Below are positions 1-64,000 of a stretch of 64,000 nucleotides of DNA, one piece after another. The position numbers were made by a program, and so were the translations under genes. The notes beneath the pieces were generated by a model. It worked only from the letters and a program-made list of their open reading frames with translations. It searched no databases and was not told the origin of the DNA. Source of the DNA: a virus; the IMG/VR virus record IMGVR_UViG_3300025133_000073, positions 1 through 64,000 of that record, one strand, 5' to 3'. Positions within the stretch are counted from its first letter, which is position 1. Every line of letters starts with the position of its first letter.

Positions 1-1
1 G

Positions 2-568
2 TTCCGTGCATTCAAAGAGACTTCATTTGAAACTCTGAAGGTGGTATTCCTCGGGCTTGATCCTTATATCAATAAGGGTCAGGCTCTCGGAAGATCATTC
101 GGAATAGATATGAACAAGACGAATGGTAAAATACCACCGTCATTGAGAGTTATACATAAAGAACTTGAGAGCGATCTTGATTGTCTCAGTATCAATTTTG
201 ATTACACATTGGAAGGGTGGGCAAACCAGGGAGTGCTGATGTTGAATACAGCTCTCACAGTAGAGCATAAAGCAACAGGTTCGCATCTTCATCATTGGGA
301 TCCATTCTTAAAAGGTGTTATCGATGCTGTAAACGCAAAAGATGACAGGGTGATATTCATCCTATTGGGTAAGAAGGCTCAAGGGTACAGACAATTTCTG
401 AATCCTGATGCGACATTCACCATTGAAGCACCTCATCCTGCTGCGGAAGCCTATGCAGGCGGTAAAGCAGGGTTCTACGGTAGTAGAATATTCAGTAAAT
501 GCAACTCCATGTTGTATATGCTGACCAAAGAAGAGATCGATTGGAACATTAAAGATAAAGAATCATGA
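2..568 (+). CDS. ung: Uracil-DNA glycosylase, family 1 (5' partial)
   Basis: Removes uracil from DNA by cleaving the N-glycosidic bond, starting base excision repair. The reading frame is open to the window edge, and codons upstream of the GTG at 41 still match the family (an AFKETSFETLKVV-type stretch), so the true start lies outside. The water-activating motif appears as GLDPYI (Asp at partial residue 20; E. coli GQDPYH), followed by the WANQGVLMLNTALTVE block. The C-terminal HP motif is HPAAEAY followed by GFYGSRIFSKCN. Catalytic Asp and the HP histidine are kept, but Gln and His of the first motif are replaced by Leu and Ile, and the HPSP serine by Ala. It overlaps the next gene by ATGA, so it is in an operon with it. 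Glycosylases of this type are known in crAss-like phages. Family call is firm; activity with these substitutions is unproven. Confidence 0.9.
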   Translation, partial: FRAFKETSFETLKVVFLGLDPYINKGQALGRSFGIDMNKTNGKIPPSLRVIHKELESDLDCLSINFDYTLEGWANQGVLMLNTALTVEHKATGSHLHHWDPFLKGVIDAVNAKDDRVIFILLGKKAQGYRQFLNPDATFTIEAPHPAAEAYAGGKAGFYGSRIFSKCNSMLYMLTKEEIDWNIKDKES

Positions 569-705
569 AAAGAGAATATTTTGAATGGTTCATATACCTG
601 TTCTTCGGTCATAAATATGTAGTTGTATACAGTAGATGGTGGGACGGAAGAATCCGAACCACATCTGATGAATGTAAATATTGTAGTAAAACCAAGAAAC
701 CATGA
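565..705 (+). CDS. Small hypothetical protein, 46 aa
   Basis: The ATG at 565 overlaps the glycosylase stop (ATGA), and its own TGA overlaps the ATG of the next gene at 702. This translational coupling on both sides is the main reason to believe it. The product is aromatic and basic: an N-terminal stretch EWFIYLFFG that could sit in or on a membrane, then a WWDG segment, and a C-terminal CKYC pair that could bind metal. I do not recognise a family. It fills what would otherwise be a gap in the operon. Confidence 0.6.
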   Translation: MKREYFEWFIYLFFGHKYVVVYSRWWDGRIRTTSDECKYCSKTKKP

Positions 706-1037
706 CAAGAGAACAAGCAGAAGCAAGAGCGTTGGAGTTGTTTCCTGATCCAAAGATTATAGGAAAGGGTTTTACAAATGAACAACGAAGAAAAGCCTAC
801 CTCAAATGTTGGGAGGATATGCAAGAAGTCAACACCTACACGATTGAGGATATTGAAAGATGCGTGGAGAATTGGGGAATATGCAAAGTTGAGAAAGAAT
901 ATATTAAGAAATTCTTAAACAAGAAAGAGGATAAAATGTTGATAATTGATGAAGAAGCCAACCAAGACAAGGACTGGAAACGTGTCGGAGAGTTAGCAAA
1001 TGAGATAACTAAAATTGTAAGAAATGAACCTAACTAA
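702..1037 (+). CDS. Hypothetical protein, 111 aa
   Basis: A soluble, charged, mostly helical protein of unknown function. The N-terminus reads TREQAEARALELFP, and a central segment (EQRRKAYLKCWEDM) resembles the short helical proteins common in early operons of Bacteroidetes phages. Such proteins often begin with a residue pattern for recognising that the number rises with each 'REEAEKRAIELYP' unit, but no enzyme motif is visible. It starts at an ATGA overlap with the 46-aa gene and overlaps the next gene by 14 bases, so it belongs to the same transcript. Confidence 0.75.
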   Translation: MTREQAEARALELFPDPKIIGKGFTNEQRRKAYLKCWEDMQEVNTYTIEDIERCVENWGICKVEKEYIKKFLNKKEDKMLIIDEEANQDKDWKRVGELANEITKIVRNEPN

Positions 1038-1371
1038 AAAGGCGCAAGCTAAATTTGAGAAGTGGTATGAAAAACACCCAATAAGAATCCAATCAGATAT
1101 GAATGGATTACTTGCTACGGTAGTGACATTTGAACGACTTAACCCAATGTTCCAATGGGGAGTACTTCAACTGTTCGCTGATAGTGAGGGGGTTGAATTA
1201 GAAGTCGATAGATTTTGGGATTTTGTAGATGAACAATACAAAGGGTATTCTCATTACGTTCAATGGTATTCAGTAAAAGACCCTGATGCTGAATATATCT
1301 TAGCAGAAACCCGACCCGAAGCATGGAAAGCAGCAGTTAAAAAGTTGGACGAAATAATAAACGAGCAATGA
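1024..1371 (+). CDS. Hypothetical protein, 115 aa
   Basis: Acidic, tryptophan-rich soluble protein without recognised motifs. It has no signal peptide or membrane segment. The second half (about residues 60-110) has the pattern FWDFVDEQY...YVQWYSV...EAWKAAVKKLDEI. Small proteins with this kind of layout, ending in an amphipathic helix, are frequent in phage early operons and generally have no known role. It overlaps the upstream gene by 14 bases and the next 27-aa frame by ATGA. Confidence 0.75.
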   Translation: MNLTKKAQAKFEKWYEKHPIRIQSDMNGLLATVVTFERLNPMFQWGVLQLFADSEGVELEVDRFWDFVDEQYKGYSHYVQWYSVKDPDAEYILAETRPEAWKAAVKKLDEIINEQ

Positions 1372-1451
1372 CAATACTTGGATATATAGGAATAACAATG
1401 ATGCTATTAGCAGTAGCATCAATGTGTAATAAAACTAAAAAGCGGAAATAG
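1368..1451 (+). CDS. Putative 27-aa single-pass membrane peptide
   Basis: Starts on an ATGA overlap with the 115-aa gene and ends two bases before the next ATG, so it exactly fills the gap between two genes. Residues 3-19 (ILGYIGITMMLLAVASM) form one hydrophobic helix, followed by a basic tail (KTKKRK) that would remain in the cytoplasm by the positive-inside rule. No family is recognised. Support comes only from its coupling and its coherent membrane-peptide composition. Confidence 0.5.
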   Translation: MTILGYIGITMMLLAVASMCNKTKKRK

Positions 1452-1453
1452 AT

Positions 1454-1759
1454 ATGATAATAGCAGCAGTAAGAAATGATGACTCCATAATAGGAGTAAT
1501 AGGAGTTTCCGACCATGGGTCCTTATTAAGAACATTGACCGATGCGATATCTTCTTCGTTTTCATGTGATGAGATTCACTTTAACATGAAAGCAGAGACG
1601 ATGTGGGAAAATTTGAGAGGAACAAGAAGACTTGAACTGAATATAGACATTGTCCATTCGGATGATACTACAGAATCAGTGAACATTCTTGTTACATTGA
1701 CAAAATTCTACTTAGAGCAGGAAACGCTTGATAAGAAGGTAGAAAAAACAGATCAATAA
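1454..1759 (+). CDS. Hypothetical protein, 101 aa
   Basis: Soluble protein of unknown function. It opens with a beta-rich hydrophobic segment (MIIAAVRNDDSIIGVIGVSDHGS) and ends with a charged helix. No catalytic or binding motif is visible. It lies two bases after the 27-aa peptide and eight bases before the ribonucleotide reductase, so it is probably co-expressed with nucleotide metabolism, but that does not by itself assign a role. Confidence 0.7.
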   Translation: MIIAAVRNDDSIIGVIGVSDHGSLLRTLTDAISSSFSCDEIHFNMKAETMWENLRGTRRLELNIDIVHSDDTTESVNILVTLTKFYLEQETLDKKVEKTDQ

Positions 1760-1767
1760 TTGACCAA

Positions 1768-4371
1768 ATGGAAGACGTAATATGTGTAGAGAGAGATGAA
1801 CTGACTTATTTCAAAGGGGATGAGTTAGCCGCATCAGCGTGGAGAGAGAAATACGCAAAAGAGAATGAGAGCAATCCTGACGACATGCACAGACGCATGG
1901 CAGAAGAGTTTGCAAGAATTGAAAAGAAGTATATCAAAGAGGAATATGATAGATTCGGCAACTTTACAAAAGTGATGGATCTTAGTAAATATGGTCGAAC
2001 ACGTAAGGAGTTGAGTTATAAGGCGATCTTTAGATTATTTGAAGGCTTCAGATACATCTGTCCTCAGGGTAGTATAATGTCAATGCTCGGGTCTGAGAAG
2101 ATCGCATCATTGTCAAATTGCCTTGTTGTAGGACAGCCTCACGATAGTTACGGAGGAATACTACAGAAGGATCAGGAATTAGCACAGCTTATGAAGCGTA
2201 GATGCGGTGTAGGAATAGACATTTCAACACTTCGTCCTGAAGGTACGACGGTTACAAATGCTGCAGGGTCTTCAACAGGAGCAGTCAGCTTTATGCATCG
2301 GTTCTCAAATACTACTCGTGAAGTAGCTCAGAACGGAAGAAGAGGGGCATTGATGATAACCATTGATGTACGTCATCCTGATGTGTTTGATTTTGTCAAT
2401 ATTAAGAAGGATCTCACTAAGGTTACAGGTGCTAACATCTCTGTAATGTTGAGAGATGACTTTATGGAAGCTGTCAAGAATGATGAGGATTATATTCTCA
2501 GATTTCCCTGTGATGTACCTATGCATATTGATTCAGGATGTGCTCCTGAAATAATGCCTTATGATCAATTATGCGATGGGGCATTAGGTAAATATAAACG
2601 CATCAAAGCAAAAGAGTTATATGACTCTATTGTAGAGAATGCGCATGAGAATGCAGAGCCTGGACAGATGTTCATTGATAGACATCACAATTACAGTCCT
2701 GATGGAGTATATGAGCAATATCGTGGTGTGACTACGAATCCTTGCGGAGAGATCTTCATGCAGGAGTATGATGCATGTAGACTGATGGCAATTAACCTGC
2801 TTTCCTTTGTTGACAATCCTTATACGAATGAGGCAAGTGTCGATTGGGTAAAGCTATATGAAATGAGCTATGAACAACAGAGACTTGCTGATGATCTGGT
2901 TGATCTTGAATTGGAGCATATTTCGCGGATACTTGCGAAGGTTCATTCAGACGATCAACCTGAAAGTGTTAAAGCGGCTGAGATCGCTCTTTGGGAAAAT
3001 GTGTATGATACTGCTTCTGCGGGTCGTCGCACGGGTTGCGGTATTACTGCTCTGGGTGACATGCTTGCTGCCTTGGATATTAAGTACGATAGTTCAGCAG
3101 CTATTGACTTTGTTGAGAAGATATTCAAAACAAAGATGGAGGGGGAACTCGATTGCTCAATCGATCTATCTATCCTTCGTGGTAGTTTCAAAGGATGGGA
3201 CGCAGAAGTAGAGTTTAACGATTGTACTGATGGTATGTTTACAGGTAAGAATGAGTTCTACGATCTCATAGCTCAAACGTATCCTGAAATAGCACATAGA
3301 ATGTGTGATCACGGACGTAGGAACGTCTCATGGAGCACTTCTGCTCCTACAGGGACACTTAGCTTGCTTTGTCAGACATCTTCAGGTATAGAGCCTGTAT
3401 TCGCTCTTTATTATATGAGGAGAAAGAAGTCAAATGTAGGTGACCGTGTTGATTTCACTGATGAGAACGGAGATGAGTGGACAGAATATCCTGTTCTACA
3501 TCCTCAGTTTAAAGAGTGGATAAACAAACAAGGTTATTTATTATTTGATAATTGGGAAGAACTTCAAATAATCGGTATTAAAGAAGACGATTATAAATTC
3601 TTATTTGAAAATTCACCGTGGTACGGATCATGCGCTCCTGACATTGATTGGAAGAAACGTGTGGAGTTACAGGCTGTAATACAGAAGTACACGTCACATT
3701 CTATTAGTTCAACTATAAATTTACCAGAAAATGTATCAAAAGAAACGGTTGGAGAGATCTACCAATATGCGCACGAGAAGGGACTTAAAGGAGTCACCGT
3801 ATACCGTGAAGGGAGTCGATCGGGAGTCCTTATTAGAGATGCGGAAAAGAAGGGTGATGAGTTTAAACACAATGATGCTCCGAAAAGACCGATATGCCTT
3901 CCGTGTGAAATCCACAATACTGTCTCTAAGAGCGTTAAATGGAATGTGTTTGTTGGATTATACGATGGGCAACCTTATGAGGTCTTTGCTATACCGTATG
4001 AAACTGCTCGCACGGTTGGACAGATCTGTAAACGGAAGCGTGGAGTATATGATGTGCTTGACGAAGACGGAAAGGTTGTACTTGAACATATCTCTTCTAA
4101 GATACATACGGAGACGGAGGCTGTTCTGACACGATTGTTAAGTGCATCTCTAAGACACGGGGCTGATATCACGTTCTTAGTTGAACAGTTGAATAAGACC
4201 CATGGAGATGTTACTTCATTCAGTAAAGCTGTAGCGCGTACGTTGAAGAAGTATATAAATGAGGAAAAAACAGCAGCAAGAGCAACTTGCTCAGAGTGCG
4301 GTAGTGATTCTATCGTATTTGAAGAAGGCTGTATGTCATGTAAAAATTGTGGCAGCAGCAAGTGCGGGTAA
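1768..4371 (+). CDS. nrdJ: Class II (adenosylcobalamin-dependent) ribonucleotide reductase, 867 aa
   Basis: Reduces ribonucleotides to deoxyribonucleotides in the cytoplasm using a cobalamin-generated thiyl radical. Visible motifs: active-site cysteine in SLSNC (C118), its redox partner in GRRTGCG (C424), and the radical cysteine with glutamate in NPCGE (C326, E328). The SWSTSAPTGTLSLL block follows. The C-terminus has a CxxC...CxxCxxC cluster (CSECGS, CMSCKNC) typical of NrdJ proteins, used to re-reduce the active site and bind zinc. Length fits the family. No NrdB-like small subunit gene lies beside it, as expected for class II. The phage thus depends on host cobalamin rather than on oxygen or an Fe-S activase. 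A structured element follows at 4411-4495. Confidence 0.93.
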   Translation: MEDVICVERDELTYFKGDELAASAWREKYAKENESNPDDMHRRMAEEFARIEKKYIKEEYDRFGNFTKVMDLSKYGRTRKELSYKAIFRLFEGFRYICPQGSIMSMLGSEKIASLSNCLVVGQPHDSYGGILQKDQELAQLMKRRCGVGIDISTLRPEGTTVTNAAGSSTGAVSFMHRFSNTTREVAQNGRRGALMITIDVRHPDVFDFVNIKKDLTKVTGANISVMLRDDFMEAVKNDEDYILRFPCDVPMHIDSGCAPEIMPYDQLCDGALGKYKRIKAKELYDSIVENAHENAEPGQMFIDRHHNYSPDGVYEQYRGVTTNPCGEIFMQEYDACRLMAINLLSFVDNPYTNEASVDWVKLYEMSYEQQRLADDLVDLELEHISRILAKVHSDDQPESVKAAEIALWENVYDTASAGRRTGCGITALGDMLAALDIKYDSSAAIDFVEKIFKTKMEGELDCSIDLSILRGSFKGWDAEVEFNDCTDGMFTGKNEFYDLIAQTYPEIAHRMCDHGRRNVSWSTSAPTGTLSLLCQTSSGIEPVFALYYMRRKKSNVGDRVDFTDENGDEWTEYPVLHPQFKEWINKQGYLLFDNWEELQIIGIKEDDYKFLFENSPWYGSCAPDIDWKKRVELQAVIQKYTSHSISSTINLPENVSKETVGEIYQYAHEKGLKGVTVYREGSRSGVLIRDAEKKGDEFKHNDAPKRPICLPCEIHNTVSKSVKWNVFVGLYDGQPYEVFAIPYETARTVGQICKRKRGVYDVLDEDGKVVLEHISSKIHTETEAVLTRLLSASLRHGADITFLVEQLNKTHGDVTSFSKAVARTLKKYINEEKTAARATCSECGSDSIVFEEGCMSCKNCGSSKCG

Positions 4372-4410
4372 TACAGTCCTGTCTGAAATGCATGCATAAA
4401 ACAGGTGATT

Positions 4411-4495
4411 GAATAGATACCTAAGGTCAAAGTCTGCCACCAAGTGTTAAATTCGCGGTAACGTTGCAGAGACCGATGAAGCCTTAGACCTATTC
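4411..4495 (+). other. Candidate structured RNA element in nrdJ-downstream gap
   Basis: The 141-base gap after nrdJ holds nested complementary segments: GAATAG (4411-4416) with CTATTC (4490-4495), CTAA (4421-4424) with TTAG (4484-4487), GGTC (4425-4428) with GACC (4471-4474), TCTGC (4433-4437) with GCAGA (4466-4470), and AGTGTTA (4443-4449) with TAACGTT (4459-4465). The three inner stems form one long hairpin whose 3' strand is continuous (4459-4474) while the 5' strand has two bulges (4429-4432 and 4438-4442). There is no U-tract, so it is not a normal terminator. It matches no tRNA layout and I cannot place it in a known riboswitch class. A six-codon frame (ATG at 4496, stop at 4514-4516) begins directly after it and overlaps the next gene's ATG. 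Confidence 0.5.
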
Positions 4496-4512
4496 ATGAA
4501 AATTAAAACGAA

Positions 4513-4896
4513 ATGAAAGATTATGTAGAATATATAGGAGGGGCTCCTATGACAATAAGGGATCAGATATATCCTAATGTAGGAATATGTATCACGAGAA
4601 TGCCTAATGACGAACCTCTTATTGAGTTTTGGACAAATGTCCGTAAGAAGGGAGAAGATGGAGTGATATACTTATGTAAAGTATACATGAGTCATTGTGC
4701 TCCTTGGTCAACCGAGCTTACAACAAAAGAGATGCTTAGAGTTCAAACGCAGTTTCATGCAGAGGTCTATAATGTCATCATGTTGCTGAAGCCCAGTGAC
4801 AGTATTAAAAGGTATGATGGGAACTCTATATTCAATGCTGATCTTGATCAATTGGATGAGATAGCAAGATTGCGTAAATTAAACGGTACAAAATGA
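4513..4896 (+). CDS. Hypothetical protein, 127 aa
   Basis: Soluble protein of unknown function with a mixed alpha/beta composition. An N-terminal YIGGAPMTIRD segment is followed by strands (VGICITRM, PLIEFWTNVRK, GVIYLCKVYMSHC) and a C-terminal helix. No motif for catalysis is seen. It is the first gene after the structured element at 4411-4495 and could be the target of any regulation by it. Its ATG overlaps the stop of a possible six-residue leader peptide, and it overlaps the following gene by ATGA. Confidence 0.75.
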   Translation: MKDYVEYIGGAPMTIRDQIYPNVGICITRMPNDEPLIEFWTNVRKKGEDGVIYLCKVYMSHCAPWSTELTTKEMLRVQTQFHAEVYNVIMLLKPSDSIKRYDGNSIFNADLDQLDEIARLRKLNGTK

Positions 4897-5303
4897 AAGA
4901 TAGACATTGTCATTGTGGTAATAAGAAACCTATGAAGCAGTTCCTTATTAATAAGATACATCAGTGTACCGAGTGTAAATTCTGGATGAGAGAAGAACAA
5001 TTTCAGGTATGTGATGAGATAGACACTCTACTTCCGAGTGAGGCTGAGAAAGCCATATGGTTCAGTAAGACCAAAGAAGAAGCTCGTGATGAGATAATTG
5101 TCGGAAAAGGGATAAAGCAACAGATGGAGGATAAGAATGCTCCATGGTTCAGCTATGAAGACTATATGTATGAGCAGGCATCTAAGGAAATAGCTCATCG
5201 ATGGAGAGAGATGTCACAGGAAGAACGTGATCAATGGCAAGAGAAGACCATGAAGGATATACTTGAAAATCTTTCAAAGGATCCTTTGCGAGGTTTTCAA
5301 TAG
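4893..5303 (+). CDS. Hypothetical zinc-ribbon-like protein, 136 aa
   Basis: The N-terminus carries HCHCG...CTEC (residues about 5-33), a spacing compatible with a small zinc ribbon. The rest is highly charged and helical, with acidic and tryptophan-rich stretches and a C-terminal region ending EERDQWQEKTMKDIL. It has no membrane segment. This composition would suit a nucleic-acid or protein-binding adaptor, but that is inference. It is the last gene of the plus operon and is followed 10 bases later by an intrinsic terminator. Confidence 0.75.
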   Translation: MKDRHCHCGNKKPMKQFLINKIHQCTECKFWMREEQFQVCDEIDTLLPSEAEKAIWFSKTKEEARDEIIVGKGIKQQMEDKNAPWFSYEDYMYEQASKEIAHRWREMSQEERDQWQEKTMKDILENLSKDPLRGFQ

Positions 5304-5312
5304 ACATGAAGT

Positions 5313-5336
5313 AAGGGGGCGTTTTGCCCCTTTTTT
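5313..5336 (+). terminator. Rho-independent terminator of the plus-strand operon
   Basis: A GGGGC/GCCCC stem (5316-5320 with 5326-5330) with a GTTTT loop, extended by A-T pairs, is followed by six T residues at 5331-5336. The T-tract is on the plus strand, so it stops the metabolic operon. It also lies just beyond the last minus-strand gene (stop at 5343), separating two convergent transcription units. Read from the minus strand, the stem lacks a long T-run and would be weaker. Confidence 0.9.
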
Positions 5337-5342
5337 ACATCA

Positions 5343-8300
5343 TTAGTATGCCGATATGAAATACTTCAATCTCATTTCTGGAGTGAAGATGTCGTTAACG
5401 TTGTCAACTACGGGAATAGCCTTTTGAACAGCTACTCCTATCTTATATCTTCCTTTGTTGATACCTGTCTTGTACGTAGGAAATATGTCTTCACCTGTCA
5501 AAGGTCCTGCTACAGGACGGACAGATCCCGCAATTCTCATGATACCGTCTATCTGATTTACAGCAGCAGCAGGTGACTTGATGATCTTCAAGGTCTCACT
5601 TGTACCTAATACAGGAATGAATACTCCAAATTCTGTAGCAAGACGATTGACCTGATAAGCAAGCATGTTAAGAGACCAGTTGTCGTCGTCATCTCCTGCA
5701 AGGGACGCAAGTATTGCTCCTGCTGAGGAAAGTACCAGATAAGAAGAGAACTCTACAAGATTCCTTCTCATATTCGCCTTCTGCATGGAGGAGAGTTTAT
5801 CCCATTGTCCCTGAGTGACACTGGCGAAAGTGTACTGATCACTTCGTAGTTCTTTGTACATCATTGTCATAAAGTGAGCAAAGGTTCTATACATCCCTTC
5901 AAACTCGCTTTCAATGCTGTAATCATAATAATGATCATCAAAACGTCTGTTGAACCATGGTATCATCCACTTACGGAATAATATGACAAGGCGTCCTGCA
6001 GCATACTGTTGCATTGCTGAACGGTCATTCACGTTATAGATACCATGCAGCCTCTGATTAATACCTTTGATACGAAGTCTCATTGCAATAATGTCCTCCT
6101 TAGTGACAGGTCTTCCATCAGGATGCGTAATGCCCTTCGATAGAACAAGTCTATTATCCTTCACTTCAAATGCTTCATAAAAAGGAATTGTATCACCATT
6201 GGCATCTTTCACTTTCATGCGATGCATAAGGGCTATTCCCAATCTTACCTGCATATGATGTTCACCAATATGATTGACAAAGAACAATGTTGAAGTATTG
6301 AACATACGACTGAATCTTGCTCGGTCAGTATTCACTTCTCTCATTCTGTTCTCATGATCCTGAAGAATATCAAAACGTTCAACAAATAACCTGAGCCTAT
6401 TACTGGAAGTAAGGTTTCCTACGTCTCCCAACAGTCCTGATATACCATCCTGATGCGACCCCCAATACTTCTTTTCAGCATATTTGAGATCATCATGATC
6501 CACAAATTCTTTAGCGAATGATTCCTGAAACATCAGAAGGTTACCTAACATGACGTTATTTATACCTGAATAGATATTCAAAGCAAGTGAGTTGAGAGAT
6601 GAGTACCTGTTAATTGCGTCTACCACTTTTGCTTTATCCAAGCTTGTACCTGCTATTTTTCCTTCATCTTTCTTTTGACGTCCGTAAAAGGTCATCTCCA
6701 CATATTTCATATATCGTGCATATGCTTCTCCTCCTTTACCTACCTTCTCATCTCTTCCGAATGTTCCTCCCCCTTTACGACCTGTCCCTATAGTTCGTTC
6801 TCTTAGAACGTCTCCTGATATTTCCACAAGATCCTGTATCTGCGAAAGATTACGGTGCCTATTGGCAGTTTCAGCAAGAAGTATCATTCCTGCACTGAAA
6901 TCCAGGGACATGTCATTGACATCCTCTATAGGTTTGAAGTTGAAGATAGGGATCTTCATGATCTCCTTATCATTCTCATCAAGTGTAACGTTCCCACGGT
7001 CATATTCATCTTCTGTTATAGTGAGCGTATCACTGGCAAACTTACTGAGTACTCTCTTTGGGTCATTTTTTAATCTCTCAATAGAATCCTTTCGGAATTG
7101 AGGAGCTATGGTGGAATTTCTATACTCGTCAGACATATGATGAAGAAGTTTCTTACGTTTTGTCATGACACCTTCGTAATATGCCTTCATTGCAGGGTTC
7201 TCCATTATCCTGTCATACTGCTTATTACCATATAATGCCTCTTTCGGAACTGCAAATTCTCTTCTGAAACTGATACCGTCATGTATTTCCACATAACGCT
7301 CATTGTACCAATCTACCCATGCTATATAAGCAGCACGTTCCCGCCTTGCAAGAGTAGGATTGTTAGCATGGATCTCTCTTATCCATGTCTTAGGATGCTT
7401 CTTTCGCATATGCTCAACAAACTCTATATCCTTGTCGAATGTTATGAATGACTTTCGGATATCCCTAAGTTTCCTCTCTCCTATTTTTGCCCAATCAGGA
7501 TTAGGATCAGTATTCTCCTCGAACCATTCTTTTATCTCAAGATTGTAATCCGCAAACTTGTTAGGGTCAGAAGATGCCATATTACTGAGCTTCTTTTCTC
7601 TGGATGCCCAGACCTTCGGATCGTCTCCTTTTACAGGCAGTCCATATTTCTTATTCAGATCATCGAAAAACTTGTTCTTCGCCTTATCATACTTGTACAT
7701 GTTATACCTTGTAACGAAGTTGCGAGTGTATTGACCATCATGTACCTCATACATGAAGTCTGTATTGGAAATACCTGCTGATAATAACTTTTCATGATGA
7801 TCAATTATATCACGGGAATCATCGTAAGTGTCAAGTTGAGCATCTTCAATGGTCTGCTTCACAAGTCTGTCCATGACCATGAGTACATCATCTTTAGAAT
7901 TTGCCATTGAGTCCATGTGACGATTCTTAGCATTCAGGTCAGAGAACGTTATACTCAATGACTCAAGATATTCTTCCATGTTCTTTTCTACCAACTTATC
8001 CTGATCAGGATGCCCTGTGTGACGTCTTACAAAATAAGGTCTCGCAGAAGCTGCCATAAGATTTTTGGAATAATCCATGTAATCTTCTTCCATAACGTTG
8101 ATGCCGTCATTGATCTCATGAATAGCATGTTTCAAAGTCTCCAGAGCAGGCAGAAGCTTCTTTGCTCCATTGGGATCGATAGGATCATTCTCTACACGAT
8201 TCATGTATGGTATGATATGCTGAGAAAGAGAATTGACAATAGGTTTGAATACGCTAATGTATTGGCTCATTTCACGAACAAGTGTTGCCATATCATTAAG

Positions 8301-9677
8301 ATTATCATCATAGACACCTGTAGAGAATTTCTCTCTTAGCTCAGGAATCCGTGATAACACCTGTTGTGCTTGACTTTCGGCATGTGCCAGGAAGTTCACA
8401 ATTCCCATTGTGGTAGCAGCAGGATGTTCAGCAATACTATCCTCAGTACCGTTAAAATAATGCTTTGCAAGCATTTTACGTACCTTTTCTTCTTTCTCAA
8501 CGAAGCCTGATTTACCTCGTCTGTCATTGTAAAGGTTGATCTTTCTTTTGATCACAGTGATCGCTTCATGAAGTTCTTCTCTGAGGTTATTCAATACCGC
8601 AGAATGCTCGAACATTGAAGGATCGATAGTAAAGAAGTGGTCAGTAGCTACCTTCTTCTGATTGTCAAAGGTCTTTTGAAGCATCCGTGAATCAGATATT
8701 GCAGCTTCCGAGATAGAATCAAGTGTAGCACGTATCTTACGTCCTTTCGCTCTATCAGATGAGCTGAACATTGCAACGAAACGAGCCCAGATACGTCTGA
8801 GTTTGCGTAACCACTTGGGAGAAGTGTCCTGTACAGCATTGATAAGGCTGTCAGACATCATCTTACCTAAGATCTCCAAGCGTACCTTGCTCTCATTGTT
8901 GTCATACTCCTTCATATACTTCTGAAAGTCTCTTTTCCACTCCTCGGTGGTATGTATATTGGCAAGAGCGTCCTTTACAATAGGGTCACCCTGTAAGGCA
9001 AATAGAATGAAGTGAGCTGTCTCCTCAGGAAGAGTATGTAGGTCTGCACTACCTTCTTTTACTGCAATTGATTTCCTGAACATATCAGCTACAGCTACAG
9101 CATTGAGGGTCTTTTTGAATTTAGATTCATAATACGATCTGTATGCCTCAAAATCCTCAAATGCAACACCCATCTGATCAAGGATGTCCTTCATCTTAGC
9201 ATCTACTTTAGGATCAGCAGGTGTATTCACAGGGTCAGAATCTTTTTGAAGGAATTCTCCTGCGTCCTTCTTACGGACATTATCAGCCTCATCATATGAA
9301 GGATATATATCACCTCCGTATTCATACTGTCCCTGTCCTATAGGTCTGACTATGGGAACATCAGGAGAGGGAGCATCATGTAATTTAAGGTACCATATCT
9401 CTCTACCTCCTTGTCCTGAGGTCTTTGCGCGATGCTTGGTAACTGCAGGATATTTCATCTTGGTATTCAACTTTGCGATACCTGTAGAAGCGGCAGCAAA
9501 CCCATGTTTTGTGATATAGTATATTCCCTTATACTTCTTTATACCTACTATCTCACGGACCATGTCTTCAACAGACTTTTCCCGTTTCTGTACTTGACCT
9601 GCAAGTGCTCCATAGTAGTTCACAAGGGATCTCTTATCCTTGAATGTCTGTCCGTTATATTTATATACGCAGCTCAT
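5343..9677 (-). CDS. Giant virion protein with altered zincin-like motif, 1444 aa
   Basis: Last gene of the cargo series; it shares one base with the upstream 689-aa gene. Most of it is highly charged and helical. Around residues 218-222 it reads LPEETAH, which aligns with the HExxH motif of zincins except that the first His is Glu; a matching downstream segment RLEILGK offers a possible third ligand. Near the C-terminus there is a hydrophobic segment (YLVLSSAGAILASLAG) that may insert in a membrane. In crAss-like phages the genes beside the virion RNA polymerase encode large ejected cargo proteins, and this one fits by position and size. I cannot assign an enzymatic activity. An inactive or metal-altered peptidase fold is possible. 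Confidence 0.85.
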   Translation of the reverse strand: MSCVYKYNGQTFKDKRSLVNYYGALAGQVQKREKSVEDMVREIVGIKKYKGIYYITKHGFAAASTGIAKLNTKMKYPAVTKHRAKTSGQGGREIWYLKLHDAPSPDVPIVRPIGQGQYEYGGDIYPSYDEADNVRKKDAGEFLQKDSDPVNTPADPKVDAKMKDILDQMGVAFEDFEAYRSYYESKFKKTLNAVAVADMFRKSIAVKEGSADLHTLPEETAHFILFALQGDPIVKDALANIHTTEEWKRDFQKYMKEYDNNESKVRLEILGKMMSDSLINAVQDTSPKWLRKLRRIWARFVAMFSSSDRAKGRKIRATLDSISEAAISDSRMLQKTFDNQKKVATDHFFTIDPSMFEHSAVLNNLREELHEAITVIKRKINLYNDRRGKSGFVEKEEKVRKMLAKHYFNGTEDSIAEHPAATTMGIVNFLAHAESQAQQVLSRIPELREKFSTGVYDDNLNDMATLVREMSQYISVFKPIVNSLSQHIIPYMNRVENDPIDPNGAKKLLPALETLKHAIHEINDGINVMEEDYMDYSKNLMAASARPYFVRRHTGHPDQDKLVEKNMEEYLESLSITFSDLNAKNRHMDSMANSKDDVLMVMDRLVKQTIEDAQLDTYDDSRDIIDHHEKLLSAGISNTDFMYEVHDGQYTRNFVTRYNMYKYDKAKNKFFDDLNKKYGLPVKGDDPKVWASREKKLSNMASSDPNKFADYNLEIKEWFEENTDPNPDWAKIGERKLRDIRKSFITFDKDIEFVEHMRKKHPKTWIREIHANNPTLARRERAAYIAWVDWYNERYVEIHDGISFRREFAVPKEALYGNKQYDRIMENPAMKAYYEGVMTKRKKLLHHMSDEYRNSTIAPQFRKDSIERLKNDPKRVLSKFASDTLTITEDEYDRGNVTLDENDKEIMKIPIFNFKPIEDVNDMSLDFSAGMILLAETANRHRNLSQIQDLVEISGDVLRERTIGTGRKGGGTFGRDEKVGKGGEAYARYMKYVEMTFYGRQKKDEGKIAGTSLDKAKVVDAINRYSSLNSLALNIYSGINNVMLGNLLMFQESFAKEFVDHDDLKYAEKKYWGSHQDGISGLLGDVGNLTSSNRLRLFVERFDILQDHENRMREVNTDRARFSRMFNTSTLFFVNHIGEHHMQVRLGIALMHRMKVKDANGDTIPFYEAFEVKDNRLVLSKGITHPDGRPVTKEDIIAMRLRIKGINQRLHGIYNVNDRSAMQQYAAGRLVILFRKWMIPWFNRRFDDHYYDYSIESEFEGMYRTFAHFMTMMYKELRSDQYTFASVTQGQWDKLSSMQKANMRRNLVEFSSYLVLSSAGAILASLAGDDDDNWSLNMLAYQVNRLATEFGVFIPVLGTSETLKIIKSPAAAVNQIDGIMRIAGSVRPVAGPLTGEDIFPTYKTGINKGRYKIGVAVQKAIPVVDNVNDIFTPEMRLKYFISAY

Positions 9678-11746
9678 TAATCGAATTTAATAATATCAAA
9701 ATTAGTAACTGGATTATAAAGAGAGAACTTTTTATTACCTTCCTTAGCTTCCTTTTCATATGCTCCTATCACACCTTCATAGGTCTTGTATTTACGAAGA
9801 CTATTAGGTACATTCCCAGTGTTATGTGAGAATATTGCAAGTTTCCATAATTCATTGTTGGTCAGTTTAACCTCCTTATCGTTCTTTTGGATCTTTGCCA
9901 AACGTGAGTAACTGTCCAAGAGCTTCAATTGTACAGCTTTGACGGCTGTCTTAGCACCAAGATGTCCTATATCTTTAAGATTGGATTTATTGATACCATA
10001 ATAATCTCTCTGCTCCTTTGAAAAGTTAGTTCTCGGTTTCGTACGACTTGGTCCTGCAGAAGCTTCTTCACCTCCGAATGCCTCACGCATATCAGCAACG
10101 GGACCAAGTAGATCACGGACCCATTTATAATACTTCAGTGTACCTCCTCCGCTTTCCTGATTGATTATCAGTACAGAAGCTCTCATGAGTTCCTGCTGAT
10201 TCTTGTATGATAGATCAATTCCCTCAGCATTTGCGAGCTGTGCAGAATAATGCTTGGCATATCCCGTCATTACATTCATGTCGGTGGTCAAAAGAGCTGA
10301 ATCAGAATTCTTTATACCTTCCACATTATTCATCATTGAGGTATATTGAGACATCTTGATCTCTTTAGAGAAGTCGTCATTGTTGGAAGCAGCGTGTATG
10401 ATAAGACCATTCTTGTTCTTACCTGTAATGAGCTGTTCAAGAGGGGTACGTTTAATACCTCCATATTTATGCATTACAAACTTTTTACCTTGCGCATCTT
10501 CGACAATATAACCGAAATGCGAACCAGGCGTCTGATCACGAGTATCATCCCATGCCTCATTGGAAAAAGAACTTCCTGGATTATAGATGTTCACTACAGA
10601 AGTAGGAGAAAGACTCTCAAGGATCTCTCTTCGAGCAGGATCTTTAGGATCAACTGCAGTTTCCATAAGTGTATCTATCACTTTCCCACGTCGTGAACGT
10701 GCTCCCATTTTTACATCGTATGATTCCTGAAGCTTTTTCCGCTCAAACTTTCTAAGCTTTCTTCCTGTATCAGGGTGACGCTCTCCAAGGTCAAGTTCTG
10801 TCTGCACCATGAACTCTGTCTCTTCAAGGGACGTTATAGAAGGCATACGATTGTTCTCATTGAATATGGACCATACCTTTCTATACTGATCAGGCATGTG
10901 TTCCATTCGTTCCCATGCATCTCCTGTAGTAGAAGTAGGTTTGTCTATTTTGATATCATACTTATTTATCAGTTCATCACATACAAACTTGGTACACTGA
11001 GGTCCTACAGCATCTGAAGCATTTTCTGGCTTCTCTGTAAATTGTTTTCTGCCTCCTTTGATCGTACCTACCTTATTGGCACCTATTGAGAACTTAGCAG
11101 GATCAATATCGTCAGACTCTTCAAAACCCTCTACTCCTGTAAGCAGCCTATCAGGTTCAAAGTAATTTATCATGGCCTCACCTGATTCATTTGCGTTGAT
11201 GACAACTTCAGGAAGATTAGTAGTCATGGATAAATATTCTCCGTCTTCGTCAAATGATTCACCTGCGACATTCTTATAATTGTTCCCATCCGCAATAGAA
11301 GTAGGTTTCCCTTGTAAAGTTCGTTTATGCAGTCTTCTCGCTTTTGCTTGGTTGTATACCTCATCCGTAGAAGCAATATCAAAATTACGTGTTTCATCAG
11401 GGGTATTGACCCATTTGTCAAAGTCAAAATCCTTAACATCCTGAATGACACCTTCTGTGGTCTTCTTGGTTTCCTTATATATATCTGAATCTTTGACAGC
11501 ATTTATCATTCTGAAAAACGGATTCTTATTCTCAGGATCAGGTTGATTCTGTATTACAGAGCCATCCTGAGCAATAGAAGCAGCCTTAGGAAGTCTTGAT
11601 ACTTCACCATCAACACATTCATTGCATCCTGACTTTATGAGTGATTTGATATGAGCAACCTTTCCTCTTGGAATGATCACAATATCCCCATGACTGTTAC
11701 GAAGAGCGATCTCTCCTCCCTGTACTTCTACTTTAGTCTGTGCCAT
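9677..11746 (-). CDS. Virion-associated bifunctional cell-wall hydrolase, 689 aa
   Basis: Two peptidoglycan-hydrolase-like domains are visible. The first has a CHAP/NlpC-P60 pattern: Cys251 in GPQCTKFVCDEL, a GDAW segment, and His410 in PGSHFGYIV. The second looks like a lysozyme-fold transglycosylase: Glu531 in IINQESGGG and a later FSHNTGNV segment resembling the conserved YNxG element. The N-terminus opens with VEVQGGEIAL and IIPRGKVAHIKSLI, a short beta-rich region also seen at the start of the 702-aa protein. There is no signal peptide. It overlaps its upstream gene by 14 bases and shares one base with the downstream gene. Sitting among virion cargo genes, it is more likely an entry enzyme than the lysis endolysin, though either is possible. 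Confidence 0.75.
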   Translation of the reverse strand: MAQTKVEVQGGEIALRNSHGDIVIIPRGKVAHIKSLIKSGCNECVDGEVSRLPKAASIAQDGSVIQNQPDPENKNPFFRMINAVKDSDIYKETKKTTEGVIQDVKDFDFDKWVNTPDETRNFDIASTDEVYNQAKARRLHKRTLQGKPTSIADGNNYKNVAGESFDEDGEYLSMTTNLPEVVINANESGEAMINYFEPDRLLTGVEGFEESDDIDPAKFSIGANKVGTIKGGRKQFTEKPENASDAVGPQCTKFVCDELINKYDIKIDKPTSTTGDAWERMEHMPDQYRKVWSIFNENNRMPSITSLEETEFMVQTELDLGERHPDTGRKLRKFERKKLQESYDVKMGARSRRGKVIDTLMETAVDPKDPARREILESLSPTSVVNIYNPGSSFSNEAWDDTRDQTPGSHFGYIVEDAQGKKFVMHKYGGIKRTPLEQLITGKNKNGLIIHAASNNDDFSKEIKMSQYTSMMNNVEGIKNSDSALLTTDMNVMTGYAKHYSAQLANAEGIDLSYKNQQELMRASVLIINQESGGGTLKYYKWVRDLLGPVADMREAFGGEEASAGPSRTKPRTNFSKEQRDYYGINKSNLKDIGHLGAKTAVKAVQLKLLDSYSRLAKIQKNDKEVKLTNNELWKLAIFSHNTGNVPNSLRKYKTYEGVIGAYEKEAKEGNKKFSLYNPVTNFDIIKFD

Positions 11747-14700
11747 CTTCTGTTGCTTTCTTTACTAATGTTCCTCCTACTAAGAATGGTGCTACGGCAT
11801 ATACAGACTTTAAAAGTTTCTTCAGGTCTTTAGCACTTCTTCGACTTACTAATTCTGTAATATCATGATGTGCTGTAGAATGCTCAGTACTTGCGGTTTC
11901 TTTTTTCAACTTCTTTATCATACCATCAGTAATCTCATCACCATGATCCCATAGACCTAACTTTTTCAGATGATTCAGCGTTCGTACACCTCTTACTTGT
12001 TGTTCTCTATCGAGATCAAGATATGCTTGAAAATCTTGTTGAGAAGGACTTCCATATGTAGGATCTTTTTTCATTGGAATACCTCTAAAAGCTTCTTCTT
12101 CTCTTAACCATGCTGATGAATGAATCATTTCATGATTTATGTCCTCTTCTAACTTTTTAAGAAGCTCAGGAGTGAGTTCGCCACCGTCATATGATAAATT
12201 AATATCACTACCTAATGAAGTACCTTCCTCCTTTAATCGTGAAGGATCAATACCTTTAGTATCTCTCCATTGCACTTTTGCATTTTTAAGTTCTTCAATC
12301 ATTTCTTTCTGTAACGCCAATGCTTGCTGAGGAGTTTCGTCAGGTACAGCATTCATTCTTCGTGTTAACCATTCGTCAGAACGTAACCATTTAAGATGCG
12401 TCTTTCGTCCTTTTTCTACAATATTTTGTAATTCTACCGATGGAGTTTTTAATACAGGAAAGTCAGCTAACGGTATTTTATAAGCATTTTTCATTGAAGC
12501 ATTGAATTTTTTAGTAACAAAAGCTGGATCGACATTTTTATGCAAGTGCTCCCATGTCATTCGAGGAAGTCTCGTCATTTCATATATCTCATCATCTGGA
12601 AGTTTTAATAGGTCTTCTATGTCTTTTGGAAGAACTATATCATCAAGTTTATCAAATTTACCAACTTTAGGGCGAGATTGATAAATATTAGGATCAGCCA
12701 TATCAAATTCTCCACTATTGCCCTTAGCTGATTTGACAAAGTTACCAGGTCTATTATTTATTATTCTGACATTTCCTATTCCGCTATCGTCAATATCTCG
12801 TAACTTAACATTGTCAATTCCCTCTTCAACCATATATTCGCCTATCTCATCAGTTGACGTACGCCCTTTCCTCCATGTATCTGGTCCAAATCTCTTCTTT
12901 ATATTCTTTGCTACGTCATTATCTAAAGGACGAGGAGCATTTAAAAGACCTTCCATATACTCTATTGCTTCTTCTCCATTAAATATCGAGTCCTCTAATT
13001 CTTTTAATGTCCACCCATTCTTATCTACTTTCTTTCCAGACGCTTTCATTTCTTCAATTGATTTTTTTCTAATATCAATCACTTCCTTTTGCCTCTTTAT
13101 GTTATATATATAGTCCCTGTCTTTATAAGTACTTTTATGATTAACATCCAAATGTGCCCAATTCTGACCTCTAAGGTCAAAATCTGCAGAATTATCAGAG
13201 TTCTTCAGATAAAGCTCATTGACACCGCCCCCTTTATTATCCGCTCCTTTTATTATTTCTTTCTTGCTATGTGGAGCGTAATTACGAGCTAAATCTTTAT
13301 TCTCACTTGAAAAAAGAAGTTGTCCTTTTTCTGGTCGATCAGACTTAGTTCCTCTATAAACAACATCTGCATCATCAGGAAAAGCCTTCTTGAAATTCTT
13401 ACTTCTCTGCTGTACAAATTGTTCAGGACTGCCTCTAAAATCAGAACCGTCAGCATTCTTCATCCAAGTACCGTCAGCTTTTGTAGTAGCTTCTATGGTA
13501 TTGTATTCTTTCATCAGAGCTTTGTTCTTAGGGATCTTCTTATTCCATTTACCCCAATTTATCTCAGATGCAAATTTCTTTGAAGCGTTGGCCTTATGAA
13601 GCAGACCACTTGCCTGAGAGAACTTACCCACCTTCATCAAATGTCTAAATTTAGCAGCAATACCAATACCTGCAAAATTAGTCAGGTCTGTAACCATATC
13701 AGCTATAAAGCCCGCATCGTTCTGTTTACCTTTTAAACCATCCGTAAAATTGTAATTAGTGCCGTCAGCGTTTTTCCAATCAGTAATACCTAATGAATTA
13801 AGTAAACCCTGCGCAGGTTTAGATACTACCCCTCCTGCACCTTCAAGAGCGTCTAATACAGTAGCATTTTCATGTTCTTCTTCTGTATATCGTTTATTCT
13901 TAGGTCCCTTTGGTACTCCTTGTGCATATGTACCTGTTCCCATACCTTCATCTATCTTATCCCAATAGGTCTTAGAGGTCTTATCCCAAGCTATACTACC
14001 TGTAATATATTCCTGTTCTTTATCAGAGAGAGATGCCATATATGCCTCAGCATCGGTATTTCTGTCATAAGGTTTGCTTTTAAGAATCTGTTTACTCACT
14101 TGTTCTTTTACATATGTATCCCGTTCAGTATTATGCATAGCTTCCAATACGTCACCTGTAGCAGGATCGCCGTCTTTAAACCAAACAGAACGTTCAAATT
14201 TTGGATATTTCTTTATAGCCTTCCTTTCTGCTGTGAGCCATTCGGGAGCTACGTCAGAAGCAATAGCCTCAGGCTGCGTCCCTCCTGAATATATAGGATC
14301 AGTATTATCTTCTATTTCATCAGAAGCAAGTACAAGACCTTCTTCTGCAGACATGGTACCCTGCTTATTGGTAAGTGATATGCCACCCTTTTTGCTTACA
14401 GCTATGTCAATACCTCCCTGTGCGTGAGATTTGCCTTTGAACTCTCTTACTACTCTCCAATCTCCTCCTGGAGTAAAACCGAACTGTCCTCCATCTGCCA
14501 TGCATGGATTACCTGTCTGATCATCTACAAGTTGAGCCTTTCCTGTACTTAGAAGTCGTTGTATATTCGCTTCATCTATAGGATTGACAGTTTGTGGAGA
14601 GTCTTTCGATGCTTCCTTCTTACCGAATAGAACGTGTCTCTTTTCCGCATAGGCATATTCAGATAGGTCCATGACATATGCGCTTGCTGAATTTGTAAGT

Positions 14701-17700
14701 CCTCCTACAGAAGGTGCGTATTTGAGTGTCACACCATCTATCTTCTTCATTGCGTTATACAAAGCACCTATTTCATAAGGTTTATTGCGAGTAAACTGCA
14801 ACATGGTACGTGTCCATCTGTCTTTGATGTTCTTCCATGATTTGAATGCCTGTTCAGTATTTGCAGCATTCTTATCCACATAACTTCTCGCTTCTTTTGC
14901 AGCCTGTCCTGATGTAGTAAAACTTTCCACATCTATACTTGGATCATTTTGCAATATCTGCTTCCATGCGTCTAACTTAAGAGGTTCTACAACACGATTG
15001 AGTTCTGCATTGAATATTTTATCATACGCTTTCTTTGACATGATCTCAACACTGCCTGTGCCGTCAAGTCTATTATATTCTCCTGACATCGGATCTATTG
15101 CATACTGCATGTTTCCCACAACAAAATAGTTGTACGGAACTATCAGTTCATCAGGACCTGCATAAATAGCAGCGGTCTGAGTATTACTTTGAAGATGTCT
15201 TGTAGCATCAAATCCTGAAAACAATAAAGGAACATGCTTTCCATTCTCCTTAATATGCTTCTTGATCAGATGATGCACCAAAGGTGTAAAATAGGTCATA
15301 TACTTATCAAGATCAGCTACTTCTTCCTCAAGCATGGTATCAAGATCGATCTTCACATTCTGCTTTTTCGATTCTCCTAACTCCATCACTTCTTCAGGAG
15401 TTGCATTACTTCTATTATTGAATTGAGCATTGACAGCTTCATAAGCTGCTTCACGTGATCTGAAAGTAGAGTAAGGGATCAAAGAAGATTCCCATTGTTC
15501 TGTAGCACCTGCAAAAGGAACCATAGGCATTTTTGATATACTGTTCTTCAGTAATTTTTCTCTTTCTCCTTCAGTTGAAAGTAATTCAGGTCCACGGGTC
15601 TGAAGACCTGCATTGAGGACCTCAAGCATTGAATGAATACTCTTCATCATGGTCTCGAATGTAGAAAAGTCCATCAAGGAAAGATTCTCTTTACTCTCAC
15701 GGGCAGCAAGATTCAAATTAAGTCTGAACATCTCATCCTTTCTTACTTTAAGAAGTCTGTTCAACTTGTGAGTAATTATAGGAGCCTCCATGGATAACGA
15801 TGATGTCAGCGACTTCGCCTTTCGTCGTTTTTTAAAGGATATACCCATGTTCGTATCTCTCTCAGCTGTCACTGCGGTAGGGGTAGAGAATCCATGTAGA
15901 TCAAGATTGTGCTTACCATAATCTCTTCTCATTCGTTTGATCGCCTCTTCTATCATTTCTGTATAGATCTGATCATCGATCTCAGCATGAGGAGTATAAT
16001 CTTCAGGATTTTCACGCCTCGCCAATGCGTCGTATTCATAATTATCAAGTTCATGCTCAGTAAAAAATTCCTTAAAGCCTCCTCTATTTACGATGGTTGC
16101 CATTCGTAATTTAGCATTGAGGATCGCATTGATCTGCCCCTGTTTTGTCTCTCTTTCTTTAATGAGAATCGCATTATCTCCCATTAGATTCATATCCTCT
16201 TTAGCGCGGTCAATAGCTATTGAATAAGAACTATGCATGTCGGTAGCATCTGTTACGATCCCCTTCATATGTTCCAACATATCAGAAAACGCTCTCTCAG
16301 GTCCCAACATATCAGCAGTTATATTCTGAAGTATTGATGACCATGATATAGGAAAGTATTTTTGAGCGACCATATGTAGAATTTCAGATGTAGGTACAGG
16401 GGTGATATCCCGTTTATTACCCTCAGTTCTGATCAGATCTTTTATTACCGCAACCTGTCTGTCAACATCCGCAGTAAATGTGCTTGTCATTCTTTCAACC
16501 TGCGATTTGCTCATGTCAGCACCGTCACGCTCTCTACGTTTCATCAACAGATACTCAATGACATCACTCTGGATCTCATGTAACATCACCTTCTTATTGC
16601 CTACATTATCCTGAAAAGGAGTAAGTGATCCCCATGCGATAGGTCCTGATTTCCAATGCTTTCCTAATAAGTTATCGCTTTGGTATTCAAGTTTTGCATC
16701 ATTGAATCGTATCGAGATCTTAGAATGCCTGGTTTCAGGAGTTATGTTACTGAATGCGTTACTGATCCCATAGGTACTCCACGCAGGATTGATGTCGAGC
16801 TCCGATAAGAACCCTAACTCCCAATTCGCTTGAAGATAATTATGCGCTTCATTCACAAATTCTTCTGCAGTAATGGTCTTCATATTAGGATTCTCATCCT
16901 TGATCAACTTCTGTACTTCAGTAAGGATCTCCTTCTCAGGCTTTTTCATTCCATCAACACTGATAGGTGATGACAGTGAAATAGGATTCTTCGCATACTT
17001 CTGCAATAAAGCAGGAAACACCTTTAATGTAGGTGTGACAGATTCATATTTCCCCTTCGCTTTCTCTTCTTTTGAGAGATCAACTGTCTTAACTATGTTA
17101 TTTGACCCATAAGAAGCAGGATTGAGACTCCTGAGTCTCTCAACATGTTCAGGAATACGATTGGTAGTAAGCTTGAACAACTTATCAAGAGTTCTATTCA
17201 TGAATTTAGACCTCTTCTTAAAGTATGTGGTCATCCATTTTTTATTATGCCTATTTGCTTCTTCTGCTCTTAATACTGCTTCTCTCTGTCTTTCTGTATA
17301 TTGAGGAATGTTCTCAGTGACCCAATTTATCATCTCAGTAGATGTATGGAATACATGAATATCTGATTTACCATTCACCTGTAATTTGTAAGAATTATCA
17401 TTGGTTCCTGATATTTTGGATACCTTAATAAGGTCTTGAATATTATTCAATGCATCAGAAACGTCTATAGACCCTCCCGCCTGCAAGCTGTCCCATAATG
17501 CGTCATTTTCTTCAGGTGATAATAGGTCTGAAGTGTCATTGGCAAGTATCTTGATCGCAGCAACATGCACTGGGTCAGAAGTAAATAATGACTTTGCCAA
17601 TGCGACAAGCTCTCTCAACGTCTTTATGAATTTCTGATAGAAAGAAGAAGGCTTCGCACCATGTACGGTCTCAAGACGTTTTATCTCTTCTGCAATGACC

Positions 17701-19658
17701 TGTCCTATTGCTTCTTCTAATAGGGCATTTAGCGCAGTACTACTATTTATCATAGAGCCCACTTTAGAAAGACCTCCGTTGTAACGAGGATCTCTTTTAA
17801 GCTCCTCATATTTTGCTAAGACCTTCTCATCTATCTTAAGAGCTTTTGCTAAAGGATGTCCTGAATTAGCAATAAGAGAATACCACCAGTGAGCAGCTTC
17901 CTCAGGAAGTTTATTCCATGCTTCGGCTCTATCGCTATCAAGTATATCAACTGTTCTGTCTATGAAATTAGCTGCCGCAATAGCATCTTCCACAAGAGTA
18001 CCGTCAGTGCCTGAAATACCTTCTACGAGTCTTATATCTACTCCTATGGCATCAAGGAAAGAGGTCATATTATCAAGAGTATTCAAATGAAACTCAAGCT
18101 TCTTATCATCTGTAGTATCAATGCCTGCAGGATCCTCAATTATCTGAGCAATGTTTCTATTTGAGTCCAGAAAACGTTGTGATGCTTTTCCTATCATGTC
18201 CTCATTCATACTATGTGTAGGCATTCCCTTTACTATTGCTCTATTGATCATCGTAGGGAAATGCTCCATCAAAGTGCTCATTTTATTCCAAGGACCGTTA
18301 GGACGGGGATAAGATATTTCACGAACGAGAGGCTCATGTCTTTCCATGATAGTGTCTCGATTCTCCAAGATCTTCTTGTGATCCGTACTCGTGATCTCAT
18401 GTAGTGAGATTATACTCGCTATCCTAAGCTGAGTACTCAATATCATTGCGACATCATTATTGGAAAGACCAACATTGAAAGCATGTGCCGTTGTTTCAAG
18501 CTCTGATGCGTATGTGAACTTCCTTGTAAGAATATCCTTGACCCGATTGATATTATCCTTGTCTGAACTATCGTTCGGAACAGGTTTCGTATAATATTGA
18601 TTGGCAATTGATACAAGAGAAGGTTTAGACATTAGAGAAGTCGCACTCAATGCATCTGGATACGCATCATTCTCCCACTGCTCCATTACATCATTGATAT
18701 AAGGTATTGCCTCAGGAACATAATGTCTGAGATTGTCTATCATCATTATCTGAGCAATTGTAGTATGGTCAGATGGAGTATCTGCCAATAGATCATTACT
18801 CCCACTCAATGCGTCAGCTACCGATTCAAGAATGATACTCATTCTATCTCTCACTCTTATGACAGTATCTTCATTTATACCATCTTCCCTCGCTTCTGTC
18901 GTATAACCTCTTCTAAGAACTTTTATATGCTCATTGAACCAGTTATCGACCTGAGGCAGTCCAAGGATGTTTGTAGTGGTCAGAACAGAAAGCGCATCTT
19001 TCAGCGACTCAGGAGCGACCTTTCTGAATTCACTTAAAGGGTTGCGTACGGTACTCTCAACGAGATCAGTAACGATCTCTGTCCCATATGTACTTGCAGC
19101 TGTAGTGCCTAATATGTGCTCACCACTTGGTACAGGAACCACATTAGCAGGATTTTCTATGATCATCCTCTTCAGTTCACTTGAAGAAACCCTACTTAGA
19201 GATAGTTGCAGGTAAGGAAATTCCATTGGACCATCTAAGATCAATGCATCTACATTGGCATCTGTATATCGGGCTTTTATAGTTAACATCTTAAGCTTAT
19301 TGAAACGAAAGCCGTCAATACTTCCTGGTTTCTCTTGGAATGTAGGGTTGCTCTTAGCGAATGGTTCCCTTCTTTTGCTTTCCTTATCAATAATGTAGCT
19401 GCTCTCAACATATTTTCCAGAATTGAACTTTTCAGAAATATAGTCTCTTTCTTCTTTTGAGATCTTAAAACCTGTTGATTGAAAAGTTTCAGCAAAGATC
19501 CTATCATACATTTTGTCAATGTACTTATCAACTATGTGCATAGGCGGAACCTCTTCACCATAGTGAATGAATACCTTATAGGCATTGACATCACCGAGAG
19601 ATGACGATAGTGCTTCCCACTCCTTTGACGTCTTTACGGGGCATGATCTTGCAGGCAT
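11733..19658 (-). CDS. Giant polyvalent-type virion protein with ART-like and zincin domains, 2641 aa
   Basis: Second largest protein of the window, starting two bases after the RNA polymerase gene ends. Regions in order: an LPEEAAHWW altered zincin-like motif (E586, E587, H590); a region with IRFNDA then HEIQSD (1027-1032), the signature of a domain found in phage and plasmid polyvalent proteins; a mid-protein segment (about 1715-1795) with MADGGQF and SHAQGGIDI that resembles the N-terminus of other crAss-like cargo proteins; an ADP-ribosyltransferase-like region with YRGT (R2102), then FSS and a C-terminal LRDID...NRPGNFVKSA block (to about 2325); and an intact HEMIH zincin motif (H2509, E2510, H2513) with DREQQVRG as possible third-ligand segment. 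The last 30 residues are hydrophobic. It may be a fusion of two older cargo genes. Domain calls are from motifs only. Confidence 0.75.
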   Translation of the reverse strand: MPARSCPVKTSKEWEALSSSLGDVNAYKVFIHYGEEVPPMHIVDKYIDKMYDRIFAETFQSTGFKISKEERDYISEKFNSGKYVESSYIIDKESKRREPFAKSNPTFQEKPGSIDGFRFNKLKMLTIKARYTDANVDALILDGPMEFPYLQLSLSRVSSSELKRMIIENPANVVPVPSGEHILGTTAASTYGTEIVTDLVESTVRNPLSEFRKVAPESLKDALSVLTTTNILGLPQVDNWFNEHIKVLRRGYTTEAREDGINEDTVIRVRDRMSIILESVADALSGSNDLLADTPSDHTTIAQIMMIDNLRHYVPEAIPYINDVMEQWENDAYPDALSATSLMSKPSLVSIANQYYTKPVPNDSSDKDNINRVKDILTRKFTYASELETTAHAFNVGLSNNDVAMILSTQLRIASIISLHEITSTDHKKILENRDTIMERHEPLVREISYPRPNGPWNKMSTLMEHFPTMINRAIVKGMPTHSMNEDMIGKASQRFLDSNRNIAQIIEDPAGIDTTDDKKLEFHLNTLDNMTSFLDAIGVDIRLVEGISGTDGTLVEDAIAAANFIDRTVDILDSDRAEAWNKLPEEAAHWWYSLIANSGHPLAKALKIDEKVLAKYEELKRDPRYNGGLSKVGSMINSSTALNALLEEAIGQVIAEEIKRLETVHGAKPSSFYQKFIKTLRELVALAKSLFTSDPVHVAAIKILANDTSDLLSPEENDALWDSLQAGGSIDVSDALNNIQDLIKVSKISGTNDNSYKLQVNGKSDIHVFHTSTEMINWVTENIPQYTERQREAVLRAEEANRHNKKWMTTYFKKRSKFMNRTLDKLFKLTTNRIPEHVERLRSLNPASYGSNNIVKTVDLSKEEKAKGKYESVTPTLKVFPALLQKYAKNPISLSSPISVDGMKKPEKEILTEVQKLIKDENPNMKTITAEEFVNEAHNYLQANWELGFLSELDINPAWSTYGISNAFSNITPETRHSKISIRFNDAKLEYQSDNLLGKHWKSGPIAWGSLTPFQDNVGNKKVMLHEIQSDVIEYLLMKRRERDGADMSKSQVERMTSTFTADVDRQVAVIKDLIRTEGNKRDITPVPTSEILHMVAQKYFPISWSSILQNITADMLGPERAFSDMLEHMKGIVTDATDMHSSYSIAIDRAKEDMNLMGDNAILIKERETKQGQINAILNAKLRMATIVNRGGFKEFFTEHELDNYEYDALARRENPEDYTPHAEIDDQIYTEMIEEAIKRMRRDYGKHNLDLHGFSTPTAVTAERDTNMGISFKKRRKAKSLTSSLSMEAPIITHKLNRLLKVRKDEMFRLNLNLAARESKENLSLMDFSTFETMMKSIHSMLEVLNAGLQTRGPELLSTEGEREKLLKNSISKMPMVPFAGATEQWESSLIPYSTFRSREAAYEAVNAQFNNRSNATPEEVMELGESKKQNVKIDLDTMLEEEVADLDKYMTYFTPLVHHLIKKHIKENGKHVPLLFSGFDATRHLQSNTQTAAIYAGPDELIVPYNYFVVGNMQYAIDPMSGEYNRLDGTGSVEIMSKKAYDKIFNAELNRVVEPLKLDAWKQILQNDPSIDVESFTTSGQAAKEARSYVDKNAANTEQAFKSWKNIKDRWTRTMLQFTRNKPYEIGALYNAMKKIDGVTLKYAPSVGGLTNSASAYVMDLSEYAYAEKRHVLFGKKEASKDSPQTVNPIDEANIQRLLSTGKAQLVDDQTGNPCMADGGQFGFTPGGDWRVVREFKGKSHAQGGIDIAVSKKGGISLTNKQGTMSAEEGLVLASDEIEDNTDPIYSGGTQPEAIASDVAPEWLTAERKAIKKYPKFERSVWFKDGDPATGDVLEAMHNTERDTYVKEQVSKQILKSKPYDRNTDAEAYMASLSDKEQEYITGSIAWDKTSKTYWDKIDEGMGTGTYAQGVPKGPKNKRYTEEEHENATVLDALEGAGGVVSKPAQGLLNSLGITDWKNADGTNYNFTDGLKGKQNDAGFIADMVTDLTNFAGIGIAAKFRHLMKVGKFSQASGLLHKANASKKFASEINWGKWNKKIPKNKALMKEYNTIEATTKADGTWMKNADGSDFRGSPEQFVQQRSKNFKKAFPDDADVVYRGTKSDRPEKGQLLFSSENKDLARNYAPHSKKEIIKGADNKGGGVNELYLKNSDNSADFDLRGQNWAHLDVNHKSTYKDRDYIYNIKRQKEVIDIRKKSIEEMKASGKKVDKNGWTLKELEDSIFNGEEAIEYMEGLLNAPRPLDNDVAKNIKKRFGPDTWRKGRTSTDEIGEYMVEEGIDNVKLRDIDDSGIGNVRIINNRPGNFVKSAKGNSGEFDMADPNIYQSRPKVGKFDKLDDIVLPKDIEDLLKLPDDEIYEMTRLPRMTWEHLHKNVDPAFVTKKFNASMKNAYKIPLADFPVLKTPSVELQNIVEKGRKTHLKWLRSDEWLTRRMNAVPDETPQQALALQKEMIEELKNAKVQWRDTKGIDPSRLKEEGTSLGSDINLSYDGGELTPELLKKLEEDINHEMIHSSAWLREEEAFRGIPMKKDPTYGSPSQQDFQAYLDLDREQQVRGVRTLNHLKKLGLWDHGDEITDGMIKKLKKETASTEHSTAHHDITELVSRRSAKDLKKLLKSVYAVAPFLVGGTLVKKATEDGTD

Positions 19659-19659
19659 A

Positions 19660-22600
19660 TTATAGGTCTATATTATATTCTCCATCTGAAAGGTTGTCAC
19701 CACCTTCACATCGTTCCTTCCTTTCCTCAGCTTCCTGATCAGGTATGGAACTGATATCATATTCATCTGTCTGAGTTCTGTTATCTTCTGTATTATCGTT
19801 CACAAAGGCCTTGTACTTAGCATTGAACTCCTTAACGTCGTATTCGCTTTCCATATTAAGGATCTTTGCAACCATCTTACGATGAGCATCCACCCTTGCT
19901 ATTACTCGGAATACATCCTTAGGTTTCTTACTACCTCCTGCCTTAGCAGATGATGCTGTCATGATCTCATTCAGTTTTGTCAACATTGCAGGAACATCCT
20001 CAGGAACTGCATTCTCCTCTCTTATTCTTTCGTTTATTTCATTTCGTAACTGCTTACGCTCACTTATGAATAATGACTCAAGAGGCATCTTTCCATCAGC
20101 ATGGATCTTTGAGAGCTCGTAGAACATGTTATGAGCACCAAGGTCTGTCACTTCTACATATGTTGCAGAAGCAGGGGACTCAGGTGTCTTGAAGAAATAG
20201 TTCATGTTCTTCAACATTACTGTAGCAGTGTTGTTACCCCGTCGGACATTAGCCTGTATATAAGTTACAGGTTCATCTTGATACCTGCCTGTTTCTTCAT
20301 TCTTATATTTAGGATCAAACGGATGAGGCTTTCTCATAAGAGGTTTAAGACTCTCTTCTGAATAAGTAAGTAGCATCATTCCATTATTATCAAATTGTTT
20401 ATTTGAAGCTTCTGATATGTCCACATACGGTACAGTATTCAATTTCTTGTGTACATTACGGAGTATCTGCTCAATATAAGCACTGTACTCATTATAAGAG
20501 TAAGAAGAATTGAAGTTGTCATGCAGGTGCTCAGTAAGTGTCTTTCCATCATCTGTTACAAGTTCACTAAGATACGAAGGAGGGATCAGATTTGAAAATG
20601 TATTGAATCTGAAGTTATAACCTGAAGCAAAGAAAGCATATTCAGCAAGTCCGAATGCGATCTCTCTATCTGCTCTGTTTCTGGAGCTCATCATCTGCTT
20701 CCATTGTCGTTTGATCATTTCACGACCCATATCATCTAACCCTTCAATATCGAATTGTATCATTTTGAAAGGAACAGTAAGGTCGGTTTCATCAATTGCA
20801 TCTACTCTAAAGTTATTAATGAACAGGGAATACGGACCTTCTTTCTGTAGGGTCTGATAATCCTGAAGAGTATCTGGGAAATTTCTCAAACGATCTTCCA
20901 TGTTTGCGGGGGCGTACTCTGTAAAATCCGTAGCAAGTAAGGTCATCATCATTCTCCATAGAGTATTGATCTCAGGAGCCTGCAGTCTCTTACTTGATGA
21001 GTTCCATCTCATTATTGTGATGATGTCATCAAATGCACTGTTCGGTCCTGCATAAGGGATCTTAGCTACTTCTCCTATTATATCACTGGCTGCTTTTACT
21101 CCATATTTATAGAACACTTTCACATGGGGAAGCATTGTAGGATCACTAAGATATTCTTCAAGTCCTATCATCTTCTTACCTACGTTTTCCATTCTGACCA
21201 TGTCCTCCATGAGAATCTTAGTATCAGCAACACTCGGTCCTGCTGCACGTTTGATAGAGTCGAATCTCATACCTGCCTGCACATCAGACAATATTTTAGC
21301 AGATTCCATTGCTCTACTATAGAAGGTCAATACTTTATAGCGCATATACAGATCGTTAACGGTCATGTCCTTCATAGGAGTCTTTCCTAACTTGATCTGA
21401 TCAAAGAGTGTCCCTGTTATCTTAGTGTTCACAGGATCGGTCTTATATGCCAACAGGTCTTCTTTCGTAGCATTGAACGTAAGATCTGAAAGTCTCTTGT
21501 TCTTTATCTGATCATAAAGGTCGTCCATTGCTGAATTTCCAAAGTTGTCCATGATAGCATCTCTGGTCTCAGCAATAGAGGACTTCAAAAGCTCCTTGAG
21601 AATATGCTCTCCCTTCTTTTGAGAAGCATTGTATTTTTTGAATACGTCCTTGATAACAGGTTGAATGAATACAGCCATGGATGCTATCGGATCATGAAGA
21701 GTACGTATCATCGTATCAAGTATGTTAGCATTGGTCACATTCAGATTAAGTGTTCCTGCCAAAGGAAACTTAGCGTTATCAACAGACTGCGCAAGGTTCT
21801 CAGATATACCTGATAGAGCTCTTATTGTCTTACCGTTACTATCAACACGTTCTGCTTTATTCAAGGAAGCCCCTGTATGTCCATTGAATACGATAGGGGT
21901 ATCAAATTCAAAATCTGTGAACAGTGTAAGTGTATGATTGGAGTTATGACTCGCATGAATACCTACAAGGTCAAGACCTGTCATATTTCTATCAAATACC
22001 TCGCGGGAAGTTGAAAGAAGCATTGGATTAAGAGAATATACCTCATCAGATGATGTAGTATCCGTAAAGTCTGCCATCGCTTTCAACGTATTGAAGTTAC
22101 CTGGAGACAATTGCTTTGCTGCAGTTGATCTGTGAGACAATATCGCCCACATGATATCGATCAGATAGTTGTCACGTGACTTCTTGGTATCAAATGATGA
22201 AGGCACCTTGACAAGCTCTGAATGAAGTCGCCATTCGTCACGTTTTTCATCCCATACGTAATTACGTCTATTGGCAAAGTTAGCTCTTGCAAGACCGTCA
22301 TCGTAGTCTTCAAAGTCTTTGAACATCACTTTTTTACCCTTACGAGTGGTCTGTTCAGTACTGATAAATGTCTGAAACTCTGCTTCAGCACCTGATACTA
22401 CTTCTCCATGTTGATTGGTGATATTGTATAGCATCCCATAGACCTTATCGATGTCAAAGTCAAGTCCTGCTATGGTAGTAACCTCATCAGGCATGATTAT
22501 CTGACCTGCTACCCATGACGGTAAGTACTCTATGACCTTAACATGGAACATTGAATAGTAATCCTCAGTAGGTATACGGGCGAATATTCCCATTGTAGCT

Positions 22601-25600
22601 GCTTCACGAGCACTTTCAGGAAGATATTCAGGCTTTATGATGCCATCCTTATCTGCATACTTCTGCATCCATCGTGCTGAAGCAGGCATAATGACCTCAA
22701 AATACTTTATGCTTCTATAAGAAGGTGAGTTGGGATCATTATCAAACTTAATTCTTGGTTTACGCTTACCTGACCATCCATAGGAAGGAGCGTTATAAAG
22801 AGCTGCACCATTGATCTTCTGTCCAGTAACGTTGTTCTTGAAGAAGGAGTTCATGATCTGCTCAACACGTGATACTATGACGGGATGCCAAAGAGGAAGT
22901 ACCGTATCAGTACGATTCTCATCTGCCCAATCAAGAGCTTCCATCATGCTGTCACCGAGTTTACGGTCAAGTACTTCTGAACGCAATGTATTCAACGTTT
23001 TGGTGAGATCAGGATTTCCGTTCTCATCTCTGAACATCTTAACGAGCTCATCATAGGATTCTTCGACATTCTTTGTGATGAGGGTATTATATATCTCAAA
23101 TATCTCAGCACCTGTCATTTCTGTGCCGTCCACATCATATTTGGTATCAACATCATTGACATCGATATTCTCCATCATCAGTTTTCGTACCTGAACTCCG
23201 AAACGTACCTCTGCATCAAGGTGTTTAGCAGGGGTCGGCTGCTGAATACCGTAATCAGCATTTCGGTACTGAATAGCGTTGTCCCCAGTGATCTCATCAA
23301 GATTCCTAACAGGATCTATCTGACCGAGCTTAACTGCAGATGTGAACATTATGACATCTGTCATACGATTCTTTCTGTCGAATGAATGACCTCCATCGCT
23401 CTTGAATGTCCACCCCATCTTTTCCAGTGCTTTCTGAATGATAGGATTACCTTTCGCCATGTCAGGAGAGACCATGAACTCAGCGTTCTTGTTCTGTACA
23501 GGATATACACGCCCTTCCTTACTGAACATGTGCTCATAGAAGAAAGGTTTCAATGGACGGAATGTGACAGCAGCATTTGAAGGAAGTTTTTCTCCCCTTA
23601 TCTGCTTCTCATATATCTCATCATGAGCATCTGTCCATAGTGCTGTGCCTACATATATATCACGTAGTCTTGCTACATCTATCCATGTGGCACCATCAGT
23701 AGGATCAAGCTTACGGAATTCATTCACTACGGCATTGTCTCCGCCGTTCTCTGGAAAGATATCTTTGATCGCACCTATATGTTCACTTTCTATATCATTG
23801 GTCTCAGAAGGATCGTACATATACGACACGTTGTAAAACTCAGGCACATGCACTTTTGTTCCATCAGGCTTCTCATAATAAGCGTTGTCATCAACTGCAA
23901 TGAGATCCCTTGGTGACCATAACTGTTTTATACGTTTATAAGTATCAGTAAATTCAGTAGTTCCTTGTTTTACTTTTTTTACTACCTCACTATCAGACTT
24001 AAGAGGTTTGACAGATTGGTAATATGCTGCATCAAGACCGAATGTCCAGAATAACTGAAGATTCATATACATCTGATTATAGATGTAATTGACAATGTTC
24101 GCATCGAAATGATCCATGAACCTTGTGTCAATAGTACCACTGTTATCAACAGTGATCTTTTCAACCTCTCCTGTCTCTTCGTTGGTAAATTCTGCAGAAC
24201 TGAAAAGCCCTTCTTCTGCCATTCTACTATACTCACTACGAGCTGTCTTCTCAAGTTCTGCAAGTACGAATAACTTAGAAGCTCCATGTACCTTGAATGT
24301 CTTATCATTCATGAATGTGAACACCTGATATCTATGTCCCTTCTTAAGCATTTCAAGAGGAATGTCCTCAAGTCCTGCAGGAACAGGTTGTTTCATGCTG
24401 TCCTCATCGGTCAACCACTCAGAAAGAGCAGCCTGATGAGGTGCTACACGCTCGTTGAACCACTCGATACGGGCTTTCTCCTGCATTACACTTCGATACA
24501 ATAGAGCCTTTGCCTGTTCATTTGTGAACTTCTCAAACTTCATGAATGCAGCTGATGGTGAATCAGCAAATACAGGCATCATGTAATGAGCATATTTGGA
24601 CTTTTCATTTTCACTTGGCTGAGTATTATACCATACATTGATCTTGAATGCCTCAAGTTCAGTACGGGTCATCTCAGAATACTGTTTGTCACTATTGGCA
24701 TCACCTTGTTTTGTGAATCCGTCCATTACTTTAAGATCCATGTTCTCAACTGCGGATGCTTCTTTCAATCTATTGAGAAATGGAGACTCTGCGAAGAACG
24801 GATCCTTCTGATAACGCTCAATGAATGCCATTCTATCCTTCTCAGGTTGTTTTACCAACTTTCTGAAGAACCTTGACATGAACCGTGATTGTAGGAGTCC
24901 ATATGTAGAAGTGTTCTTTACTGAAAGAAATGATGGTTCAAATATTTCAGGTATTGCCTCAAGAACGAGACCTGCCATATTATTGAGAGCTTTCTTAGTT
25001 CCCAGGTCGTTAGCATTTGAGAAGAACGGATCCTTACCTACTGCTATAGCACCAAGAATGTCTCCGAGTCCTTTGGAAGATGCAGTACCTAAGAACTGCT
25101 GCATTCTATAAGCACCTTTGGGACCGATGAATATTTCCTTCACTTCGCCATAGAGAATGTCAATTCCTACGTTTTCAAGCATTGTATATACCTGATCCAT
25201 GATCTCCTCACTTACAGCAGCGTTCTCATTGGAAGAAGTATCTGTCATGAGTTTAGAGGTTAATTTATCAATCGTTTCCAGATCAACATTAATATCGCCT
25301 CCGTACACTATCTCAGCTTTAGAGACATCATATCGGTCAGAATTTCTTACTGACTGAGCCCATCCTTTGACAAGATTCTTAACTCCTTTTGTTCTATTGG
25401 AATCAAATATGGATACATGACCATTTCTTTTCATATTTACACCCAAGAACAGTGTATTCTCACGCTGTCCGAAGTTCTTCCAGAATTCACTTACAAGGTC
25501 TCCATTCTTAGTGAGAGTATTGTAGATGTCATTATATCGTAGATTGACAGCAATGAGAGAATCAAGTTTTCCCATCATATCATCTACACCACGGGAACCT

Positions 25601-28600
25601 GCTAATCCTCTTGCAAGCTTGTTGTATATTATAGCAGGATCTTCAAATATTGGGAATCCTGCGGGGTCTTCACGGGTACTGCGTATCTTGGCAAATAATG
25701 CCTTAGCCTTGTTTCCGAATTTCTCTTTGGCACTATCGAATTTATCCTTTACCTGCCAGTTCTCAAAGTCAAGATCATCATCTTCATGTTCATCGGTCTC
25801 ACGTTCCGTAATAGATTCTGAGATATGATTGAAGTCGATCCCCTGTAACCATAATCTATTGACAGCACGGTTGAACATCACAGTAAGAGTGAATGTACCG
25901 TCCTTCTTATCTATGGTAGCAAAGGTCTGAAGTAGTCGAGTAAGGTAGCTCAACTGATCCTTATCAAGGTCTTTGGAGTCTTTTGCGTATTTGTACAGAG
26001 ATAGGAATACCCGTCCATACAGACCCTTCATCGTATATTTCTGATTCCCCGTCTTTCTTCCTTCACGAAGCATCTTTATGACAACATCTGAATCAGATGC
26101 ATTACTTGGCATTCCCAGTTCTTTACGTACTTTAGGAATACCGAGTAGAACAACGTGAGAGTTGATAGTACCGATACCGAGTTCATATTCTCTCGGATCG
26201 AGCTTACTGTCAGCATTACTCAGTCGTGAACGGAATCGTGTGACATTACGCTTGACATATTCAGAAGGCGTCTTGAACTTAGCATACAGCCCCTTATCGA
26301 TACGATAGAAGTACTGATCAACAGAGCTTGGTCCGTTAATAACACCTCTACGTTCCAATACGATCTGCATAAGATTCAGGATACGTTTGAAAAAATCAAG
26401 GATCTTAGCAGGGAGAGTATTAGCAGTGATAACTCCGAAACGATAGTCCATGAACTTATCTGCCCAATACTCTTCAATATTGATAGCACCGTCAGCAAAC
26501 TCGCTTCCCATGCTGAGAATATGAGCTCGTTCCTTTGGAGTAAGCATTGTATTGAATACAGCGTGGAAAGCCTCATGATAGAGAGTTCCCTTCTGTGCTG
26601 ATCGAGCTACATAGATGATACCTCGTTGAAACAGTCCCCATGCTTCAGGTCCTGTCTTACCATATATCTCACGGAGATCTTCAAGTACAGAAAGAGGCAT
26701 GTCAGGATAATTCTGTTCAAGCCATGCTTTCTCCTCTTCTTCGTTCCATTGTTCTGTGACCTCTCCTGTTACAACACGCTTACGAGTCTGATCATCTTTG
26801 AGTGTACCAATATCATCGTCAGCAGTGAGATCGAGAGAGAACCATTCATCATCTTTCGATGTTACAGGAGGAGCCTCAGGATCAGGTACATCAGTAAGTT
26901 CCTGTTTTACCGCATCCTGCGTGGTCTCTTCATCATATACAACCTCTACATCAGGTAATGCCTCTGGAGCATTAAGCTCTATATTACCACCTACGAAAGG
27001 TCGTTCAGCAACCATCTGTATCTTAACGATACCTGCCTTGGAGATCTTCTCATTATATTTACCTGTATTTATTTTTTTAGCATCTACTCTGATGATAGCT
27101 CTTTGTAATAGCACTTTGATCTCATCGAGCGAATAAAGTTCGTCTCCGTATTCAAATTTCGCATTTACGATCTTATTACTTTCATCTAATTTTGCAGCCC
27201 CCTGTTTCCCAAGTTTGAACTTACCTGATTCTTTATCAAGTTTCAATGACCTCCATGTGAGAGTTCGGAGTTTTACATTGGCTTTTCTGACATATCCGAA
27301 TGATGTAGATAGGTCAGGAGAACTTTCTATTTCCGTATTGAGCGTATCAAGTAGAGCATTGATCTTTTCCTGTACAGCAGCTACTTCTTCTACTGCAGCA
27401 GTGTACATAGTGATAGGGATGAATACTCCATCAGGTCGTCTACGCATGAATACTACTGATCCTTTCTTACCAAGAAGACCTGAACGTGCTCGTACGCGCA
27501 TTCCTGTAGTAGGATCTACACCAAAGGTCTTATCTCCCTCGTTGAGTATAATATTGACTCTACTATCCTCTTCAGTGACTACGCCGAAGAATAAAGGATC
27601 ATTAGGTGCAAGAGTAAGATGCGGCGCCTGAGGAGTAACTCCTTCCATATTGAGTTGACCAGAGGTCTTTCTCTTTACAGTAGTGCTCAACTCTGTCGTA
27701 TATGTCGCAGCTCCCTTATTGTTGTTATGCCATTCGATATGGATCCTCCGTCTAAGAGCATTCATAGCACGTTGGTCATTATCTGTCTGAGTACCTGATG
27801 TACTTCGGAGCATTCCCAATCTTACTGTACCTTCGGTTCCTCCGATGTCCACATCAGTAACTGCTATGATGAGCATGTTGGAGAAATCAACCTTTACCTT
27901 CCTACCTGTCTTGGTAGTAGCTGTTCTTCCTGGCATCCAAGCAGCATTCGCTATCACTTGAAATCTTACTGTAGCTCCTCTGAGATCCACATCAGGATCA
28001 TTGAGTAAGCGGAATTCCTCAGATGTCATGAAAGGAGTAGGTGCGCTTCCATCAGCATAAGGTATGACGTTGTTCTCATTAGGAATGAGTAGGCCATCCT
28101 TAGTATATAGAAAACGACTGCCCGTACCTTCTTTGAGTTCTTGATACTTTTCAAGCTTTCTTGCTTCATCAAGAGACATCTTGACATCTCCTTCAGTTCC
28201 CTTGAATGTTACAATACCGTTCTTCAGAGAATACATCGCATACTCATTGGTCTGAACAACCATTGAGTTATTATCATGTCCTGTGGTACGTCCATCTGCG
28301 TCTCCGTCTTCAGGATCTGTAGTATTATTCTCAGGTTCTCCTTCTCCTGGAAAAACAACATCTTCTGGGGTAGTAGGTGCTTCCTGTGCTTTTGTATCAG
28401 CTTTTTCTGCCTCAGCGATCTCATCTTTGAAGAGCTCGTCTACAGCTTTCTTGAACTTAGGGTCACTACCGTAACGCTTCAAGAAGTCTTCACTATTGGT
28501 AATATTTTTTGTATCTGTCCCTACATCCTTGAGATCTTTGAGATCCTTCCATAATAATGGAGTACTCTCATGTCGTTTCTTCATGGCATCCTGATCAGTA

Positions 28601-30702
28601 GGAGCAGGAGCATATGCTCTACCTTCTTCAGCAAGTTTTTCAAGCTTACTGAGCATGTCCTTACCGTATTCAGGGTGTGCAATGAAATTGTCAACATCTT
28701 CAAGCTTCATATCGTGAGATATAGCCATTAATGCCATCTCCTTACGTCTGCGTATAGAGTCCTTTTTAAGTTCTTCTAAACCTTCTTTGGTCTCAGTGTA
28801 CTTAAGCACTTCATCAGAGTGAGATATGTTCATAAGCGTTTGCTCATGATCGGCAACTGCTCTTTCAAACCCTCTGTCGTAAGATGTGATGGTATGACGA
28901 TCCTCTCCCTTCTCATCAAGTTGCTTGTCTATATCTGCGATCTCCTTCTCAAGTTCTGCTTTTCTCGCATTAAAAACACCGAGAACCTCCTTTATACCTG
29001 GATTGTTCTTTACCTTATCTGGAGATAATGCCTTGATCTCCCTCTTTACAACCTTAAGACGATAATTGAGTTCTTTTCTCTTGGTCTGAGTAGCAGACGC
29101 TCCGTCTTTACTCACATTTGCTGCCTCAGCCTTTACGGTTCTATCAAATCCTACTAAGCTTCTATTAGCAGTACGTTTGTCCCATAATGCAGATAAACGG
29201 ACACGTAATGTATCCTCATCTATAGAACTGTCAGAAGCCATTGCGTTGAACTCAGCTTCAATGAAATCCATGTCTTCCATCATCTCTGTGAACTTGGCAC
29301 GTATTTCAGTAGCTTCCTCTGGAGACTTACCTTCTTTTGCAAACTCTGCGTCGTCTTTATTGTAAAGGTCTTCATAATGATCCTTAAGATCCTGAAGTTT
29401 CCCTGCTGCAGCATGTGCCCACATTGTATCCCACAGAGTTGCATCCTGTATCTTACTTGCTGTCGATAGATCTCCTGCAAGGATGGATCTCTGATTAGCA
29501 AGAGTAGCATCTGCAAGGTCTTTGACCTTATAATTCACTGCTTTACCGAAGGCATGGAATACACCTCCACCTACGCCTCCTAAGAACATGGAAGCATGCA
29601 TTTCAGGACTTCTAAGGTAGTCTGCCATACGTACGGTCACTCCTTTGAGTTCCATGAAAGGTTTATCCTTTGTAGCAGCCCGTATTGATTCTTGAGATGC
29701 TACATACTGAAAACCTTCTTCAAAGGATTCAGATGCGATATTACCGACCATCTGCTTACCGAACTTAAGAGCTCCTTCTTTATATCTACCTGCTTTAAGA
29801 CTTGCTGCTCCTATACCTTTTGTAAGGGTCATGTACTGAGCAACATCAATGGCATATAACCACCAGTTCTGTTTCCATACTTCGGATGCTGCCTTTCCTG
29901 CTTTCTTCTTAGCTTCCTCTACAGGAGTACCTTTAGCTCTCAATTCTTGATAAGCCTGCTCATATGTCTCATGAGCTTCCATGGTATTCTCAATGTATCG
30001 TGATGCCCCTGCAGAAACTCCTGCTTCTACTGCGGCTCCTGCTTTTTTACCATAAAGAAGCTTGTTGCCTATTTTTACTGCTTGATTCGCCTGCCTTGTC
30101 TTATTTGCAAGTCGTGTTCCTTTCCCTAAATAACGTAGTCCTTTACCTACTGCACCTGCTGCTCTACCTACTGCCATTGAAGGGAACATGATAGCAAGGG
30201 TAGAACCTATTGATTCTGCATTTGATGCCCACCATGTACCGTCAGAAGGAGCGAATCCTTCACGTGATTCCAATGTCTGTCTTACAGGAGCTGCAGCATG
30301 AATACTTTCTTTACCTGCGTTCATAAGCTCTGCAAACCAGTTCGAGAACTCTTTCTCTTCTCCTCCTTTGATCTCTACCATCTGTTCAATATCGAACAGA
30401 TAACTTGCAGCTTCTGCTGATCCTAAAGTAGCTTCTGTAGCAAAATTGAGTGCAAATTTTCCAAACAGATTCCATCCTGATTGCTGTTTTGCAACGACGT
30501 CTTCTTGATCCTGCCCTACTACAAATTGAGTTTGTCTTTCGTCAGGAAACTGAGAAGGAACCTTTGGAGAACCTAAGACACGATTGGATATTCGTTCTTT
30601 ACGAAGTCCTCCGCCTAATGTCGTAGGTCTGAGGTCCTGCTCTTCTATAGGGAGGTTATTTCTATCGAGACCTCCTCCCAATGTTGTGGGTCTATTTCCC
30701 AT
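19660..30702 (-). CDS. Giant virion RNA polymerase with zincin domain, 3680 aa
   Basis: The largest protein here. The C-terminal half carries the two-barrel RNA polymerase signature of crAss-like phages: TPAKHLDAEVRFGVQVRKL (about 2485-2510), GQKINGA (about 2626), RIPT (about 2708) and the metal-binding DFDID (D2748, D2750, D2752). It would synthesise early phage RNA after ejection with the DNA. Upstream, HEAFH (H1376, E1377, H1380) followed by NIEEYWADKF (E1410/E1411) forms an intact zincin active site, which could process this or neighbouring cargo proteins. The N-terminus has two copies of RPTTLGGGL and a Gly/Ala-rich hydrophobic stretch near residues 170-190. Long charged helices fill 400-720. 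It shares one base with the upstream gene. In some relatives polymerase subunits are split over several genes; here the motifs are in one chain. Confidence 0.88.
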   Translation of the reverse strand: MGNRPTTLGGGLDRNNLPIEEQDLRPTTLGGGLRKERISNRVLGSPKVPSQFPDERQTQFVVGQDQEDVVAKQQSGWNLFGKFALNFATEATLGSAEAASYLFDIEQMVEIKGGEEKEFSNWFAELMNAGKESIHAAAPVRQTLESREGFAPSDGTWWASNAESIGSTLAIMFPSMAVGRAAGAVGKGLRYLGKGTRLANKTRQANQAVKIGNKLLYGKKAGAAVEAGVSAGASRYIENTMEAHETYEQAYQELRAKGTPVEEAKKKAGKAASEVWKQNWWLYAIDVAQYMTLTKGIGAASLKAGRYKEGALKFGKQMVGNIASESFEEGFQYVASQESIRAATKDKPFMELKGVTVRMADYLRSPEMHASMFLGGVGGGVFHAFGKAVNYKVKDLADATLANQRSILAGDLSTASKIQDATLWDTMWAHAAAGKLQDLKDHYEDLYNKDDAEFAKEGKSPEEATEIRAKFTEMMEDMDFIEAEFNAMASDSSIDEDTLRVRLSALWDKRTANRSLVGFDRTVKAEAANVSKDGASATQTKRKELNYRLKVVKREIKALSPDKVKNNPGIKEVLGVFNARKAELEKEIADIDKQLDEKGEDRHTITSYDRGFERAVADHEQTLMNISHSDEVLKYTETKEGLEELKKDSIRRRKEMALMAISHDMKLEDVDNFIAHPEYGKDMLSKLEKLAEEGRAYAPAPTDQDAMKKRHESTPLLWKDLKDLKDVGTDTKNITNSEDFLKRYGSDPKFKKAVDELFKDEIAEAEKADTKAQEAPTTPEDVVFPGEGEPENNTTDPEDGDADGRTTGHDNNSMVVQTNEYAMYSLKNGIVTFKGTEGDVKMSLDEARKLEKYQELKEGTGSRFLYTKDGLLIPNENNVIPYADGSAPTPFMTSEEFRLLNDPDVDLRGATVRFQVIANAAWMPGRTATTKTGRKVKVDFSNMLIIAVTDVDIGGTEGTVRLGMLRSTSGTQTDNDQRAMNALRRRIHIEWHNNNKGAATYTTELSTTVKRKTSGQLNMEGVTPQAPHLTLAPNDPLFFGVVTEEDSRVNIILNEGDKTFGVDPTTGMRVRARSGLLGKKGSVVFMRRRPDGVFIPITMYTAAVEEVAAVQEKINALLDTLNTEIESSPDLSTSFGYVRKANVKLRTLTWRSLKLDKESGKFKLGKQGAAKLDESNKIVNAKFEYGDELYSLDEIKVLLQRAIIRVDAKKINTGKYNEKISKAGIVKIQMVAERPFVGGNIELNAPEALPDVEVVYDEETTQDAVKQELTDVPDPEAPPVTSKDDEWFSLDLTADDDIGTLKDDQTRKRVVTGEVTEQWNEEEEKAWLEQNYPDMPLSVLEDLREIYGKTGPEAWGLFQRGIIYVARSAQKGTLYHEAFHAVFNTMLTPKERAHILSMGSEFADGAINIEEYWADKFMDYRFGVITANTLPAKILDFFKRILNLMQIVLERRGVINGPSSVDQYFYRIDKGLYAKFKTPSEYVKRNVTRFRSRLSNADSKLDPREYELGIGTINSHVVLLGIPKVRKELGMPSNASDSDVVIKMLREGRKTGNQKYTMKGLYGRVFLSLYKYAKDSKDLDKDQLSYLTRLLQTFATIDKKDGTFTLTVMFNRAVNRLWLQGIDFNHISESITERETDEHEDDDLDFENWQVKDKFDSAKEKFGNKAKALFAKIRSTREDPAGFPIFEDPAIIYNKLARGLAGSRGVDDMMGKLDSLIAVNLRYNDIYNTLTKNGDLVSEFWKNFGQRENTLFLGVNMKRNGHVSIFDSNRTKGVKNLVKGWAQSVRNSDRYDVSKAEIVYGGDINVDLETIDKLTSKLMTDTSSNENAAVSEEIMDQVYTMLENVGIDILYGEVKEIFIGPKGAYRMQQFLGTASSKGLGDILGAIAVGKDPFFSNANDLGTKKALNNMAGLVLEAIPEIFEPSFLSVKNTSTYGLLQSRFMSRFFRKLVKQPEKDRMAFIERYQKDPFFAESPFLNRLKEASAVENMDLKVMDGFTKQGDANSDKQYSEMTRTELEAFKINVWYNTQPSENEKSKYAHYMMPVFADSPSAAFMKFEKFTNEQAKALLYRSVMQEKARIEWFNERVAPHQAALSEWLTDEDSMKQPVPAGLEDIPLEMLKKGHRYQVFTFMNDKTFKVHGASKLFVLAELEKTARSEYSRMAEEGLFSSAEFTNEETGEVEKITVDNSGTIDTRFMDHFDANIVNYIYNQMYMNLQLFWTFGLDAAYYQSVKPLKSDSEVVKKVKQGTTEFTDTYKRIKQLWSPRDLIAVDDNAYYEKPDGTKVHVPEFYNVSYMYDPSETNDIESEHIGAIKDIFPENGGDNAVVNEFRKLDPTDGATWIDVARLRDIYVGTALWTDAHDEIYEKQIRGEKLPSNAAVTFRPLKPFFYEHMFSKEGRVYPVQNKNAEFMVSPDMAKGNPIIQKALEKMGWTFKSDGGHSFDRKNRMTDVIMFTSAVKLGQIDPVRNLDEITGDNAIQYRNADYGIQQPTPAKHLDAEVRFGVQVRKLMMENIDVNDVDTKYDVDGTEMTGAEIFEIYNTLITKNVEESYDELVKMFRDENGNPDLTKTLNTLRSEVLDRKLGDSMMEALDWADENRTDTVLPLWHPVIVSRVEQIMNSFFKNNVTGQKINGAALYNAPSYGWSGKRKPRIKFDNDPNSPSYRSIKYFEVIMPASARWMQKYADKDGIIKPEYLPESAREAATMGIFARIPTEDYYSMFHVKVIEYLPSWVAGQIIMPDEVTTIAGLDFDIDKVYGMLYNITNQHGEVVSGAEAEFQTFISTEQTTRKGKKVMFKDFEDYDDGLARANFANRRNYVWDEKRDEWRLHSELVKVPSSFDTKKSRDNYLIDIMWAILSHRSTAAKQLSPGNFNTLKAMADFTDTTSSDEVYSLNPMLLSTSREVFDRNMTGLDLVGIHASHNSNHTLTLFTDFEFDTPIVFNGHTGASLNKAERVDSNGKTIRALSGISENLAQSVDNAKFPLAGTLNLNVTNANILDTMIRTLHDPIASMAVFIQPVIKDVFKKYNASQKKGEHILKELLKSSIAETRDAIMDNFGNSAMDDLYDQIKNKRLSDLTFNATKEDLLAYKTDPVNTKITGTLFDQIKLGKTPMKDMTVNDLYMRYKVLTFYSRAMESAKILSDVQAGMRFDSIKRAAGPSVADTKILMEDMVRMENVGKKMIGLEEYLSDPTMLPHVKVFYKYGVKAASDIIGEVAKIPYAGPNSAFDDIITIMRWNSSSKRLQAPEINTLWRMMMTLLATDFTEYAPANMEDRLRNFPDTLQDYQTLQKEGPYSLFINNFRVDAIDETDLTVPFKMIQFDIEGLDDMGREMIKRQWKQMMSSRNRADREIAFGLAEYAFFASGYNFRFNTFSNLIPPSYLSELVTDDGKTLTEHLHDNFNSSYSYNEYSAYIEQILRNVHKKLNTVPYVDISEASNKQFDNNGMMLLTYSEESLKPLMRKPHPFDPKYKNEETGRYQDEPVTYIQANVRRGNNTATVMLKNMNYFFKTPESPASATYVEVTDLGAHNMFYELSKIHADGKMPLESLFISERKQLRNEINERIREENAVPEDVPAMLTKLNEIMTASSAKAGGSKKPKDVFRVIARVDAHRKMVAKILNMESEYDVKEFNAKYKAFVNDNTEDNRTQTDEYDISSIPDQEAEERKERCEGGDNLSDGEYNIDL

Positions 30703-33700
30703 TAACCATCGAATCTATGATCCATTTCATCAGTAAAGTCAGAAGATGATGTACCGAAGCCATCTGTGAAACCCCCTACATTCACTTGCCAGTTTCCGTC
30801 TTTATCTTGCCAAACGGTCACTCCTTCGTCCTTTCCTCCTGCGGTACGACTCGCTCCTGCATTATGTGCATACGCAAGGACCATCATCTGCTGCTTTGTC
30901 GAAAGTTCGCTAAAATTGTCCATATCATTCTTAAGTTTTCTGTAATTCTTAGCAGAGTACGCATAGAACAATTCTGCTTGAAGATCGTGGTCATCTTCTA
31001 ATTCATCAATTGTAGGAATAGGCTTCCCAATATCCCTTGCTGCATCTCTGATAGCATCGTTTCCTAATTGAAAATGACCTTTGTACTGCCCTTTGTAACC
31101 GCCATACATCTCATTGTCCGTACCATCTGAAGATTCTTTAGCCATGATACCTGCTGTATATTCTGCGATCATTTCATCACTGACGTCGTCATTAATGAAT
31201 CCTTCTCGGAAATTTCCAAATGAAGATAATTTTGTAAATCGTGTTCTCCAATCTGTAGGAATGTCGTCTCCTTTCCTACTACGACGTTCTCCTGTAGCAG
31301 CTTCTGTTCTACGTGCCATCTCATCAGGATCTCCTGATCGGGAATAAGTAACATCCATTATATGACTCATCAACTGTCCTCTTGAAAGTCTGTCAGGATT
31401 CTCAGGAGGTCTGTTTATACCATACTTATCAGGATCTCTCAATATGTCAGATATCTCAGCAACTTTGCCATTGGGAGTATTTGTCTTCCCCCGATGGATC
31501 GCCCACGTGTTATCCATATTCTTTTTGATCACAAGATCATCCATCGCTTCAAGAACATTATCAGGCTCAAACAATGGTACAGATGTTATCATTCCTTTTC
31601 CAATGGTCTCCATTGAAGTTTGAATAGCATCCATGATATGAAGGGCTCTTACCTGATCATAGCTCATTGTACTGAATGCGGTCTCTGTAACGTCTATTTC
31701 GTATAGGTTACTCTCAACATAGAACGGATTGTCTGCAGATTCAGGTTTAGTTTTATCAAAACTTTGATTTTTCTTTTTGTATTTTCCGCTGACAAACACC
31801 TTATTATGATCTTGATCATAACGATATTCTTCTGCATGATATTGATGACCTATGAAGTAATCCGTGCCTCCATCCTGTGTAAACAATTTATGTCGGGTCA
31901 TGCCGTCCTCTCCTTCTTCATTAGGAGCATTCAGTCTGACATTATTGTAATATATGCCTCCTGAACCATTTTCAGCAATATCCTTAGCGGCAGTTATCAA
32001 AGCTCTGTGAGAAGCCAACTGATCCTTTGATACCGTCTCAGTGTCCTCAGTAGAAAAGAGTGGATACATCAATGGCGCAAATTCGCTTGCTCCGAATTTA
32101 GTAGCAAGTTGCTGATCATATATGTCCATGAATTTATCATGTGCTCGTAGACCAAGAATATCTCCTGTACCTTGCCAAATACTTCTGACCTTTTTTACAA
32201 CACTTGCATTAAAGTCAGCTACACTACTGAAAGACATTGTCTTCATTGCTATCTTCACCGCTCTCGGAAGATCAGACCTATCAATACGGTTATTAACCTC
32301 ATCCATTGTTTCTTTATCAGCAGATGTATTAGCAACAATGGTGTTCAGATCTTTTTCAACTTCTCCCCATCTACCTGTTCCCTGATTTTTGAATTTACCA
32401 TTCTCATCAAGGACAGGAACTGTTATACCTGCTTCAACAGCTTCAATGGAAGCATCGCGATAAGCAGCGGCTACCTTCTTCTGCCGAGCAAAGTGAGCTT
32501 CTCCTCGTTTACGGGCTTCCTGATTGACCTGATCAATTGTCATTGTATATGCTGTGCCGCCAGGAACAGGGATCTCAGATCGACTGTTCATCAACTCAGT
32601 AGTAAAAGATTCTATTGTCTTCTCCAGAACATCCTGTTGTTCAGCTGCTGAGAAAGCAAATATGTTGGAATGATTGACCCCATTGCGAGTAGTTTCAGGA
32701 AGTCCTGTCTTCTTGTTTATGGGTGTATCAGGTTCATCATATGGATTCATTCCTGTAAGGTCTGCTGCTGCAATTGATGGAGATGATGATCCTCCTATTT
32801 CTGAATCTGTTACTGCAGAAGGCATGATAGGTCCAGTTCTTGCTCCTCCTCCGAATAGCCCTCCGTCTCCGCCTACTCCTCCTCCTCCGCTCTTTGGAGT
32901 CTTAGGAGATGTAGATGTTTCACTGGTGTTGAGTTTTATCATCTTGGAAGCTTCAGCCATCAGTTCCTTTTTAAGATCACTATAAGTGAACTCTCTTCCC
33001 TGTATACGTTCCTGATATTGTCGCATTGCAATATGCTTCTGCAGTTCTCCGTCAGCTCCTCCTGCTTGATCAAGTCTTCCGTGTCCATATGGATCACTCG
33101 ATAATTGTTCAAGGGCGGGCTTCACCTTTCTACCTATCTGTGTCAGATCAAGACTTGAATCTTTAGTTGTGACCGTTGCTATCAATTGACCTGTATCAGG
33201 ATCTTCAACATATCCATGATTGGTTATAGCATCCGCTTTGATCGGATCAAGAAAGGTCTTATATGCAATAGGAGCTCCTTTTGTTGACAGCCTATTGTAC
33301 ATGTCACCTGTTACCATACCCCCTGCTTTTATAATAGCTTCTTTATCGGGTATTGTCCACGTGTGAGCATCAGGATTGTGAATCCCATACGCATCAGTGG
33401 TCCCGTAACCTTCTTTGAGCGTCTCAGCAAGGATAGCGTTCTTCATATTGAAATCAGACTTTACAAACTTTGCACGATTGTCATTTTCCCATCCTTGTCG
33501 CATTTTCCATATGGCATCAGTTACTCCTGAATAATCCAGTTCGCCACTACGATATCTTGATGTAATATCAGCAACCGCAGCGTCCCTATCAGCATTGACC
33601 ATGCGAGCATCATCTGGAGTAGCAAGCCCTGGTTCGACATGCATCTCTGATCTTACCTTATCAAGAACACCTGTGACATTATCATCTCTATTCCTCTGAT

Positions 33701-33794
33701 ACTGCGCCATAGCGAACATCTTCTCGAAAGGAAAAGGTTCATAGGTCTGTTGCATAGCAGCAGGGTTGAACTGTGTAAATCTATTGACTCCCAT
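30702..33794 (-). CDS. Virion cargo protein with C-terminal transglycosylase-like domain, 1030 aa
   Basis: N-terminal region opens with FTQFNPAAMQQTYEPFPFEKM and is helical, like the cargo proteins that fill the tail barrel of crAss-like virions. A Gly/Pro-rich low-complexity linker follows near residues 300-325. The C-terminal 160 residues look like a lysozyme-fold lytic transglycosylase: catalytic Glu887 in GIMAKESS, then GYKGQYKGHFQLG, and MVLAYAHNAG near the end, the usual pattern of this fold in phage tail enzymes. It would cleave peptidoglycan glycan strands during DNA entry. It ends on the first base of the RNA polymerase gene and starts two bases after the 702-aa gene, so all three are one transcript. 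The cargo role is inference from position and composition. Confidence 0.75.
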   Translation of the reverse strand: MGVNRFTQFNPAAMQQTYEPFPFEKMFAMAQYQRNRDDNVTGVLDKVRSEMHVEPGLATPDDARMVNADRDAAVADITSRYRSGELDYSGVTDAIWKMRQGWENDNRAKFVKSDFNMKNAILAETLKEGYGTTDAYGIHNPDAHTWTIPDKEAIIKAGGMVTGDMYNRLSTKGAPIAYKTFLDPIKADAITNHGYVEDPDTGQLIATVTTKDSSLDLTQIGRKVKPALEQLSSDPYGHGRLDQAGGADGELQKHIAMRQYQERIQGREFTYSDLKKELMAEASKMIKLNTSETSTSPKTPKSGGGGVGGDGGLFGGGARTGPIMPSAVTDSEIGGSSSPSIAAADLTGMNPYDEPDTPINKKTGLPETTRNGVNHSNIFAFSAAEQQDVLEKTIESFTTELMNSRSEIPVPGGTAYTMTIDQVNQEARKRGEAHFARQKKVAAAYRDASIEAVEAGITVPVLDENGKFKNQGTGRWGEVEKDLNTIVANTSADKETMDEVNNRIDRSDLPRAVKIAMKTMSFSSVADFNASVVKKVRSIWQGTGDILGLRAHDKFMDIYDQQLATKFGASEFAPLMYPLFSTEDTETVSKDQLASHRALITAAKDIAENGSGGIYYNNVRLNAPNEEGEDGMTRHKLFTQDGGTDYFIGHQYHAEEYRYDQDHNKVFVSGKYKKKNQSFDKTKPESADNPFYVESNLYEIDVTETAFSTMSYDQVRALHIMDAIQTSMETIGKGMITSVPLFEPDNVLEAMDDLVIKKNMDNTWAIHRGKTNTPNGKVAEISDILRDPDKYGINRPPENPDRLSRGQLMSHIMDVTYSRSGDPDEMARRTEAATGERRSRKGDDIPTDWRTRFTKLSSFGNFREGFINDDVSDEMIAEYTAGIMAKESSDGTDNEMYGGYKGQYKGHFQLGNDAIRDAARDIGKPIPTIDELEDDHDLQAELFYAYSAKNYRKLKNDMDNFSELSTKQQMMVLAYAHNAGASRTAGGKDEGVTVWQDKDGNWQVNVGGFTDGFGTSSSDFTDEMDHRFDG

Positions 33795-33796
33795 GA

Positions 33797-35905
33797 TTAT
33801 TTCGTTTTACCGAATATTTTAGCGAACATCATTTTGACCATTGTGTCATTGTCGATCTTCTGACCTTCATTGAGAACAGATGATACTCCTTGTCCTATGC
33901 CTTGCATGGCAGCAAATTTATTGGTCTGATATTGTCCTTTGTTGGCAGCAGTTGCCTGCTGTGCCTGAATCTCATTACCTATGTTGTATTGAGATGCCTG
34001 ATTGTCTATGCCTACATTGGCATTCTGTATCTGCTCTCTTATTCCTGATCGGGACCCTGCTTCCTGCGTAGCAAGTGCTGATAGAGCTCCAAGATCTAAA
34101 CGACCCTGCTGTCTCATAGCTTCTCTTGCTGATGCATAAGAATCCCGTGCTTCACGAAGAGGTACAAGTCCACTCATGTGCTTAGGAGAATATTTAGGAT
34201 AGCTCACTCTGTCGTAATCCTTACCCTCTCCGAAGAGGTAAGCAAGATTAGGTGCTATCTGTGCAAGTGCTCCTATACCTGATTGAATATATTTACCTGT
34301 GTTATCGGTCTTAGCCTTCTTAGGATCTTTAGGATCTTTAGGATCTTTAGGATCTTTAGGATCTTTAGGATCTTTAGGTCTTTTATCAGGATTGTCATAA
34401 TTACCACTTACGTTCTGTTCAAAGTACAGTTGGTCTGAATCCTTTTCAGAGATCACATATGGATCATCTTCAATTGATACAGGATCTTCCTTATCCAATA
34501 TTTCCATAAAAGGCCATGCGTAATCAACCTTAGGTTGAGATGGAGAACCTCCTTTTTCTGCACCTACTCCGCCAGGTCGTTCTGCATTGACCGCTTGTAA
34601 ATACTCCTGTAATGCTTCTTGATCCCACTCTAACGCCTGAGGGTTGATAGGAGCAGTGTTGAAATCTGTACTCCATGGATCGTTCGGATCAGTAGGATCA
34701 GTATAGTTAACACCTCCTGGTGCAAAACTACGTGCTCCTCCGTTAGCCATATGTCTTACTCCTCCTGTACCTACACTACGTGGTACGTTTATCTTAGGTG
34801 CTACTCTGTTCTGTATACCTTTTGGTGTATTATATGAAGTTCCTGCTGCAGCACGTTCTCTACCTAATGTTGCGATCATTTCTTTATTGGCACCTCGTTC
34901 TACAAAAGCTCTTCTTTTCTTTTCTAAAGCTGCGTCTCCTACTCCGCCTATTCCTCCAAATGCTATTAAATTTAGGAAGTTTGCCCCGATCGCATCACCT
35001 GTAGATATTGCACCACTCTTATGATCAGCAGCAATATCAAAAGTTGACCCCATAGGATCAGCCATGCCTCCGAAATATGCAGCAACTTCAGCCCCCTCTT
35101 TATTATCGTCTGCACGAGCAGCATCTCTACCTGCTTCAAAACCGCTTGATATCCCTTTTCCTGCCCCGTAGAACTGACCTACGAATGGAATTGCAGAAGC
35201 AACGGCATCAACTGATGCTTCACCTGCCTGCATTCCTGCATCTTTTTGTCCCACTCCTTCTGCTGCATAAGGATCGTTTGGAGCAAGTCCACTTAATCCT
35301 TGCCCTAAAGCGCCTGCAGCCTTTGCATAACCTGCAACAGAGCTTACTGAACCTGGGTGTCCTTGAGGACTGTTATCTCCTATGCCAGTACTTGCACTAC
35401 GTTCAGAGCCTGCAGGTATAGCAGGTGCTCCTGATAGGTCTTCTGTAGGAAGTTGTGTAAGATCTGCAGTAGGCATGCCTGTATAAGAAACTCGTTCGGC
35501 AGTAGGGTCTTCCATTATGTCTGGGATAGAATACCGACCGTTATATCCTCCCTGTGCATACTTTCTTCGAGCTCCTCCCTGAGCAAATGTCTCCTGTCCT
35601 CCTGCAAGCGGGTCGATACCCTCTGCAAGTAGATCTGACATTTCACTTTGGACGACCTCTTCAGCCTGCATGTAGAAACTTCTGTCTGAAACAGGATCAC
35701 CTACTCTCTTTTCACGGAGTTTGTCAAGTTTCTCAAGGCGTACCTTATTAAGGGATTCCTTCCTCACAATGAACTCTGCATCGGGGGAAGACGGGAATGT
35801 GATCCCTATCTCTCCACCCTCTACATAGTCACCGTTGTATTCGATACCATTTTCAATGGCATGGGGATAACCCTCGAACTTCTTCAATCTTGAGTTTTCA
35901 GACAT
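33797..35905 (-). CDS. Putative virion cargo/tail protein, 702 aa
   Basis: First gene of the giant-protein transcription unit. The N-terminus has EGGEIGITF and FIVRKESLNKVRLEKL, matching the layout seen at the start of the 689-aa protein. Residues about 220-330 are rich in Gly and Ala and weakly hydrophobic (FVGQFYGAGKGI, GDAIGANFLNLIAFGGIGG). A KDP tandem repeat lies near residue 515. The C-terminal 120 residues are Gln- and Ala-rich helix, similar to DNA-ejection proteins. No enzyme motif is visible. Its ATG lies only five bases after a TATATTTG element, so its message may have almost no leader. A role in tail filling or ejection is inferred from position. Confidence 0.75.
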   Translation of the reverse strand: MSENSRLKKFEGYPHAIENGIEYNGDYVEGGEIGITFPSSPDAEFIVRKESLNKVRLEKLDKLREKRVGDPVSDRSFYMQAEEVVQSEMSDLLAEGIDPLAGGQETFAQGGARRKYAQGGYNGRYSIPDIMEDPTAERVSYTGMPTADLTQLPTEDLSGAPAIPAGSERSASTGIGDNSPQGHPGSVSSVAGYAKAAGALGQGLSGLAPNDPYAAEGVGQKDAGMQAGEASVDAVASAIPFVGQFYGAGKGISSGFEAGRDAARADDNKEGAEVAAYFGGMADPMGSTFDIAADHKSGAISTGDAIGANFLNLIAFGGIGGVGDAALEKKRRAFVERGANKEMIATLGRERAAAGTSYNTPKGIQNRVAPKINVPRSVGTGGVRHMANGGARSFAPGGVNYTDPTDPNDPWSTDFNTAPINPQALEWDQEALQEYLQAVNAERPGGVGAEKGGSPSQPKVDYAWPFMEILDKEDPVSIEDDPYVISEKDSDQLYFEQNVSGNYDNPDKRPKDPKDPKDPKDPKDPKDPKKAKTDNTGKYIQSGIGALAQIAPNLAYLFGEGKDYDRVSYPKYSPKHMSGLVPLREARDSYASAREAMRQQGRLDLGALSALATQEAGSRSGIREQIQNANVGIDNQASQYNIGNEIQAQQATAANKGQYQTNKFAAMQGIGQGVSSVLNEGQKIDNDTMVKMMFAKIFGKTK
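34322..34375 (-). repeat. Six tandem 9-base units encoding KDP
   Basis: Six exact copies of AGGATCTTT on the plus strand, read on the minus strand as consecutive Lys-Asp-Pro triplets inside the 702-aa gene (the protein run is slightly longer because flanking codons also spell parts of the motif). Exact copies at DNA level suggest recent slippage, and copy number is likely to vary between relatives. The unit keeps the frame, so length changes would only alter a flexible linker between the Gly-rich region and the C-terminal helix. Confidence 0.95.
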
Positions 35906-35910
35906 CGCTA

Positions 35911-35941
35911 CAAATATAGTTTAGATTCATTCATGTATCAA
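35911..35941 (-). promoter_or_regulatory. Bacteroidetes-type promoter before the cargo/RNAP unit
   Basis: In the 52-base gap between the 1470-aa and 702-aa genes, the minus strand reads TTG (35939-35941), 20 bases, then TATATTTG (35911-35918). This matches the -33 TTG and -7 TAnnTTTG form of Bacteroidetes primary-sigma promoters. The predicted start is within one or two bases of the ATG at 35905, implying a leaderless or nearly leaderless message. The gap is unusual in an otherwise overlapping series, which supports a real control site. Confidence 0.65.
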
Positions 35942-35957
35942 GTATGATTTTCTAATT

Positions 35958-38900
35958 TTACTTTAGGAATACCCTAATGGAATTAATTAGATAATGTAAC
36001 TTAAACTCTTTATCATCATTGTTTGTAAATTCAAACTTCTGTTTGCAGTAGTGACTGCGTATTCTATTCTTCGTTCCCTGTTCATATACGATATTATGTC
36101 TCCACTCACGTAATCTACGAATGAACTCTGTACGCTCCCCTGTCGTTTGATAAGGATTCCATACTGTCAATTTTGAGAAGGTCTCATCAGTGAGCTCTAC
36201 TCCGTTGGCATCAAAGACCTCAGTGAGCCATCTCATATAATCAAATACCTTAGGGTATGACGCATGCTTATTTACCACAATGGTAACATGTGAAGTAGAG
36301 GGGTCGTTTCCGTAGAATACCCCTCTATCTCCTTTATCATGTAAGTACCCGTCTTCTCCGTTATCAGGGTCAGGTGATATTAAATGTTTATTATTATTGA
36401 TATACATGGTAGGCTTGTATGATCTGAATGATGTGAACCGTTGATGTTTATCGTCATATGCGATAGTGAATGCATTAGCTTCATACTCAGGTCTTACTTC
36501 ACCTGCTACATCATAATCTGTAATATCATTCGCATCATGGAATGTGATAAGGAATTCTTTATTCCTGTTATCATATGTTGCTGTGATACCTGCTCTGTAC
36601 GCTCCTATAGGAAGAATACCATCATGTTGAAGTATCTGCCCTCTTGTATTCTCATATAACCATCCTTTGATCCTATCCTGAGTAAGATCTACAATTCCCT
36701 GTTGTGAATACATGTAGATGCCTCCATCCTTCTTATCAAAGAAAGTGAAAGCTTCAGCAGACTGAGCAAAGCTGAATTGATGCCAAGCACCCATTACTGT
36801 GGACAGGTAATCATATCTCGGAAGTACTCCTGATTTACCTATGACTATTCCTTTACCTTCGCTATCGTTGAGAACAGATCGATCATTTACTGATGCTACT
36901 CCTATGCCTCTTTCTTGAAAAGCAATGAGTGTATCGCTCTGATTGATCAATTGTCTGATCTCTCCAAGATCTCCACGGATATCAATATACGTCTCTCCAT
37001 CAAATAATCTCCACGCATCTGTCAGTTCACCATATACTTTCGTTGCTGATGCCCAGATACGTACAGGATGTACATTCTCGTAATCAGCATTGACAGGTAT
37101 AGGAAATGAACGTTGAGTATCCATCATCTGAGAATAGACATAATTATAAGCAAACCATTCTCCTTTTTGCTCCATAACAAATAGATCAGGCTCAGACGGT
37201 AAAGGATCGTTTCCCCACCAGTAACCTGACGGATTCTGTTTACCATTGAGATGATAACCTTCTCTAAGATCTGTATTGACCGAAGATTCTACAGGAAAAT
37301 ATACTCCTGCCATAGAACGTCTATGTCCTGTATAATTAGGTCCTCCTGATCCTACATCATCATTATCGTCTTCTACCAGATTTTTTACCATCTTAAGAGT
37401 ATCAAAGATGTTCACAAACGTATCTCCTCCATAAGAATCGACCGTATAAGATGAGGCATCAGTAATCTTAATGATAGTACCTGTATTGATATATTGATTG
37501 GTAGTACGTGCAGCATGCGTCTGACCACCATATGCTCCATCGTTATCACGTACGATATTTACCATATATTTATCGGGTCGAGCAGTTCCAGTAGTTACTT
37601 GCATACCCAGAGGATCAAAGGAGAGACCTGAACCTCGTGCATTGGGCTGATATTTAACGCTAAAGCCTTCGTCAAGAGCAAGAACTGTAGTGTCAGATCC
37701 ACGTGAATAACGTCCTCCCTCTACGTTATTCACACCTTTTAACGGGTGCGAAAGAGTTCCCTCAATCCACAGACTTCTATTTTCAAACTTACTACCATCT
37801 ATTGTAAAATCGTCATCCCATCCGCAGCTTTGTCCTGCCCTAATTTCACGATATGGACCAAACAACGGGACTTCAAGAGGAACTCCTTGATATAATTTCC
37901 AGAATGCTCCATTTTGTACTTGCTTATTGTTTTGATCATCACTTTTGAATTTGACATTGTCATATTCAATTATGCCCTGTACAATCTTTATACGATCCCC
38001 TGGACGATGATCATAGGTTTTACCGAATAAGAAATCGGGTGACTGCAACGTAACTATTCTTTGAGTACCATTTCTTACCTGTACCTCATTAGCTTCTTGA
38101 TCATACCCCACTCCGTAATCTTTCCAAGGAGTGTAAGTAGATAATTGTTGACCAAGAGAACTTGTCTCATATGCATAGTTTAACGTATGGTTCACATGAT
38201 AATAACTACCATTAGTATGATCATTGCCTAAAGGAAGCATGTACGAATTATTACGAGTATCAAGCATGGTATAATGAATCATCCCCTGTGCTATAACGGA
38301 CTTATCCTTATCTTCTATTTTAACACGTTTGATCCTGAACTCATCTACTTGTTCACGAATATCTGCAGGTACGTTTACTGTAAATTCAATACCGAGCGCA
38401 TTGACATGCCATGTTTTAGTTCCCGTTTTAGTAGCAAGAGGAAATATCTTACCTTCATTCTCAGGAGCATCAAGCGGATGCGCCTCTTGATAATCCTCAA
38501 AGATGTCAGGCATGCGTATGTCACCTACCCATTTTGCATATCCCTCTCTACCGTCCTTTACAGGTACAAGTGAGTAACGATATGTCTCACCTCTTCTGTG
38601 ACTACGGTAGATGTGATCAATATAAGGCGACTTGAAGTCAGGCCAAGAATCTCCTGTTTCATAATTTGATCCTCCTACATTTACAGATCCTGGTGTATGA
38701 TGGTATATCCATCTCCACGGATAGGCATATGCGTTTGTTTCTCTATAATCAGCGGCAAGGGGCTTATCAACAAATTTATAACTTACGTTGGGACCTTCTC
38801 CTCCGAGTGTTTCACCATCTGATTGATATCTGTATATCTCCTGATCCTGATTAATAGCATCAGCATCTTCCTCGTATTCAAAAGGAAAACTCGGTAGAAG

Positions 38901-40370
38901 TAAAGTTGTAGTAGATACGGGATCAGGAGTATTATTGGACAGTACTAATCCGTGAGATTGCGCCACAGGAGCCAGTATAAGTGTTGGAGGAGTTGTCGAA
39001 TGGTCATAAGAATCTTGAGGAGTACGTGATGCAAACCTATATGCTCTCGCATCAAAATCGATATCGAATTGATCACCGCTTGTATTTGCTGCAAATAGGA
39101 TATTATCCTTTTGTGCTATGGTATAACATTTTCTGAACAGATTACTGAGTTTTGTGAACGCCACTTCAGTGATCGTAGATGCCTCCTCTGTTCCTGTGTG
39201 CTTGTAATAGATGGTTGAACTTGATGCAGGTATCTCAGCAACCTTGTCAATAAAGGTCACACCGTTCTCATCTTCCTTTCTTAGGATGATAATGTCAATA
39301 TACTCGAATGAGGTATCAACATTATCGATCTTGATGATGAATGCGTTATTTGAAACTGTCTGACTTTCTGCGCCGTTATAGGTCTGATAAGAATTATTAA
39401 TACTATCGTCAGTGATGAATATACTGTTCGATGTATGTGCGTAAGGAGTTACACCTCCTGCAAGAGTACGTAACGCATATGACACCTGATAATGACCTAC
39501 AAGTAATGATCCTCCATCGACAACTTCCTCCAATGTAGGTTTGTCCAATTGTATGTCGAGAGATATCCCAATGGTACTCGGACTTACTGCCATCAGGTTC
39601 TCATCTGCAAAATTGATCGATTTGAGGTCGTTCAGTCTATCTGTCCAATATGAACGTGCAATACTTGGAGTTTCATGTACTGTCTCTATGCCTCCAGGAT
39701 TAGCAATAGGAAACTGCTGTGTAACATTCAAAAGGTCTGAATACAGAAGTGAGATGGTAGAAGTAAGAGTGACATCATCTATTTCTAATTTATACCACGA
39801 ACCTACTCCGCCTGTAGATGTATTATCATTTGTAACAAGTAGATATATGGTATTATCAGCATTGTCCCATCCTATGATCTTCTGATCGAGCTGCGCTACC
39901 TGTAGAGTATATTCGGTATAAGATGATGCTGCGCTGAACGATATGATCTCCGTAGTATATGACCACACACGCAGTCTATTACCTATACGTGCCACATTGA
40001 GATTCAACGTAGGAAAGTCATTATTCAATGAATCCTCTATCTGATCTACAAAATCATCAACATCAGTATTCGTTCCTGTAATTAATGAACCTGTTGCAAT
40101 TCCTGATGATGTGACAAGTTGCGTAGATGTAGTAAATAAGGATGTAAGTGCGCTTTCAACTACCTCTATTGTAATAATGTTAGGCGTGTCAGGAACAGTG
40201 AATAGAAATTCATTCCCTTTCACGTTGGTCACTATATAGTCTGAAGCTCCCGCATTAGAATTGAGTCTAATATCGAGAGCATCTTCGTAAGTGGTATTCT
40301 CTTTAGCGGTATCTGCAATATCCTTTACAAGACCTTTGGCAAACCCGTTTGCGATCTCTTCTGCTTTCAT
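35958..40370 (-). CDS. Tail stabilization / muzzle protein, 1470 aa
   Basis: The N-terminus (FAKGLVKDIADT, YEDALDIRLNSN, NVKGNEFLF) matches the start of the large tail 'stabilization' protein conserved in crAss-like phages, comparable to P22 gp10 and forming the distal part of the short tail. The protein is beta-rich throughout, with long stretches typical of multi-domain tail structures (for example YWTDRLNDLKSINF near residue 250 and the IAFQERGIG segment near 1150). It has no signal peptide or enzyme motif. It overlaps the upstream ring-protein gene by ATGA, a coupling that fits two proteins assembled into the same tail. Downstream, a 52-base gap with a promoter separates it from the cargo genes. 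Confidence 0.85.
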   Translation of the reverse strand: MKAEEIANGFAKGLVKDIADTAKENTTYEDALDIRLNSNAGASDYIVTNVKGNEFLFTVPDTPNIITIEVVESALTSLFTTSTQLVTSSGIATGSLITGTNTDVDDFVDQIEDSLNNDFPTLNLNVARIGNRLRVWSYTTEIISFSAASSYTEYTLQVAQLDQKIIGWDNADNTIYLLVTNDNTSTGGVGSWYKLEIDDVTLTSTISLLYSDLLNVTQQFPIANPGGIETVHETPSIARSYWTDRLNDLKSINFADENLMAVSPSTIGISLDIQLDKPTLEEVVDGGSLLVGHYQVSYALRTLAGGVTPYAHTSNSIFITDDSINNSYQTYNGAESQTVSNNAFIIKIDNVDTSFEYIDIIILRKEDENGVTFIDKVAEIPASSSTIYYKHTGTEEASTITEVAFTKLSNLFRKCYTIAQKDNILFAANTSGDQFDIDFDARAYRFASRTPQDSYDHSTTPPTLILAPVAQSHGLVLSNNTPDPVSTTTLLLPSFPFEYEEDADAINQDQEIYRYQSDGETLGGEGPNVSYKFVDKPLAADYRETNAYAYPWRWIYHHTPGSVNVGGSNYETGDSWPDFKSPYIDHIYRSHRRGETYRYSLVPVKDGREGYAKWVGDIRMPDIFEDYQEAHPLDAPENEGKIFPLATKTGTKTWHVNALGIEFTVNVPADIREQVDEFRIKRVKIEDKDKSVIAQGMIHYTMLDTRNNSYMLPLGNDHTNGSYYHVNHTLNYAYETSSLGQQLSTYTPWKDYGVGYDQEANEVQVRNGTQRIVTLQSPDFLFGKTYDHRPGDRIKIVQGIIEYDNVKFKSDDQNNKQVQNGAFWKLYQGVPLEVPLFGPYREIRAGQSCGWDDDFTIDGSKFENRSLWIEGTLSHPLKGVNNVEGGRYSRGSDTTVLALDEGFSVKYQPNARGSGLSFDPLGMQVTTGTARPDKYMVNIVRDNDGAYGGQTHAARTTNQYINTGTIIKITDASSYTVDSYGGDTFVNIFDTLKMVKNLVEDDNDDVGSGGPNYTGHRRSMAGVYFPVESSVNTDLREGYHLNGKQNPSGYWWGNDPLPSEPDLFVMEQKGEWFAYNYVYSQMMDTQRSFPIPVNADYENVHPVRIWASATKVYGELTDAWRLFDGETYIDIRGDLGEIRQLINQSDTLIAFQERGIGVASVNDRSVLNDSEGKGIVIGKSGVLPRYDYLSTVMGAWHQFSFAQSAEAFTFFDKKDGGIYMYSQQGIVDLTQDRIKGWLYENTRGQILQHDGILPIGAYRAGITATYDNRNKEFLITFHDANDITDYDVAGEVRPEYEANAFTIAYDDKHQRFTSFRSYKPTMYINNNKHLISPDPDNGEDGYLHDKGDRGVFYGNDPSTSHVTIVVNKHASYPKVFDYMRWLTEVFDANGVELTDETFSKLTVWNPYQTTGERTEFIRRLREWRHNIVYEQGTKNRIRSHYCKQKFEFTNNDDKEFKLHYLINSIRVFLK

Positions 40371-41104
40371 GATCTATATCCTGTGTGATTCCGCATGACC
40401 TGTTGTTTACCAAGGTCTCTGAACCCACTATTTGATTCGTTTCTGAATGTTACAAGTCTTCTGAACTGACCTCCGATACTCTCCATCTTATCTCTGTTCG
40501 GAACAAGAGGCTTCGTCTGTGCTTTACCCATGTACCATGCGCGTTCCTGCTGAAGCAGTCTATACTTGTCTCCTCTGAGCTTATCTCTGAGAAACAGCTT
40601 ATAACCTATGCGTTCTGCCACATATGCTACGACCATCTGCTTGAAGACCTCATCGTCAGGTATAAGAGGGAATCCTCTATCATCTACGGGGAATGCATGA
40701 TATGCCATCTCGATCTCACCTGTATCAAAATTGGTGAAGATGTAATTATCATTCACCTTATAGGTCAGATCTGATCTACACTGAAGATCCACACAATCAG
40801 CAGCATGTCTGCTGAAATGAAAGGAATCAGTAGAATATCTCAATGGAGCTCCGTCACACATGCGTGTCTGAATGATATCTCTCAGATCACATGGGAGTTC
40901 TCCCCTGCCGTCCACTATTGTAATGAATGGATGATCAACACCGTCAGTAATGCGTTCCTTATACTGCATAGGAGTATTAGCAAGATCGATAGCGTCACCT
41001 ATCCATTCTGCAATATTCACCCAATCAGTATCTACAGTGAATCCCGTATCACGGTAAACACGTTCTACTATTGTCTCTAAGCCAACATATTTTCCGTTCA
41101 ACAT
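40367..41104 (-). CDS. Ring / tail-accessory protein (P22 gp4-like), 245 aa
   Basis: The sequence opens with LETIVERVYRDTGF and AEWIGDAIDL, then a beta-rich middle (NYIFTNFDTGEIEMAYHAFPVDDRGFP as a continuous pattern of strands) and a C-terminal helix that binds neighbours. This is the layout of the crAss-like head-tail ring protein related to P22 gp4, which joins the portal to the tail. It lies next to the tail stabilization gene, with an ATGA overlap, as is usual in the group. No catalytic motif is seen. The family placement is from recognised pattern rather than a search. Confidence 0.72.
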   Translation of the reverse strand: MLNGKYVGLETIVERVYRDTGFTVDTDWVNIAEWIGDAIDLANTPMQYKERITDGVDHPFITIVDGRGELPCDLRDIIQTRMCDGAPLRYSTDSFHFSRHAADCVDLQCRSDLTYKVNDNYIFTNFDTGEIEMAYHAFPVDDRGFPLIPDDEVFKQMVVAYVAERIGYKLFLRDKLRGDKYRLLQQERAWYMGKAQTKPLVPNRDKMESIGGQFRRLVTFRNESNSGFRDLGKQQVMRNHTGYRS

Positions 41105-41106
41105 GG

Positions 41107-41352
41107 TTATAGATTATCTATTGCAGCATATACAGCTTCCCTTGTTGCAAATGGTTGTTCTGAGGGAGTGTCAGATTTCTTATCAAGAGGATTGGTAGAT
41201 GAGATGTATAACTTACTCTCATCAAAATACTTACCGTCCTTTTCACCGTACTTGTTGATGCGGATAACGAAACCGTTCTCAGCTTTATCAACACATACCT
41301 CTTTGGTGACACCGTTTGAGGTCTCACTCATTTTTGTTAGATCACTTTTCAT
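41107..41352 (-). CDS. Hypothetical protein, 81 aa
   Basis: Short, polar protein of unknown function between two tail genes. It has a beta-strand pattern in the middle (GFVIRINKYGEKDGKYF, KLYISSTNP). The start could be ATG at 41352 (11-base overlap with the upstream gene) or the ATG at 41331 seven codons later; neither has a clear ribosome-binding site. A second frame runs across the same DNA, but this one keeps the operon spacing. Possibly a minor tail or chaperone protein; nothing in the sequence decides. Confidence 0.65.
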   Translation of the reverse strand: MKSDLTKMSETSNGVTKEVCVDKAENGFVIRINKYGEKDGKYFDESKLYISSTNPLDKKSDTPSEQPFATREAVYAAIDNL

Positions 41353-41845
41353 AAAAATCTACTTTTCTCAATGGGTCCTTCATAGCTCTTCCGAGCTCTC
41401 GTTTCACACCTTTTACAGCATGAAAGCCGTATCCGAATATGTTCTTCACATCTGCACCTGTCTTCTTCCACTTGAAAGATGCCACGTAGCCTCCTGAATG
41501 AAGATTACGGTGATATATATACTTCACCTTTCTTGTTTCAGGTTGCTCCTTCCAAAGTTGTTGAGTAGCATGCATATCGATAGGGAGATTCAATCTTCCA
41601 TTCGGCATCATCCTTACTTTGGGTTTATTTTTCAATATGATGATCGTACCTAATTTATAAGGCATCTTGAATATGAAATTATGATCGATCATCCTCTGTA
41701 CTATTTTACGATTCACTTCATGCACAGCTTTATTGATCACCATACGTGGTAGATCATATCCTGTGTCCTTCTCGATAGAGTCAAGCCCTTTTCGATAAGA
41801 TTGGTATAACTCCTTAGATCCTATGTCGGTCTTATTTCTGTACAT
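41342..41845 (-). CDS. Tail-region protein of unknown role, 167 aa
   Basis: Basic protein with a helical N-terminal half (ELYQSYRKGLDSIEKDTG, INKAVHEVNRKIVQRMI) and a beta-rich C-terminal half (KLGTIIILKN, YIYHRNLHSGG, FKWKKTG). Proteins of this composition occur between the ring proteins and the stabilization gene in crAss-like phages, but their role is not settled. I chose the ATG at 41845, which overlaps the upstream stop by 14 bases; an earlier ATG at 41872 would add nine residues and overlap by 41 bases. It could be an assembly factor or a nucleic-acid-binding protein. Confidence 0.68.
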   Translation of the reverse strand: MYRNKTDIGSKELYQSYRKGLDSIEKDTGYDLPRMVINKAVHEVNRKIVQRMIDHNFIFKMPYKLGTIIILKNKPKVRMMPNGRLNLPIDMHATQQLWKEQPETRKVKYIYHRNLHSGGYVASFKWKKTGADVKNIFGYGFHAVKGVKRELGRAMKDPLRKVDFYEK

Positions 41846-42527
41846 TCTGAGTAGGAGGTGTATGTGTTCCATCGTTTACCGCATCATTCGGTATCATCAT
41901 TTTACGCAATATCTGTTGAGTAATAGGTTCTTTCATGTATTGCCACATCCAATCTGTAAGCGGATACTCATTATCATCTGAATAACAAGGAGATCCACTG
42001 CATGTATTGAATACTGCCGCATCCGTAGGGTCAGCAGCTACCATGCGTACAGATATCTTCTGTAGAAGCATTACGGTAGGACTCTTCGATACAAGGAACA
42101 GATAGCCGTTTCTGCGGTAAGCAGTTATCATTTCACTGTTGAATTTACTATTACCGAAGAAGAGCGCCTCATTGTATCCCTTGACAGAGAAAGGCTTCTC
42201 ATTCGATAAGGCAGGTCCTACACGTTCTATCGCCTCTCTATGATGCAGAGCAATAGGAGTAGGTAACTTGAGTGCCGTACGCATGATCTTACATCCTGAT
42301 GTGAAATCACAGCATTCTGATACATCTGCCTGTTGTATGTCAACGCACCCAAGATCCTGTATGAGTTCCTCAGGTATAGCACGGTTCTTATTCAATTCGT
42401 TACGTACCCATACTGCACGTTGATTATGTATGAGGTCTTTGATGTAACGTCTGTCAAGAACGTCATCATCATGGATCTCAGGGCGCACTGCCTCTATTAC
42501 CTGATCTGTATATTCATTAAGTGTCAT
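41832..42527 (-). CDS. Putative ring / adaptor protein, 231 aa
   Basis: The N-terminal region (YIKDLIHNQRAVWVRNELNKNR) and the DLGCVDIQQADVSECC block with nearby GCKIMRT match a structural protein seen in crAss-like tail modules. The middle (KPFSVKGYNEALFFGNSKF) is beta-rich, and the C-terminus is Pro/Thr-rich and probably flexible. Several cysteines (DLGC, ECC, GCK) are unusual for a cytoplasmic phage protein and may stabilise or bind metal. It overlaps both neighbours slightly (11 and 14 bases). The role as a ring component between portal and tail is inferred from order. Confidence 0.7.
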   Translation of the reverse strand: MTLNEYTDQVIEAVRPEIHDDDVLDRRYIKDLIHNQRAVWVRNELNKNRAIPEELIQDLGCVDIQQADVSECCDFTSGCKIMRTALKLPTPIALHHREAIERVGPALSNEKPFSVKGYNEALFFGNSKFNSEMITAYRRNGYLFLVSKSPTVMLLQKISVRMVAADPTDAAVFNTCSGSPCYSDDNEYPLTDWMWQYMKEPITQQILRKMMIPNDAVNDGTHTPPTQNVQK

Positions 42528-43686
42528 GTCCGAATGTTATTCTTGATTCATAAATTCTCTCACTGTTCATATCAGTGATCTCATAATCAACTCCTGCGTT
42601 ACCGCTTCCAAAGTTGTTGTGTATCCAACCAGACGCACCATACATGCTCATGTTGTTCTTATAGCGGAACCTTTTAGCATAATTGATAGCAGATTGATGT
42701 AGATCTCCTTTGACCACATGTATAAAAGGACTTCGTATCTTCTTACGGTCAATATAGTCATTGATGTATCCTTCCGTCTTATCATTCAAGTTAAGAGGCA
42801 TGCCTGACCTTAGATCTCTTTCGTCCTTACCGTGTCCATAGATGTATGCGTGTTCACCGAATATGATATGATCTAAGAGCTGAGATGATACGATCACCTC
42901 GCAGTTCGCATGTCGCAATTCAAGATAGTATTTGATAGCAAGCAGTGCTCCGTAACCGAATGAACCTGTATGGTTATCATTGGAAACAAGAACGAGCTTA
43001 TAGTTGTTTGCAGTATCGTTGGTGATAACTGTCTCCATTGTTTTGATCGTTACCTCAACAAAGCAATCAACCTGCTCTCTATCGTCCATGTTCTGAGGCA
43101 GTATATGACCACCACGTGTAGTTTGACCGTTCTGACCGTCTAACGGATCACCCAGGTCATACATCACGAATGTATCAAACTTACCGAACACTTCTCTTTC
43201 CTGCATTATCCTATCAACTAAAAGACCGTGGCGTTCAAAAACTGCATCACGGTCATATTTGTTCTCATACATACTATTTGTAGCTGTTCGCGCTCCAATA
43301 TGCTTATCCGATGTGAACACCGACAGCATAAGATCACTCTCAGCTCTATCATGCTTCTCCTGATAAGGTTCAACCCTATCTTTAAGAAGACGCTCAAGTA
43401 CAGCTTCAATGTCCTCAAACGCAATTTGATCCTCATCCCGTTCATACGAGAATCCGACCTTTCCTTCAGGTGTGATCCACTTTCTGCGGATCTTCATCCT
43501 GATCTCATCATGTTGCTCGAAGTTACCCTCTTTAATGATCTTTCGAGCTTCCTGCTGCACCGACCCTGTTTCAATAAGTGAAACGTTGATGCCAATGTTT
43601 TTCAATCGTTCTCTAAGTTGAGTAGCGGGCTTCTTAACCCAACTGTTCTTCTTTAGAACGAAATCCAACGCTTGTTGTCTATCCAT
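42517..43686 (-). CDS. Calcineurin-like metallophosphoesterase, 389 aa
   Basis: Hydrolyses phosphodiester or phosphomonoester bonds with two metal ions. The motif set is complete: SDKHIG (D127, H129), DLGDPLDG (D177, D180), SNDNHTG (N238, H239), YGHGK (H285) and KGDLHQ (D328, H330). The N-terminal 60 residues are a separate charged helical region (RQQALDFVLKKN, PATQLRERLKN) that may bind DNA. Enzymes of this family sit in the tail module of several crAss-like phages, between ring proteins and lysis genes. The substrate is unknown: DNA ends, a nucleotide signal, or a cell-wall or surface phosphate are all possible. It overlaps the downstream gene by 11 bases and starts 25 bases after the upstream gene. 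Confidence 0.85.
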   Translation of the reverse strand: MDRQQALDFVLKKNSWVKKPATQLRERLKNIGINVSLIETGSVQQEARKIIKEGNFEQHDEIRMKIRRKWITPEGKVGFSYERDEDQIAFEDIEAVLERLLKDRVEPYQEKHDRAESDLMLSVFTSDKHIGARTATNSMYENKYDRDAVFERHGLLVDRIMQEREVFGKFDTFVMYDLGDPLDGQNGQTTRGGHILPQNMDDREQVDCFVEVTIKTMETVITNDTANNYKLVLVSNDNHTGSFGYGALLAIKYYLELRHANCEVIVSSQLLDHIIFGEHAYIYGHGKDERDLRSGMPLNLNDKTEGYINDYIDRKKIRSPFIHVVKGDLHQSAINYAKRFRYKNNMSMYGASGWIHNNFGSGNAGVDYEITDMNSERIYESRITFGHDT

Positions 43687-43711
43687 TGATCAGTTATTAC
43701 AAATTTAAGCA

Positions 43712-44227
43712 TTATTTAAGAAGCAAATAAAACATAGCAGCTAATGACGCCCCTATTACAATAGGACCCCCTATCACTATGACCTTTGCAGGTAATAATT
43801 TCTTCTTAAGACCTTTTATCTCAAGGTCCTTATTATCAGTAATCTTCTGTTCTGCTGTGTACTGTTTCCTTACTTCATTGTTCTTAAGTTCCAGATCGAT
43901 TATATTCAATGTCATCAACTCCTGCTGACGCTCACAATTGAATAGATCGAATATTAGTTCTGAATTGATAGCCTCTAAACTATCATTTATTGATTCAGTT
44001 CTGATACGTGAAGCATGTATCTCCCTGATGATGTCCATGCCGACAGCAGTAGTACGGAACATGATGCCGAGTTTAGGGTCATCAACAATGTCGTTGGTAT
44101 ATTCCCTTCCGTCTGCGGTAGTATCAGTTATTGATATCGTGTCCTTTGAAGATGTCTCCGATTGCCCAAAAGTCAGCAATGGCATCATCAGAAGCAATGA
44201 TAGCAATATCTCTTTCAAATTTCTCAT
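43712..44227 (-). CDS. Secreted coiled-coil protein with C-terminal membrane anchor, spanin-like, 171 aa
   Basis: Residues 1-21 form a signal peptide (KEILLSLLLMMPLLTFGQ). A long helical region follows (about 75-150: MTLNIIDLELKNNEVRKQYTA), and the last 23 residues are a transmembrane helix (VIVIGGPIVIGASLAAMFYLLL). A protein with export signal, periplasmic coiled coil and C-terminal anchor could bridge the membranes like a unimolecular spanin. It has no lipobox cysteine, so it is not a classical outer-membrane Rz1. Its start lies 104 bases inside the upstream spanin-like gene in another frame, the nested arrangement known for Rz/Rz1 pairs. Function is inferred from topology and gene order. 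Confidence 0.6.
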   Translation of the reverse strand: MRNLKEILLSLLLMMPLLTFGQSETSSKDTISITDTTADGREYTNDIVDDPKLGIMFRTTAVGMDIIREIHASRIRTESINDSLEAINSELIFDLFNCERQQELMTLNIIDLELKNNEVRKQYTAEQKITDNKDLEIKGLKKKLLPAKVIVIGGPIVIGASLAAMFYLLLK

Positions 44228-44504
44228 CTATCTTAGGTAAATTACCTTCTATCCGTTTTCTCCTTTTCCTGCTTTCTTCACGTTCACCATCTATATCAGC
44301 GATCTGAACATCACGTGCTTCAATGATCTTATTCAATGAATCAATACGTGCATCAGATAATTTCTGTGCTGTACGAAGATCCTTATTCTCCTTATGTAAA
44401 GCAAGAAGATAAGGTTCTCCTTTAAATAGAGCAACTGCTCCTGCGATAAGCATTACTATGAATATTACTATGAATATCCACTCAAGTGATGTTCTTTTCT
44501 CCAT
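44124..44504 (-). CDS. Inner-membrane coiled-coil protein, i-spanin-like, 126 aa
   Basis: From the chosen ATG the protein begins MEKRTSLEW and has one N-terminal membrane helix (IFIVIFIVMLIAGAVALF), then a long charged coiled coil (residues about 35-95, KENKDLRTAQKLSDARID). This is the topology of an Rz-type inner-membrane spanin subunit. An earlier ATG at 44558 would add 18 residues and overlap the DUF5675 gene by 77 bases; the later start leaves 23 bases of overlap and puts the membrane helix at the N-terminus, so I prefer it. The downstream secreted protein is nested at its 3' end. Role in final lysis is an inference. Confidence 0.6.
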   Translation of the reverse strand: MEKRTSLEWIFIVIFIVMLIAGAVALFKGEPYLLALHKENKDLRTAQKLSDARIDSLNKIIEARDVQIADIDGEREESRKRRKRIEGNLPKIDEKFERDIAIIASDDAIADFWAIGDIFKGHDINN

Positions 44505-44955
44505 TGTAAAACCCGTTACCGCATATTTCCAATTCGATCTCTGCATCATCATCTTCAATTAGATCCATTATCTTATAGAACGTCTGCTTTTTAGATGCTG
44601 CTATCTCATCATTACCGTCTCCGTCAAAATCAGCATAATGCTGACCTACAAGGACACAGCCTCTGATATCAGGTTGTCCTGATTTAGGATTCTTACTTGC
44701 TGCATAATTCCCCCAATGGACGAGAATATAACCTCTATCAGGTACTCCCGTAATATGCAGATGTCGTTTGTACTTATTGGAATAACGCACTACAACCTTA
44801 TACTTTCCTTCAGGTATACAACTGATGTTCGACTGATTGTCCAACCAAGGAAGCTCAAGTGTCTTACACATGAATTTCTTTGTATCAGTTGTCAGTAACC
44901 AATCTCCTTTGGTCTGCTCTTCTTCGTAATGTCTATCTATATGTATGTTTATCAT
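44482..44955 (-). CDS. DUF5675-family protein, probably cell-wall or lysis related, 157 aa
   Basis: The sequence carries the DUF5675 pattern: CKTLELPW, then SCIPEGKYKVVVRYSNKY, then GVPDRGYILVHWGN, and RGCVLVG. Members of this family occur beside phage lysis genes, and their exact reaction is not established. Inside the C-terminal third there is a DFDGDGNDEI loop, which fits an EF-hand-like calcium site (acidic residues at positions 1, 3 and 5). It overlaps the upstream gene by ATGA and the spanin-like gene downstream. No separate endolysin is seen in this cassette, so this protein is a candidate for that job, but the evidence is indirect. Confidence 0.75.
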   Translation of the reverse strand: MINIHIDRHYEEEQTKGDWLLTTDTKKFMCKTLELPWLDNQSNISCIPEGKYKVVVRYSNKYKRHLHITGVPDRGYILVHWGNYAASKNPKSGQPDIRGCVLVGQHYADFDGDGNDEIAASKKQTFYKIMDLIEDDDAEIELEICGNGFYNGEKNIT

Positions 44956-45371
44956 TTCCCTTCAATTTCCATAGATACTTCAGCATCTTCTCCTAATATC
45001 CAATTATGAGGATTCTTAGGGCTATCGGTAATATGTTCCTGTACCCACGCTTCACCTGCGGCTATAAAAAGAATATCAGGGTCCATGTTATCTTCTGACA
45101 TGTAATCCTCAAAATGATTCTTATTACTGTTATAGAACGCATGTGAGGGTTGAGGAATATCTGATGATCCTATATTCAACCATAGTTCGTTTATGAAAGC
45201 ACATCTGTCCTCCCATCCTTCTTTTATAGGGATAAATGTGTTCAGGCTCCCCTGTCCTGTAGTAAACATCTGACCTACTTTTACTATTGAAATATGTAAT
45301 ATAGGACCACTTGAGTGACTTATCACATAGCGATCCTCTGTACCGTTTCTATTATCAAATTCTTGTGCCAT
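44952..45371 (-). CDS. Hypothetical protein, 139 aa
   Basis: Acidic, beta-rich soluble protein without signal peptide or membrane helix. It contains ISHSSGPILHISIVKVG, then a Trp-rich middle (EGWEDRCAFINELWLNIG) and an acidic C-terminus. I do not recognise a family. It lies between the PKD/BspA-like repeat gene and DUF5675. It could be a small structural protein or a chaperone for the adjacent fibre, but nothing proves this. Confidence 0.7.
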   Translation of the reverse strand: MAQEFDNRNGTEDRYVISHSSGPILHISIVKVGQMFTTGQGSLNTFIPIKEGWEDRCAFINELWLNIGSSDIPQPSHAFYNSNKNHFEDYMSEDNMDPDILFIAAGEAWVQEHITDSPKNPHNWILGEDAEVSMEIEGK

Positions 45372-45381
45372 GTTCTATATT

Positions 45382-46410
45382 TTAAACTGAACCTCCATCT
45401 ACGATCGTCCATCCGTAAGTGCTGATCAATGAAGCTCTTGCTGCCTTTCCTGCACCCGCTCCTGTATATGTACTATTTCCGAAGTTTATACTTACTGCGT
45501 TCGTAGGAGCCTGTGCTTCCCACGCAATGAGAATAGCATCGTATACTGCTGTTGAGAATGTATTTGCCGCAAACAGATTCACTGCTGCTGTTATACCTCC
45601 TATTGTCCAAGTAACTACACCTCCTCCTAAATAATTTGTATTCTGGTTGAATACTCCTGACATACTTCCACTCGGAACCCATCCTGAGATAGTTCCGTTC
45701 TGTGTGGTCATTCCTCTAAAGGCGTCTGTCCATGTTGATATACCGCTTACATCCCATGAACTAAGATCACTTCTTGTATAAGAACTATTATTCAACATCA
45801 TCTGTTGAATATTTGTAACACCTGCGTGTATCAGATTCGATATATCACCGTTGAATGAAGTATTCAGATAAAGGAATTGAATGAACGATGTAACACCTGT
45901 TGTACCCCATCCGCTAAAATCACCATCTACTAATGATCCGCATCCTCTGAACGTATAATCCAGATTCGTTGCTGACACAGTAGGTGAGTCAATAACTGAT
46001 ATTGCCGTCATATTATCACATCCGAAGAATCCTCTATTAGTACTAAAGTCAAAATCTCCCCAACTTGTAATACTTAATAGTTTAAGTTTATCCAATCCAT
46101 TATTGAATTTCCATTGATCGATAACACCTGTAATAGTAATAGTATACGTTCCTGATGCAGCATACGTATGCGTCACCTCTGCTTGATTATAAGCAGTTAT
46201 AGTGTCACTATTGGAGTCACCCCAATCAACATCAAAAGGAAATGTTCCTCCTGATATAAGAGGAAGTTTAAATTGCGTACTCGTTGAAGATCCTGCACTT
46301 GTCTTAGTGGTATCGACTTCAAATACGAATCCTGCAACTCCTCCCCCTCCTATTATAGAGTGATAAGAGGTCTTTGACCTACATTTGATATTAGGACGGA
46401 AGTTATTCAT
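45382..46410 (-). CDS. PKD-like plus BspA/DUF285-type repeat protein, possible fibre or adhesin, 342 aa
   Basis: An N-terminal PKD-like domain is recognisable (FDVDWGDSNSD near residue 58, then HTYAASGTYTITITG near 80). It is followed by repeats of the BspA/DUF285 type, each with a Phe/Trp-centred loop (for example LDYTFRGCGSLVDGDFSGW, FLYLNTSFNGDI and MMLNNSSYTRSD). The C-terminus (VYDAILIAWEAQAP) matches the closing repeat of such proteins. This combination is common in surface proteins of Bacteroidetes, so the phage gene may have been taken from a host and used for surface binding. It has no signal peptide, so it is likely a virion part. It sits inside the lysis-like cassette, between membrane proteins and DUF5675. 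Confidence 0.75.
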   Translation of the reverse strand: MNNFRPNIKCRSKTSYHSIIGGGGVAGFVFEVDTTKTSAGSSTSTQFKLPLISGGTFPFDVDWGDSNSDTITAYNQAEVTHTYAASGTYTITITGVIDQWKFNNGLDKLKLLSITSWGDFDFSTNRGFFGCDNMTAISVIDSPTVSATNLDYTFRGCGSLVDGDFSGWGTTGVTSFIQFLYLNTSFNGDISNLIHAGVTNIQQMMLNNSSYTRSDLSSWDVSGISTWTDAFRGMTTQNGTISGWVPSGSMSGVFNQNTNYLGGGVVTWTIGGITAAVNLFAANTFSTAVYDAILIAWEAQAPTNAVSINFGNSTYTGAGAGKAARASLISTYGWTIVDGGSV

Positions 46411-46412
46411 TA

Positions 46413-46724
46413 CTACAATGTAGAGTTATAACCCACAACTACTTGATCAATTGTTAGTTTAGTGATCTTACTTCCTTGTGGCGCAGGTAGATATGCACCT
46501 GCGGGAGCAGAAGCAGCCGCTAATCCTCTTGCTGTTCGCTTGTCTGCATCATCCTCTTCATATACGGTAATAGAACATGCAGTATCACCTATGATGATAC
46601 TATCAAATTCTTTATCTGTATGAGCACCTGCAGCAAGTACTTCATAACTTTTTGATCCAACTTCTCTTTCTAACGGTTGCAGCATTTTACGTAAAAGTTG
46701 TACTATTATATTTCCTTCTTTCAT
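46413..46724 (-). CDS. Small structural-type protein, 103 aa
   Basis: Soluble protein with a strand-rich centre (SYEVLAAGAHTDKEFDSIIIGDT as alternating strands and turns, then CSITVYEED) and a small-residue Ala/Pro-rich C-terminal part. The composition resembles short fibre-linked or decoration proteins. It lies two bases upstream of the PKD/BspA-like gene and one base after the secreted small protein, so it is co-translated with them. No known family is recognised. Confidence 0.65.
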   Translation of the reverse strand: MKEGNIIVQLLRKMLQPLEREVGSKSYEVLAAGAHTDKEFDSIIIGDTACSITVYEEDDADKRTARGLAAASAPAGAYLPAPQGSKITKLTIDQVVVGYNSTL

Positions 46725-46725
46725 C

Positions 46726-46974
46726 TTATTCTGGTTTACGAGCTTCTCTCATTATATCCTGAAGCTCAAGGTTTGCTTTATTTTCTTTCTCTGGATCCAA
46801 TTTTGAATTCTCAAAGATCTCATCCTGTATAGGAACTTCCTTTACTATACTATCTGCTTCCCAATACTCAACATTCTGTGTAGCTACGTTATAGCTTCTA
46901 TTTTGAGCCTTTACAGGCATCATACTGAGCTTGCAGAAGCATATTAGCACTAAGCAATACGTTATCCTTTTCAT
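46726..46974 (-). CDS. Small secreted protein, o-spanin-like partner, 82 aa
   Basis: The chosen ATG gives an N-terminal signal sequence (KRITYCLVLICFCKLSMMPVKA) ending before QNRSY; an earlier ATG at 47013 adds 13 residues and is less like a signal peptide start. Mature part is short, polar and acidic, ending in a helix (KANLELQDIMREARK). The two cysteines in the hydrophobic core (LICFC) do not make a standard lipobox, so lipid attachment is uncertain. Its 5' end is nested in the upstream membrane gene in another frame, as in two-component spanins. Exact function is unproven. Confidence 0.55.
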   Translation of the reverse strand: MKRITYCLVLICFCKLSMMPVKAQNRSYNVATQNVEYWEADSIVKEVPIQDEIFENSKLDPEKENKANLELQDIMREARKPE

Positions 46975-47107
46975 ATTGTTCAATTTTTGCCTTATTATAA
47001 CCTCGTTCCTCATAAAGGACAGTAGCTTCTATTGCTAAAGGTATCAATACCAATGTGAGCATCAGTTGCCAATTCTTTTTGAAGAAGTCTTTTGTTTGTT
47101 CGGACAT
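46898..47107 (-). CDS. Small inner-membrane protein, i-spanin-like, 69 aa
   Basis: One membrane helix near the N-terminus (LMLTLVLIPLAIEATVL, residues 15-31) is followed by a short charged helix (EERGYNKAKIEQYEKDN). This is a small version of the Rz topology. The downstream secreted gene overlaps its 3' end by 77 bases in a different frame. It follows the holin and a 43-aa frame. A second, longer pair with the same layout lies at 43712-44504. Confidence 0.6.
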   Translation of the reverse strand: MSEQTKDFFKKNWQLMLTLVLIPLAIEATVLYEERGYNKAKIEQYEKDNVLLSANMLLQAQYDACKGSK

Positions 47108-47193
47108 TTTACTTCATCATTGCATGTACATTCTTTAGGCGCGTACGGACACCATTTATTTGCTTTCTTTTTCTTCTTCGTCCTTATTTTCAT
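47062..47193 (-). CDS. Candidate overlapping 43-aa cysteine-containing protein
   Basis: A frame starting at ATG 47193 overlaps the 3' end of the holin gene, spans the 48-base gap, and ends inside the 69-aa gene. The N-terminus is a run of lysines and the centre reads WCPYAPKECTCNDEVKCP, with four cysteines that could bind zinc. Cysteine-rich coherence in the exact stretch that no other gene covers is the argument for it. The overlaps make codon evidence weak, and no strong ribosome-binding site is spaced correctly. Confidence 0.4.
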   Translation of the reverse strand: MKIRTKKKKKANKWCPYAPKECTCNDEVKCPNKQKTSSKRIGN

Positions 47194-47596
47194 TCCTTGG
47201 TTTAAAGGCATCTATCTTATCTTTCAGATATGTCCAGATGTCAGTATCTGTAATATAACCAATATTTTCCATATTTGATCTGAATTCCACAAGAGCTATG
47301 TATCCTGCGGTAAGACTCGTGATAGGCATCCAAGCCATGAATATCACTTCAAGTAAATGAGCAAGTATGATAGCTATGGCATACATTATCATCTTAGTGA
47401 TGGTACGTGCCATTGCTCTCGAATGTATCTTCTCACCTCGTTTCTTTGCTGCACATATACCTGTGAATGTATCCATTATTGCAAATAGCCCTACGGCGAT
47501 TATCATTGTTGTTATGGGAGCAAAGAATGCCATTAAGAATGGTAATCCTATTGTCATAAGGCTTTTCCAAGTGAATGCTGTATACGATATTGTCAT
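47156..47596 (-). CDS. Holin (Phage_holin_4 type), 146 aa
   Basis: Membrane protein that forms lethal holes in the inner membrane to start lysis. Two or three hydrophobic helices are visible near residues 10-45 (LMTIGLPFLMAFFAPITTMI, IAVGLFAIMDTFTG) and near 70-95 (MIMYAIAIILAHLLEVIFMAW). Between them lies DTFTGICAAKKRGEKIHSR, the conserved cytoplasmic loop of the family. A polar acidic tail follows. It starts four bases inside the upstream structural gene and is followed by the spanin-like genes, which supports a lysis role. Family length is typical. Confidence 0.82.
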   Translation of the reverse strand: MTISYTAFTWKSLMTIGLPFLMAFFAPITTMIIAVGLFAIMDTFTGICAAKKRGEKIHSRAMARTITKMIMYAIAIILAHLLEVIFMAWMPITSLTAGYIALVEFRSNMENIGYITDTDIWTYLKDKIDAFKPRNENKDEEEKESK

Positions 47597-48288
47597 ACTA
47601 AAGGTGATGTTACTTCCTGAGGTTCATACCCTCCAGTACATTTTTGGCAGTATTTATCAAGCCATGTTTTCATTTCACACAGCTCTTCATTTGTCATACA
47701 GCTTCCAGAGATGTTATCTGTCTCTGTAATAGAGGACGAAATACTGGTACTGTTAAAATCTATCATAACAAGTCCTAATGCAGTTGCTGACCAAGGGTCA
47801 GTTGCTGTTCCCCATTCTTCAGAGAATTTCAAAGTGTATGTCCCTATACCTGTCAAAGGATCAATAACTACCGATGAAGTGAAATCCTGAGCACTATTGA
47901 ACGCTTGATTGATCACTGTGTGTAATTGTGTATTCAGATCAATAAGATCTGTACATACATAATCACCCATCATAGGGATCTCTATGGTCATTGCACCGTC
48001 ATAACTTGTTACGATCGGATTTGCAGTTACAGTAACCGTTGTAGGAAATACTGGAACACCTGGCACCACATGGAAAAACTCATGAGTTACTGTTGCTGTC
48101 CACCATGTAGCATCGCTACCTGAAGGATTACACGCAAGCATCTCTAAGAAGACATTTGCTATGAAATCATTGTTGATGCAGCACATTGCATTCTCTACAG
48201 AATGCTTTAAAAGTTCATGTGTAGCATGAGTACTTGTTGATACACAACAAAGTTTGTTATTCACATATTTCTGTACTGCGTTTGCCAT
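47593..48288 (-). CDS. Cysteine-containing structural protein, 231 aa
   Basis: Beta-rich protein with paired cysteines at both ends: NNKLCCV and NAMCCINN in the first 40 residues, and GSCMTNEELCEM with KYCQKC at the C-terminus. The middle (TTVTVTANPIVTSYDGAMTIEIPMM) alternates strands like a fibre or decoration domain. The C-terminal Cys-rich helix resembles that of the 183-aa protein at 52151, suggesting a shared attachment module for virion surface proteins. It touches the SET-domain gene upstream and the holin downstream. No enzyme motif is visible. Confidence 0.68.
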   Translation of the reverse strand: MANAVQKYVNNKLCCVSTSTHATHELLKHSVENAMCCINNDFIANVFLEMLACNPSGSDATWWTATVTHEFFHVVPGVPVFPTTVTVTANPIVTSYDGAMTIEIPMMGDYVCTDLIDLNTQLHTVINQAFNSAQDFTSSVVIDPLTGIGTYTLKFSEEWGTATDPWSATALGLVMIDFNSTSISSSITETDNISGSCMTNEELCEMKTWLDKYCQKCTGGYEPQEVTSPLV

Positions 48289-48647
48289 TATGTAAAATTA
48301 ACACTTGTTTTATAATCGATCAATATCTCACTTCCTTCTGCTATTGCTTTGGTTGCCGTGAATCTGAACAGGTTGTTCTCCTCATCTGTTTCCCAATCTG
48401 CATTAGGTTCAGTAGAGTGATTGTACGTACTTCCGAATCCCAATACTATGCAATTTGTCTTTGAATAAATAGGGAATGTATAAACGTAGTTCTTCAGGTC
48501 GTCAAGATAACCGTAATCTGCATCTGTCAGGAATATGAAGTGACATTCTTCAAGAATCTCACCTTCAGCTATATCAGCAGAAGCGAATACTCCTCTTCCC
48601 TCTACTTCAGAGTCCTTTATATATAATTTTGTCGCTGCCTGTAACAT
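48288..48647 (-). CDS. SET-domain protein, putative lysine methyltransferase, 119 aa
   Basis: SET domains transfer a methyl group from S-adenosylmethionine to lysine. The main motifs are present in order: GRGVFASADIAEGEILEEC (about residues 18-36), GSTYNHSTEPNADW (about 75-88), and FTATKAIAEGSEILIDY near the C-terminus. The NHS and the terminal tyrosine correspond to the binding and catalytic core. The protein is the minimal SET fold with no extra recognition domain. I chose the ATG at 48647, one base after the upstream stop; an ATG at 48680 would add 11 residues and overlap the fibre gene. It sits between a fibre gene and a structural gene, so a virion protein could be its substrate; this is inference. 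Confidence 0.82.
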   Translation of the reverse strand: MLQAATKLYIKDSEVEGRGVFASADIAEGEILEECHFIFLTDADYGYLDDLKNYVYTFPIYSKTNCIVLGFGSTYNHSTEPNADWETDEENNLFRFTATKAIAEGSEILIDYKTSVNFT

Positions 48648-48648
48648 C

Positions 48649-50091
48649 TTATCGTATTTCTTCCCATCTGATGCCTGCAAGTACGGCTGCGTCCGATGCG
48701 TCAGACCTTATTGCGGCTACTGTGAGTATTCCTGTACCCGAACCTTGTTTATCCCACAGAACCGTTTTTCCAAGAACACTTGCTGTATTTCCTGCTGCCA
48801 CTATTGACCCTTTACCTCCGCCTCCTGATGCATATACATACTCACTGTCTATCTCATGTCCGTTCGATACTGCTGTAGCAGCTATGTCGAACTCCATACA
48901 ACTTTCAGATGTGTCAACATCATTCCATGCAGCATTAGTAAGAACAGCGTCATGAAGTATCACATATCTGATACTCTCGTCTGTTTGAACGAATACGCTC
49001 TTTGGAAGAGAGAGTATCATATTGTCAAATGTCTGAAAAGTGCTTTTAGGTCTAATACTTATCAACGGTACCAAAGTTGTACTAACAGTATATGTAGATA
49101 TTCCTCTGTCTGCAACTCTTGGGAGCCCAGGTATATCAACAAGATCTGCACCTCCTTCACTCTTGACAGTACAGCAAATAGCCTTCATTGTAGCAGAAGC
49201 ATTTGCTGCTATCTTGTATCGATACCCTATTGCATTAGCATCGTTTCCGTATCCGCATTCCATATAAGTAATGCCTCCTGTGGTATACACTTTGAAATAT
49301 GCAGGAAGATTTGCCATCTGCCAGTAACCTGAATTTCTCAGATTATCATTATGAATACTTCCAAGATACGTTGGAGCACCGTTTGCTACTTTGAAGAATC
49401 TGATCGTACCGACCTTGAGAGATTGAAAATCCATACCTAAGATATGAGATTTTGACCAATCCATAGATGTAGTATCTATCGCCCAATCATCTTCATGTAC
49501 AACATCAAGATCTGCAGCAGACCCTGATATAGAGCTTCTAAGAAAGAACTCAGCGTTTCCTCCTCCTATATTTGCAAGGTCGAGAACAGTAGTTTCTTCT
49601 ATTAACTGAGAGTTACCTGGAGTGTATACGATCGGGTGAGAACGCATTTCCGCATATGACCCGTTATTCGCATCACTCAATGAGAGTGTAAGGTCTCTGG
49701 TATTACCGTTATGTGTGACCGTCCCATTATTGATTATCTCATCGAAGTAGTCAGGTTGCTTATCGTAAAGGAACTCAACATCAGCTCGTTGTCCTGTACC
49801 TGATACTCTGTCTCTACTGAAGGCATCCTTTGATAGATCTGATGTACCACTTGCTCCTGTACCACCGAGATACCCATCAATGATCTCAATAAGTTCAAGT
49901 TCTGTTGTAGATACAGGTAGGATAAATTCCTTATATGCATCATTTACCACAATTACACCATCAGATGTAATTATGATATTACCATTGTCACCACTTACAG
50001 TAGTAACAGACTTGAAGTAATAATTGATCTTACTGATCGTATCATTATAAACAAGGATTCTATCTGGTCGATCTTCTACGTGCCATGCCAT
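48649..50091 (-). CDS. Putative head or tail fibre / adhesin, 480 aa
   Basis: Beta-rich, low-charge protein typical of phage fibres. After an N-terminal module (LVYNDTISKINYYFKSVTTV) there is a lectin-like region (DFQSLKVGTIRFFKVANGAP, IHNDNLRNSGYWQMANLP as consecutive patterns) and a C-terminal region with YVYASGGGGKGSIVAAGN. No collagen repeats or enzyme motifs are seen. It is directly joined to the 331-aa fibre gene (one shared base) and followed by the SET-domain gene. It likely binds the cell surface or decorates the capsid; which of these is undecided. Confidence 0.7.
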   Translation of the reverse strand: MAWHVEDRPDRILVYNDTISKINYYFKSVTTVSGDNGNIIITSDGVIVVNDAYKEFILPVSTTELELIEIIDGYLGGTGASGTSDLSKDAFSRDRVSGTGQRADVEFLYDKQPDYFDEIINNGTVTHNGNTRDLTLSLSDANNGSYAEMRSHPIVYTPGNSQLIEETTVLDLANIGGGNAEFFLRSSISGSAADLDVVHEDDWAIDTTSMDWSKSHILGMDFQSLKVGTIRFFKVANGAPTYLGSIHNDNLRNSGYWQMANLPAYFKVYTTGGITYMECGYGNDANAIGYRYKIAANASATMKAICCTVKSEGGADLVDIPGLPRVADRGISTYTVSTTLVPLISIRPKSTFQTFDNMILSLPKSVFVQTDESIRYVILHDAVLTNAAWNDVDTSESCMEFDIAATAVSNGHEIDSEYVYASGGGGKGSIVAAGNTASVLGKTVLWDKQGSGTGILTVAAIRSDASDAAVLAGIRWEEIR

Positions 50092-51086
50092 TATCGTACG
50101 AGTGTTAATGTTGCCGCATTAAGTGTTATTTCATTTGCTACAGCACCTACTCCATTCTGTCCTGTGACAAGTACTGCTGCTCCTGATACATCAAAGTCTG
50201 TTACCGCACTTGATTTTACAACCGTCACTTCAGGTGCTATCCCGTTGAAGGCATAAGTACCGTAAGTACGTGCTGAAGTATTACCGACCCTCTGTATTGT
50301 AAGATCTATGATAAGATCTGTACCATTAGGTGCTGTAGTTACAGTATTTGAAGTTATTTGTATACCATCTACATAGACCCGTATTGTTTTAGCATTTACG
50401 GTTCCTCCTATTGCTACATACGCTTTCAACTGAGCAGCGTCACCATCTGTGAGTTCTGCTGCAGGAATAGTACCTGTAAATAATGTAGCTTCTACTGTAT
50501 CCATTGCAGTAGCAAGTGATGTAACAGAAGAAGTAAGGAGTGTTATCTCACTGAGTAATTCATTCCCTAATGATGCATCTGCTATACGTGCTGCTGCGAG
50601 TGTGCCTGAAAGCTTTGCAGCATCCATGTCACTCATCTCAGTATCGGTAATTGTACCTGCTTGTATCTTAGACCCATCAAGATCTATGATCTTATCGTCA
50701 GCAATTGTAGCAAGTTCTATCATTGAACCGTCTATCACTCCGTCCTCGTGAAAGGATACGAGATCGTAGACATCCCAAGATGACCCGTTATAGTTTGCAA
50801 ATAAGATGCAGTTCTTAGCTACTATTTCCTCAGGAAGTACTGTCCCTAAGAAGTTCACCAAGTTAGGTGAAGTAGATGATATGGTAGCACTCCAATACAC
50901 AAGTAGTGAAGTGTCTGTAGCAGGTGTTCCCACTGCTGCGAATGTCAATACTCCTGCAAGAGTATGTGTCCCTGTTACTCGGAATGTTCCGTATAATGGC
51001 TCAGTTCCTGCTGACGCCTTATCAACATTGATATTGATCGTTGCAGGAGATGCAGATATTGCCAGTTCTTTTACTATGCTGTCCAT
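50091..51086 (-). CDS. Fibre protein with C-terminal head-like domain, 331 aa
   Basis: Almost no basic residues and rich in Ala, Thr, Ser and Val, as expected for a trimeric fibre. The centre has short repeats (DGSMIELATIADDK, DGSKIQAGTITDTEM, DAAKLSGTLAAARI) like the thin stalk repeats of phage fibres. The last 110 residues contain IIDLTIQRVGNTSART, which resembles VVDITRVNNTTVRI in the adjacent 350-aa protein, so both probably end in the same type of head domain. It overlaps both neighbours by one base. Function as head fibre or receptor-binding fibre is not resolved. Confidence 0.7.
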   Translation of the reverse strand: MDSIVKELAISASPATININVDKASAGTEPLYGTFRVTGTHTLAGVLTFAAVGTPATDTSLLVYWSATISSTSPNLVNFLGTVLPEEIVAKNCILFANYNGSSWDVYDLVSFHEDGVIDGSMIELATIADDKIIDLDGSKIQAGTITDTEMSDMDAAKLSGTLAAARIADASLGNELLSEITLLTSSVTSLATAMDTVEATLFTGTIPAAELTDGDAAQLKAYVAIGGTVNAKTIRVYVDGIQITSNTVTTAPNGTDLIIDLTIQRVGNTSARTYGTYAFNGIAPEVTVVKSSAVTDFDVSGAAVLVTGQNGVGAVANEITLNAATLTLVR

Positions 51087-52138
51087 TACGATGTATAATT
51101 TAAGAAGATTAGATCTGATTTTATCACTTTGATAGGAGATGATCCTACTACCGAATTCGTTTTAATGAATGTTTCTACAGTATATGCTGTGGAATCCAAC
51201 GTAAGACCTCCTATTGTCTGTCCTGATCTGATATATGTATCGGACGGTGCGATTATAGCTCCTGCATTAGGAGCATACAGGAAGTCCTGAGTATAATCTC
51301 CGTGATAGAACACTTCAACAGCAGCTTCTATACGTACTGTAGTGTTATTCACTCTTGTGATGTCAACTACAACTCGATATCCTTGTGTTCTTCCCTCATT
51401 TATGTCGGTTGAACCCGCCACACCTATTTCAAGTGCTGTTCCCGCGCCTGCAGGTCCGAATTTGATCTGTAGACCATGTGTATGATGATTACTTGCTGTA
51501 GTACCTATCACTGCACACTCATATCTGAGTGTATCCTGATTGTCAGCAAGTGTGTCAGCGTCTACTGTTATTGCACCTGTTCCTAATACGAATGAATTGC
51601 TCGATGTAGGGGTTGCTGCAGCAAGAATGTGTGATAACAATCCTATACCTGCGGCACCTGTTCCTCCTGTTCCACCAGTAGGTCCTGTGTCTCCATCAGG
51701 CATCAGACATACTACTACATCATCCTCATCAGTGAAAGCTCCGTTACTGACAACATGTGTCACAGTAAGATCGTACTCGGCAGGGACAGCAGCCGCATCA
51801 GCAGCAGTTATCTCACCTAACCAGTATATTGAACTATCATCTTCCTTGAATATCTTGATACGACCGAATGGAGTAGTGCCTACTGACGCAAGAAAAGAAC
51901 TTACATCAACACCTTCCGATGCCGTGTCATTTATAAATATATGGGTAACGCTTGCGAGAGTAGCATTATTGAAACGTACTTCACCGCTACCTGTAGTATT
52001 AGCAGTACCGCTATCATACTCCCACTTTAATGCCCAACCGCCGTAAAGACCGTCTGTTCCATCTGTACCTGTAGGTCCTTGCGATAATTGAACTCCGCCG
52101 TCAAAGCAGTCATCATTACATCCTGCACATCCACTCAT
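51086..52138 (-). CDS. Collagen-like fibre protein, 350 aa
   Basis: Short Gly-x-y runs occur twice: GPTGTDGTDGLYGG near residue 17 and GDTGPTGGTGGTGAAG near residue 150, indicating triple-helical stalk segments and trimer formation. An N-terminal CAGCNDDCFDGG cluster may anchor it to the virion. The C-terminal region (about 200-350) is beta-rich with VVDITRVNNTTVRI, related to the C-terminus of the next gene. It has no signal peptide. It forms a series of three fibre genes with the 331- and 480-aa proteins. A role in attachment to host surface or mucus is plausible but untested. Confidence 0.75.
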   Translation of the reverse strand: MSGCAGCNDDCFDGGVQLSQGPTGTDGTDGLYGGWALKWEYDSGTANTTGSGEVRFNNATLASVTHIFINDTASEGVDVSSFLASVGTTPFGRIKIFKEDDSSIYWLGEITAADAAAVPAEYDLTVTHVVSNGAFTDEDDVVVCLMPDGDTGPTGGTGGTGAAGIGLLSHILAAATPTSSNSFVLGTGAITVDADTLADNQDTLRYECAVIGTTASNHHTHGLQIKFGPAGAGTALEIGVAGSTDINEGRTQGYRVVVDITRVNNTTVRIEAAVEVFYHGDYTQDFLYAPNAGAIIAPSDTYIRSGQTIGGLTLDSTAYTVETFIKTNSVVGSSPIKVIKSDLIFLNYTS

Positions 52139-52150
52139 TGTCTTTCATTT

Positions 52151-52702
52151 TTAAGAGCATCCACAATCTGTCTCTACTCCACATAACGTCTGTAATGTAG
52201 CAAGAGTTGCTGTAGCTTCGTTCGCGTTGCATCCGTTCGCTTCAATAAGCAGTGTCTTATAAAGTGACCATAGATGCATATAAGTAAGAATTCGACTACC
52301 ATCTTTACATGGGTCGATATCCTTAAGTTCTATCATTTTTTGTTCTACACAGCATTTAATGCTGCATGTTGAGAAGAATTTAACAGTATTTGTTACAGTT
52401 CCTTCTCCAGTTGAAGTAACGGAATATAATATAGTATGCCATCCATCAGCAAGCTCAGAAGAAATATCATCATATGTGAAATCTCCTGTTACCGAAGAAG
52501 GTACCTGCGAAGTTACTACTTCAGGAGTTCCTCCGTCTATTGTAATAGTAACAGCAAAACCTGCGTCCCCAAAAGGCTTATGATTAGGTGTTCCCCATCC
52601 CGTAGGATTATCAGTTACGTGATATACGCCTGTAACGTCTTTGATCGAGACCTTTGTGCATCCTTCTATACTACATATTTGTATCAGTGGTTTAAGCGCC
52701 AT
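52151..52702 (-). CDS. Structural protein with Ig-like fold and Cys-rich C-terminus, 183 aa
   Basis: The first 110 residues alternate strands in an Ig-like pattern (FAVTITIDGGTPEVV, FTYDDISSELADGWHTILYSV). The C-terminal part has many cysteines (STCSIKCCVEQK, DPCKDGS, EANGCNANEA, TLCGVETDCGC), resembling a Cys-rich module in crAss-like decoration proteins and in the 231-aa protein at 47593. It is the first gene after the terminator at 52730-52780, so its expression is separated from the capsid genes. A possible -7 element lies at 52710-52717. Likely a capsid decoration or fibre-anchor protein. Confidence 0.7.
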   Translation of the reverse strand: MALKPLIQICSIEGCTKVSIKDVTGVYHVTDNPTGWGTPNHKPFGDAGFAVTITIDGGTPEVVTSQVPSSVTGDFTYDDISSELADGWHTILYSVTSTGEGTVTNTVKFFSTCSIKCCVEQKMIELKDIDPCKDGSRILTYMHLWSLYKTLLIEANGCNANEATATLATLQTLCGVETDCGCS

Positions 52703-52709
52703 GATCGTT

Positions 52710-52717
52710 CAAAGATA
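52710..52717 (-). promoter_or_regulatory. Possible -7 element before the fibre genes
   Basis: The minus strand reads TATCTTTG, an exact match to TAnnTTTG, ending seven bases before the ATG at 52702. No TTG is present 20 bases upstream, where the terminator's T-tract lies, so this is only half of the Bacteroidetes promoter form. Its place directly after a terminator makes restart of transcription plausible. Confidence 0.35.
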
Positions 52718-52729
52718 AGAAAAAGAGTT

Positions 52730-52780
52730 AAAAAAAGGGGAAGCGCGAACACCTTTAATAAGGTGCTCACGGTATCCCCT
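52730..52780 (-). terminator. Intrinsic terminator after the 434-aa structural gene
   Basis: On the minus strand, GGGG pairs with CCCC (52776-52779 with 52737-52740), and inside it GTGAGCACCTT pairs with AAGGTGTTCGC with only G-T wobbles as exceptions. The hairpin is followed by seven T residues. It lies 11 bases after the 434-aa stop codon. It would cap the scaffold-capsid unit and reduce read-through into fibre genes. Confidence 0.85.
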
Positions 52781-52790
52781 GATCAATTAA

Positions 52791-54095
52791 TTATCCCATG
52801 CTCAACTCATTGTTTGTGAAGCCCACCATGTCTTCCAAAATATCGGTGATGTCATCTGCTGCTGCACTCAACGCGAAGTTAGGCGTTGTTGTAGGTACAG
52901 CGAGTACGATCTCTTTCTTAGACACCTCATTTTGAAACTGTGTAATGGTATCAGAGTGAGAGAAACTAAGTAACCAGTATCCTCCACCTGTTACTGCTGC
53001 ACTCGCAAGAACATTATCAGTACTGTCAAACAAGAACGGCTGTCCCATTCTGTATTGCTCTCCTGAGTATCCGTTAAGGAAGTTCTCCAATTGAGCAACT
53101 TGCTCAACAGTTCCTGATCCTGCATCAACTGCAGTAACTACAGATACTGGAGCAGTTCCCATAGAAGGGTTAGGTAAAGCAACGAAACGTACTTTAGTGT
53201 AACGACTCTTACCAAGAGTGAAATCCAATACTTGTCCGTCAATTCGTACTCCTGCAGCGGCAGCTAATAAAGCAGCGTTTGTCAATGAGTCAGCGGCAGC
53301 AATTGCTATAACAGCAGATGCTTCATTGATGGGTCGATCCAGAGTAACAGTAGTGGTACCTGCTCCTGAAACAACTACATAACAATTATCAGAAGTAGTA
53401 TTACCTAATCTAATAACGTCTCCATTTGCAGCCACATCACCCGCAACACTCAGCCCTACTTGTGTAGATCCTTGTGAAATAGTGACAGTACCTGCCGTAG
53501 CTACAGTAGCAGCAGCAGAAAGTAATTCGGCAACAATAGGAGGATTTCCTGCAGCATTCTTAACTTCTCTCTTGAAGTTGTCATTTATAGACTTAACAAG
53601 TCCGTTAGCGATGTCGATCTCATCATCAGTCAATAGAGATTGGTAATAACCTGCTTTCAACTTCTCTGCGTCAGTACCTGACCAGAACTGCTGTAAGTTA
53701 ATGTTGATCGCCATCAGCTCTCCTAAGTGATTGGCAACGGCGTCAGAAAGATCTCCTGTAGTTCCGTTGTATCCTATTCCTGTAGATTGTTCAGCTGCAG
53801 CTGCGAAAGCCTGTACTAAAACATTTGTCATAGATGATTTTACAATCACATCAGATACGATAGGAGGCAATGCTGCTCCTCGACTTACTGCAATGACAAA
53901 TCTGTCAGAATCAGCAAGAACTGCAGTTGCCTGCGTTACTCGTACTCCACTTTGAGTAAATATCCCGATCTCACCTACATTCGTAGCCGCCTGAAAGGCT
54001 GCTGAATTAAGATCTGTCGTAGTGATCGTGTTCGTAGCAGGAGTTGCTCCTATGATGATCCCTTTTGCGTTATTAATTGCACTTGGTGCGCTCAT
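52791..54095 (-). CDS. Abundant structural protein, possibly auxiliary capsid protein, 434 aa
   Basis: Ala-, Thr- and Val-rich beta protein with very few charged residues, typical of a major virion component. The N-terminus is NAKGIIIGATPATNTITTTD; a helical part around residues 100-180 (ANHLGELMAININLQQFW) is followed by a strand-rich domain (GTVTISQGSTQVGLSVAGDVAAN) and a C-terminal region ending ILEDMVGFTNNELSMG. It is the last gene before a strong terminator, and a 103-base gap precedes it, an arrangement suited to high expression. In crAss-like virions an auxiliary capsid protein is encoded in this neighbourhood; I assign that role only tentatively. Confidence 0.65.
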   Translation of the reverse strand: MSAPSAINNAKGIIIGATPATNTITTTDLNSAAFQAATNVGEIGIFTQSGVRVTQATAVLADSDRFVIAVSRGAALPPIVSDVIVKSSMTNVLVQAFAAAAEQSTGIGYNGTTGDLSDAVANHLGELMAININLQQFWSGTDAEKLKAGYYQSLLTDDEIDIANGLVKSINDNFKREVKNAAGNPPIVAELLSAAATVATAGTVTISQGSTQVGLSVAGDVAANGDVIRLGNTTSDNCYVVVSGAGTTTVTLDRPINEASAVIAIAAADSLTNAALLAAAAGVRIDGQVLDFTLGKSRYTKVRFVALPNPSMGTAPVSVVTAVDAGSGTVEQVAQLENFLNGYSGEQYRMGQPFLFDSTDNVLASAAVTGGGYWLLSFSHSDTITQFQNEVSKKEIVLAVPTTTPNFALSAAADDITDILEDMVGFTNNELSMG

Positions 54096-54138
54096 TATTT
54101 CTTGTTTTAAAAGATTAAAGGTATACGATCCGCATCGA

Positions 54139-54154
54139 CCTGCTTCATTGCAGG
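54139..54154 (-). other. Small hairpin in the 103-base gap before the 434-aa gene
   Basis: CCTGC at one side (54139-54143) pairs with GCAGG (54150-54154) around a six-base loop, in the 54096-54198 gap. No T-run follows on either strand, so it is not a terminator. The gap shows no TAnnTTTG element. It could be a leader structure of the 434-aa message, or chance. Confidence 0.3.
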
Positions 54155-54198
54155 ATTTTCGTCATATCAATTACAAACCTGTAGTTATTACGTTTTTC

Positions 54199-54930
54199 TT
54201 ATTCTATTATTCTGGCATTCTCTGCCATTTTACTCTGTAGTTCTGCTCGTCCTGTGGACTGCATCATCAATTCAACTGCAATATCGGCAATTTTTTCGTG
54301 TTGCATCTCATGAAACTCACAAAAATCATTTATGTTCGTCAGATCTACATCTTTCGGAACCCTGTAATAAGAGACATGATATACGTCAAGGGTTGCCCCA
54401 TCGAACGCAATAAGTTCATGTCGCTTTCTATTAGAAGCGGAGACAGCATCACCTATAGCGAGCCGTTCCCGATCTAATCTCCAAAGAAGTTCTGCATACG
54501 GTTTCTTGTACGCAGATCTCTTGTTGACACTGTAGTAATCCTCTTTGATGGGTTTTACATTCACCCTATCGGTCTGTTCATCACCACATGCGTCATCATA
54601 TGTAATAGTAGCTTCCTCACCTAAGGTCAACCAGAAATTCACTGGAAGATCTACAAAGTAAGAGTCACTACCGTGGTCTCCTGCAGAAAAGGAAACAGGG
54701 AAGACATCCTCGAAACCCTTGAGCTCTGAAAGATCTTTCGATCGTTTCTCTGTCATCTCAGCTCCCGTACGAGTAGGATTTGCTTTATCGTTCTCGTATC
54801 GTTTGCTAAAATGCTTCTGAGCTACATTATAAAAGACACTGAAGTCATCGTCATCGTATCCAGGAGCACCTCCTGATGATACGACATCGAGTCGGATCTT
54901 CATATAATCAAGTATTTCGTCAGTTGTCAT
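54199..54930 (-). CDS. Putative ring/connector protein, 243 aa
   Basis: The N-terminus (TDEILDYMKIRLDVVSSGGAP) and the C-terminal helix (FCEFHEMQHEKIADIAVELMM) are typical of phage head-tail connector proteins that bind between portal and tail. A beta-rich middle (DSYFVDLPVNFWLTLGEEATI, HELIAFDGATLDVYHVSYYRV) forms the barrel part. The segment HEMQH resembles a zincin motif but lies in the helical arm of the connector and is not followed by a ligand region, so I do not treat it as a peptidase. It shares one base with the upstream gene. Role is by pattern and gene order. Confidence 0.65.
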   Translation of the reverse strand: MTTDEILDYMKIRLDVVSSGGAPGYDDDDFSVFYNVAQKHFSKRYENDKANPTRTGAEMTEKRSKDLSELKGFEDVFPVSFSAGDHGSDSYFVDLPVNFWLTLGEEATITYDDACGDEQTDRVNVKPIKEDYYSVNKRSAYKKPYAELLWRLDRERLAIGDAVSASNRKRHELIAFDGATLDVYHVSYYRVPKDVDLTNINDFCEFHEMQHEKIADIAVELMMQSTGRAELQSKMAENARIIE

Positions 54931-55835
54931 CAGTCTCTACCTTCTGCTCGGTTAACCATAGTTTCAATCAAAATTCTATGATCATTGTTGGAATCATTCT
55001 TCAAGAACGCCATTGTTGATGCAAGGTCTGATCCCATAAGGTCTCCTCCCATTGTACGGTAAATAGTACCGTCCTTCTGCATCGCACTATATGTCAGCGC
55101 CTTGGTTATCAGAATACGTGTCTGAAGATTCACATCATTGATCACATCAAGGAATCTCTTAGGATTCTTTGCAACTTCTTCACCTGCTTGACCCTGAAGC
55201 CATTCAAGTTTAGCATCTGCAGGAACTCTATGATTCTGTAAAAGGAACAGGATATCTGCAAGAGATGTCTTGTCCTCACGTATCTTAGTGTATGCTGAAT
55301 AAGCATCTGCGACAAGATTGGCTGCAGAAGATTTCTTTCCGTCAGCATAGTCAACATCTACTATCATATACTTATAAGATGCTTTTTTGCGGGCTTCCGC
55401 TGCACCATCTGCGATAAAGTTCCTGTTGGTCAACAACACACTACGTGTAATATAATCCATAGGATCGGACAGATCCAGAGTGATCTCGGTCTTACCCAAT
55501 ACTACGGGCTTGAAGATCATTTTCCAGAAATTGTTATCGGTCTTATGAATTGACAGATCACCTGGTTTCAACGACATTCCTGGATGATTCTCCAAAAACT
55601 CTGCTTCTTCAGGGGTCAAAGGATTCACGTATGCTCCGCCTACACTCTTACGCGCAATGCCTATCCTATGGGTAGCATGCTTGTAGAGGAAGGAAGCTTC
55701 ATGCTTCTCAGGTAACCAACCTTTCCTTTTCACAGGTATCACTTTCACTTTCTTATTCGGTAGACTGAATTTTGCAGGAGCATCCATTACGGTTGCCCCT
55801 GCATCATTCGTCTTATTAGCTTTTTCTTTTGCCAT
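54930..55835 (-). CDS. Capsid-module protein of unknown role, 301 aa
   Basis: Basic N-terminus (VKVIPVKRKGWLPEKHEA), then an alpha/beta region with PEEAEFLENHPGM and a helical C-terminal half. A gene of this kind commonly follows the major capsid gene in crAss-like phages. It is preceded by AAGGAG (55844-55849) eight bases before the ATG, an unusually good ribosome-binding site here where most genes lack one. No catalytic motif is visible. It may be a capsid stabilising or minor head protein. Confidence 0.68.
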   Translation of the reverse strand: MAKEKANKTNDAGATVMDAPAKFSLPNKKVKVIPVKRKGWLPEKHEASFLYKHATHRIGIARKSVGGAYVNPLTPEEAEFLENHPGMSLKPGDLSIHKTDNNFWKMIFKPVVLGKTEITLDLSDPMDYITRSVLLTNRNFIADGAAEARKKASYKYMIVDVDYADGKKSSAANLVADAYSAYTKIREDKTSLADILFLLQNHRVPADAKLEWLQGQAGEEVAKNPKRFLDVINDVNLQTRILITKALTYSAMQKDGTIYRTMGGDLMGSDLASTMAFLKNDSNNDHRILIETMVNRAEGRD

Positions 55836-55843
55836 TTTAACTT

Positions 55844-55849
55844 CTCCTT
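55844..55849 (-). promoter_or_regulatory. Strong Shine-Dalgarno site for the 301-aa gene
   Basis: AAGGAG on the minus strand, eight bases from the ATG at 55835. Bacteroidetes rarely rely on such sites, and neighbouring genes (major capsid, 434-aa) have only A-rich leaders. The site fixes the start codon of the 301-aa protein. Confidence 0.7.
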
Positions 55850-55861
55850 AAAACTCAGTTA

Positions 55862-57367
55862 TTACCAAAGGATGTTCGGTATCAGACTCTTCGTACGTGA
55901 AGGATCATATACTATCGCACCACATTGTGACGCACGGTGAATGGTGTAACCATCAGTTGCGTGTGCCATTATACTCATCTTACCTTCTGGTGAGAAAGGA
56001 TCTCTCAATCCTGGCTCGTATCCCCAGATGTTCTCAGATCCTTTCACATAGACCTTCTGAATGTTCGGCTCACCATTGGTGGTTCCGATATCCATGATGT
56101 CATATCTGTAAGATTCTGCAACTCCACCGTCGGGATGAAGGATCTTATTACGTGTACGGTTGTCGTACATGCTGTCAACCATGATGGAGAAACGGATACC
56201 GTTAGGTCCCATGTAATCCAAGAATTGACCGCCGTATCCGAGTGCCAACTTAACCCCTTTCATTCCACCATTCTGAGATGTCTTGAACATCCTGTCCTGA
56301 TTGAACAATGGTGTAAACAATTGAGAATGATTCTCAAGAGCAGTGTGGAACTGTACAGCTCCCCTTTCACCTGTTCGGGCTACGAAGTGACGCTGATCAG
56401 TAGGCAATTTACCTTCTGACAGACTCATCAATACGTCAAGCAACCAATCGATAGTAAAATCAGCATAGAACTCAGTACCTGAAGATTCCATCTGCTGACG
56501 GATACCTGCACCTTGCTTCTTGATGTGACCTGACTTACCGAAGTTGTAATACTCACCGTTCACTCCCCTGTTGCTTCGCGCAAACATAAGTAACTTGTTC
56601 TTTTCCTCACGGAACTCACGATCGAAGATATAATCCTCGTAGTTTGTCCATGTAAGGAAGGTCTTCAACGAACCGTCGCCGTCTTTGACCTTGAAGCCCG
56701 TACCGAAAGGTCGGTTCTTCATGTTACCAGGAACCGTGTGCTCCATACGGATCATAGAGAAAGAATTTCTCATTCCGAAAGGAGACTCGAAGCTGATTCC
56801 ACCACCTTTCTTAGAAAGAGTGTCCTCAACGAGTGACCAATCACGTGACCATCGTGTACCTGATGCCAATTCTTCAACTGGAACAAACAGATCAGGATCG
56901 CCTGTGATAAGCTTTACTGGATAAACATAGTTACTACCGTCTGCCCACGGGTCACGTTGGACCTGCAAAGGGTATAATTCATTTTGATGACCGACAAGGA
57001 TGTGTTCATCCGTGAAGATCTTTTCCTCGAAAACCAAATAGAACTCAGTAACTACTGCTCCTGGTTCATCGCCTACTGCAACTGCGGCACCGTCGGCAGT
57101 AAGTCGAGCCTCCACAAGTGGTAGGTTCTTCGTACTGTCTCCGATCAGTTCCCAAGTGTAATCATCATCGGTATCAAGGTACTTGACCTTATACTTAGAT
57201 AATTGGGAATCGAGATCCATACCAAAATTAGTGGTAAAGATCCTACGCATGATGTCAGTGGCCTTTTGAGGTCTTCCTTGGTATACGCTGTACAGGTGGT
57301 TTGCAGTAGTTATACCGCTCCAGTGCTGTGCATCGTACATCTGAAACTCTGAAAATGGAAGTGCCAT
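55862..57367 (-). CDS. Major capsid protein, 501 aa
   Basis: The head shell protein, expected to have the HK97 fold. It opens with MALPFSEFQMYDAQHWSG and carries long family-like stretches: MRRIFTTNFGMDLD, GDSTKNLPLVEARLTADG, YVYPVKLITGDPDLFVP and KYKVKYLDTDDDYTWEL. No cleaved signal or protease site is evident. It follows an acidic scaffold gene and the portal and terminase, the fixed order of crAss-like phages. The 24-base gap upstream contains no promoter match, so it is expected to be read from the promoter before the scaffold gene. Confidence 0.88.
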   Translation of the reverse strand: MALPFSEFQMYDAQHWSGITTANHLYSVYQGRPQKATDIMRRIFTTNFGMDLDSQLSKYKVKYLDTDDDYTWELIGDSTKNLPLVEARLTADGAAVAVGDEPGAVVTEFYLVFEEKIFTDEHILVGHQNELYPLQVQRDPWADGSNYVYPVKLITGDPDLFVPVEELASGTRWSRDWSLVEDTLSKKGGGISFESPFGMRNSFSMIRMEHTVPGNMKNRPFGTGFKVKDGDGSLKTFLTWTNYEDYIFDREFREEKNKLLMFARSNRGVNGEYYNFGKSGHIKKQGAGIRQQMESSGTEFYADFTIDWLLDVLMSLSEGKLPTDQRHFVARTGERGAVQFHTALENHSQLFTPLFNQDRMFKTSQNGGMKGVKLALGYGGQFLDYMGPNGIRFSIMVDSMYDNRTRNKILHPDGGVAESYRYDIMDIGTTNGEPNIQKVYVKGSENIWGYEPGLRDPFSPEGKMSIMAHATDGYTIHRASQCGAIVYDPSRTKSLIPNILW

Positions 57368-57391
57368 TGATCATTGTATTTTTATATCAGA

Positions 57392-58624
57392 TTAAATTTG
57401 GGCACGGTCCACCAGTGCAATGACATTGTCACGCGCCTTTGTTGAACCAATGCTATCAAGTGAGACCCCTTGGCCTCCGTCATACAACCCTTCGGTCGTA
57501 ATATTTTTCTCAAGCTCCTCTATGGCGCTTGTCATTCCTCTACTTGTGAATATGCTAAGATCAGGCTTCTCATTGAAGACACCCATATGTATAAGATAAT
57601 TCAATCTCATATCAAATGCGTTAGGATCTGCGTCTCTCGTGTCAGTGACAAGTGAGCGAAGTTTCCCATTCTCTTTACGTCCTGTAGGAACAGTTACTGA
57701 GTCAGCGACATTCTGTCGTACCTTCTCTGATACTGGGATCCCAGGAAATATGTTCTCTGTCTTCAAAATATCATCCTTCGTCTTTTCAAGACGTTTGGAT
57801 GCATCCTCCCGTTGCGTCTTAGCTCCTTCATATTGTTCAGCTTCGACCTTTGCCTGCATTGCTCTGAGATTCTTGATGGAGATCTTTGCGTCCTCCTCAT
57901 CATCTGCAGCTGCGAATGAAGCATCGGTCTTACGTAATGCATCCTTAGGTTCATAACCTCTGGCTACAAAATCATTATAGATAAGACTCTTTCTGATCTC
58001 TGCCTTATTTTCAGAAGCAGCGGTATCATCAGCATCATTCTCTATGAATGCATCTTCGGTGTAAGTATCAAGAGTGAGCTTCATATTATGATTCTCAGCT
58101 ATTGCCTCTACAGGTACTCCATTACGGATAGCCTCCAGAACTCTCTTACCTTCTTCCCCAAGACCGTCAAACTCATTCTGTTTGATCGTATCCTTGATCG
58201 CATCAGCAAGACCTTTTACCGAAAGATCCTTCAATGCATCTTCGGAGTCTATGCCTGTAAGTATACCGTCCCTATAAAGTGCCGAAGCAAAATCCGTTAC
58301 AAGTAACGAAGGAGAAGAGGGAGCACTATCAGGGGACGGCGTATTTTCTGAAGCACCTTTTCCCTCTTCGGTCGTAGTAGGTGCGCCTGTCTTAAGGGTT
58401 ACATCGAACCCTTCATTAGTATCATCTTCTGTCCCTGGGGACGTGTCTGCTGATGTGTTTTCCGCCTGTGTTTCAACAACAGGTAACGGACTAAGGGCTT
58501 CATCAGAGGCCGATAAAGGAGCATCTTGTTTGAGTTCTACCTCAAATACTTCTTCATTGGCACCCTCTATGCCATCTACATCAAAATCGAAATTGGGTAT
58601 TATACCCTCTGTGTTATCAGCCAT
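57392..58624 (-). CDS. Acidic scaffolding-type protein, 410 aa
   Basis: Very acidic protein with a disordered, Asp/Glu/Ser/Thr-rich N-terminal third (DVDGIEGANEEVFEVELKQD) and long helices further on (KISIKNLRAMQAKVEAEQYEG, KRLEKTKDDILKTE). Position between portal and major capsid genes plus this composition fit a scaffold that guides capsid assembly and leaves the head. Promoter and palindrome at 58635-58665 lie directly upstream. No protease motif is seen, so removal may be by exit rather than digestion, which is only inference. Confidence 0.75.
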   Translation of the reverse strand: MADNTEGIIPNFDFDVDGIEGANEEVFEVELKQDAPLSASDEALSPLPVVETQAENTSADTSPGTEDDTNEGFDVTLKTGAPTTTEEGKGASENTPSPDSAPSSPSLLVTDFASALYRDGILTGIDSEDALKDLSVKGLADAIKDTIKQNEFDGLGEEGKRVLEAIRNGVPVEAIAENHNMKLTLDTYTEDAFIENDADDTAASENKAEIRKSLIYNDFVARGYEPKDALRKTDASFAAADDEEDAKISIKNLRAMQAKVEAEQYEGAKTQREDASKRLEKTKDDILKTENIFPGIPVSEKVRQNVADSVTVPTGRKENGKLRSLVTDTRDADPNAFDMRLNYLIHMGVFNEKPDLSIFTSRGMTSAIEELEKNITTEGLYDGGQGVSLDSIGSTKARDNVIALVDRAQI

Positions 58625-58634
58625 TTCTAATTTT

Positions 58635-58665
58635 CAAAATTAAACGCATTAATGCGTAATATCAA
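58635..58665 (-). promoter_or_regulatory. Bacteroidetes-type promoter with internal palindrome, before scaffold and capsid genes
   Basis: In the 69-base gap, the minus strand reads TTG (58663-58665), 20 bases, TAATTTTG (58635-58642), then 10 bases to the ATG. The spacer holds a perfect 14-base palindrome ACGCATTAATGCGT (58644-58657), which occupies most of the space between the two recognition elements. A dimeric repressor or activator bound there would control the promoter directly. The layout (TTGAT, 20 bases, TAnnTTTG) is the same as at 35911-35941. Confidence 0.68.
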
Positions 58666-58693
58666 GATATCCATCATTTAAACACGATATTGC

Positions 58694-61078
58694 TTATGCA
58701 CTTTTTGGTGCTTTGTTGATTTTCTGTTTTGCAATGCGTTCAGCTGACTCTCTATCAAGACGGTTCTCCCTCGACTCGTGAGCATGGGTATCATCTACCT
58801 TATTAAGCTCTGAATCGATCTTCTCAACAACATCGGCTGATGTTGCTGTCTTCAATGCGTGCTCTATCACGCCTTTCACCTTGGCAAGGTTGATACTTCC
58901 TTCTTCTCTCACCTTCTCAAGTCTCTCATTCATGGCAGCTCTGAACTCTTCAAGTTCCTGTGCTTTCGCCATCTTCATTTCTTCTACCTGCTGTACAGCC
59001 TGTTGCTGTTGCTTGGCTGCCTCAGCTTCCTGCTGACCCTTCTGTACCTCAGCATTCTCTATCTTCCTTCTCTTAGAACTGATGGAAGGATCCATAAGGA
59101 TATCCATTATCTGTCCAAGATTGACCTTATCTCTCTGCAATCCTGCCTGTGCGATCTGAGTAAGACTCTGCTTCATGTTCTCATAATCAGGAGTATTGGT
59201 AAGAGTAAGACCATAATGTATCTCAGCAAAATCATCTCCGTGCATCATCTGATTGAACATCGTCTGCTCATCTGTCACGTACATCACATGGATATTACGT
59301 CCCTTATATGCAAACTTCGCAAGTTCAAGTGTAGCACGCAGTACTGCAAGTTTGATCCTGTCATGCAATGCAAAGTATATCTCCGTAATATGAGAGGACT
59401 GCATCACAGCTCGTTCAGTATTACCTACAAGTTCATGATTACTGATAGCACCCTCACGTTGTCTGGTAACTCCTGATATGGTTGATATCTCCTCCTTCAG
59501 AAAGTTGAGCATCAACATGTTCTGTTCAATATAGTTTCCCATATCGAAGTTCATAGGAACCCTATTATTGTTCATATTACCTGCAAGAGCTCCTGTTGCT
59601 GCACCTTTCTTTGCTTCCTTGAAGCTGTCAATTGGAAACCATCCCATCTTCTCAGCAAAGTATATTGCATCGTGCTCATCCCATCCTTCAGGTATCATAG
59701 CAAGGTCAAGATATCCTACGGTACCCTTATGCTTGGTCATTGTCTCCCACTGCTTATGCATCAGAAAGTCATAATAGTAAGCGTAAGGCTTCATACGTGC
59801 CATAAGAGAAGTAGTAGGTTCTCCCTCTACTGTATAATCTCCTCCTACGTAAGGACAGAGAGTACCTGTAGGATTGAGAATATCATGTGACTTTACAGGG
59901 AAAGGCTGCATCTTAACATAGATATCCTCACCTATGCGTGTACCTTCCCACCAATCTGTCACCCAGATATACTTCTCGATCCTTTCTCCCTTATTAAGAC
60001 GGGGCTCATAGAACTCATCAACAAAGGTCTTCTCTTCAACTCCTGTTCTCTCATCATAATACACAAGCTTACCTATCTTACGATATGCTCTCCATACCAC
60101 ACGTGTGACAAGTACCGATCCGTCCTCACCGAAAGGCGCAAGGAACTTAGTGGTCATACCTGCAGCATCAGAAGGTACAAGATTTCCATCTGCATCCTCT
60201 ATCATAGAGAAGGTCCCTGCCATAAGATCAGGATAAGCACCTGTTGCTACTGACTCATCAGTACCTGAAGATGCTCCACTTGTTATACCACTGTTCTCGA
60301 TATGTGTTACTTGTTTAGGTGATAGGAAGTCATTGAAATCATCTATGACATTTCCTCGGGAGTGATATCCCCATTCTACAATGATGTCGGCATCTGCCAC
60401 ATCGGGGGAATTACCCTTCCTGATGACCTTCACCTGTGATGGATTACATTTCCTTACCCGTGGATCACCATTGACAACATCAAGAGCATATATCTCTCTT
60501 CCTTCAATAAGACCGTCCATGAATCCCAAGGTCCATTTATAAGGAATTTCCTCTTTTGCCATCACGTGACGCAACAGGTGTGTCCCTCTTCGCTCTCGGA
60601 TGTCCTGGTATTCATACTTGAGAAAGTTATCAAAGTTTCTCATCTCAACCATCATCTCCTGCTTGGACTGATTACTTGAAGCAAGCTCTGTCAACTTCTG
60701 CACAGTGAGATCCTTCATGTTCCTCTCCTTCTCAGAGATGGCATCAGGATTTATCACAGCAAGTTTCCAATCAAACCTTCTCTTCTCTTCTTCACCTGCG
60801 AGTAGATTGATCTTACCATTGGCAATAGGATAATGCTGAGGAGCAAAAGGGAAGTCCTTTGATTGTACATTCATCGGATCACACATGCTCATCATATCAT
60901 CAGAATCAAGAACACTGTTGTACAGATCCCTGTTGATACGCATCTCTCTATATTCTCCCATGTAGGTGCTCGTATAGATCCCCATGTCGCATCCTGCCTT
61001 GGTACATTTCTCAGCCCAATTCTTTGTCTTTTCCTTTTCGTTCTTCTTCTGAGGAGGAAAATCTGTTCTGTCTTTCAT
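58694..61078 (-). CDS. Portal protein, 794 aa
   Basis: Forms the dodecameric DNA channel at the head vertex. The C-terminal half has the phage portal pattern: ISGVTRQREGAISNHELVGN, then SSHITEIYFALHDRIKLAVL, with a long helical tail (KGQQEAEAAKQQQQAVQQVEE) rich in Gln and Glu that would line the portal crown. The middle contains PYAYYYDFLMHKQWETMTKHK, near residue 460. It overlaps TerL upstream by four bases and is followed by the scaffold, the order conserved in crAss-like phages. Length agrees with portals of this group, which are larger than most. No stop or frameshift interrupts it. Confidence 0.85.
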   Translation of the reverse strand: MKDRTDFPPQKKNEKEKTKNWAEKCTKAGCDMGIYTSTYMGEYREMRINRDLYNSVLDSDDMMSMCDPMNVQSKDFPFAPQHYPIANGKINLLAGEEEKRRFDWKLAVINPDAISEKERNMKDLTVQKLTELASSNQSKQEMMVEMRNFDNFLKYEYQDIRERRGTHLLRHVMAKEEIPYKWTLGFMDGLIEGREIYALDVVNGDPRVRKCNPSQVKVIRKGNSPDVADADIIVEWGYHSRGNVIDDFNDFLSPKQVTHIENSGITSGASSGTDESVATGAYPDLMAGTFSMIEDADGNLVPSDAAGMTTKFLAPFGEDGSVLVTRVVWRAYRKIGKLVYYDERTGVEEKTFVDEFYEPRLNKGERIEKYIWVTDWWEGTRIGEDIYVKMQPFPVKSHDILNPTGTLCPYVGGDYTVEGEPTTSLMARMKPYAYYYDFLMHKQWETMTKHKGTVGYLDLAMIPEGWDEHDAIYFAEKMGWFPIDSFKEAKKGAATGALAGNMNNNRVPMNFDMGNYIEQNMLMLNFLKEEISTISGVTRQREGAISNHELVGNTERAVMQSSHITEIYFALHDRIKLAVLRATLELAKFAYKGRNIHVMYVTDEQTMFNQMMHGDDFAEIHYGLTLTNTPDYENMKQSLTQIAQAGLQRDKVNLGQIMDILMDPSISSKRRKIENAEVQKGQQEAEAAKQQQQAVQQVEEMKMAKAQELEEFRAAMNERLEKVREEGSINLAKVKGVIEHALKTATSADVVEKIDSELNKVDDTHAHESRENRLDRESAERIAKQKINKAPKSA

Positions 61079-63468
61079 CGTGTCTTTCTTTTACTCATGA
61101 ATCTATCTATGGCACTGACATGTTCCTTATCGTGACCACGTGCTACGAACCTCTCTCCCATCTGAGGGCGAGCATTAAGGATGAACCGACTTATAGGCAC
61201 CTTATCAGTAGTAGTGTGATCGTCAGAAATGAGATTCCGTTTTTCCAGGTCTGCTCTGAATATCAGTAACATTCCCAACGCTGAGATCCTATCGTAGTTG
61301 CCCACTTCAGGATCATACGCTATCAGTTCCTGCAACAACGCAGGAGAAACTATCGTTTGATAATTCCTTGTTCCGTCCTCTCTCCCGTACGCCTGTTCAA
61401 GCAGATATGAACGTATCAGAGAATTTCTCCATCCGTTCACTCCTTTTGTAGTATTGGTACCTTTTGCAGCATTGCCCCTTGCCGCTATCTTTGTCATCTG
61501 CATATCACGCAATATCTTAGGTGTATCACACAACATATATGTCGAATTGATCCTATCAAAATACTGGAACATACCTTTCTTGTTGTTCTCGTAATTGCAG
61601 TACGCATTATAATGTTTCATCAGCCTATAGCATATCTCATAGAATTCTTCAGCAGTTGAAGGACGTCCCGTATACTCGGCAACTATCCTCGATGTGAAAT
61701 AATTCATGATAAAGATACTACCTAAAGATGGACCTGACGACACATCATCATCATAAGGGTCACATCCTGCTATATATGTATGCGGAGAAATGTGTCCATT
61801 GATAGGAGGCTCGAATAATTCTACACATCCTTTGATGTTACGTGTCTCAATGATAGGGAATATTCTGATAGGCATCGATTCAGGACTGTTACACACAACC
61901 TTCCCATCACTCATGGTAAGTCGTGTCTTCCATGATGCATCAGTATACTTCTTAGGATTGGTCTCAACCTCTCCGAGATGTATCTTCATATCCTCCACAT
62001 TGAAGATGTGCCCCTCGCGTCTCATACATGCCTCATTGGGAGTAATACTCCTATCAGCCTTCTCCTGTACGAGCGCATTGGGGTCATCTGTTGAGCGTGC
62101 TATCACGCGTCTCATTGAGAATATCTCCAAAAGTGCCTGTATCACATTGGAGTTTCCATTCTCATCCATACATCCTTCACGATTGAGATACTCACCGTGA
62201 TAGAAACCACATCTTGCATTGAGAGGAGCATTACGGTCGAACACATTCTGAATACCGTACATGTTCCATGCATCAGGTTTGAAGAACACCTCCTTGATAC
62301 CCTCGAAGTCAGCTCCCTCTGTACCACCTGTACCCCATGCTACGATCATTCCGAACACATTCCTTCCCTGCTCTACCGAAGGACGGGCGATCGACAGCGT
62401 CTTTTTGAAATGTGGGAACTTTCCAGACTCCTCGAACAGTACTGTCCTACCTCTCTTACCTCTTGCGCGTTCAGGTTGACCTTTTGTAGATACCCCAATG
62501 ATCTCGGTCTTGATACCTTTCTCAGTCTTTGTTCTAACATCCTTATAGGATGCCTTCTTATGCATCTGTCTATCAGCATAATCTCTTGATTTTTTCCATG
62601 GCGTGTGATTATCAATGAAGTTCATCACATCCCATGCCTTGTTAAGTATACCGTCACCTACCAGATAATCTCCTTCAGATGCAATAGCATATGATTTGGA
62701 GTTCTTATAATGATAATAGTTATTGGTGAGTTCTCCTCCACCCTTGAATGAATACCCTCTACCCCTTGTCTTTATGTTCGATCCATGTTTACCGATACCC
62801 CTTGCCTGTCCGAGATAATGATACCATAGGTAATCACCGTCCCAACATCTTGGAAAATCCTCTACACGTTCAGCAGCTACAGTATCCATACCGAAGGCCT
62901 CAACATTCAAACCTTCATAGACCATGTTCTCAGGATCATCAGATTCAGCAAAAGCATCTGCTCCCGCATTGAGAGCATCTATTGCTTCATCATCAAGTTC
63001 CTCAATATCCTCGGTCAATAGGATGGGACAGTAGTTCATGTACCAATAATGCGTACCTGTTACCCATTCTCCATCCTTCTTTCTAACATACCCTTCTCTA
63101 CATCGTCTCTGCTCTTCTTTCCAGAATCGCATGTACCGTGAGTTCTTCTGTCTATTGGGAATGAGATCACAATACCTATCATTCTCCTTAAAGAATATAG
63201 CACGTTCTCTGAAGAAGTCCATATCCTCAAGAATATGAGGATCTACAACATCCACCCATATACGACCGTTGGGATCCTCCTTTCTCTTACGTGGAGAATT
63301 AGGTCTATCATACCTCTTCAGATCTGATGCCTTCTTCCGTGTCTTCTTAGTAAGATTGTATAGAAAAGGGATCTCCTTTATCGCCAGGACAATATCTGCC
63401 CTGATCTCATCGTCAGTAATACTGTTGATCGCTACACTTGTCTCAAATGTAAGATCATCAAGGAACAT
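61075..63468 (-). CDS. terL: Terminase large subunit, 797 aa
   Basis: Packaging motor with ATPase and nuclease domains. A variant Walker A-like segment (KTRGRGYS, K233) is followed by the Walker B pair TVLFEES (E346, E347) and the coupling segment VAWGTGGTEG. The nuclease domain shows AGCDPYDDD (D570) as the first metal ligand and VAEYTGRPSTAEEFYEICY after it. A longer reading from GTG at 63519 exists, but the ATG at 63468 lies behind an AGGAG sequence and past the upstream stop, so I chose it. It overlaps portal by four bases. Confidence 0.85.
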   Translation of the reverse strand: MFLDDLTFETSVAINSITDDEIRADIVLAIKEIPFLYNLTKKTRKKASDLKRYDRPNSPRKRKEDPNGRIWVDVVDPHILEDMDFFRERAIFFKENDRYCDLIPNRQKNSRYMRFWKEEQRRCREGYVRKKDGEWVTGTHYWYMNYCPILLTEDIEELDDEAIDALNAGADAFAESDDPENMVYEGLNVEAFGMDTVAAERVEDFPRCWDGDYLWYHYLGQARGIGKHGSNIKTRGRGYSFKGGGELTNNYYHYKNSKSYAIASEGDYLVGDGILNKAWDVMNFIDNHTPWKKSRDYADRQMHKKASYKDVRTKTEKGIKTEIIGVSTKGQPERARGKRGRTVLFEESGKFPHFKKTLSIARPSVEQGRNVFGMIVAWGTGGTEGADFEGIKEVFFKPDAWNMYGIQNVFDRNAPLNARCGFYHGEYLNREGCMDENGNSNVIQALLEIFSMRRVIARSTDDPNALVQEKADRSITPNEACMRREGHIFNVEDMKIHLGEVETNPKKYTDASWKTRLTMSDGKVVCNSPESMPIRIFPIIETRNIKGCVELFEPPINGHISPHTYIAGCDPYDDDVSSGPSLGSIFIMNYFTSRIVAEYTGRPSTAEEFYEICYRLMKHYNAYCNYENNKKGMFQYFDRINSTYMLCDTPKILRDMQMTKIAARGNAAKGTNTTKGVNGWRNSLIRSYLLEQAYGREDGTRNYQTIVSPALLQELIAYDPEVGNYDRISALGMLLIFRADLEKRNLISDDHTTTDKVPISRFILNARPQMGERFVARGHDKEHVSAIDRFMSKRKTR

Positions 63469-63484
63469 GCGCTCCTGCGATATG

Positions 63485-64000
63485 TCAGTCTGGATTATCA
63501 CTTGCGTCTTCAAATTCACCTTTCACCCTACCTCCTCTGAGCATAAGATCATCTGCGATCTCACTCTCAACAAGTCTCTGCATATCAATGAGAGCCTTTA
63601 TCACCTGAGGAGTACCCTTCTGTATATCCTGCAATTGTTTAGGACTCCATATCAGTTTACCTGACTTATCACGTTCATCAAAGTCTGCATCTGCAAGCAT
63701 CTTCTCCTGCTTACGCTGATTTGCCCACGCTATCTCAAGACTGTCCATTGAACGTGTACGCGAGAGTTCCTTATACTTATCACATGCAGCAAATACTCCT
63801 TCATCAGGTTCCCATCCTTCATAGATATCCTCTGCGATATATTTCCATCGTTCCTCCTTATCTTTGATCATGTAAGGAGATCTCATATCAGCATACAGAT
63901 AGACCGCACCAAGCTCGGCAAGAGCAAGGTCACGGTCTTCTGTTCTCTCATATAAATGTTTGAACTCCTTTATCATAAGAGCTACTGGCTCAACGTCCAG
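63485..64000 (-). CDS. Protein upstream of TerL, possible small terminase, 5' partial
   Basis: Helical, acidic protein with the start probably outside the window: the frame stays open from the ATG at 63976 to base 64000 (LDVEPVAL), and no ribosome-binding site precedes that ATG. The visible part has FKHLYERTEDRDLALAELGA and a long helix EIAWANQRKQEKMLADADFDE, ending with a Gly/Arg and Asp-rich tail. The gene before terL is often a small terminase or its partner. No helix-turn-helix motif is clear, so this assignment is only by position. Confidence 0.6.
   Translation of the reverse strand: MDVEPVALMIKEFKHLYERTEDRDLALAELGAVYLYADMRSPYMIKDKEERWKYIAEDIYEGWEPDEGVFAACDKYKELSRTRSMDSLEIAWANQRKQEKMLADADFDERDKSGKLIWSPKQLQDIQKGTPQVIKALIDMQRLVESEIADDLMLRGGRVKGEFEDASDNPD

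What the first reader, a model, noticed from the sequence alone, without database searches (positions are those of the whole stretch)
11733..13390. ADP-ribosyltransferase-like region in an ejected virion protein
Residues about 2097-2325 of the 2641-aa protein show VYRGT (R2102), FSSENKDLARNYA, and a C-terminal block ending in NFVKSA, matching the layout of the ART domains described in phage polyvalent proteins. A cargo protein with this activity could modify host proteins such as the RNA polymerase or ribosome at the moment of entry, similar in idea to T4 Alt.
Basis: partly seen in the sequence, partly recalled or inferred. Interest (0 to 1): 0.8.

Follow-up and report, generated by a model that had tools for sequence, protein, structure and literature searches.

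The report
Divergent ADP-ribosyltransferase domain in crassvirus cargo
A giant protein of a crAss-like phage, probably carried inside the virus particle and ejected into the bacterium with the phage's own RNA polymerase, contains a domain with the fold of enzymes that attach ADP-ribose to other molecules, but its usual active-site residues have been exchanged and its activity is untested.

Summary
P0001 (2641 aa, window 11733-19658, minus strand) carries VYRGT (R2102), FSSENKDLARNYA and NFVKSA as described. The domain's true bounds are residues ~2034-2330 (window 12669-13559). It shares a ~60-aa header and ~18-aa tail with phage domains that Pfam calls ART-PolyVal (21 of 25 relatives, best E 2.6e-17). 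Its own subfamily has no ART hit in Pfam. A confident AlphaFold2 model (pLDDT 87) matches 'PolyVal ADP-Ribosyltransferase' models in BFVD (E 2e-7). A model of the nearest insertion-free relative has, as weak best PDB hits, the anti-CRISPR ART AcrIF11 and diphtheria toxin (E 0.01-0.03). So the fold claim is supported, but this is not the standard polyvalent ART. The conserved His is Arg (27/28), the Tyr is Phe-Ser/Thr, and the usual catalytic acid is Asn2296 (acid in only 14/28). Asp2291 and Asp2270 are conserved. The phage belongs to or near Crassvirales, and the gene sits between the virion RNA polymerase and a homologue of virion cargo gp49, so ejection is likely but not shown. Arg- and His-type cores sit between near-identical flanks, which points to core exchange. 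ART domains in crassvirus cargo are already in public records. Activity and target are unknown.

The parts
11733..19658 (-). P0001, 2641-aa multidomain protein holding the ART-like module
   Evidence: Open frame; encoded directly after the virion RNAP gene; residues ~500-1724 have homologues in four viral contigs, none with an ART in the homologous protein
12669..13559 (-). ART-like module, residues 2034-2330 of P0001
   Evidence: Shared with 24-28 R-type and >25 ART-PolyVal-type relatives; AF2 pLDDT 87.0, pTM 0.81; Foldseek BFVD E 2e-7 to 'PolyVal ADP-Ribosyltransferase'
13374..13559 (-). Header, residues 2034-2095 (WNK.IP.NK.LM.EY..IE...KA.GTWMKN.DGS.F.G.PEQFVQQ.SKNFKKAFP), shared by R-type and H-type ARTs
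   Evidence: ~195-200 bp DNA blocks 76-90% identical between R- and H-type loci
13353..13355 (-). R2102 in strand 1 (position of the catalytic His in ART-PolyVal relatives)
   Evidence: 27 of 28 Arg, 1 Lys in R-type; His in 25 of 25 H-type
13308..13310 (-). S2117 in strand 2, at or beside the position of the catalytic Tyr of H-type
   Evidence: Ser/Thr in 25 of 28; strand 2 aligned with H-type 'GIYTTP.K..A..YA'
12822..13130 (-). Helical insertion, residues ~2177-2279, variable or absent in relatives
   Evidence: model (helices 144-246 of the domain); largely absent in L008, L014
12786..12788 (-). D2291 between strands 5 and 6, candidate functional acid
   Evidence: 27 of 28 Asp, 1 Glu
12771..12773 (-). 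N2296, position of the canonical catalytic Asp/Glu of H-type ARTs
   Evidence: Asp/Glu in only 14 of 28 R-type; aligned with Asp of cr130_1 'QDVRIVFNPNQIKS'
12681..12734 (-). Tail, residues 2309-2326 (KSAKGNSGEFDMADPNIY)
   Evidence: K2309, S2310, G2316 invariant; ~46-63 bp DNA block shared between R- and H-type loci
12120..12134 (-). HEMIH (residues 2509-2513), zincin-like HExxH motif downstream of the ART module
   Evidence: motif only, no family hit
19660..30702 (-). P0002, 3680 aa: virion RNA polymerase homologue (DFDID at 2748) with a gp47-like zincin region (HEAFH 1376)
   Evidence: phmmer 3.8e-63 to the cr85_1 RNA polymerase, 7.5e-21 to the cr85_1 gp47-like subunit
5343..9677 (-). P0003, homologue of crassvirus cargo gp49
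   Evidence: phmmer 1.3e-127 to the cr85_1 gp49-like protein
35958..40370 (-). P0007, crassvirus stabilisation protein homologue
   Evidence: 1.8e-27

Best explanation
Residues 2034-2330 of P0001 form an ADP-ribosyltransferase-fold domain that descends from the ART-PolyVal lineage of phage polyvalent proteins, with a rebuilt active site (Arg for His, Phe-Ser/Thr for Tyr, non-conserved strand acid). It is an accessory, exchangeable part of a cargo protein encoded next to the virion RNA polymerase of a crAss-like phage. Most likely the protein is packaged and ejected with the polymerase, the domain binds NAD through the conserved Arg/Ser/Asp cleft, and it ADP-ribosylates a host (or defence) macromolecule in the first minutes of infection; the variable helical insertion would choose the target. 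Shown here by computation: fold, descent, conserved cleft residues, gene context. Inferred: packaging of P0001 itself, NAD use, target, timing.
For: Fold: AF2 pLDDT 87, pTM 0.81; BFVD best match PolyVal ADP-Ribosyltransferase E 2e-7, prob 1.00, TM 0.65 on the target, and three further crassvirus ART-PolyVal proteins at E <= 1e-3; for the insertion-free relative L008 the two best PDB hits are ARTs (AcrIF11 6kyf E 9.7e-3; diphtheria toxin 4ae1 E 0.03), with ART2.2, ExoS, PARP12, PARP14 and Arr lower. Descent: the same header and tail as domains that score as PF18760, 21 of 25; strand-2 match in a core-only profile comparison, P 9.5e-4 against 0.6 for the reversed control. Conservation: R2102 27/28, S/T2117 25/28, D2291 27/28, D2270 26/28. 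Context: neighbours are the virion RNAP and gp49 homologues; in phiCrAss001 gp47, gp49 and gp50 were found in virions by mass spectrometry (PMC10172136); cr85_1, ctcc615 and cr271_1 carry ART-PolyVal-like domains at the C-terminus of large cargo-type proteins, two of them annotated as RNAP-associated.
Against: The canonical catalytic acid is Asn2296 in this phage and is acidic in only 14 of 28 relatives. No Pfam ART match for any of 17 R-type members scanned. With flanks removed, sequence similarity of R and H cores is marginal. The PDB search with the window's own model found no ART, and with L008 no hit reached 1e-3. P0001 homologues in four related phages lack the module. No proteomics for this phage.
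Confidence: 0.6

Rival explanations
1. Degenerate (pseudo-)ART: the fold is kept but catalysis is lost; the domain binds ADP-ribose, NAD, nucleic acid or a protein partner, or only stabilises the cargo protein.
For: Loss of His and Tyr and non-conservation of the strand acid.
Against: Arg2102, Ser/Thr2117, Asp2291 and Asp2270 are kept at 89-96% in proteins otherwise about 25-50% identical to the window, which is not what decay looks like; about 40% of header-bearing domains are R-type, so they persist.
Confidence: 0.25
2. Counter-defence enzyme: the domain ADP-ribosylates a component of a host defence system, as the anti-CRISPR AcrIF11 does with Csy1/Cas8, rather than RNA polymerase or the ribosome. 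(A sub-case of the best explanation.)
For: Best PDB fold match of the insertion-free relative is AcrIF11; AcrIF11 also has a variable helical region suggested to recognise its target and a non-canonical H-F-H-D site (PMC12421852); exchange of cores between fixed flanks fits changing targets.
Against: The match is weak (E 0.01) and one of fold only; no target information.
Confidence: 0.25
3. T4 Alt-like host reprogramming: the ejected domain modifies the host transcription or translation machinery at entry. (A sub-case of the best explanation; the first reader's view.)
For: Encoded with the virion RNAP; proposed for ARTs fused to N4-like RNAPs (PMC5512222).
Against: Not of the Alt clade (Alt is R-S-E; PMC5512222); nothing here points to RNAP or ribosome as target.
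Confidence: 0.3
4. Chance motif resemblance in an unrelated fold.
For: No Pfam hit; PDB search with the window model finds no ART.
Against: BFVD match E 2e-7 to ART-PolyVal; shared header and tail with PF18760 domains; best PDB hits of the relative are ARTs.
Confidence: 0.05

Closest known systems
ART-PolyVal (Pfam PF18760; Tox-ART-HYD2-like ARTs of phage polyvalent proteins, Iyer et al. 2017, PMC5512222)
   Same: Same header and tail, matching fold and strand order, same setting in giant multidomain phage proteins with zincin-type motifs and a virion RNAP nearby
   Different: His to Arg, Tyr to Phe-Ser/Thr, strand acid not conserved (Asn in the window); ~100-residue helical insertion; no Pfam score
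ART domains at the C-terminus of crassvirus cargo-type proteins (cr85_1 QOR59483.1, ctcc615 AXF52200.1, cr271_1 QOR59867.1; cr130_1 has one at a protein N-terminus)
   Same: Same phage order, same kind of host protein and gene block
   Different: They match the H-type profile (H-Y-E-like in cr85_1); in this window the ART sits in a separate protein while the gp47-like zincin region is joined to the RNAP
AcrIF11 (anti-CRISPR ADP-ribosyltransferase, PDB 6kyf)
   Same: Best PDB fold match of the insertion-free relative; non-canonical active site (H-F-H-D); variable helical region
   Different: Small standalone protein, not part of a giant cargo protein; starts with His, needs Asp115; fold match only E 0.01
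T4 Alt
   Same: Idea: an ART carried in the virion and injected
   Different: Different ART clade (Alt/VIP2, R-S-E); no sequence or fold link found here

Membership tests
[quoted passage not shown]
   Strand/helix order b1-b2-a-b3-b4-(helices)-b5-b6; BFVD ART-PolyVal match E 2e-7; best PDB hits of L008 are ARTs though E >= 0.0097. The cleft itself could not be measured.
ART-PolyVal PF18760 | Score above the Pfam cut-off | tested here: not met
   Window domain and the other 16 R-type members scanned: no PF18760 match; 21 of 25 H-type siblings match
ART-PolyVal PF18760 | His in strand 1 | tested here: not met
   Arg2102; Arg in 27/28 R-type
ART-PolyVal PF18760 | Tyr in strand 2 | tested here: not met
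   F2116-S2117; Phe then Ser/Thr in most R-type members
ART-PolyVal PF18760 | Asp/Glu in the last catalytic strand | tested here: inconclusive
R-S-E ARTs (Alt/VIP2 clade) | Arg, Ser-Thr-Ser, Glu-x-Glu | tested here: not met
   Arg present, F-S/T-x instead of S-T-S, no conserved Glu
Polyvalent protein | Two or more unrelated enzymatic domains in one phage protein delivered at entry | tested here: inconclusive
   ART fold plus HExxH motif, metallopeptidase not confirmed by any profile; delivery not testable
Crassvirales cargo/transcription block | Gene lies among homologues of virion-carried RNAP proteins | tested here: met
   P0002 and P0003 match cr85_1 RNAP and gp49-like; MCP, portal and terminase match PHROGs; the gene beside the MCP matches Crassvirales records
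Virion-ejected effector | Protein present in the particle and delivered | not testable with these tools
   Needs virion proteomics
Active ADP-ribosyltransferase | NAD-dependent transfer of ADP-ribose | not testable with these tools
   Needs biochemistry

The most novel reading that the evidence does not exclude
Environmental crassviruses carry a rapidly exchanged set of virion-delivered ART effectors in which hypervariable cores, of two active-site types (His and Arg), are swapped between conserved header and tail sequences, much as toxin tips are swapped in polymorphic toxins, and the Arg-type is an active ART with a catalytic centre not described before.
Probability: 0.3. Interest if true: 0.75.

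Novelty: new variant of a known kind. Interest (0 to 1): 0.5.

Why it matters
Crassviruses are among the most abundant phages known, and what their megadalton ejected cargo does besides transcription is open. An ART-fold domain beside the virion RNA polymerase gives a concrete, testable candidate for a host-modifying step at entry. The Arg-for-His variant, found in about 40% of header-bearing domains, is invisible to Pfam and so has probably been missed in surveys. The exchange of cores between fixed flanks suggests an arms race over targets.

Tried and rejected
Direct Pfam and PHROGs scans of the 2641-aa protein: nothing. tblastn of P0001 and of R-type domains against 50,697 annotated phages: nothing; only an H-type sibling hits annotated phages. 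Bacterial genomes: no R-type relative. PDB sequence search with R- and H-type profiles: nothing relevant. Foldseek of the window model against PDB: no ART, perhaps because of the helical insertion, so it was repeated with the insertion-free relative, which did hit ARTs. Considered that header and tail are a general cassette that also carries non-ART payloads: of 80 header-bearing loci, all 55 distinct cores that could be parsed were ART H-type or R-type (3 of them, first marked '?', read as R-type with SRG/WRG instead of YRG), so rejected; 7 loci could not be parsed. Considered membership in the Alt (R-S-E) clade because of the Arg: rejected, no STS and no conserved Glu. Core-only HMM as proof of homology: too weak; its best non-R hit is not an ART region. 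Asking the C-terminal 300 aa (HExxH region) for relatives: none.
Full report
Observation. The coordinates given (11733-13390) take in a further 300 C-terminal residues that are not part of the domain and miss its start; the module shared with relatives is residues ~2034-2330, window 12669-13559.

What phage it is. The window is part of a 75,406-base virus record. Terminase, portal and major head protein match PHROGs, the gene beside the major head protein matches Crassvirales records by tblastn, and the large proteins match the crassvirus cr85_1: P0007 the stabilisation protein (1.8e-27), P0002 the virion RNA polymerase (3.8e-63, with a DFDID motif), P0003 the gp49-like RNAP-associated protein (1.3e-127). 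So it belongs to or near the Crassvirales.

Relatives. Searches of IMG/VR with the domain, then with alignments, gave about 60 distinct relatives. They share a header (W..EIP.NK.LM.EY..IE...KA.GTWMKN.DGS.F.G.PEQFVQQ.S.NFKKAF) and a tail (KS..GN.GMFDMTNPNIYK). Between them lies a core of one of two types. H-type cores carry YHG...GIYTTP.K..A..YA...EIVFP.N.QLKS; 21 of 25 H-type domains match Pfam ART-PolyVal (best 2.6e-17), some also DUF3990. R-type cores, the window's type, carry YRG...FTG.K.LA..Y...STDD.A.Y...D...IKN..D...G.V.I.NN.PGN..KS; none of 17 scanned matches an ART family in Pfam.

Is it an ART? With header and tail removed, R- and H-type profiles align only over strand 2 and its helix (hhalign P 9.5e-4 in one comparison, 0.6 for the reversed control), and a core-only HMM is too weak to stand alone. 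The structure evidence is better. AlphaFold2 with 24 R-type sequences gives pLDDT 87.0, pTM 0.81 and the order b1 (YRG) - b2 (FSS) - helix - b3 - b4 - helical insertion - b5 - b6. Foldseek against BFVD: 15 matches at E <= 1e-3, the first 'PolyVal ADP-Ribosyltransferase' (E 2e-7, prob 1.00), with three more crassvirus proteins named as ART-PolyVal. Against PDB the same model found nothing. The nearest relative without the insertion, L008 (49% identity to the window, pLDDT 87.4), found AcrIF11, an anti-CRISPR ADP-ribosyltransferase (E 9.7e-3), diphtheria toxin with nicotinamide (0.03), and lower down ART2.2, ExoS, PARP12, PARP14 and Arr, mixed with acetyltransferases. None of these PDB matches reaches 1e-3; it is the consistency of the list that counts. 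I put the ART fold at about 0.93.

Is it an active ART? Polyvalent ARTs are described as His (strand 1), Tyr (strand 2), Asp (strand 5) (PMC5512222). In 28 R-type sequences strand 1 has Arg 27/28; strand 2 has Phe then Ser/Thr (25/28); the place of the acid, aligned through cr130_1 (QDVRIVFNPNQIKS against GNVRIINNRPGNFVKS), is Asn in the window and Asp/Glu in only 14/28. By eye, H-type siblings keep an acid there in about 19 of 25. D2291, five residues before, is Asp in 27/28, and D2270 in 26/28. D2291 is also seen in a few H-type cores that keep the usual acid (L020, cr130_1), so it may be structural. The conserved Arg, Ser/Thr and Asp argue for a working cleft; the missing acid argues for caution. 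AcrIF11, with H-F-H-D, shows that non-canonical sites can work (PMC12421852). I put NAD-dependent activity at about 0.6.

Delivery. In phiCrAss001, gp45, gp46, gp47, gp49 and gp50 are virion proteins found by mass spectrometry and thought to be ejected (PMC10172136). P0001 lies between the homologue of the polymerase (P0002) and, after P0004, that of gp49 (P0003), all on one strand with adjoining ends. Four phages with a P0001 homologue (residues ~500-1724) encode it just after the polymerase where that could be seen (L098, L101), but without an ART in it. In annotated crassviruses an ART-PolyVal-like domain is at the C-terminus of large cargo-type proteins with an HExxH motif (cr85_1, ctcc615, cr271_1). 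Packaging of P0001 is thus likely, not shown.

An exchanged module. Only the module, not the rest of P0001, is shared with most relatives. R- and H-type cores are interleaved on a tree of header plus tail (11 changes, at least 5 forced by well-supported branches; 79 columns only, so rough). L014 (R) and L043 (H) share 91% of flank residues and 15% of core residues; at DNA level a 196-base header block is 90% identical and a 63-base tail block 82.5%, with no similarity between and little outside; L024/L029 show the same (199 bases 84%, 62 bases 93.5%). No payload other than ART cores was found between header and tail. So the flanks belong to the ART unit and the core is what changes. Recombination is the simplest reading, but extreme divergence of the core alone is not excluded.

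How it would work. Most likely P0001 enters with the polymerase, the ART-like domain (perhaps freed by a zincin, as proposed for polyvalent proteins, PMC5512222; the HEMIH motif at 2509 is only a motif) binds NAD and modifies a host or defence target chosen by the variable helical insertion. Target, timing and activity are inference.

Known or new. ARTs in polyvalent proteins, including crassvirus cargo, are known from the literature and from database names ('ART-PolyVal-like domain-containing protein'). I found no paper in the held library on ART domains of crassvirus cargo, which does not show that none exists. New here are the Arg-type subfamily and the exchange of cores between fixed flanks. 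Verdict: new variant of a known kind, interest 0.5.

Noticed in passing
19660-30702 (-): P0002 (3680 aa) joins a gp47-like N-terminal and zincin region (HEAFH 1376) to the virion RNA polymerase (DFDID 2748) in one reading frame; in cr85_1 these are two separate proteins.
   Followed up: partly
L014/L043, L024/L029, L062/L087: Sharply bounded DNA blocks (about 200 and 60 bases) shared between phages with otherwise largely dissimilar neighbourhoods, flanking different ART cores.
   Followed up: partly
17886-17903 (-) and P0003 residue ~220: A repeated LPEE[AT]AH motif in P0001 (EEAAHW, 586), its four homologues and the gp49-like P0003; may be an altered HExxH-like helix.
   Followed up: no
9677-11746 (-): P0004 (689 aa) shows a CTKFV...GSHFGYIV pattern like a papain-type amidase and an ESGGG lysozyme-like stretch; possibly a cell-wall enzyme of the cargo set. 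Read by eye only.
   Followed up: no
30702-33794 (-): P0005 C-terminus (883-1026) matches a PHROG endolysin family (E 1.8e-7).
   Followed up: no
L093 (NC_055901.1), locus 13842-20066: The annotated CDS translates with an in-frame stop under table 11 after ~265 residues; perhaps an alternative code or read-through, as reported for some crAss-like phages (PMC7886860).
   Followed up: no

Follow-up and report, generated by a model that had tools for sequence, protein, structure and literature searches.

Methylation of lysine residues by SET domain proteins is known mainly as a reaction directed at histones or at the host. Among solved structures, the closest sequence relative of the protein described here is vSET (A612L) of the chlorovirus PBCV-1 (PDB 1n3j/3kma; E = 2.9e-12), which likewise is virus encoded, has 119 aa and consists of a bare SET fold. 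According to PMC7019647, vSET is packaged and trimethylates host histone H3 at Lys27, showing that an enzyme of such size is active, in this case on a host histone. In Salmonella, FliB methylates surface lysines of flagellin, raising hydrophobicity and adhesion, by a [4Fe-4S]-mediated methyl transfer (PMC7181671 and PMC8598068, respectively).

In phages, ORF62 of Stenotrophomonas phage Ps15 (Menderavirus) carries a SET domain (35% identity over 89% of the query) and, unlike the gene described here, lies among small hypothetical genes; PMC9025141 gives it one line without a function. Beyond this line, no function of a phage SET protein was found in the open-licence literature. Mentions of a "SET domain" in PMC10172136 and PMC3220722 refer to immunoglobulin C2-set and I-set domains. 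The head fibers of crAss001, gp21 and gp29, have a short N-terminal anchor and a separate C-terminal domain, and the C terminus of gp21 has homologs outside Crassvirales (PMC10172136); the string "methyl" is absent from the main text of that paper.

A SET domain protein between virion and lysis genes

The stretch analyzed, hereafter the window, comprises positions 1 to 64,000 (64,000 nucleotides) of the 75,406-base IMG/VR record IMGVR_UViG_3300025133_000073; all window features given below are on the minus strand. It belongs to a crAss-like phage (Crassvirales): capsid, portal and terminase match the crAss-like PHROGs phrog_11589, phrog_6547 and phrog_6681, and the major capsid protein (55862 to 57367; phrog_11589, E = 2.4e-108) is 40 to 42% identical to crAss-like phage records, Bacteroides phages among them.

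In a series of genes for virion and lysis proteins lies an ORF of 119 aa (48288 to 48647), read from ATG to TAA; the plus strand reads stops over the same interval. The original prediction of a SET protein with the motifs GRGVF, NHSTEPN and ILIDY was confirmed, with the strand being minus: all three motifs lie within the 119 aa, and PF00856 matched over its entire length (profile 1 to 105 of 105; E = 1.2e-13; 51.8 bits, cut-off 22.4). Starting from a TTG 33 bases further upstream, the protein would have 130 aa, but the ATG form was used because only one base separates its ATG from the stop of the preceding gene. The protein is a stand-alone SET domain without pre- or post-SET domains, and the PF00856 search of the whole record revealed no second SET match.

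The motif residues are G17, G19, N76-H77-S78, P81-N82 and Y112. They correspond to the GxG, NHxxxPN-type and catalytic Tyr motifs established for the SET family. G17, G19, N76 and Y112 were invariant in all 52 distinct phage SETs compared. An AlphaFold2 model based on a 52-row alignment had a pLDDT of 89.2 and a pTM of 0.83, and vSET was ranked first by Foldseek (E = 2.5e-10). VIA-align gave near ties between PFL0690c (Z 16.2), vSET (Z 15.4) and Set7 (Z 15.2), with 103 residues aligned to vSET at an rmsd of 1.9. Identity to vSET was 34 to 35% over the structural alignments, and the sequence alignment stops at residue 113. In line with PF00856, the vSET match and the model, we annotate the protein as a predicted single-domain protein-lysine N-methyltransferase.

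A defence or counter-defence role was rejected, since none of the PADLOC models matched at E ≤ 0.01. As to a host origin of the gene, one scan of bacterial genomes yielded a single weak relative (32%, Uhrbacteria MAG). We conclude that the SET protein is real and rare, and probably an active enzyme.

Downstream, the SET gene overlaps (TAATG) the gene for a 231-aa protein (47593 to 48288), which is followed by a holin gene (47156 to 47596; PF05105, E = 4.4e-13). This downstream neighbor had been described as a Cys-rich structural gene. Its 10 Cys residues bear out the first part; the word "structural" found no counterpart, as no Pfam, PHROG or PADLOC family was matched, and NCBIfam gave one weak match, far below the cut-off. 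A DUF285 repeat protein with a PKD-like part is encoded at 45382 to 46410.

The upstream adhesin and its association with SET

The gene upstream of SET encodes a 480-aa protein (48649 to 50091), the stop codon of which ends one base before the SET start (TAA-G-ATG). Residues 298 to 479 match phrog_1645, "virion structural protein" (E = 5.6e-30), in agreement with the predicted fiber-type neighbor. Its comparison with other phages shows that the gene is a chimera. The N-terminal anchor (residues 1 to about 82; 49846 to 50091) is common to sister crAss-like phages (27 to 32% identity, three records), and the C-terminal module (residues about 83 to 480; 48652 to 49845) is swappable, with homologs in 14 viral contigs that have other N termini, mostly begin at residues 74 to 101 and run to the end. 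More distant relatives of the module, in cyanophages and phage HMO-2011, carry annotations as phage or virion structural proteins. In the model, residues 102 to 313 (49153 to 49788) form a predicted jelly-roll domain of the GH16/concanavalin A-like fold, for which the best VIA-align match was 3d6e_B (Z 11.8, rmsd 2.8, 153 residues aligned, 10% identity). The model of the whole protein was moderate (pLDDT 68.9 overall, pTM 0.54), and Foldseek TM-scores were low. By phmmer against solved structures, neither this protein nor its 331-aa neighbor had a useful match. Based on the predicted fold, we read the protein as a putative glycan-binding adhesin, of a head or tail fiber. The plan of an anchor plus a C-terminal part is shared with the crAss001 head fibers, but in contrast to gp21 and gp29 the adhesin has no sequence match to solved structures.

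A related capsid gene led to 21 records for comparison, most of them fragments. The adhesin gene was reached in three, two of which extend past the gene end. The equivalents match the window adhesin N-terminally only (query residues 1 to 82, 1 to 110 and 1 to 164), and beyond about residue 164 nothing of it was matched in these three sister records. Searching all 21 whole records with PF00856 revealed no SET. In one sister phage (L115), the anchor gene encodes 240 aa with a different C terminus (phrog_8270) and is directly followed by a homolog of the 231-aa gene; SET is absent between them. Elsewhere in L115, three stretches of a 794-aa gene match the DUF285 repeat protein of the window.

Module and SET were found together in a second contig, L002. 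Its module is 58% identical to that of the window and is directly followed, with an ATGA overlap, by a SET gene whose product is 67% identical and keeps all catalytic residues, as does the window SET. No other window homologs were found among the L002 ORFs, and its protease and capsid region differ from those of the window. In a quick tree with long branches, the two SETs were sisters (SH-aLRT 98); the window SET in the tree and locus comparisons may carry alignment gaps, and its identity to the L002 SET agreed with other comparisons. The L002 module is interrupted by a frame break in the contig, which was kept as is: its main ORF spans 1269 to 2417 (plus strand), and a 47-aa ORF just upstream (1157 to 1300) carries the opening residues in another frame. 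Directly after the L002 SET gene is a 44-aa Lys-rich ORF (2769 to 2903, plus strand), which starts MKKKKKYQ.

Because the unrelated L002 has both module and SET and L115 has neither, the two look like one unit, a putative mobile cassette that would have moved between unrelated phages; the 231-aa gene marks its far flank in the window. The fiber-linked role proposed originally for SET is partly supported: since module and SET are joint in two unrelated phages and both missing from the sisters, SET appears tied to the adjacent adhesin module. The suggested tuning of receptor binding and escape from proteases are conjectural, and escape from antibodies entirely so.

Could the target of SET be a different virion protein, such as the 231-aa protein or a capsid protein? 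Its location among virion and lysis genes would fit, and the 231-aa gene overlaps SET as well. However, the 231-aa gene occurs without SET in sister phages (homologs 31% and 30% identical), and the L002 SET occurs without the 231-aa gene. We consider such a target unlikely.

SET adjoins the module in the window and L002 only. Of the contigs that continue beyond the module, 11 of 12 lack SET (in two others the sequence stops within the module), and PF00856 searches of whole records were negative for nine module records and for L086, L087 and L088. The window capsid protein had no match in 12 module-bearing records, a search that shows little. A module tree neither grouped window and L002 nor rejected their grouping (AU p = 0.52). 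Since 11 of 12 contigs lack SET, the module does not need it to work.

These data bear on two further explanations. Small genes after tail fibers often act as chaperones or assembly factors, and the position of SET after a fiber gene and its transfer with a C-terminal module resemble such fiber-chaperone pairs. Catalysis would then be secondary or lost, but the catalytic residues are kept in the window, in L002 and in all 52 distinct SETs, and 11 of 12 modules do without SET, making this reading very improbable in our view. Scarcely better is the prospect that SET is a passenger without selected function, brought in by one recombination. Its presence at only two module loci would fit, but intact frames and motifs at 67% identity between unrelated phages suggest maintained selection.

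SET genes of other phages and their upstream neighbors

At E ≤ 1e-3, 140 stretches of viral contigs encode SET relatives, so the initial view of SET proteins as mostly eukaryotic or host targeting was too narrow. Of these 140 relatives, the best 80 were used; we examined 81 loci (52 distinct SETs). Most distinct SETs examined do not adjoin a fiber gene. Of the 52, 18 have an upstream ORF that is coupled to SET and at most 20 bases away, and 34 have none. In one large clade, the gene upstream of SET is on the opposite strand, and other genes nearby are, judged from their sequences, presumably of the recombination/replication type. A second clade is located before a helicase gene, and further SETs adjoin long unidentified ORFs.

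At 14 of the 81 loci (6 of 52 distinct SETs), SET follows a gene for a small Lys/Gly-repeat protein (L036, L037, L038, L041-L043, L045-L048, L053-L055 and L077). An example of such a repeat, AKKKMRGGGMAKKRM, is histone-tail-like. A pattern scan for Lys/Gly repeats that was blind to SET returned at least 120 loci (L131-L250). SET was present in 13 of the 120 listed, and in all 13 it was the next gene downstream on the same strand, with a gap of -4 to 0. Altogether, 27 paired SET rows represent 26 contigs (L238 is identical to L055). The paired SETs reach down to 47.5% identity, and therefore the pairing is old. Given its strictness, the simplest common rule for coupled SETs is that the substrate is the upstream product; this rule does not cover the uncoupled clades.

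Several other arrangements were observed. In L050 (5974 to 7089, plus strand), SET is fused in one ORF to a 2OG-Fe(II) oxygenase domain (PF13640), possibly as a double protein-modifying enzyme. In L066, L073 and L084, the ORF coupled upstream of SET is apparently a second SET-like protein, in tandem copies, and in L042, L047, L048 and L053 a 37-aa Lys-rich ORF directly follows SET. In cyanophage P-RSM6, a weak relative of SET (L019, 5974 to 6273, plus strand) lies next to gp25-like and baseplate wedge genes.

The distribution of these genes also bears on a host target. SET could methylate a nucleoid, ribosomal, RNA polymerase or defence protein of the host, its position merely giving late expression. 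Many phage SETs do lie in nonstructural regions, such as the clade upstream of the helicase gene and the Menderavirus SETs among small hypothetical genes, and vSET, the nearest solved relative, is a packaged enzyme whose substrate is histone H3 of the host (PMC7019647). The window SET differs from vSET in being coupled to an adhesin gene. To our knowledge, the bacterial host of the window phage has no such histone. A host target would leave unexplained why module and SET are present or absent together and why SET pairs so strictly with Lys/Gly-repeat genes. Furthermore, host takeover would be poorly served by a gene that is expressed late and placed between virion and lysis genes. Altogether, we regard a host target as rather unlikely, though the likeliest of the alternatives.

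Proposed methylation of the adhesin

The genomic data make a good case, albeit not proof, that SET serves the adhesin. We propose that SET is an active minimal lysine methyltransferase that acts on the C-terminal module of the adhesin before assembly and thereby alters binding, a proposal to which we give somewhat less than an even chance. For it, we infer catalytic activity, substrate, site, timing and consequence as follows. Translated from the adhesin message, immediately after the adhesin itself, SET would bind the C-terminal module and methylate one or a few of its lysines during adhesin synthesis, before particle assembly. Methylation would render a loop or surface more hydrophobic, and this change could alter the binding of the adhesin to glycans or the cell surface. 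The nearest working analog is flagellin methylation by FliB, which would work alike on an external adhesive filament protein; since FliB has no SET fold, the likeness is one of analogy only.

The candidate target is Lys427 (codon at 48811 to 48813) in the glycine-rich loop SGGGGKGSI. Both SET-associated modules have an extended loop with the sequence GGKGS. Among complete modules that lack SET (10 compared, 9 of them distinct, with L087 excluded as a copy of L086), none contains GGKG. Confidence of the adhesin model is low over this loop, which is consistent with its being flexible. Lys427 is perhaps the SET target in the adhesin. We treat the loop as a lead only, because there are two positives and the tree neither joins nor separates them; with the module tree undecided (AU p = 0.52), shared loop features may reflect plain ancestry.

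Another position, Lys267, is Lys in the window and L002 modules and Arg or Asn in the 10 others. It was dismissed as a SET-linked site, since 7 of the 55 pairs of sequences have one private Lys in common and the pattern is no more than expected by chance. Likewise, a Lys/Gly-repeat protein of the phage itself was rejected as an alternative substrate: by the patterns tried, none was found among window ORFs of at least 40 aa, the maximum Lys content being 13.1%.

More broadly, phage SETs of this family may be dedicated lysine methylases of the upstream product, which would be a Lys/Gly-repeat protein in marine phages and the lectin-like adhesin module with GGKGS here. We offer this generalization tentatively, as one that stands well below even chances.

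Should this generalization hold, it would make the first case of phage virion proteins whose lysine methylation is genetically encoded, enzyme and substrate being passed on as a unit in a mobile cassette. The adhesin proposal predicts methyl-Lys on one named protein, perhaps at one named residue. crAss-like phages are abundant, and if phages methylate their own attachment proteins, posttranslational chemistry would be a new layer in host recognition, with the substrate predictable from gene order.
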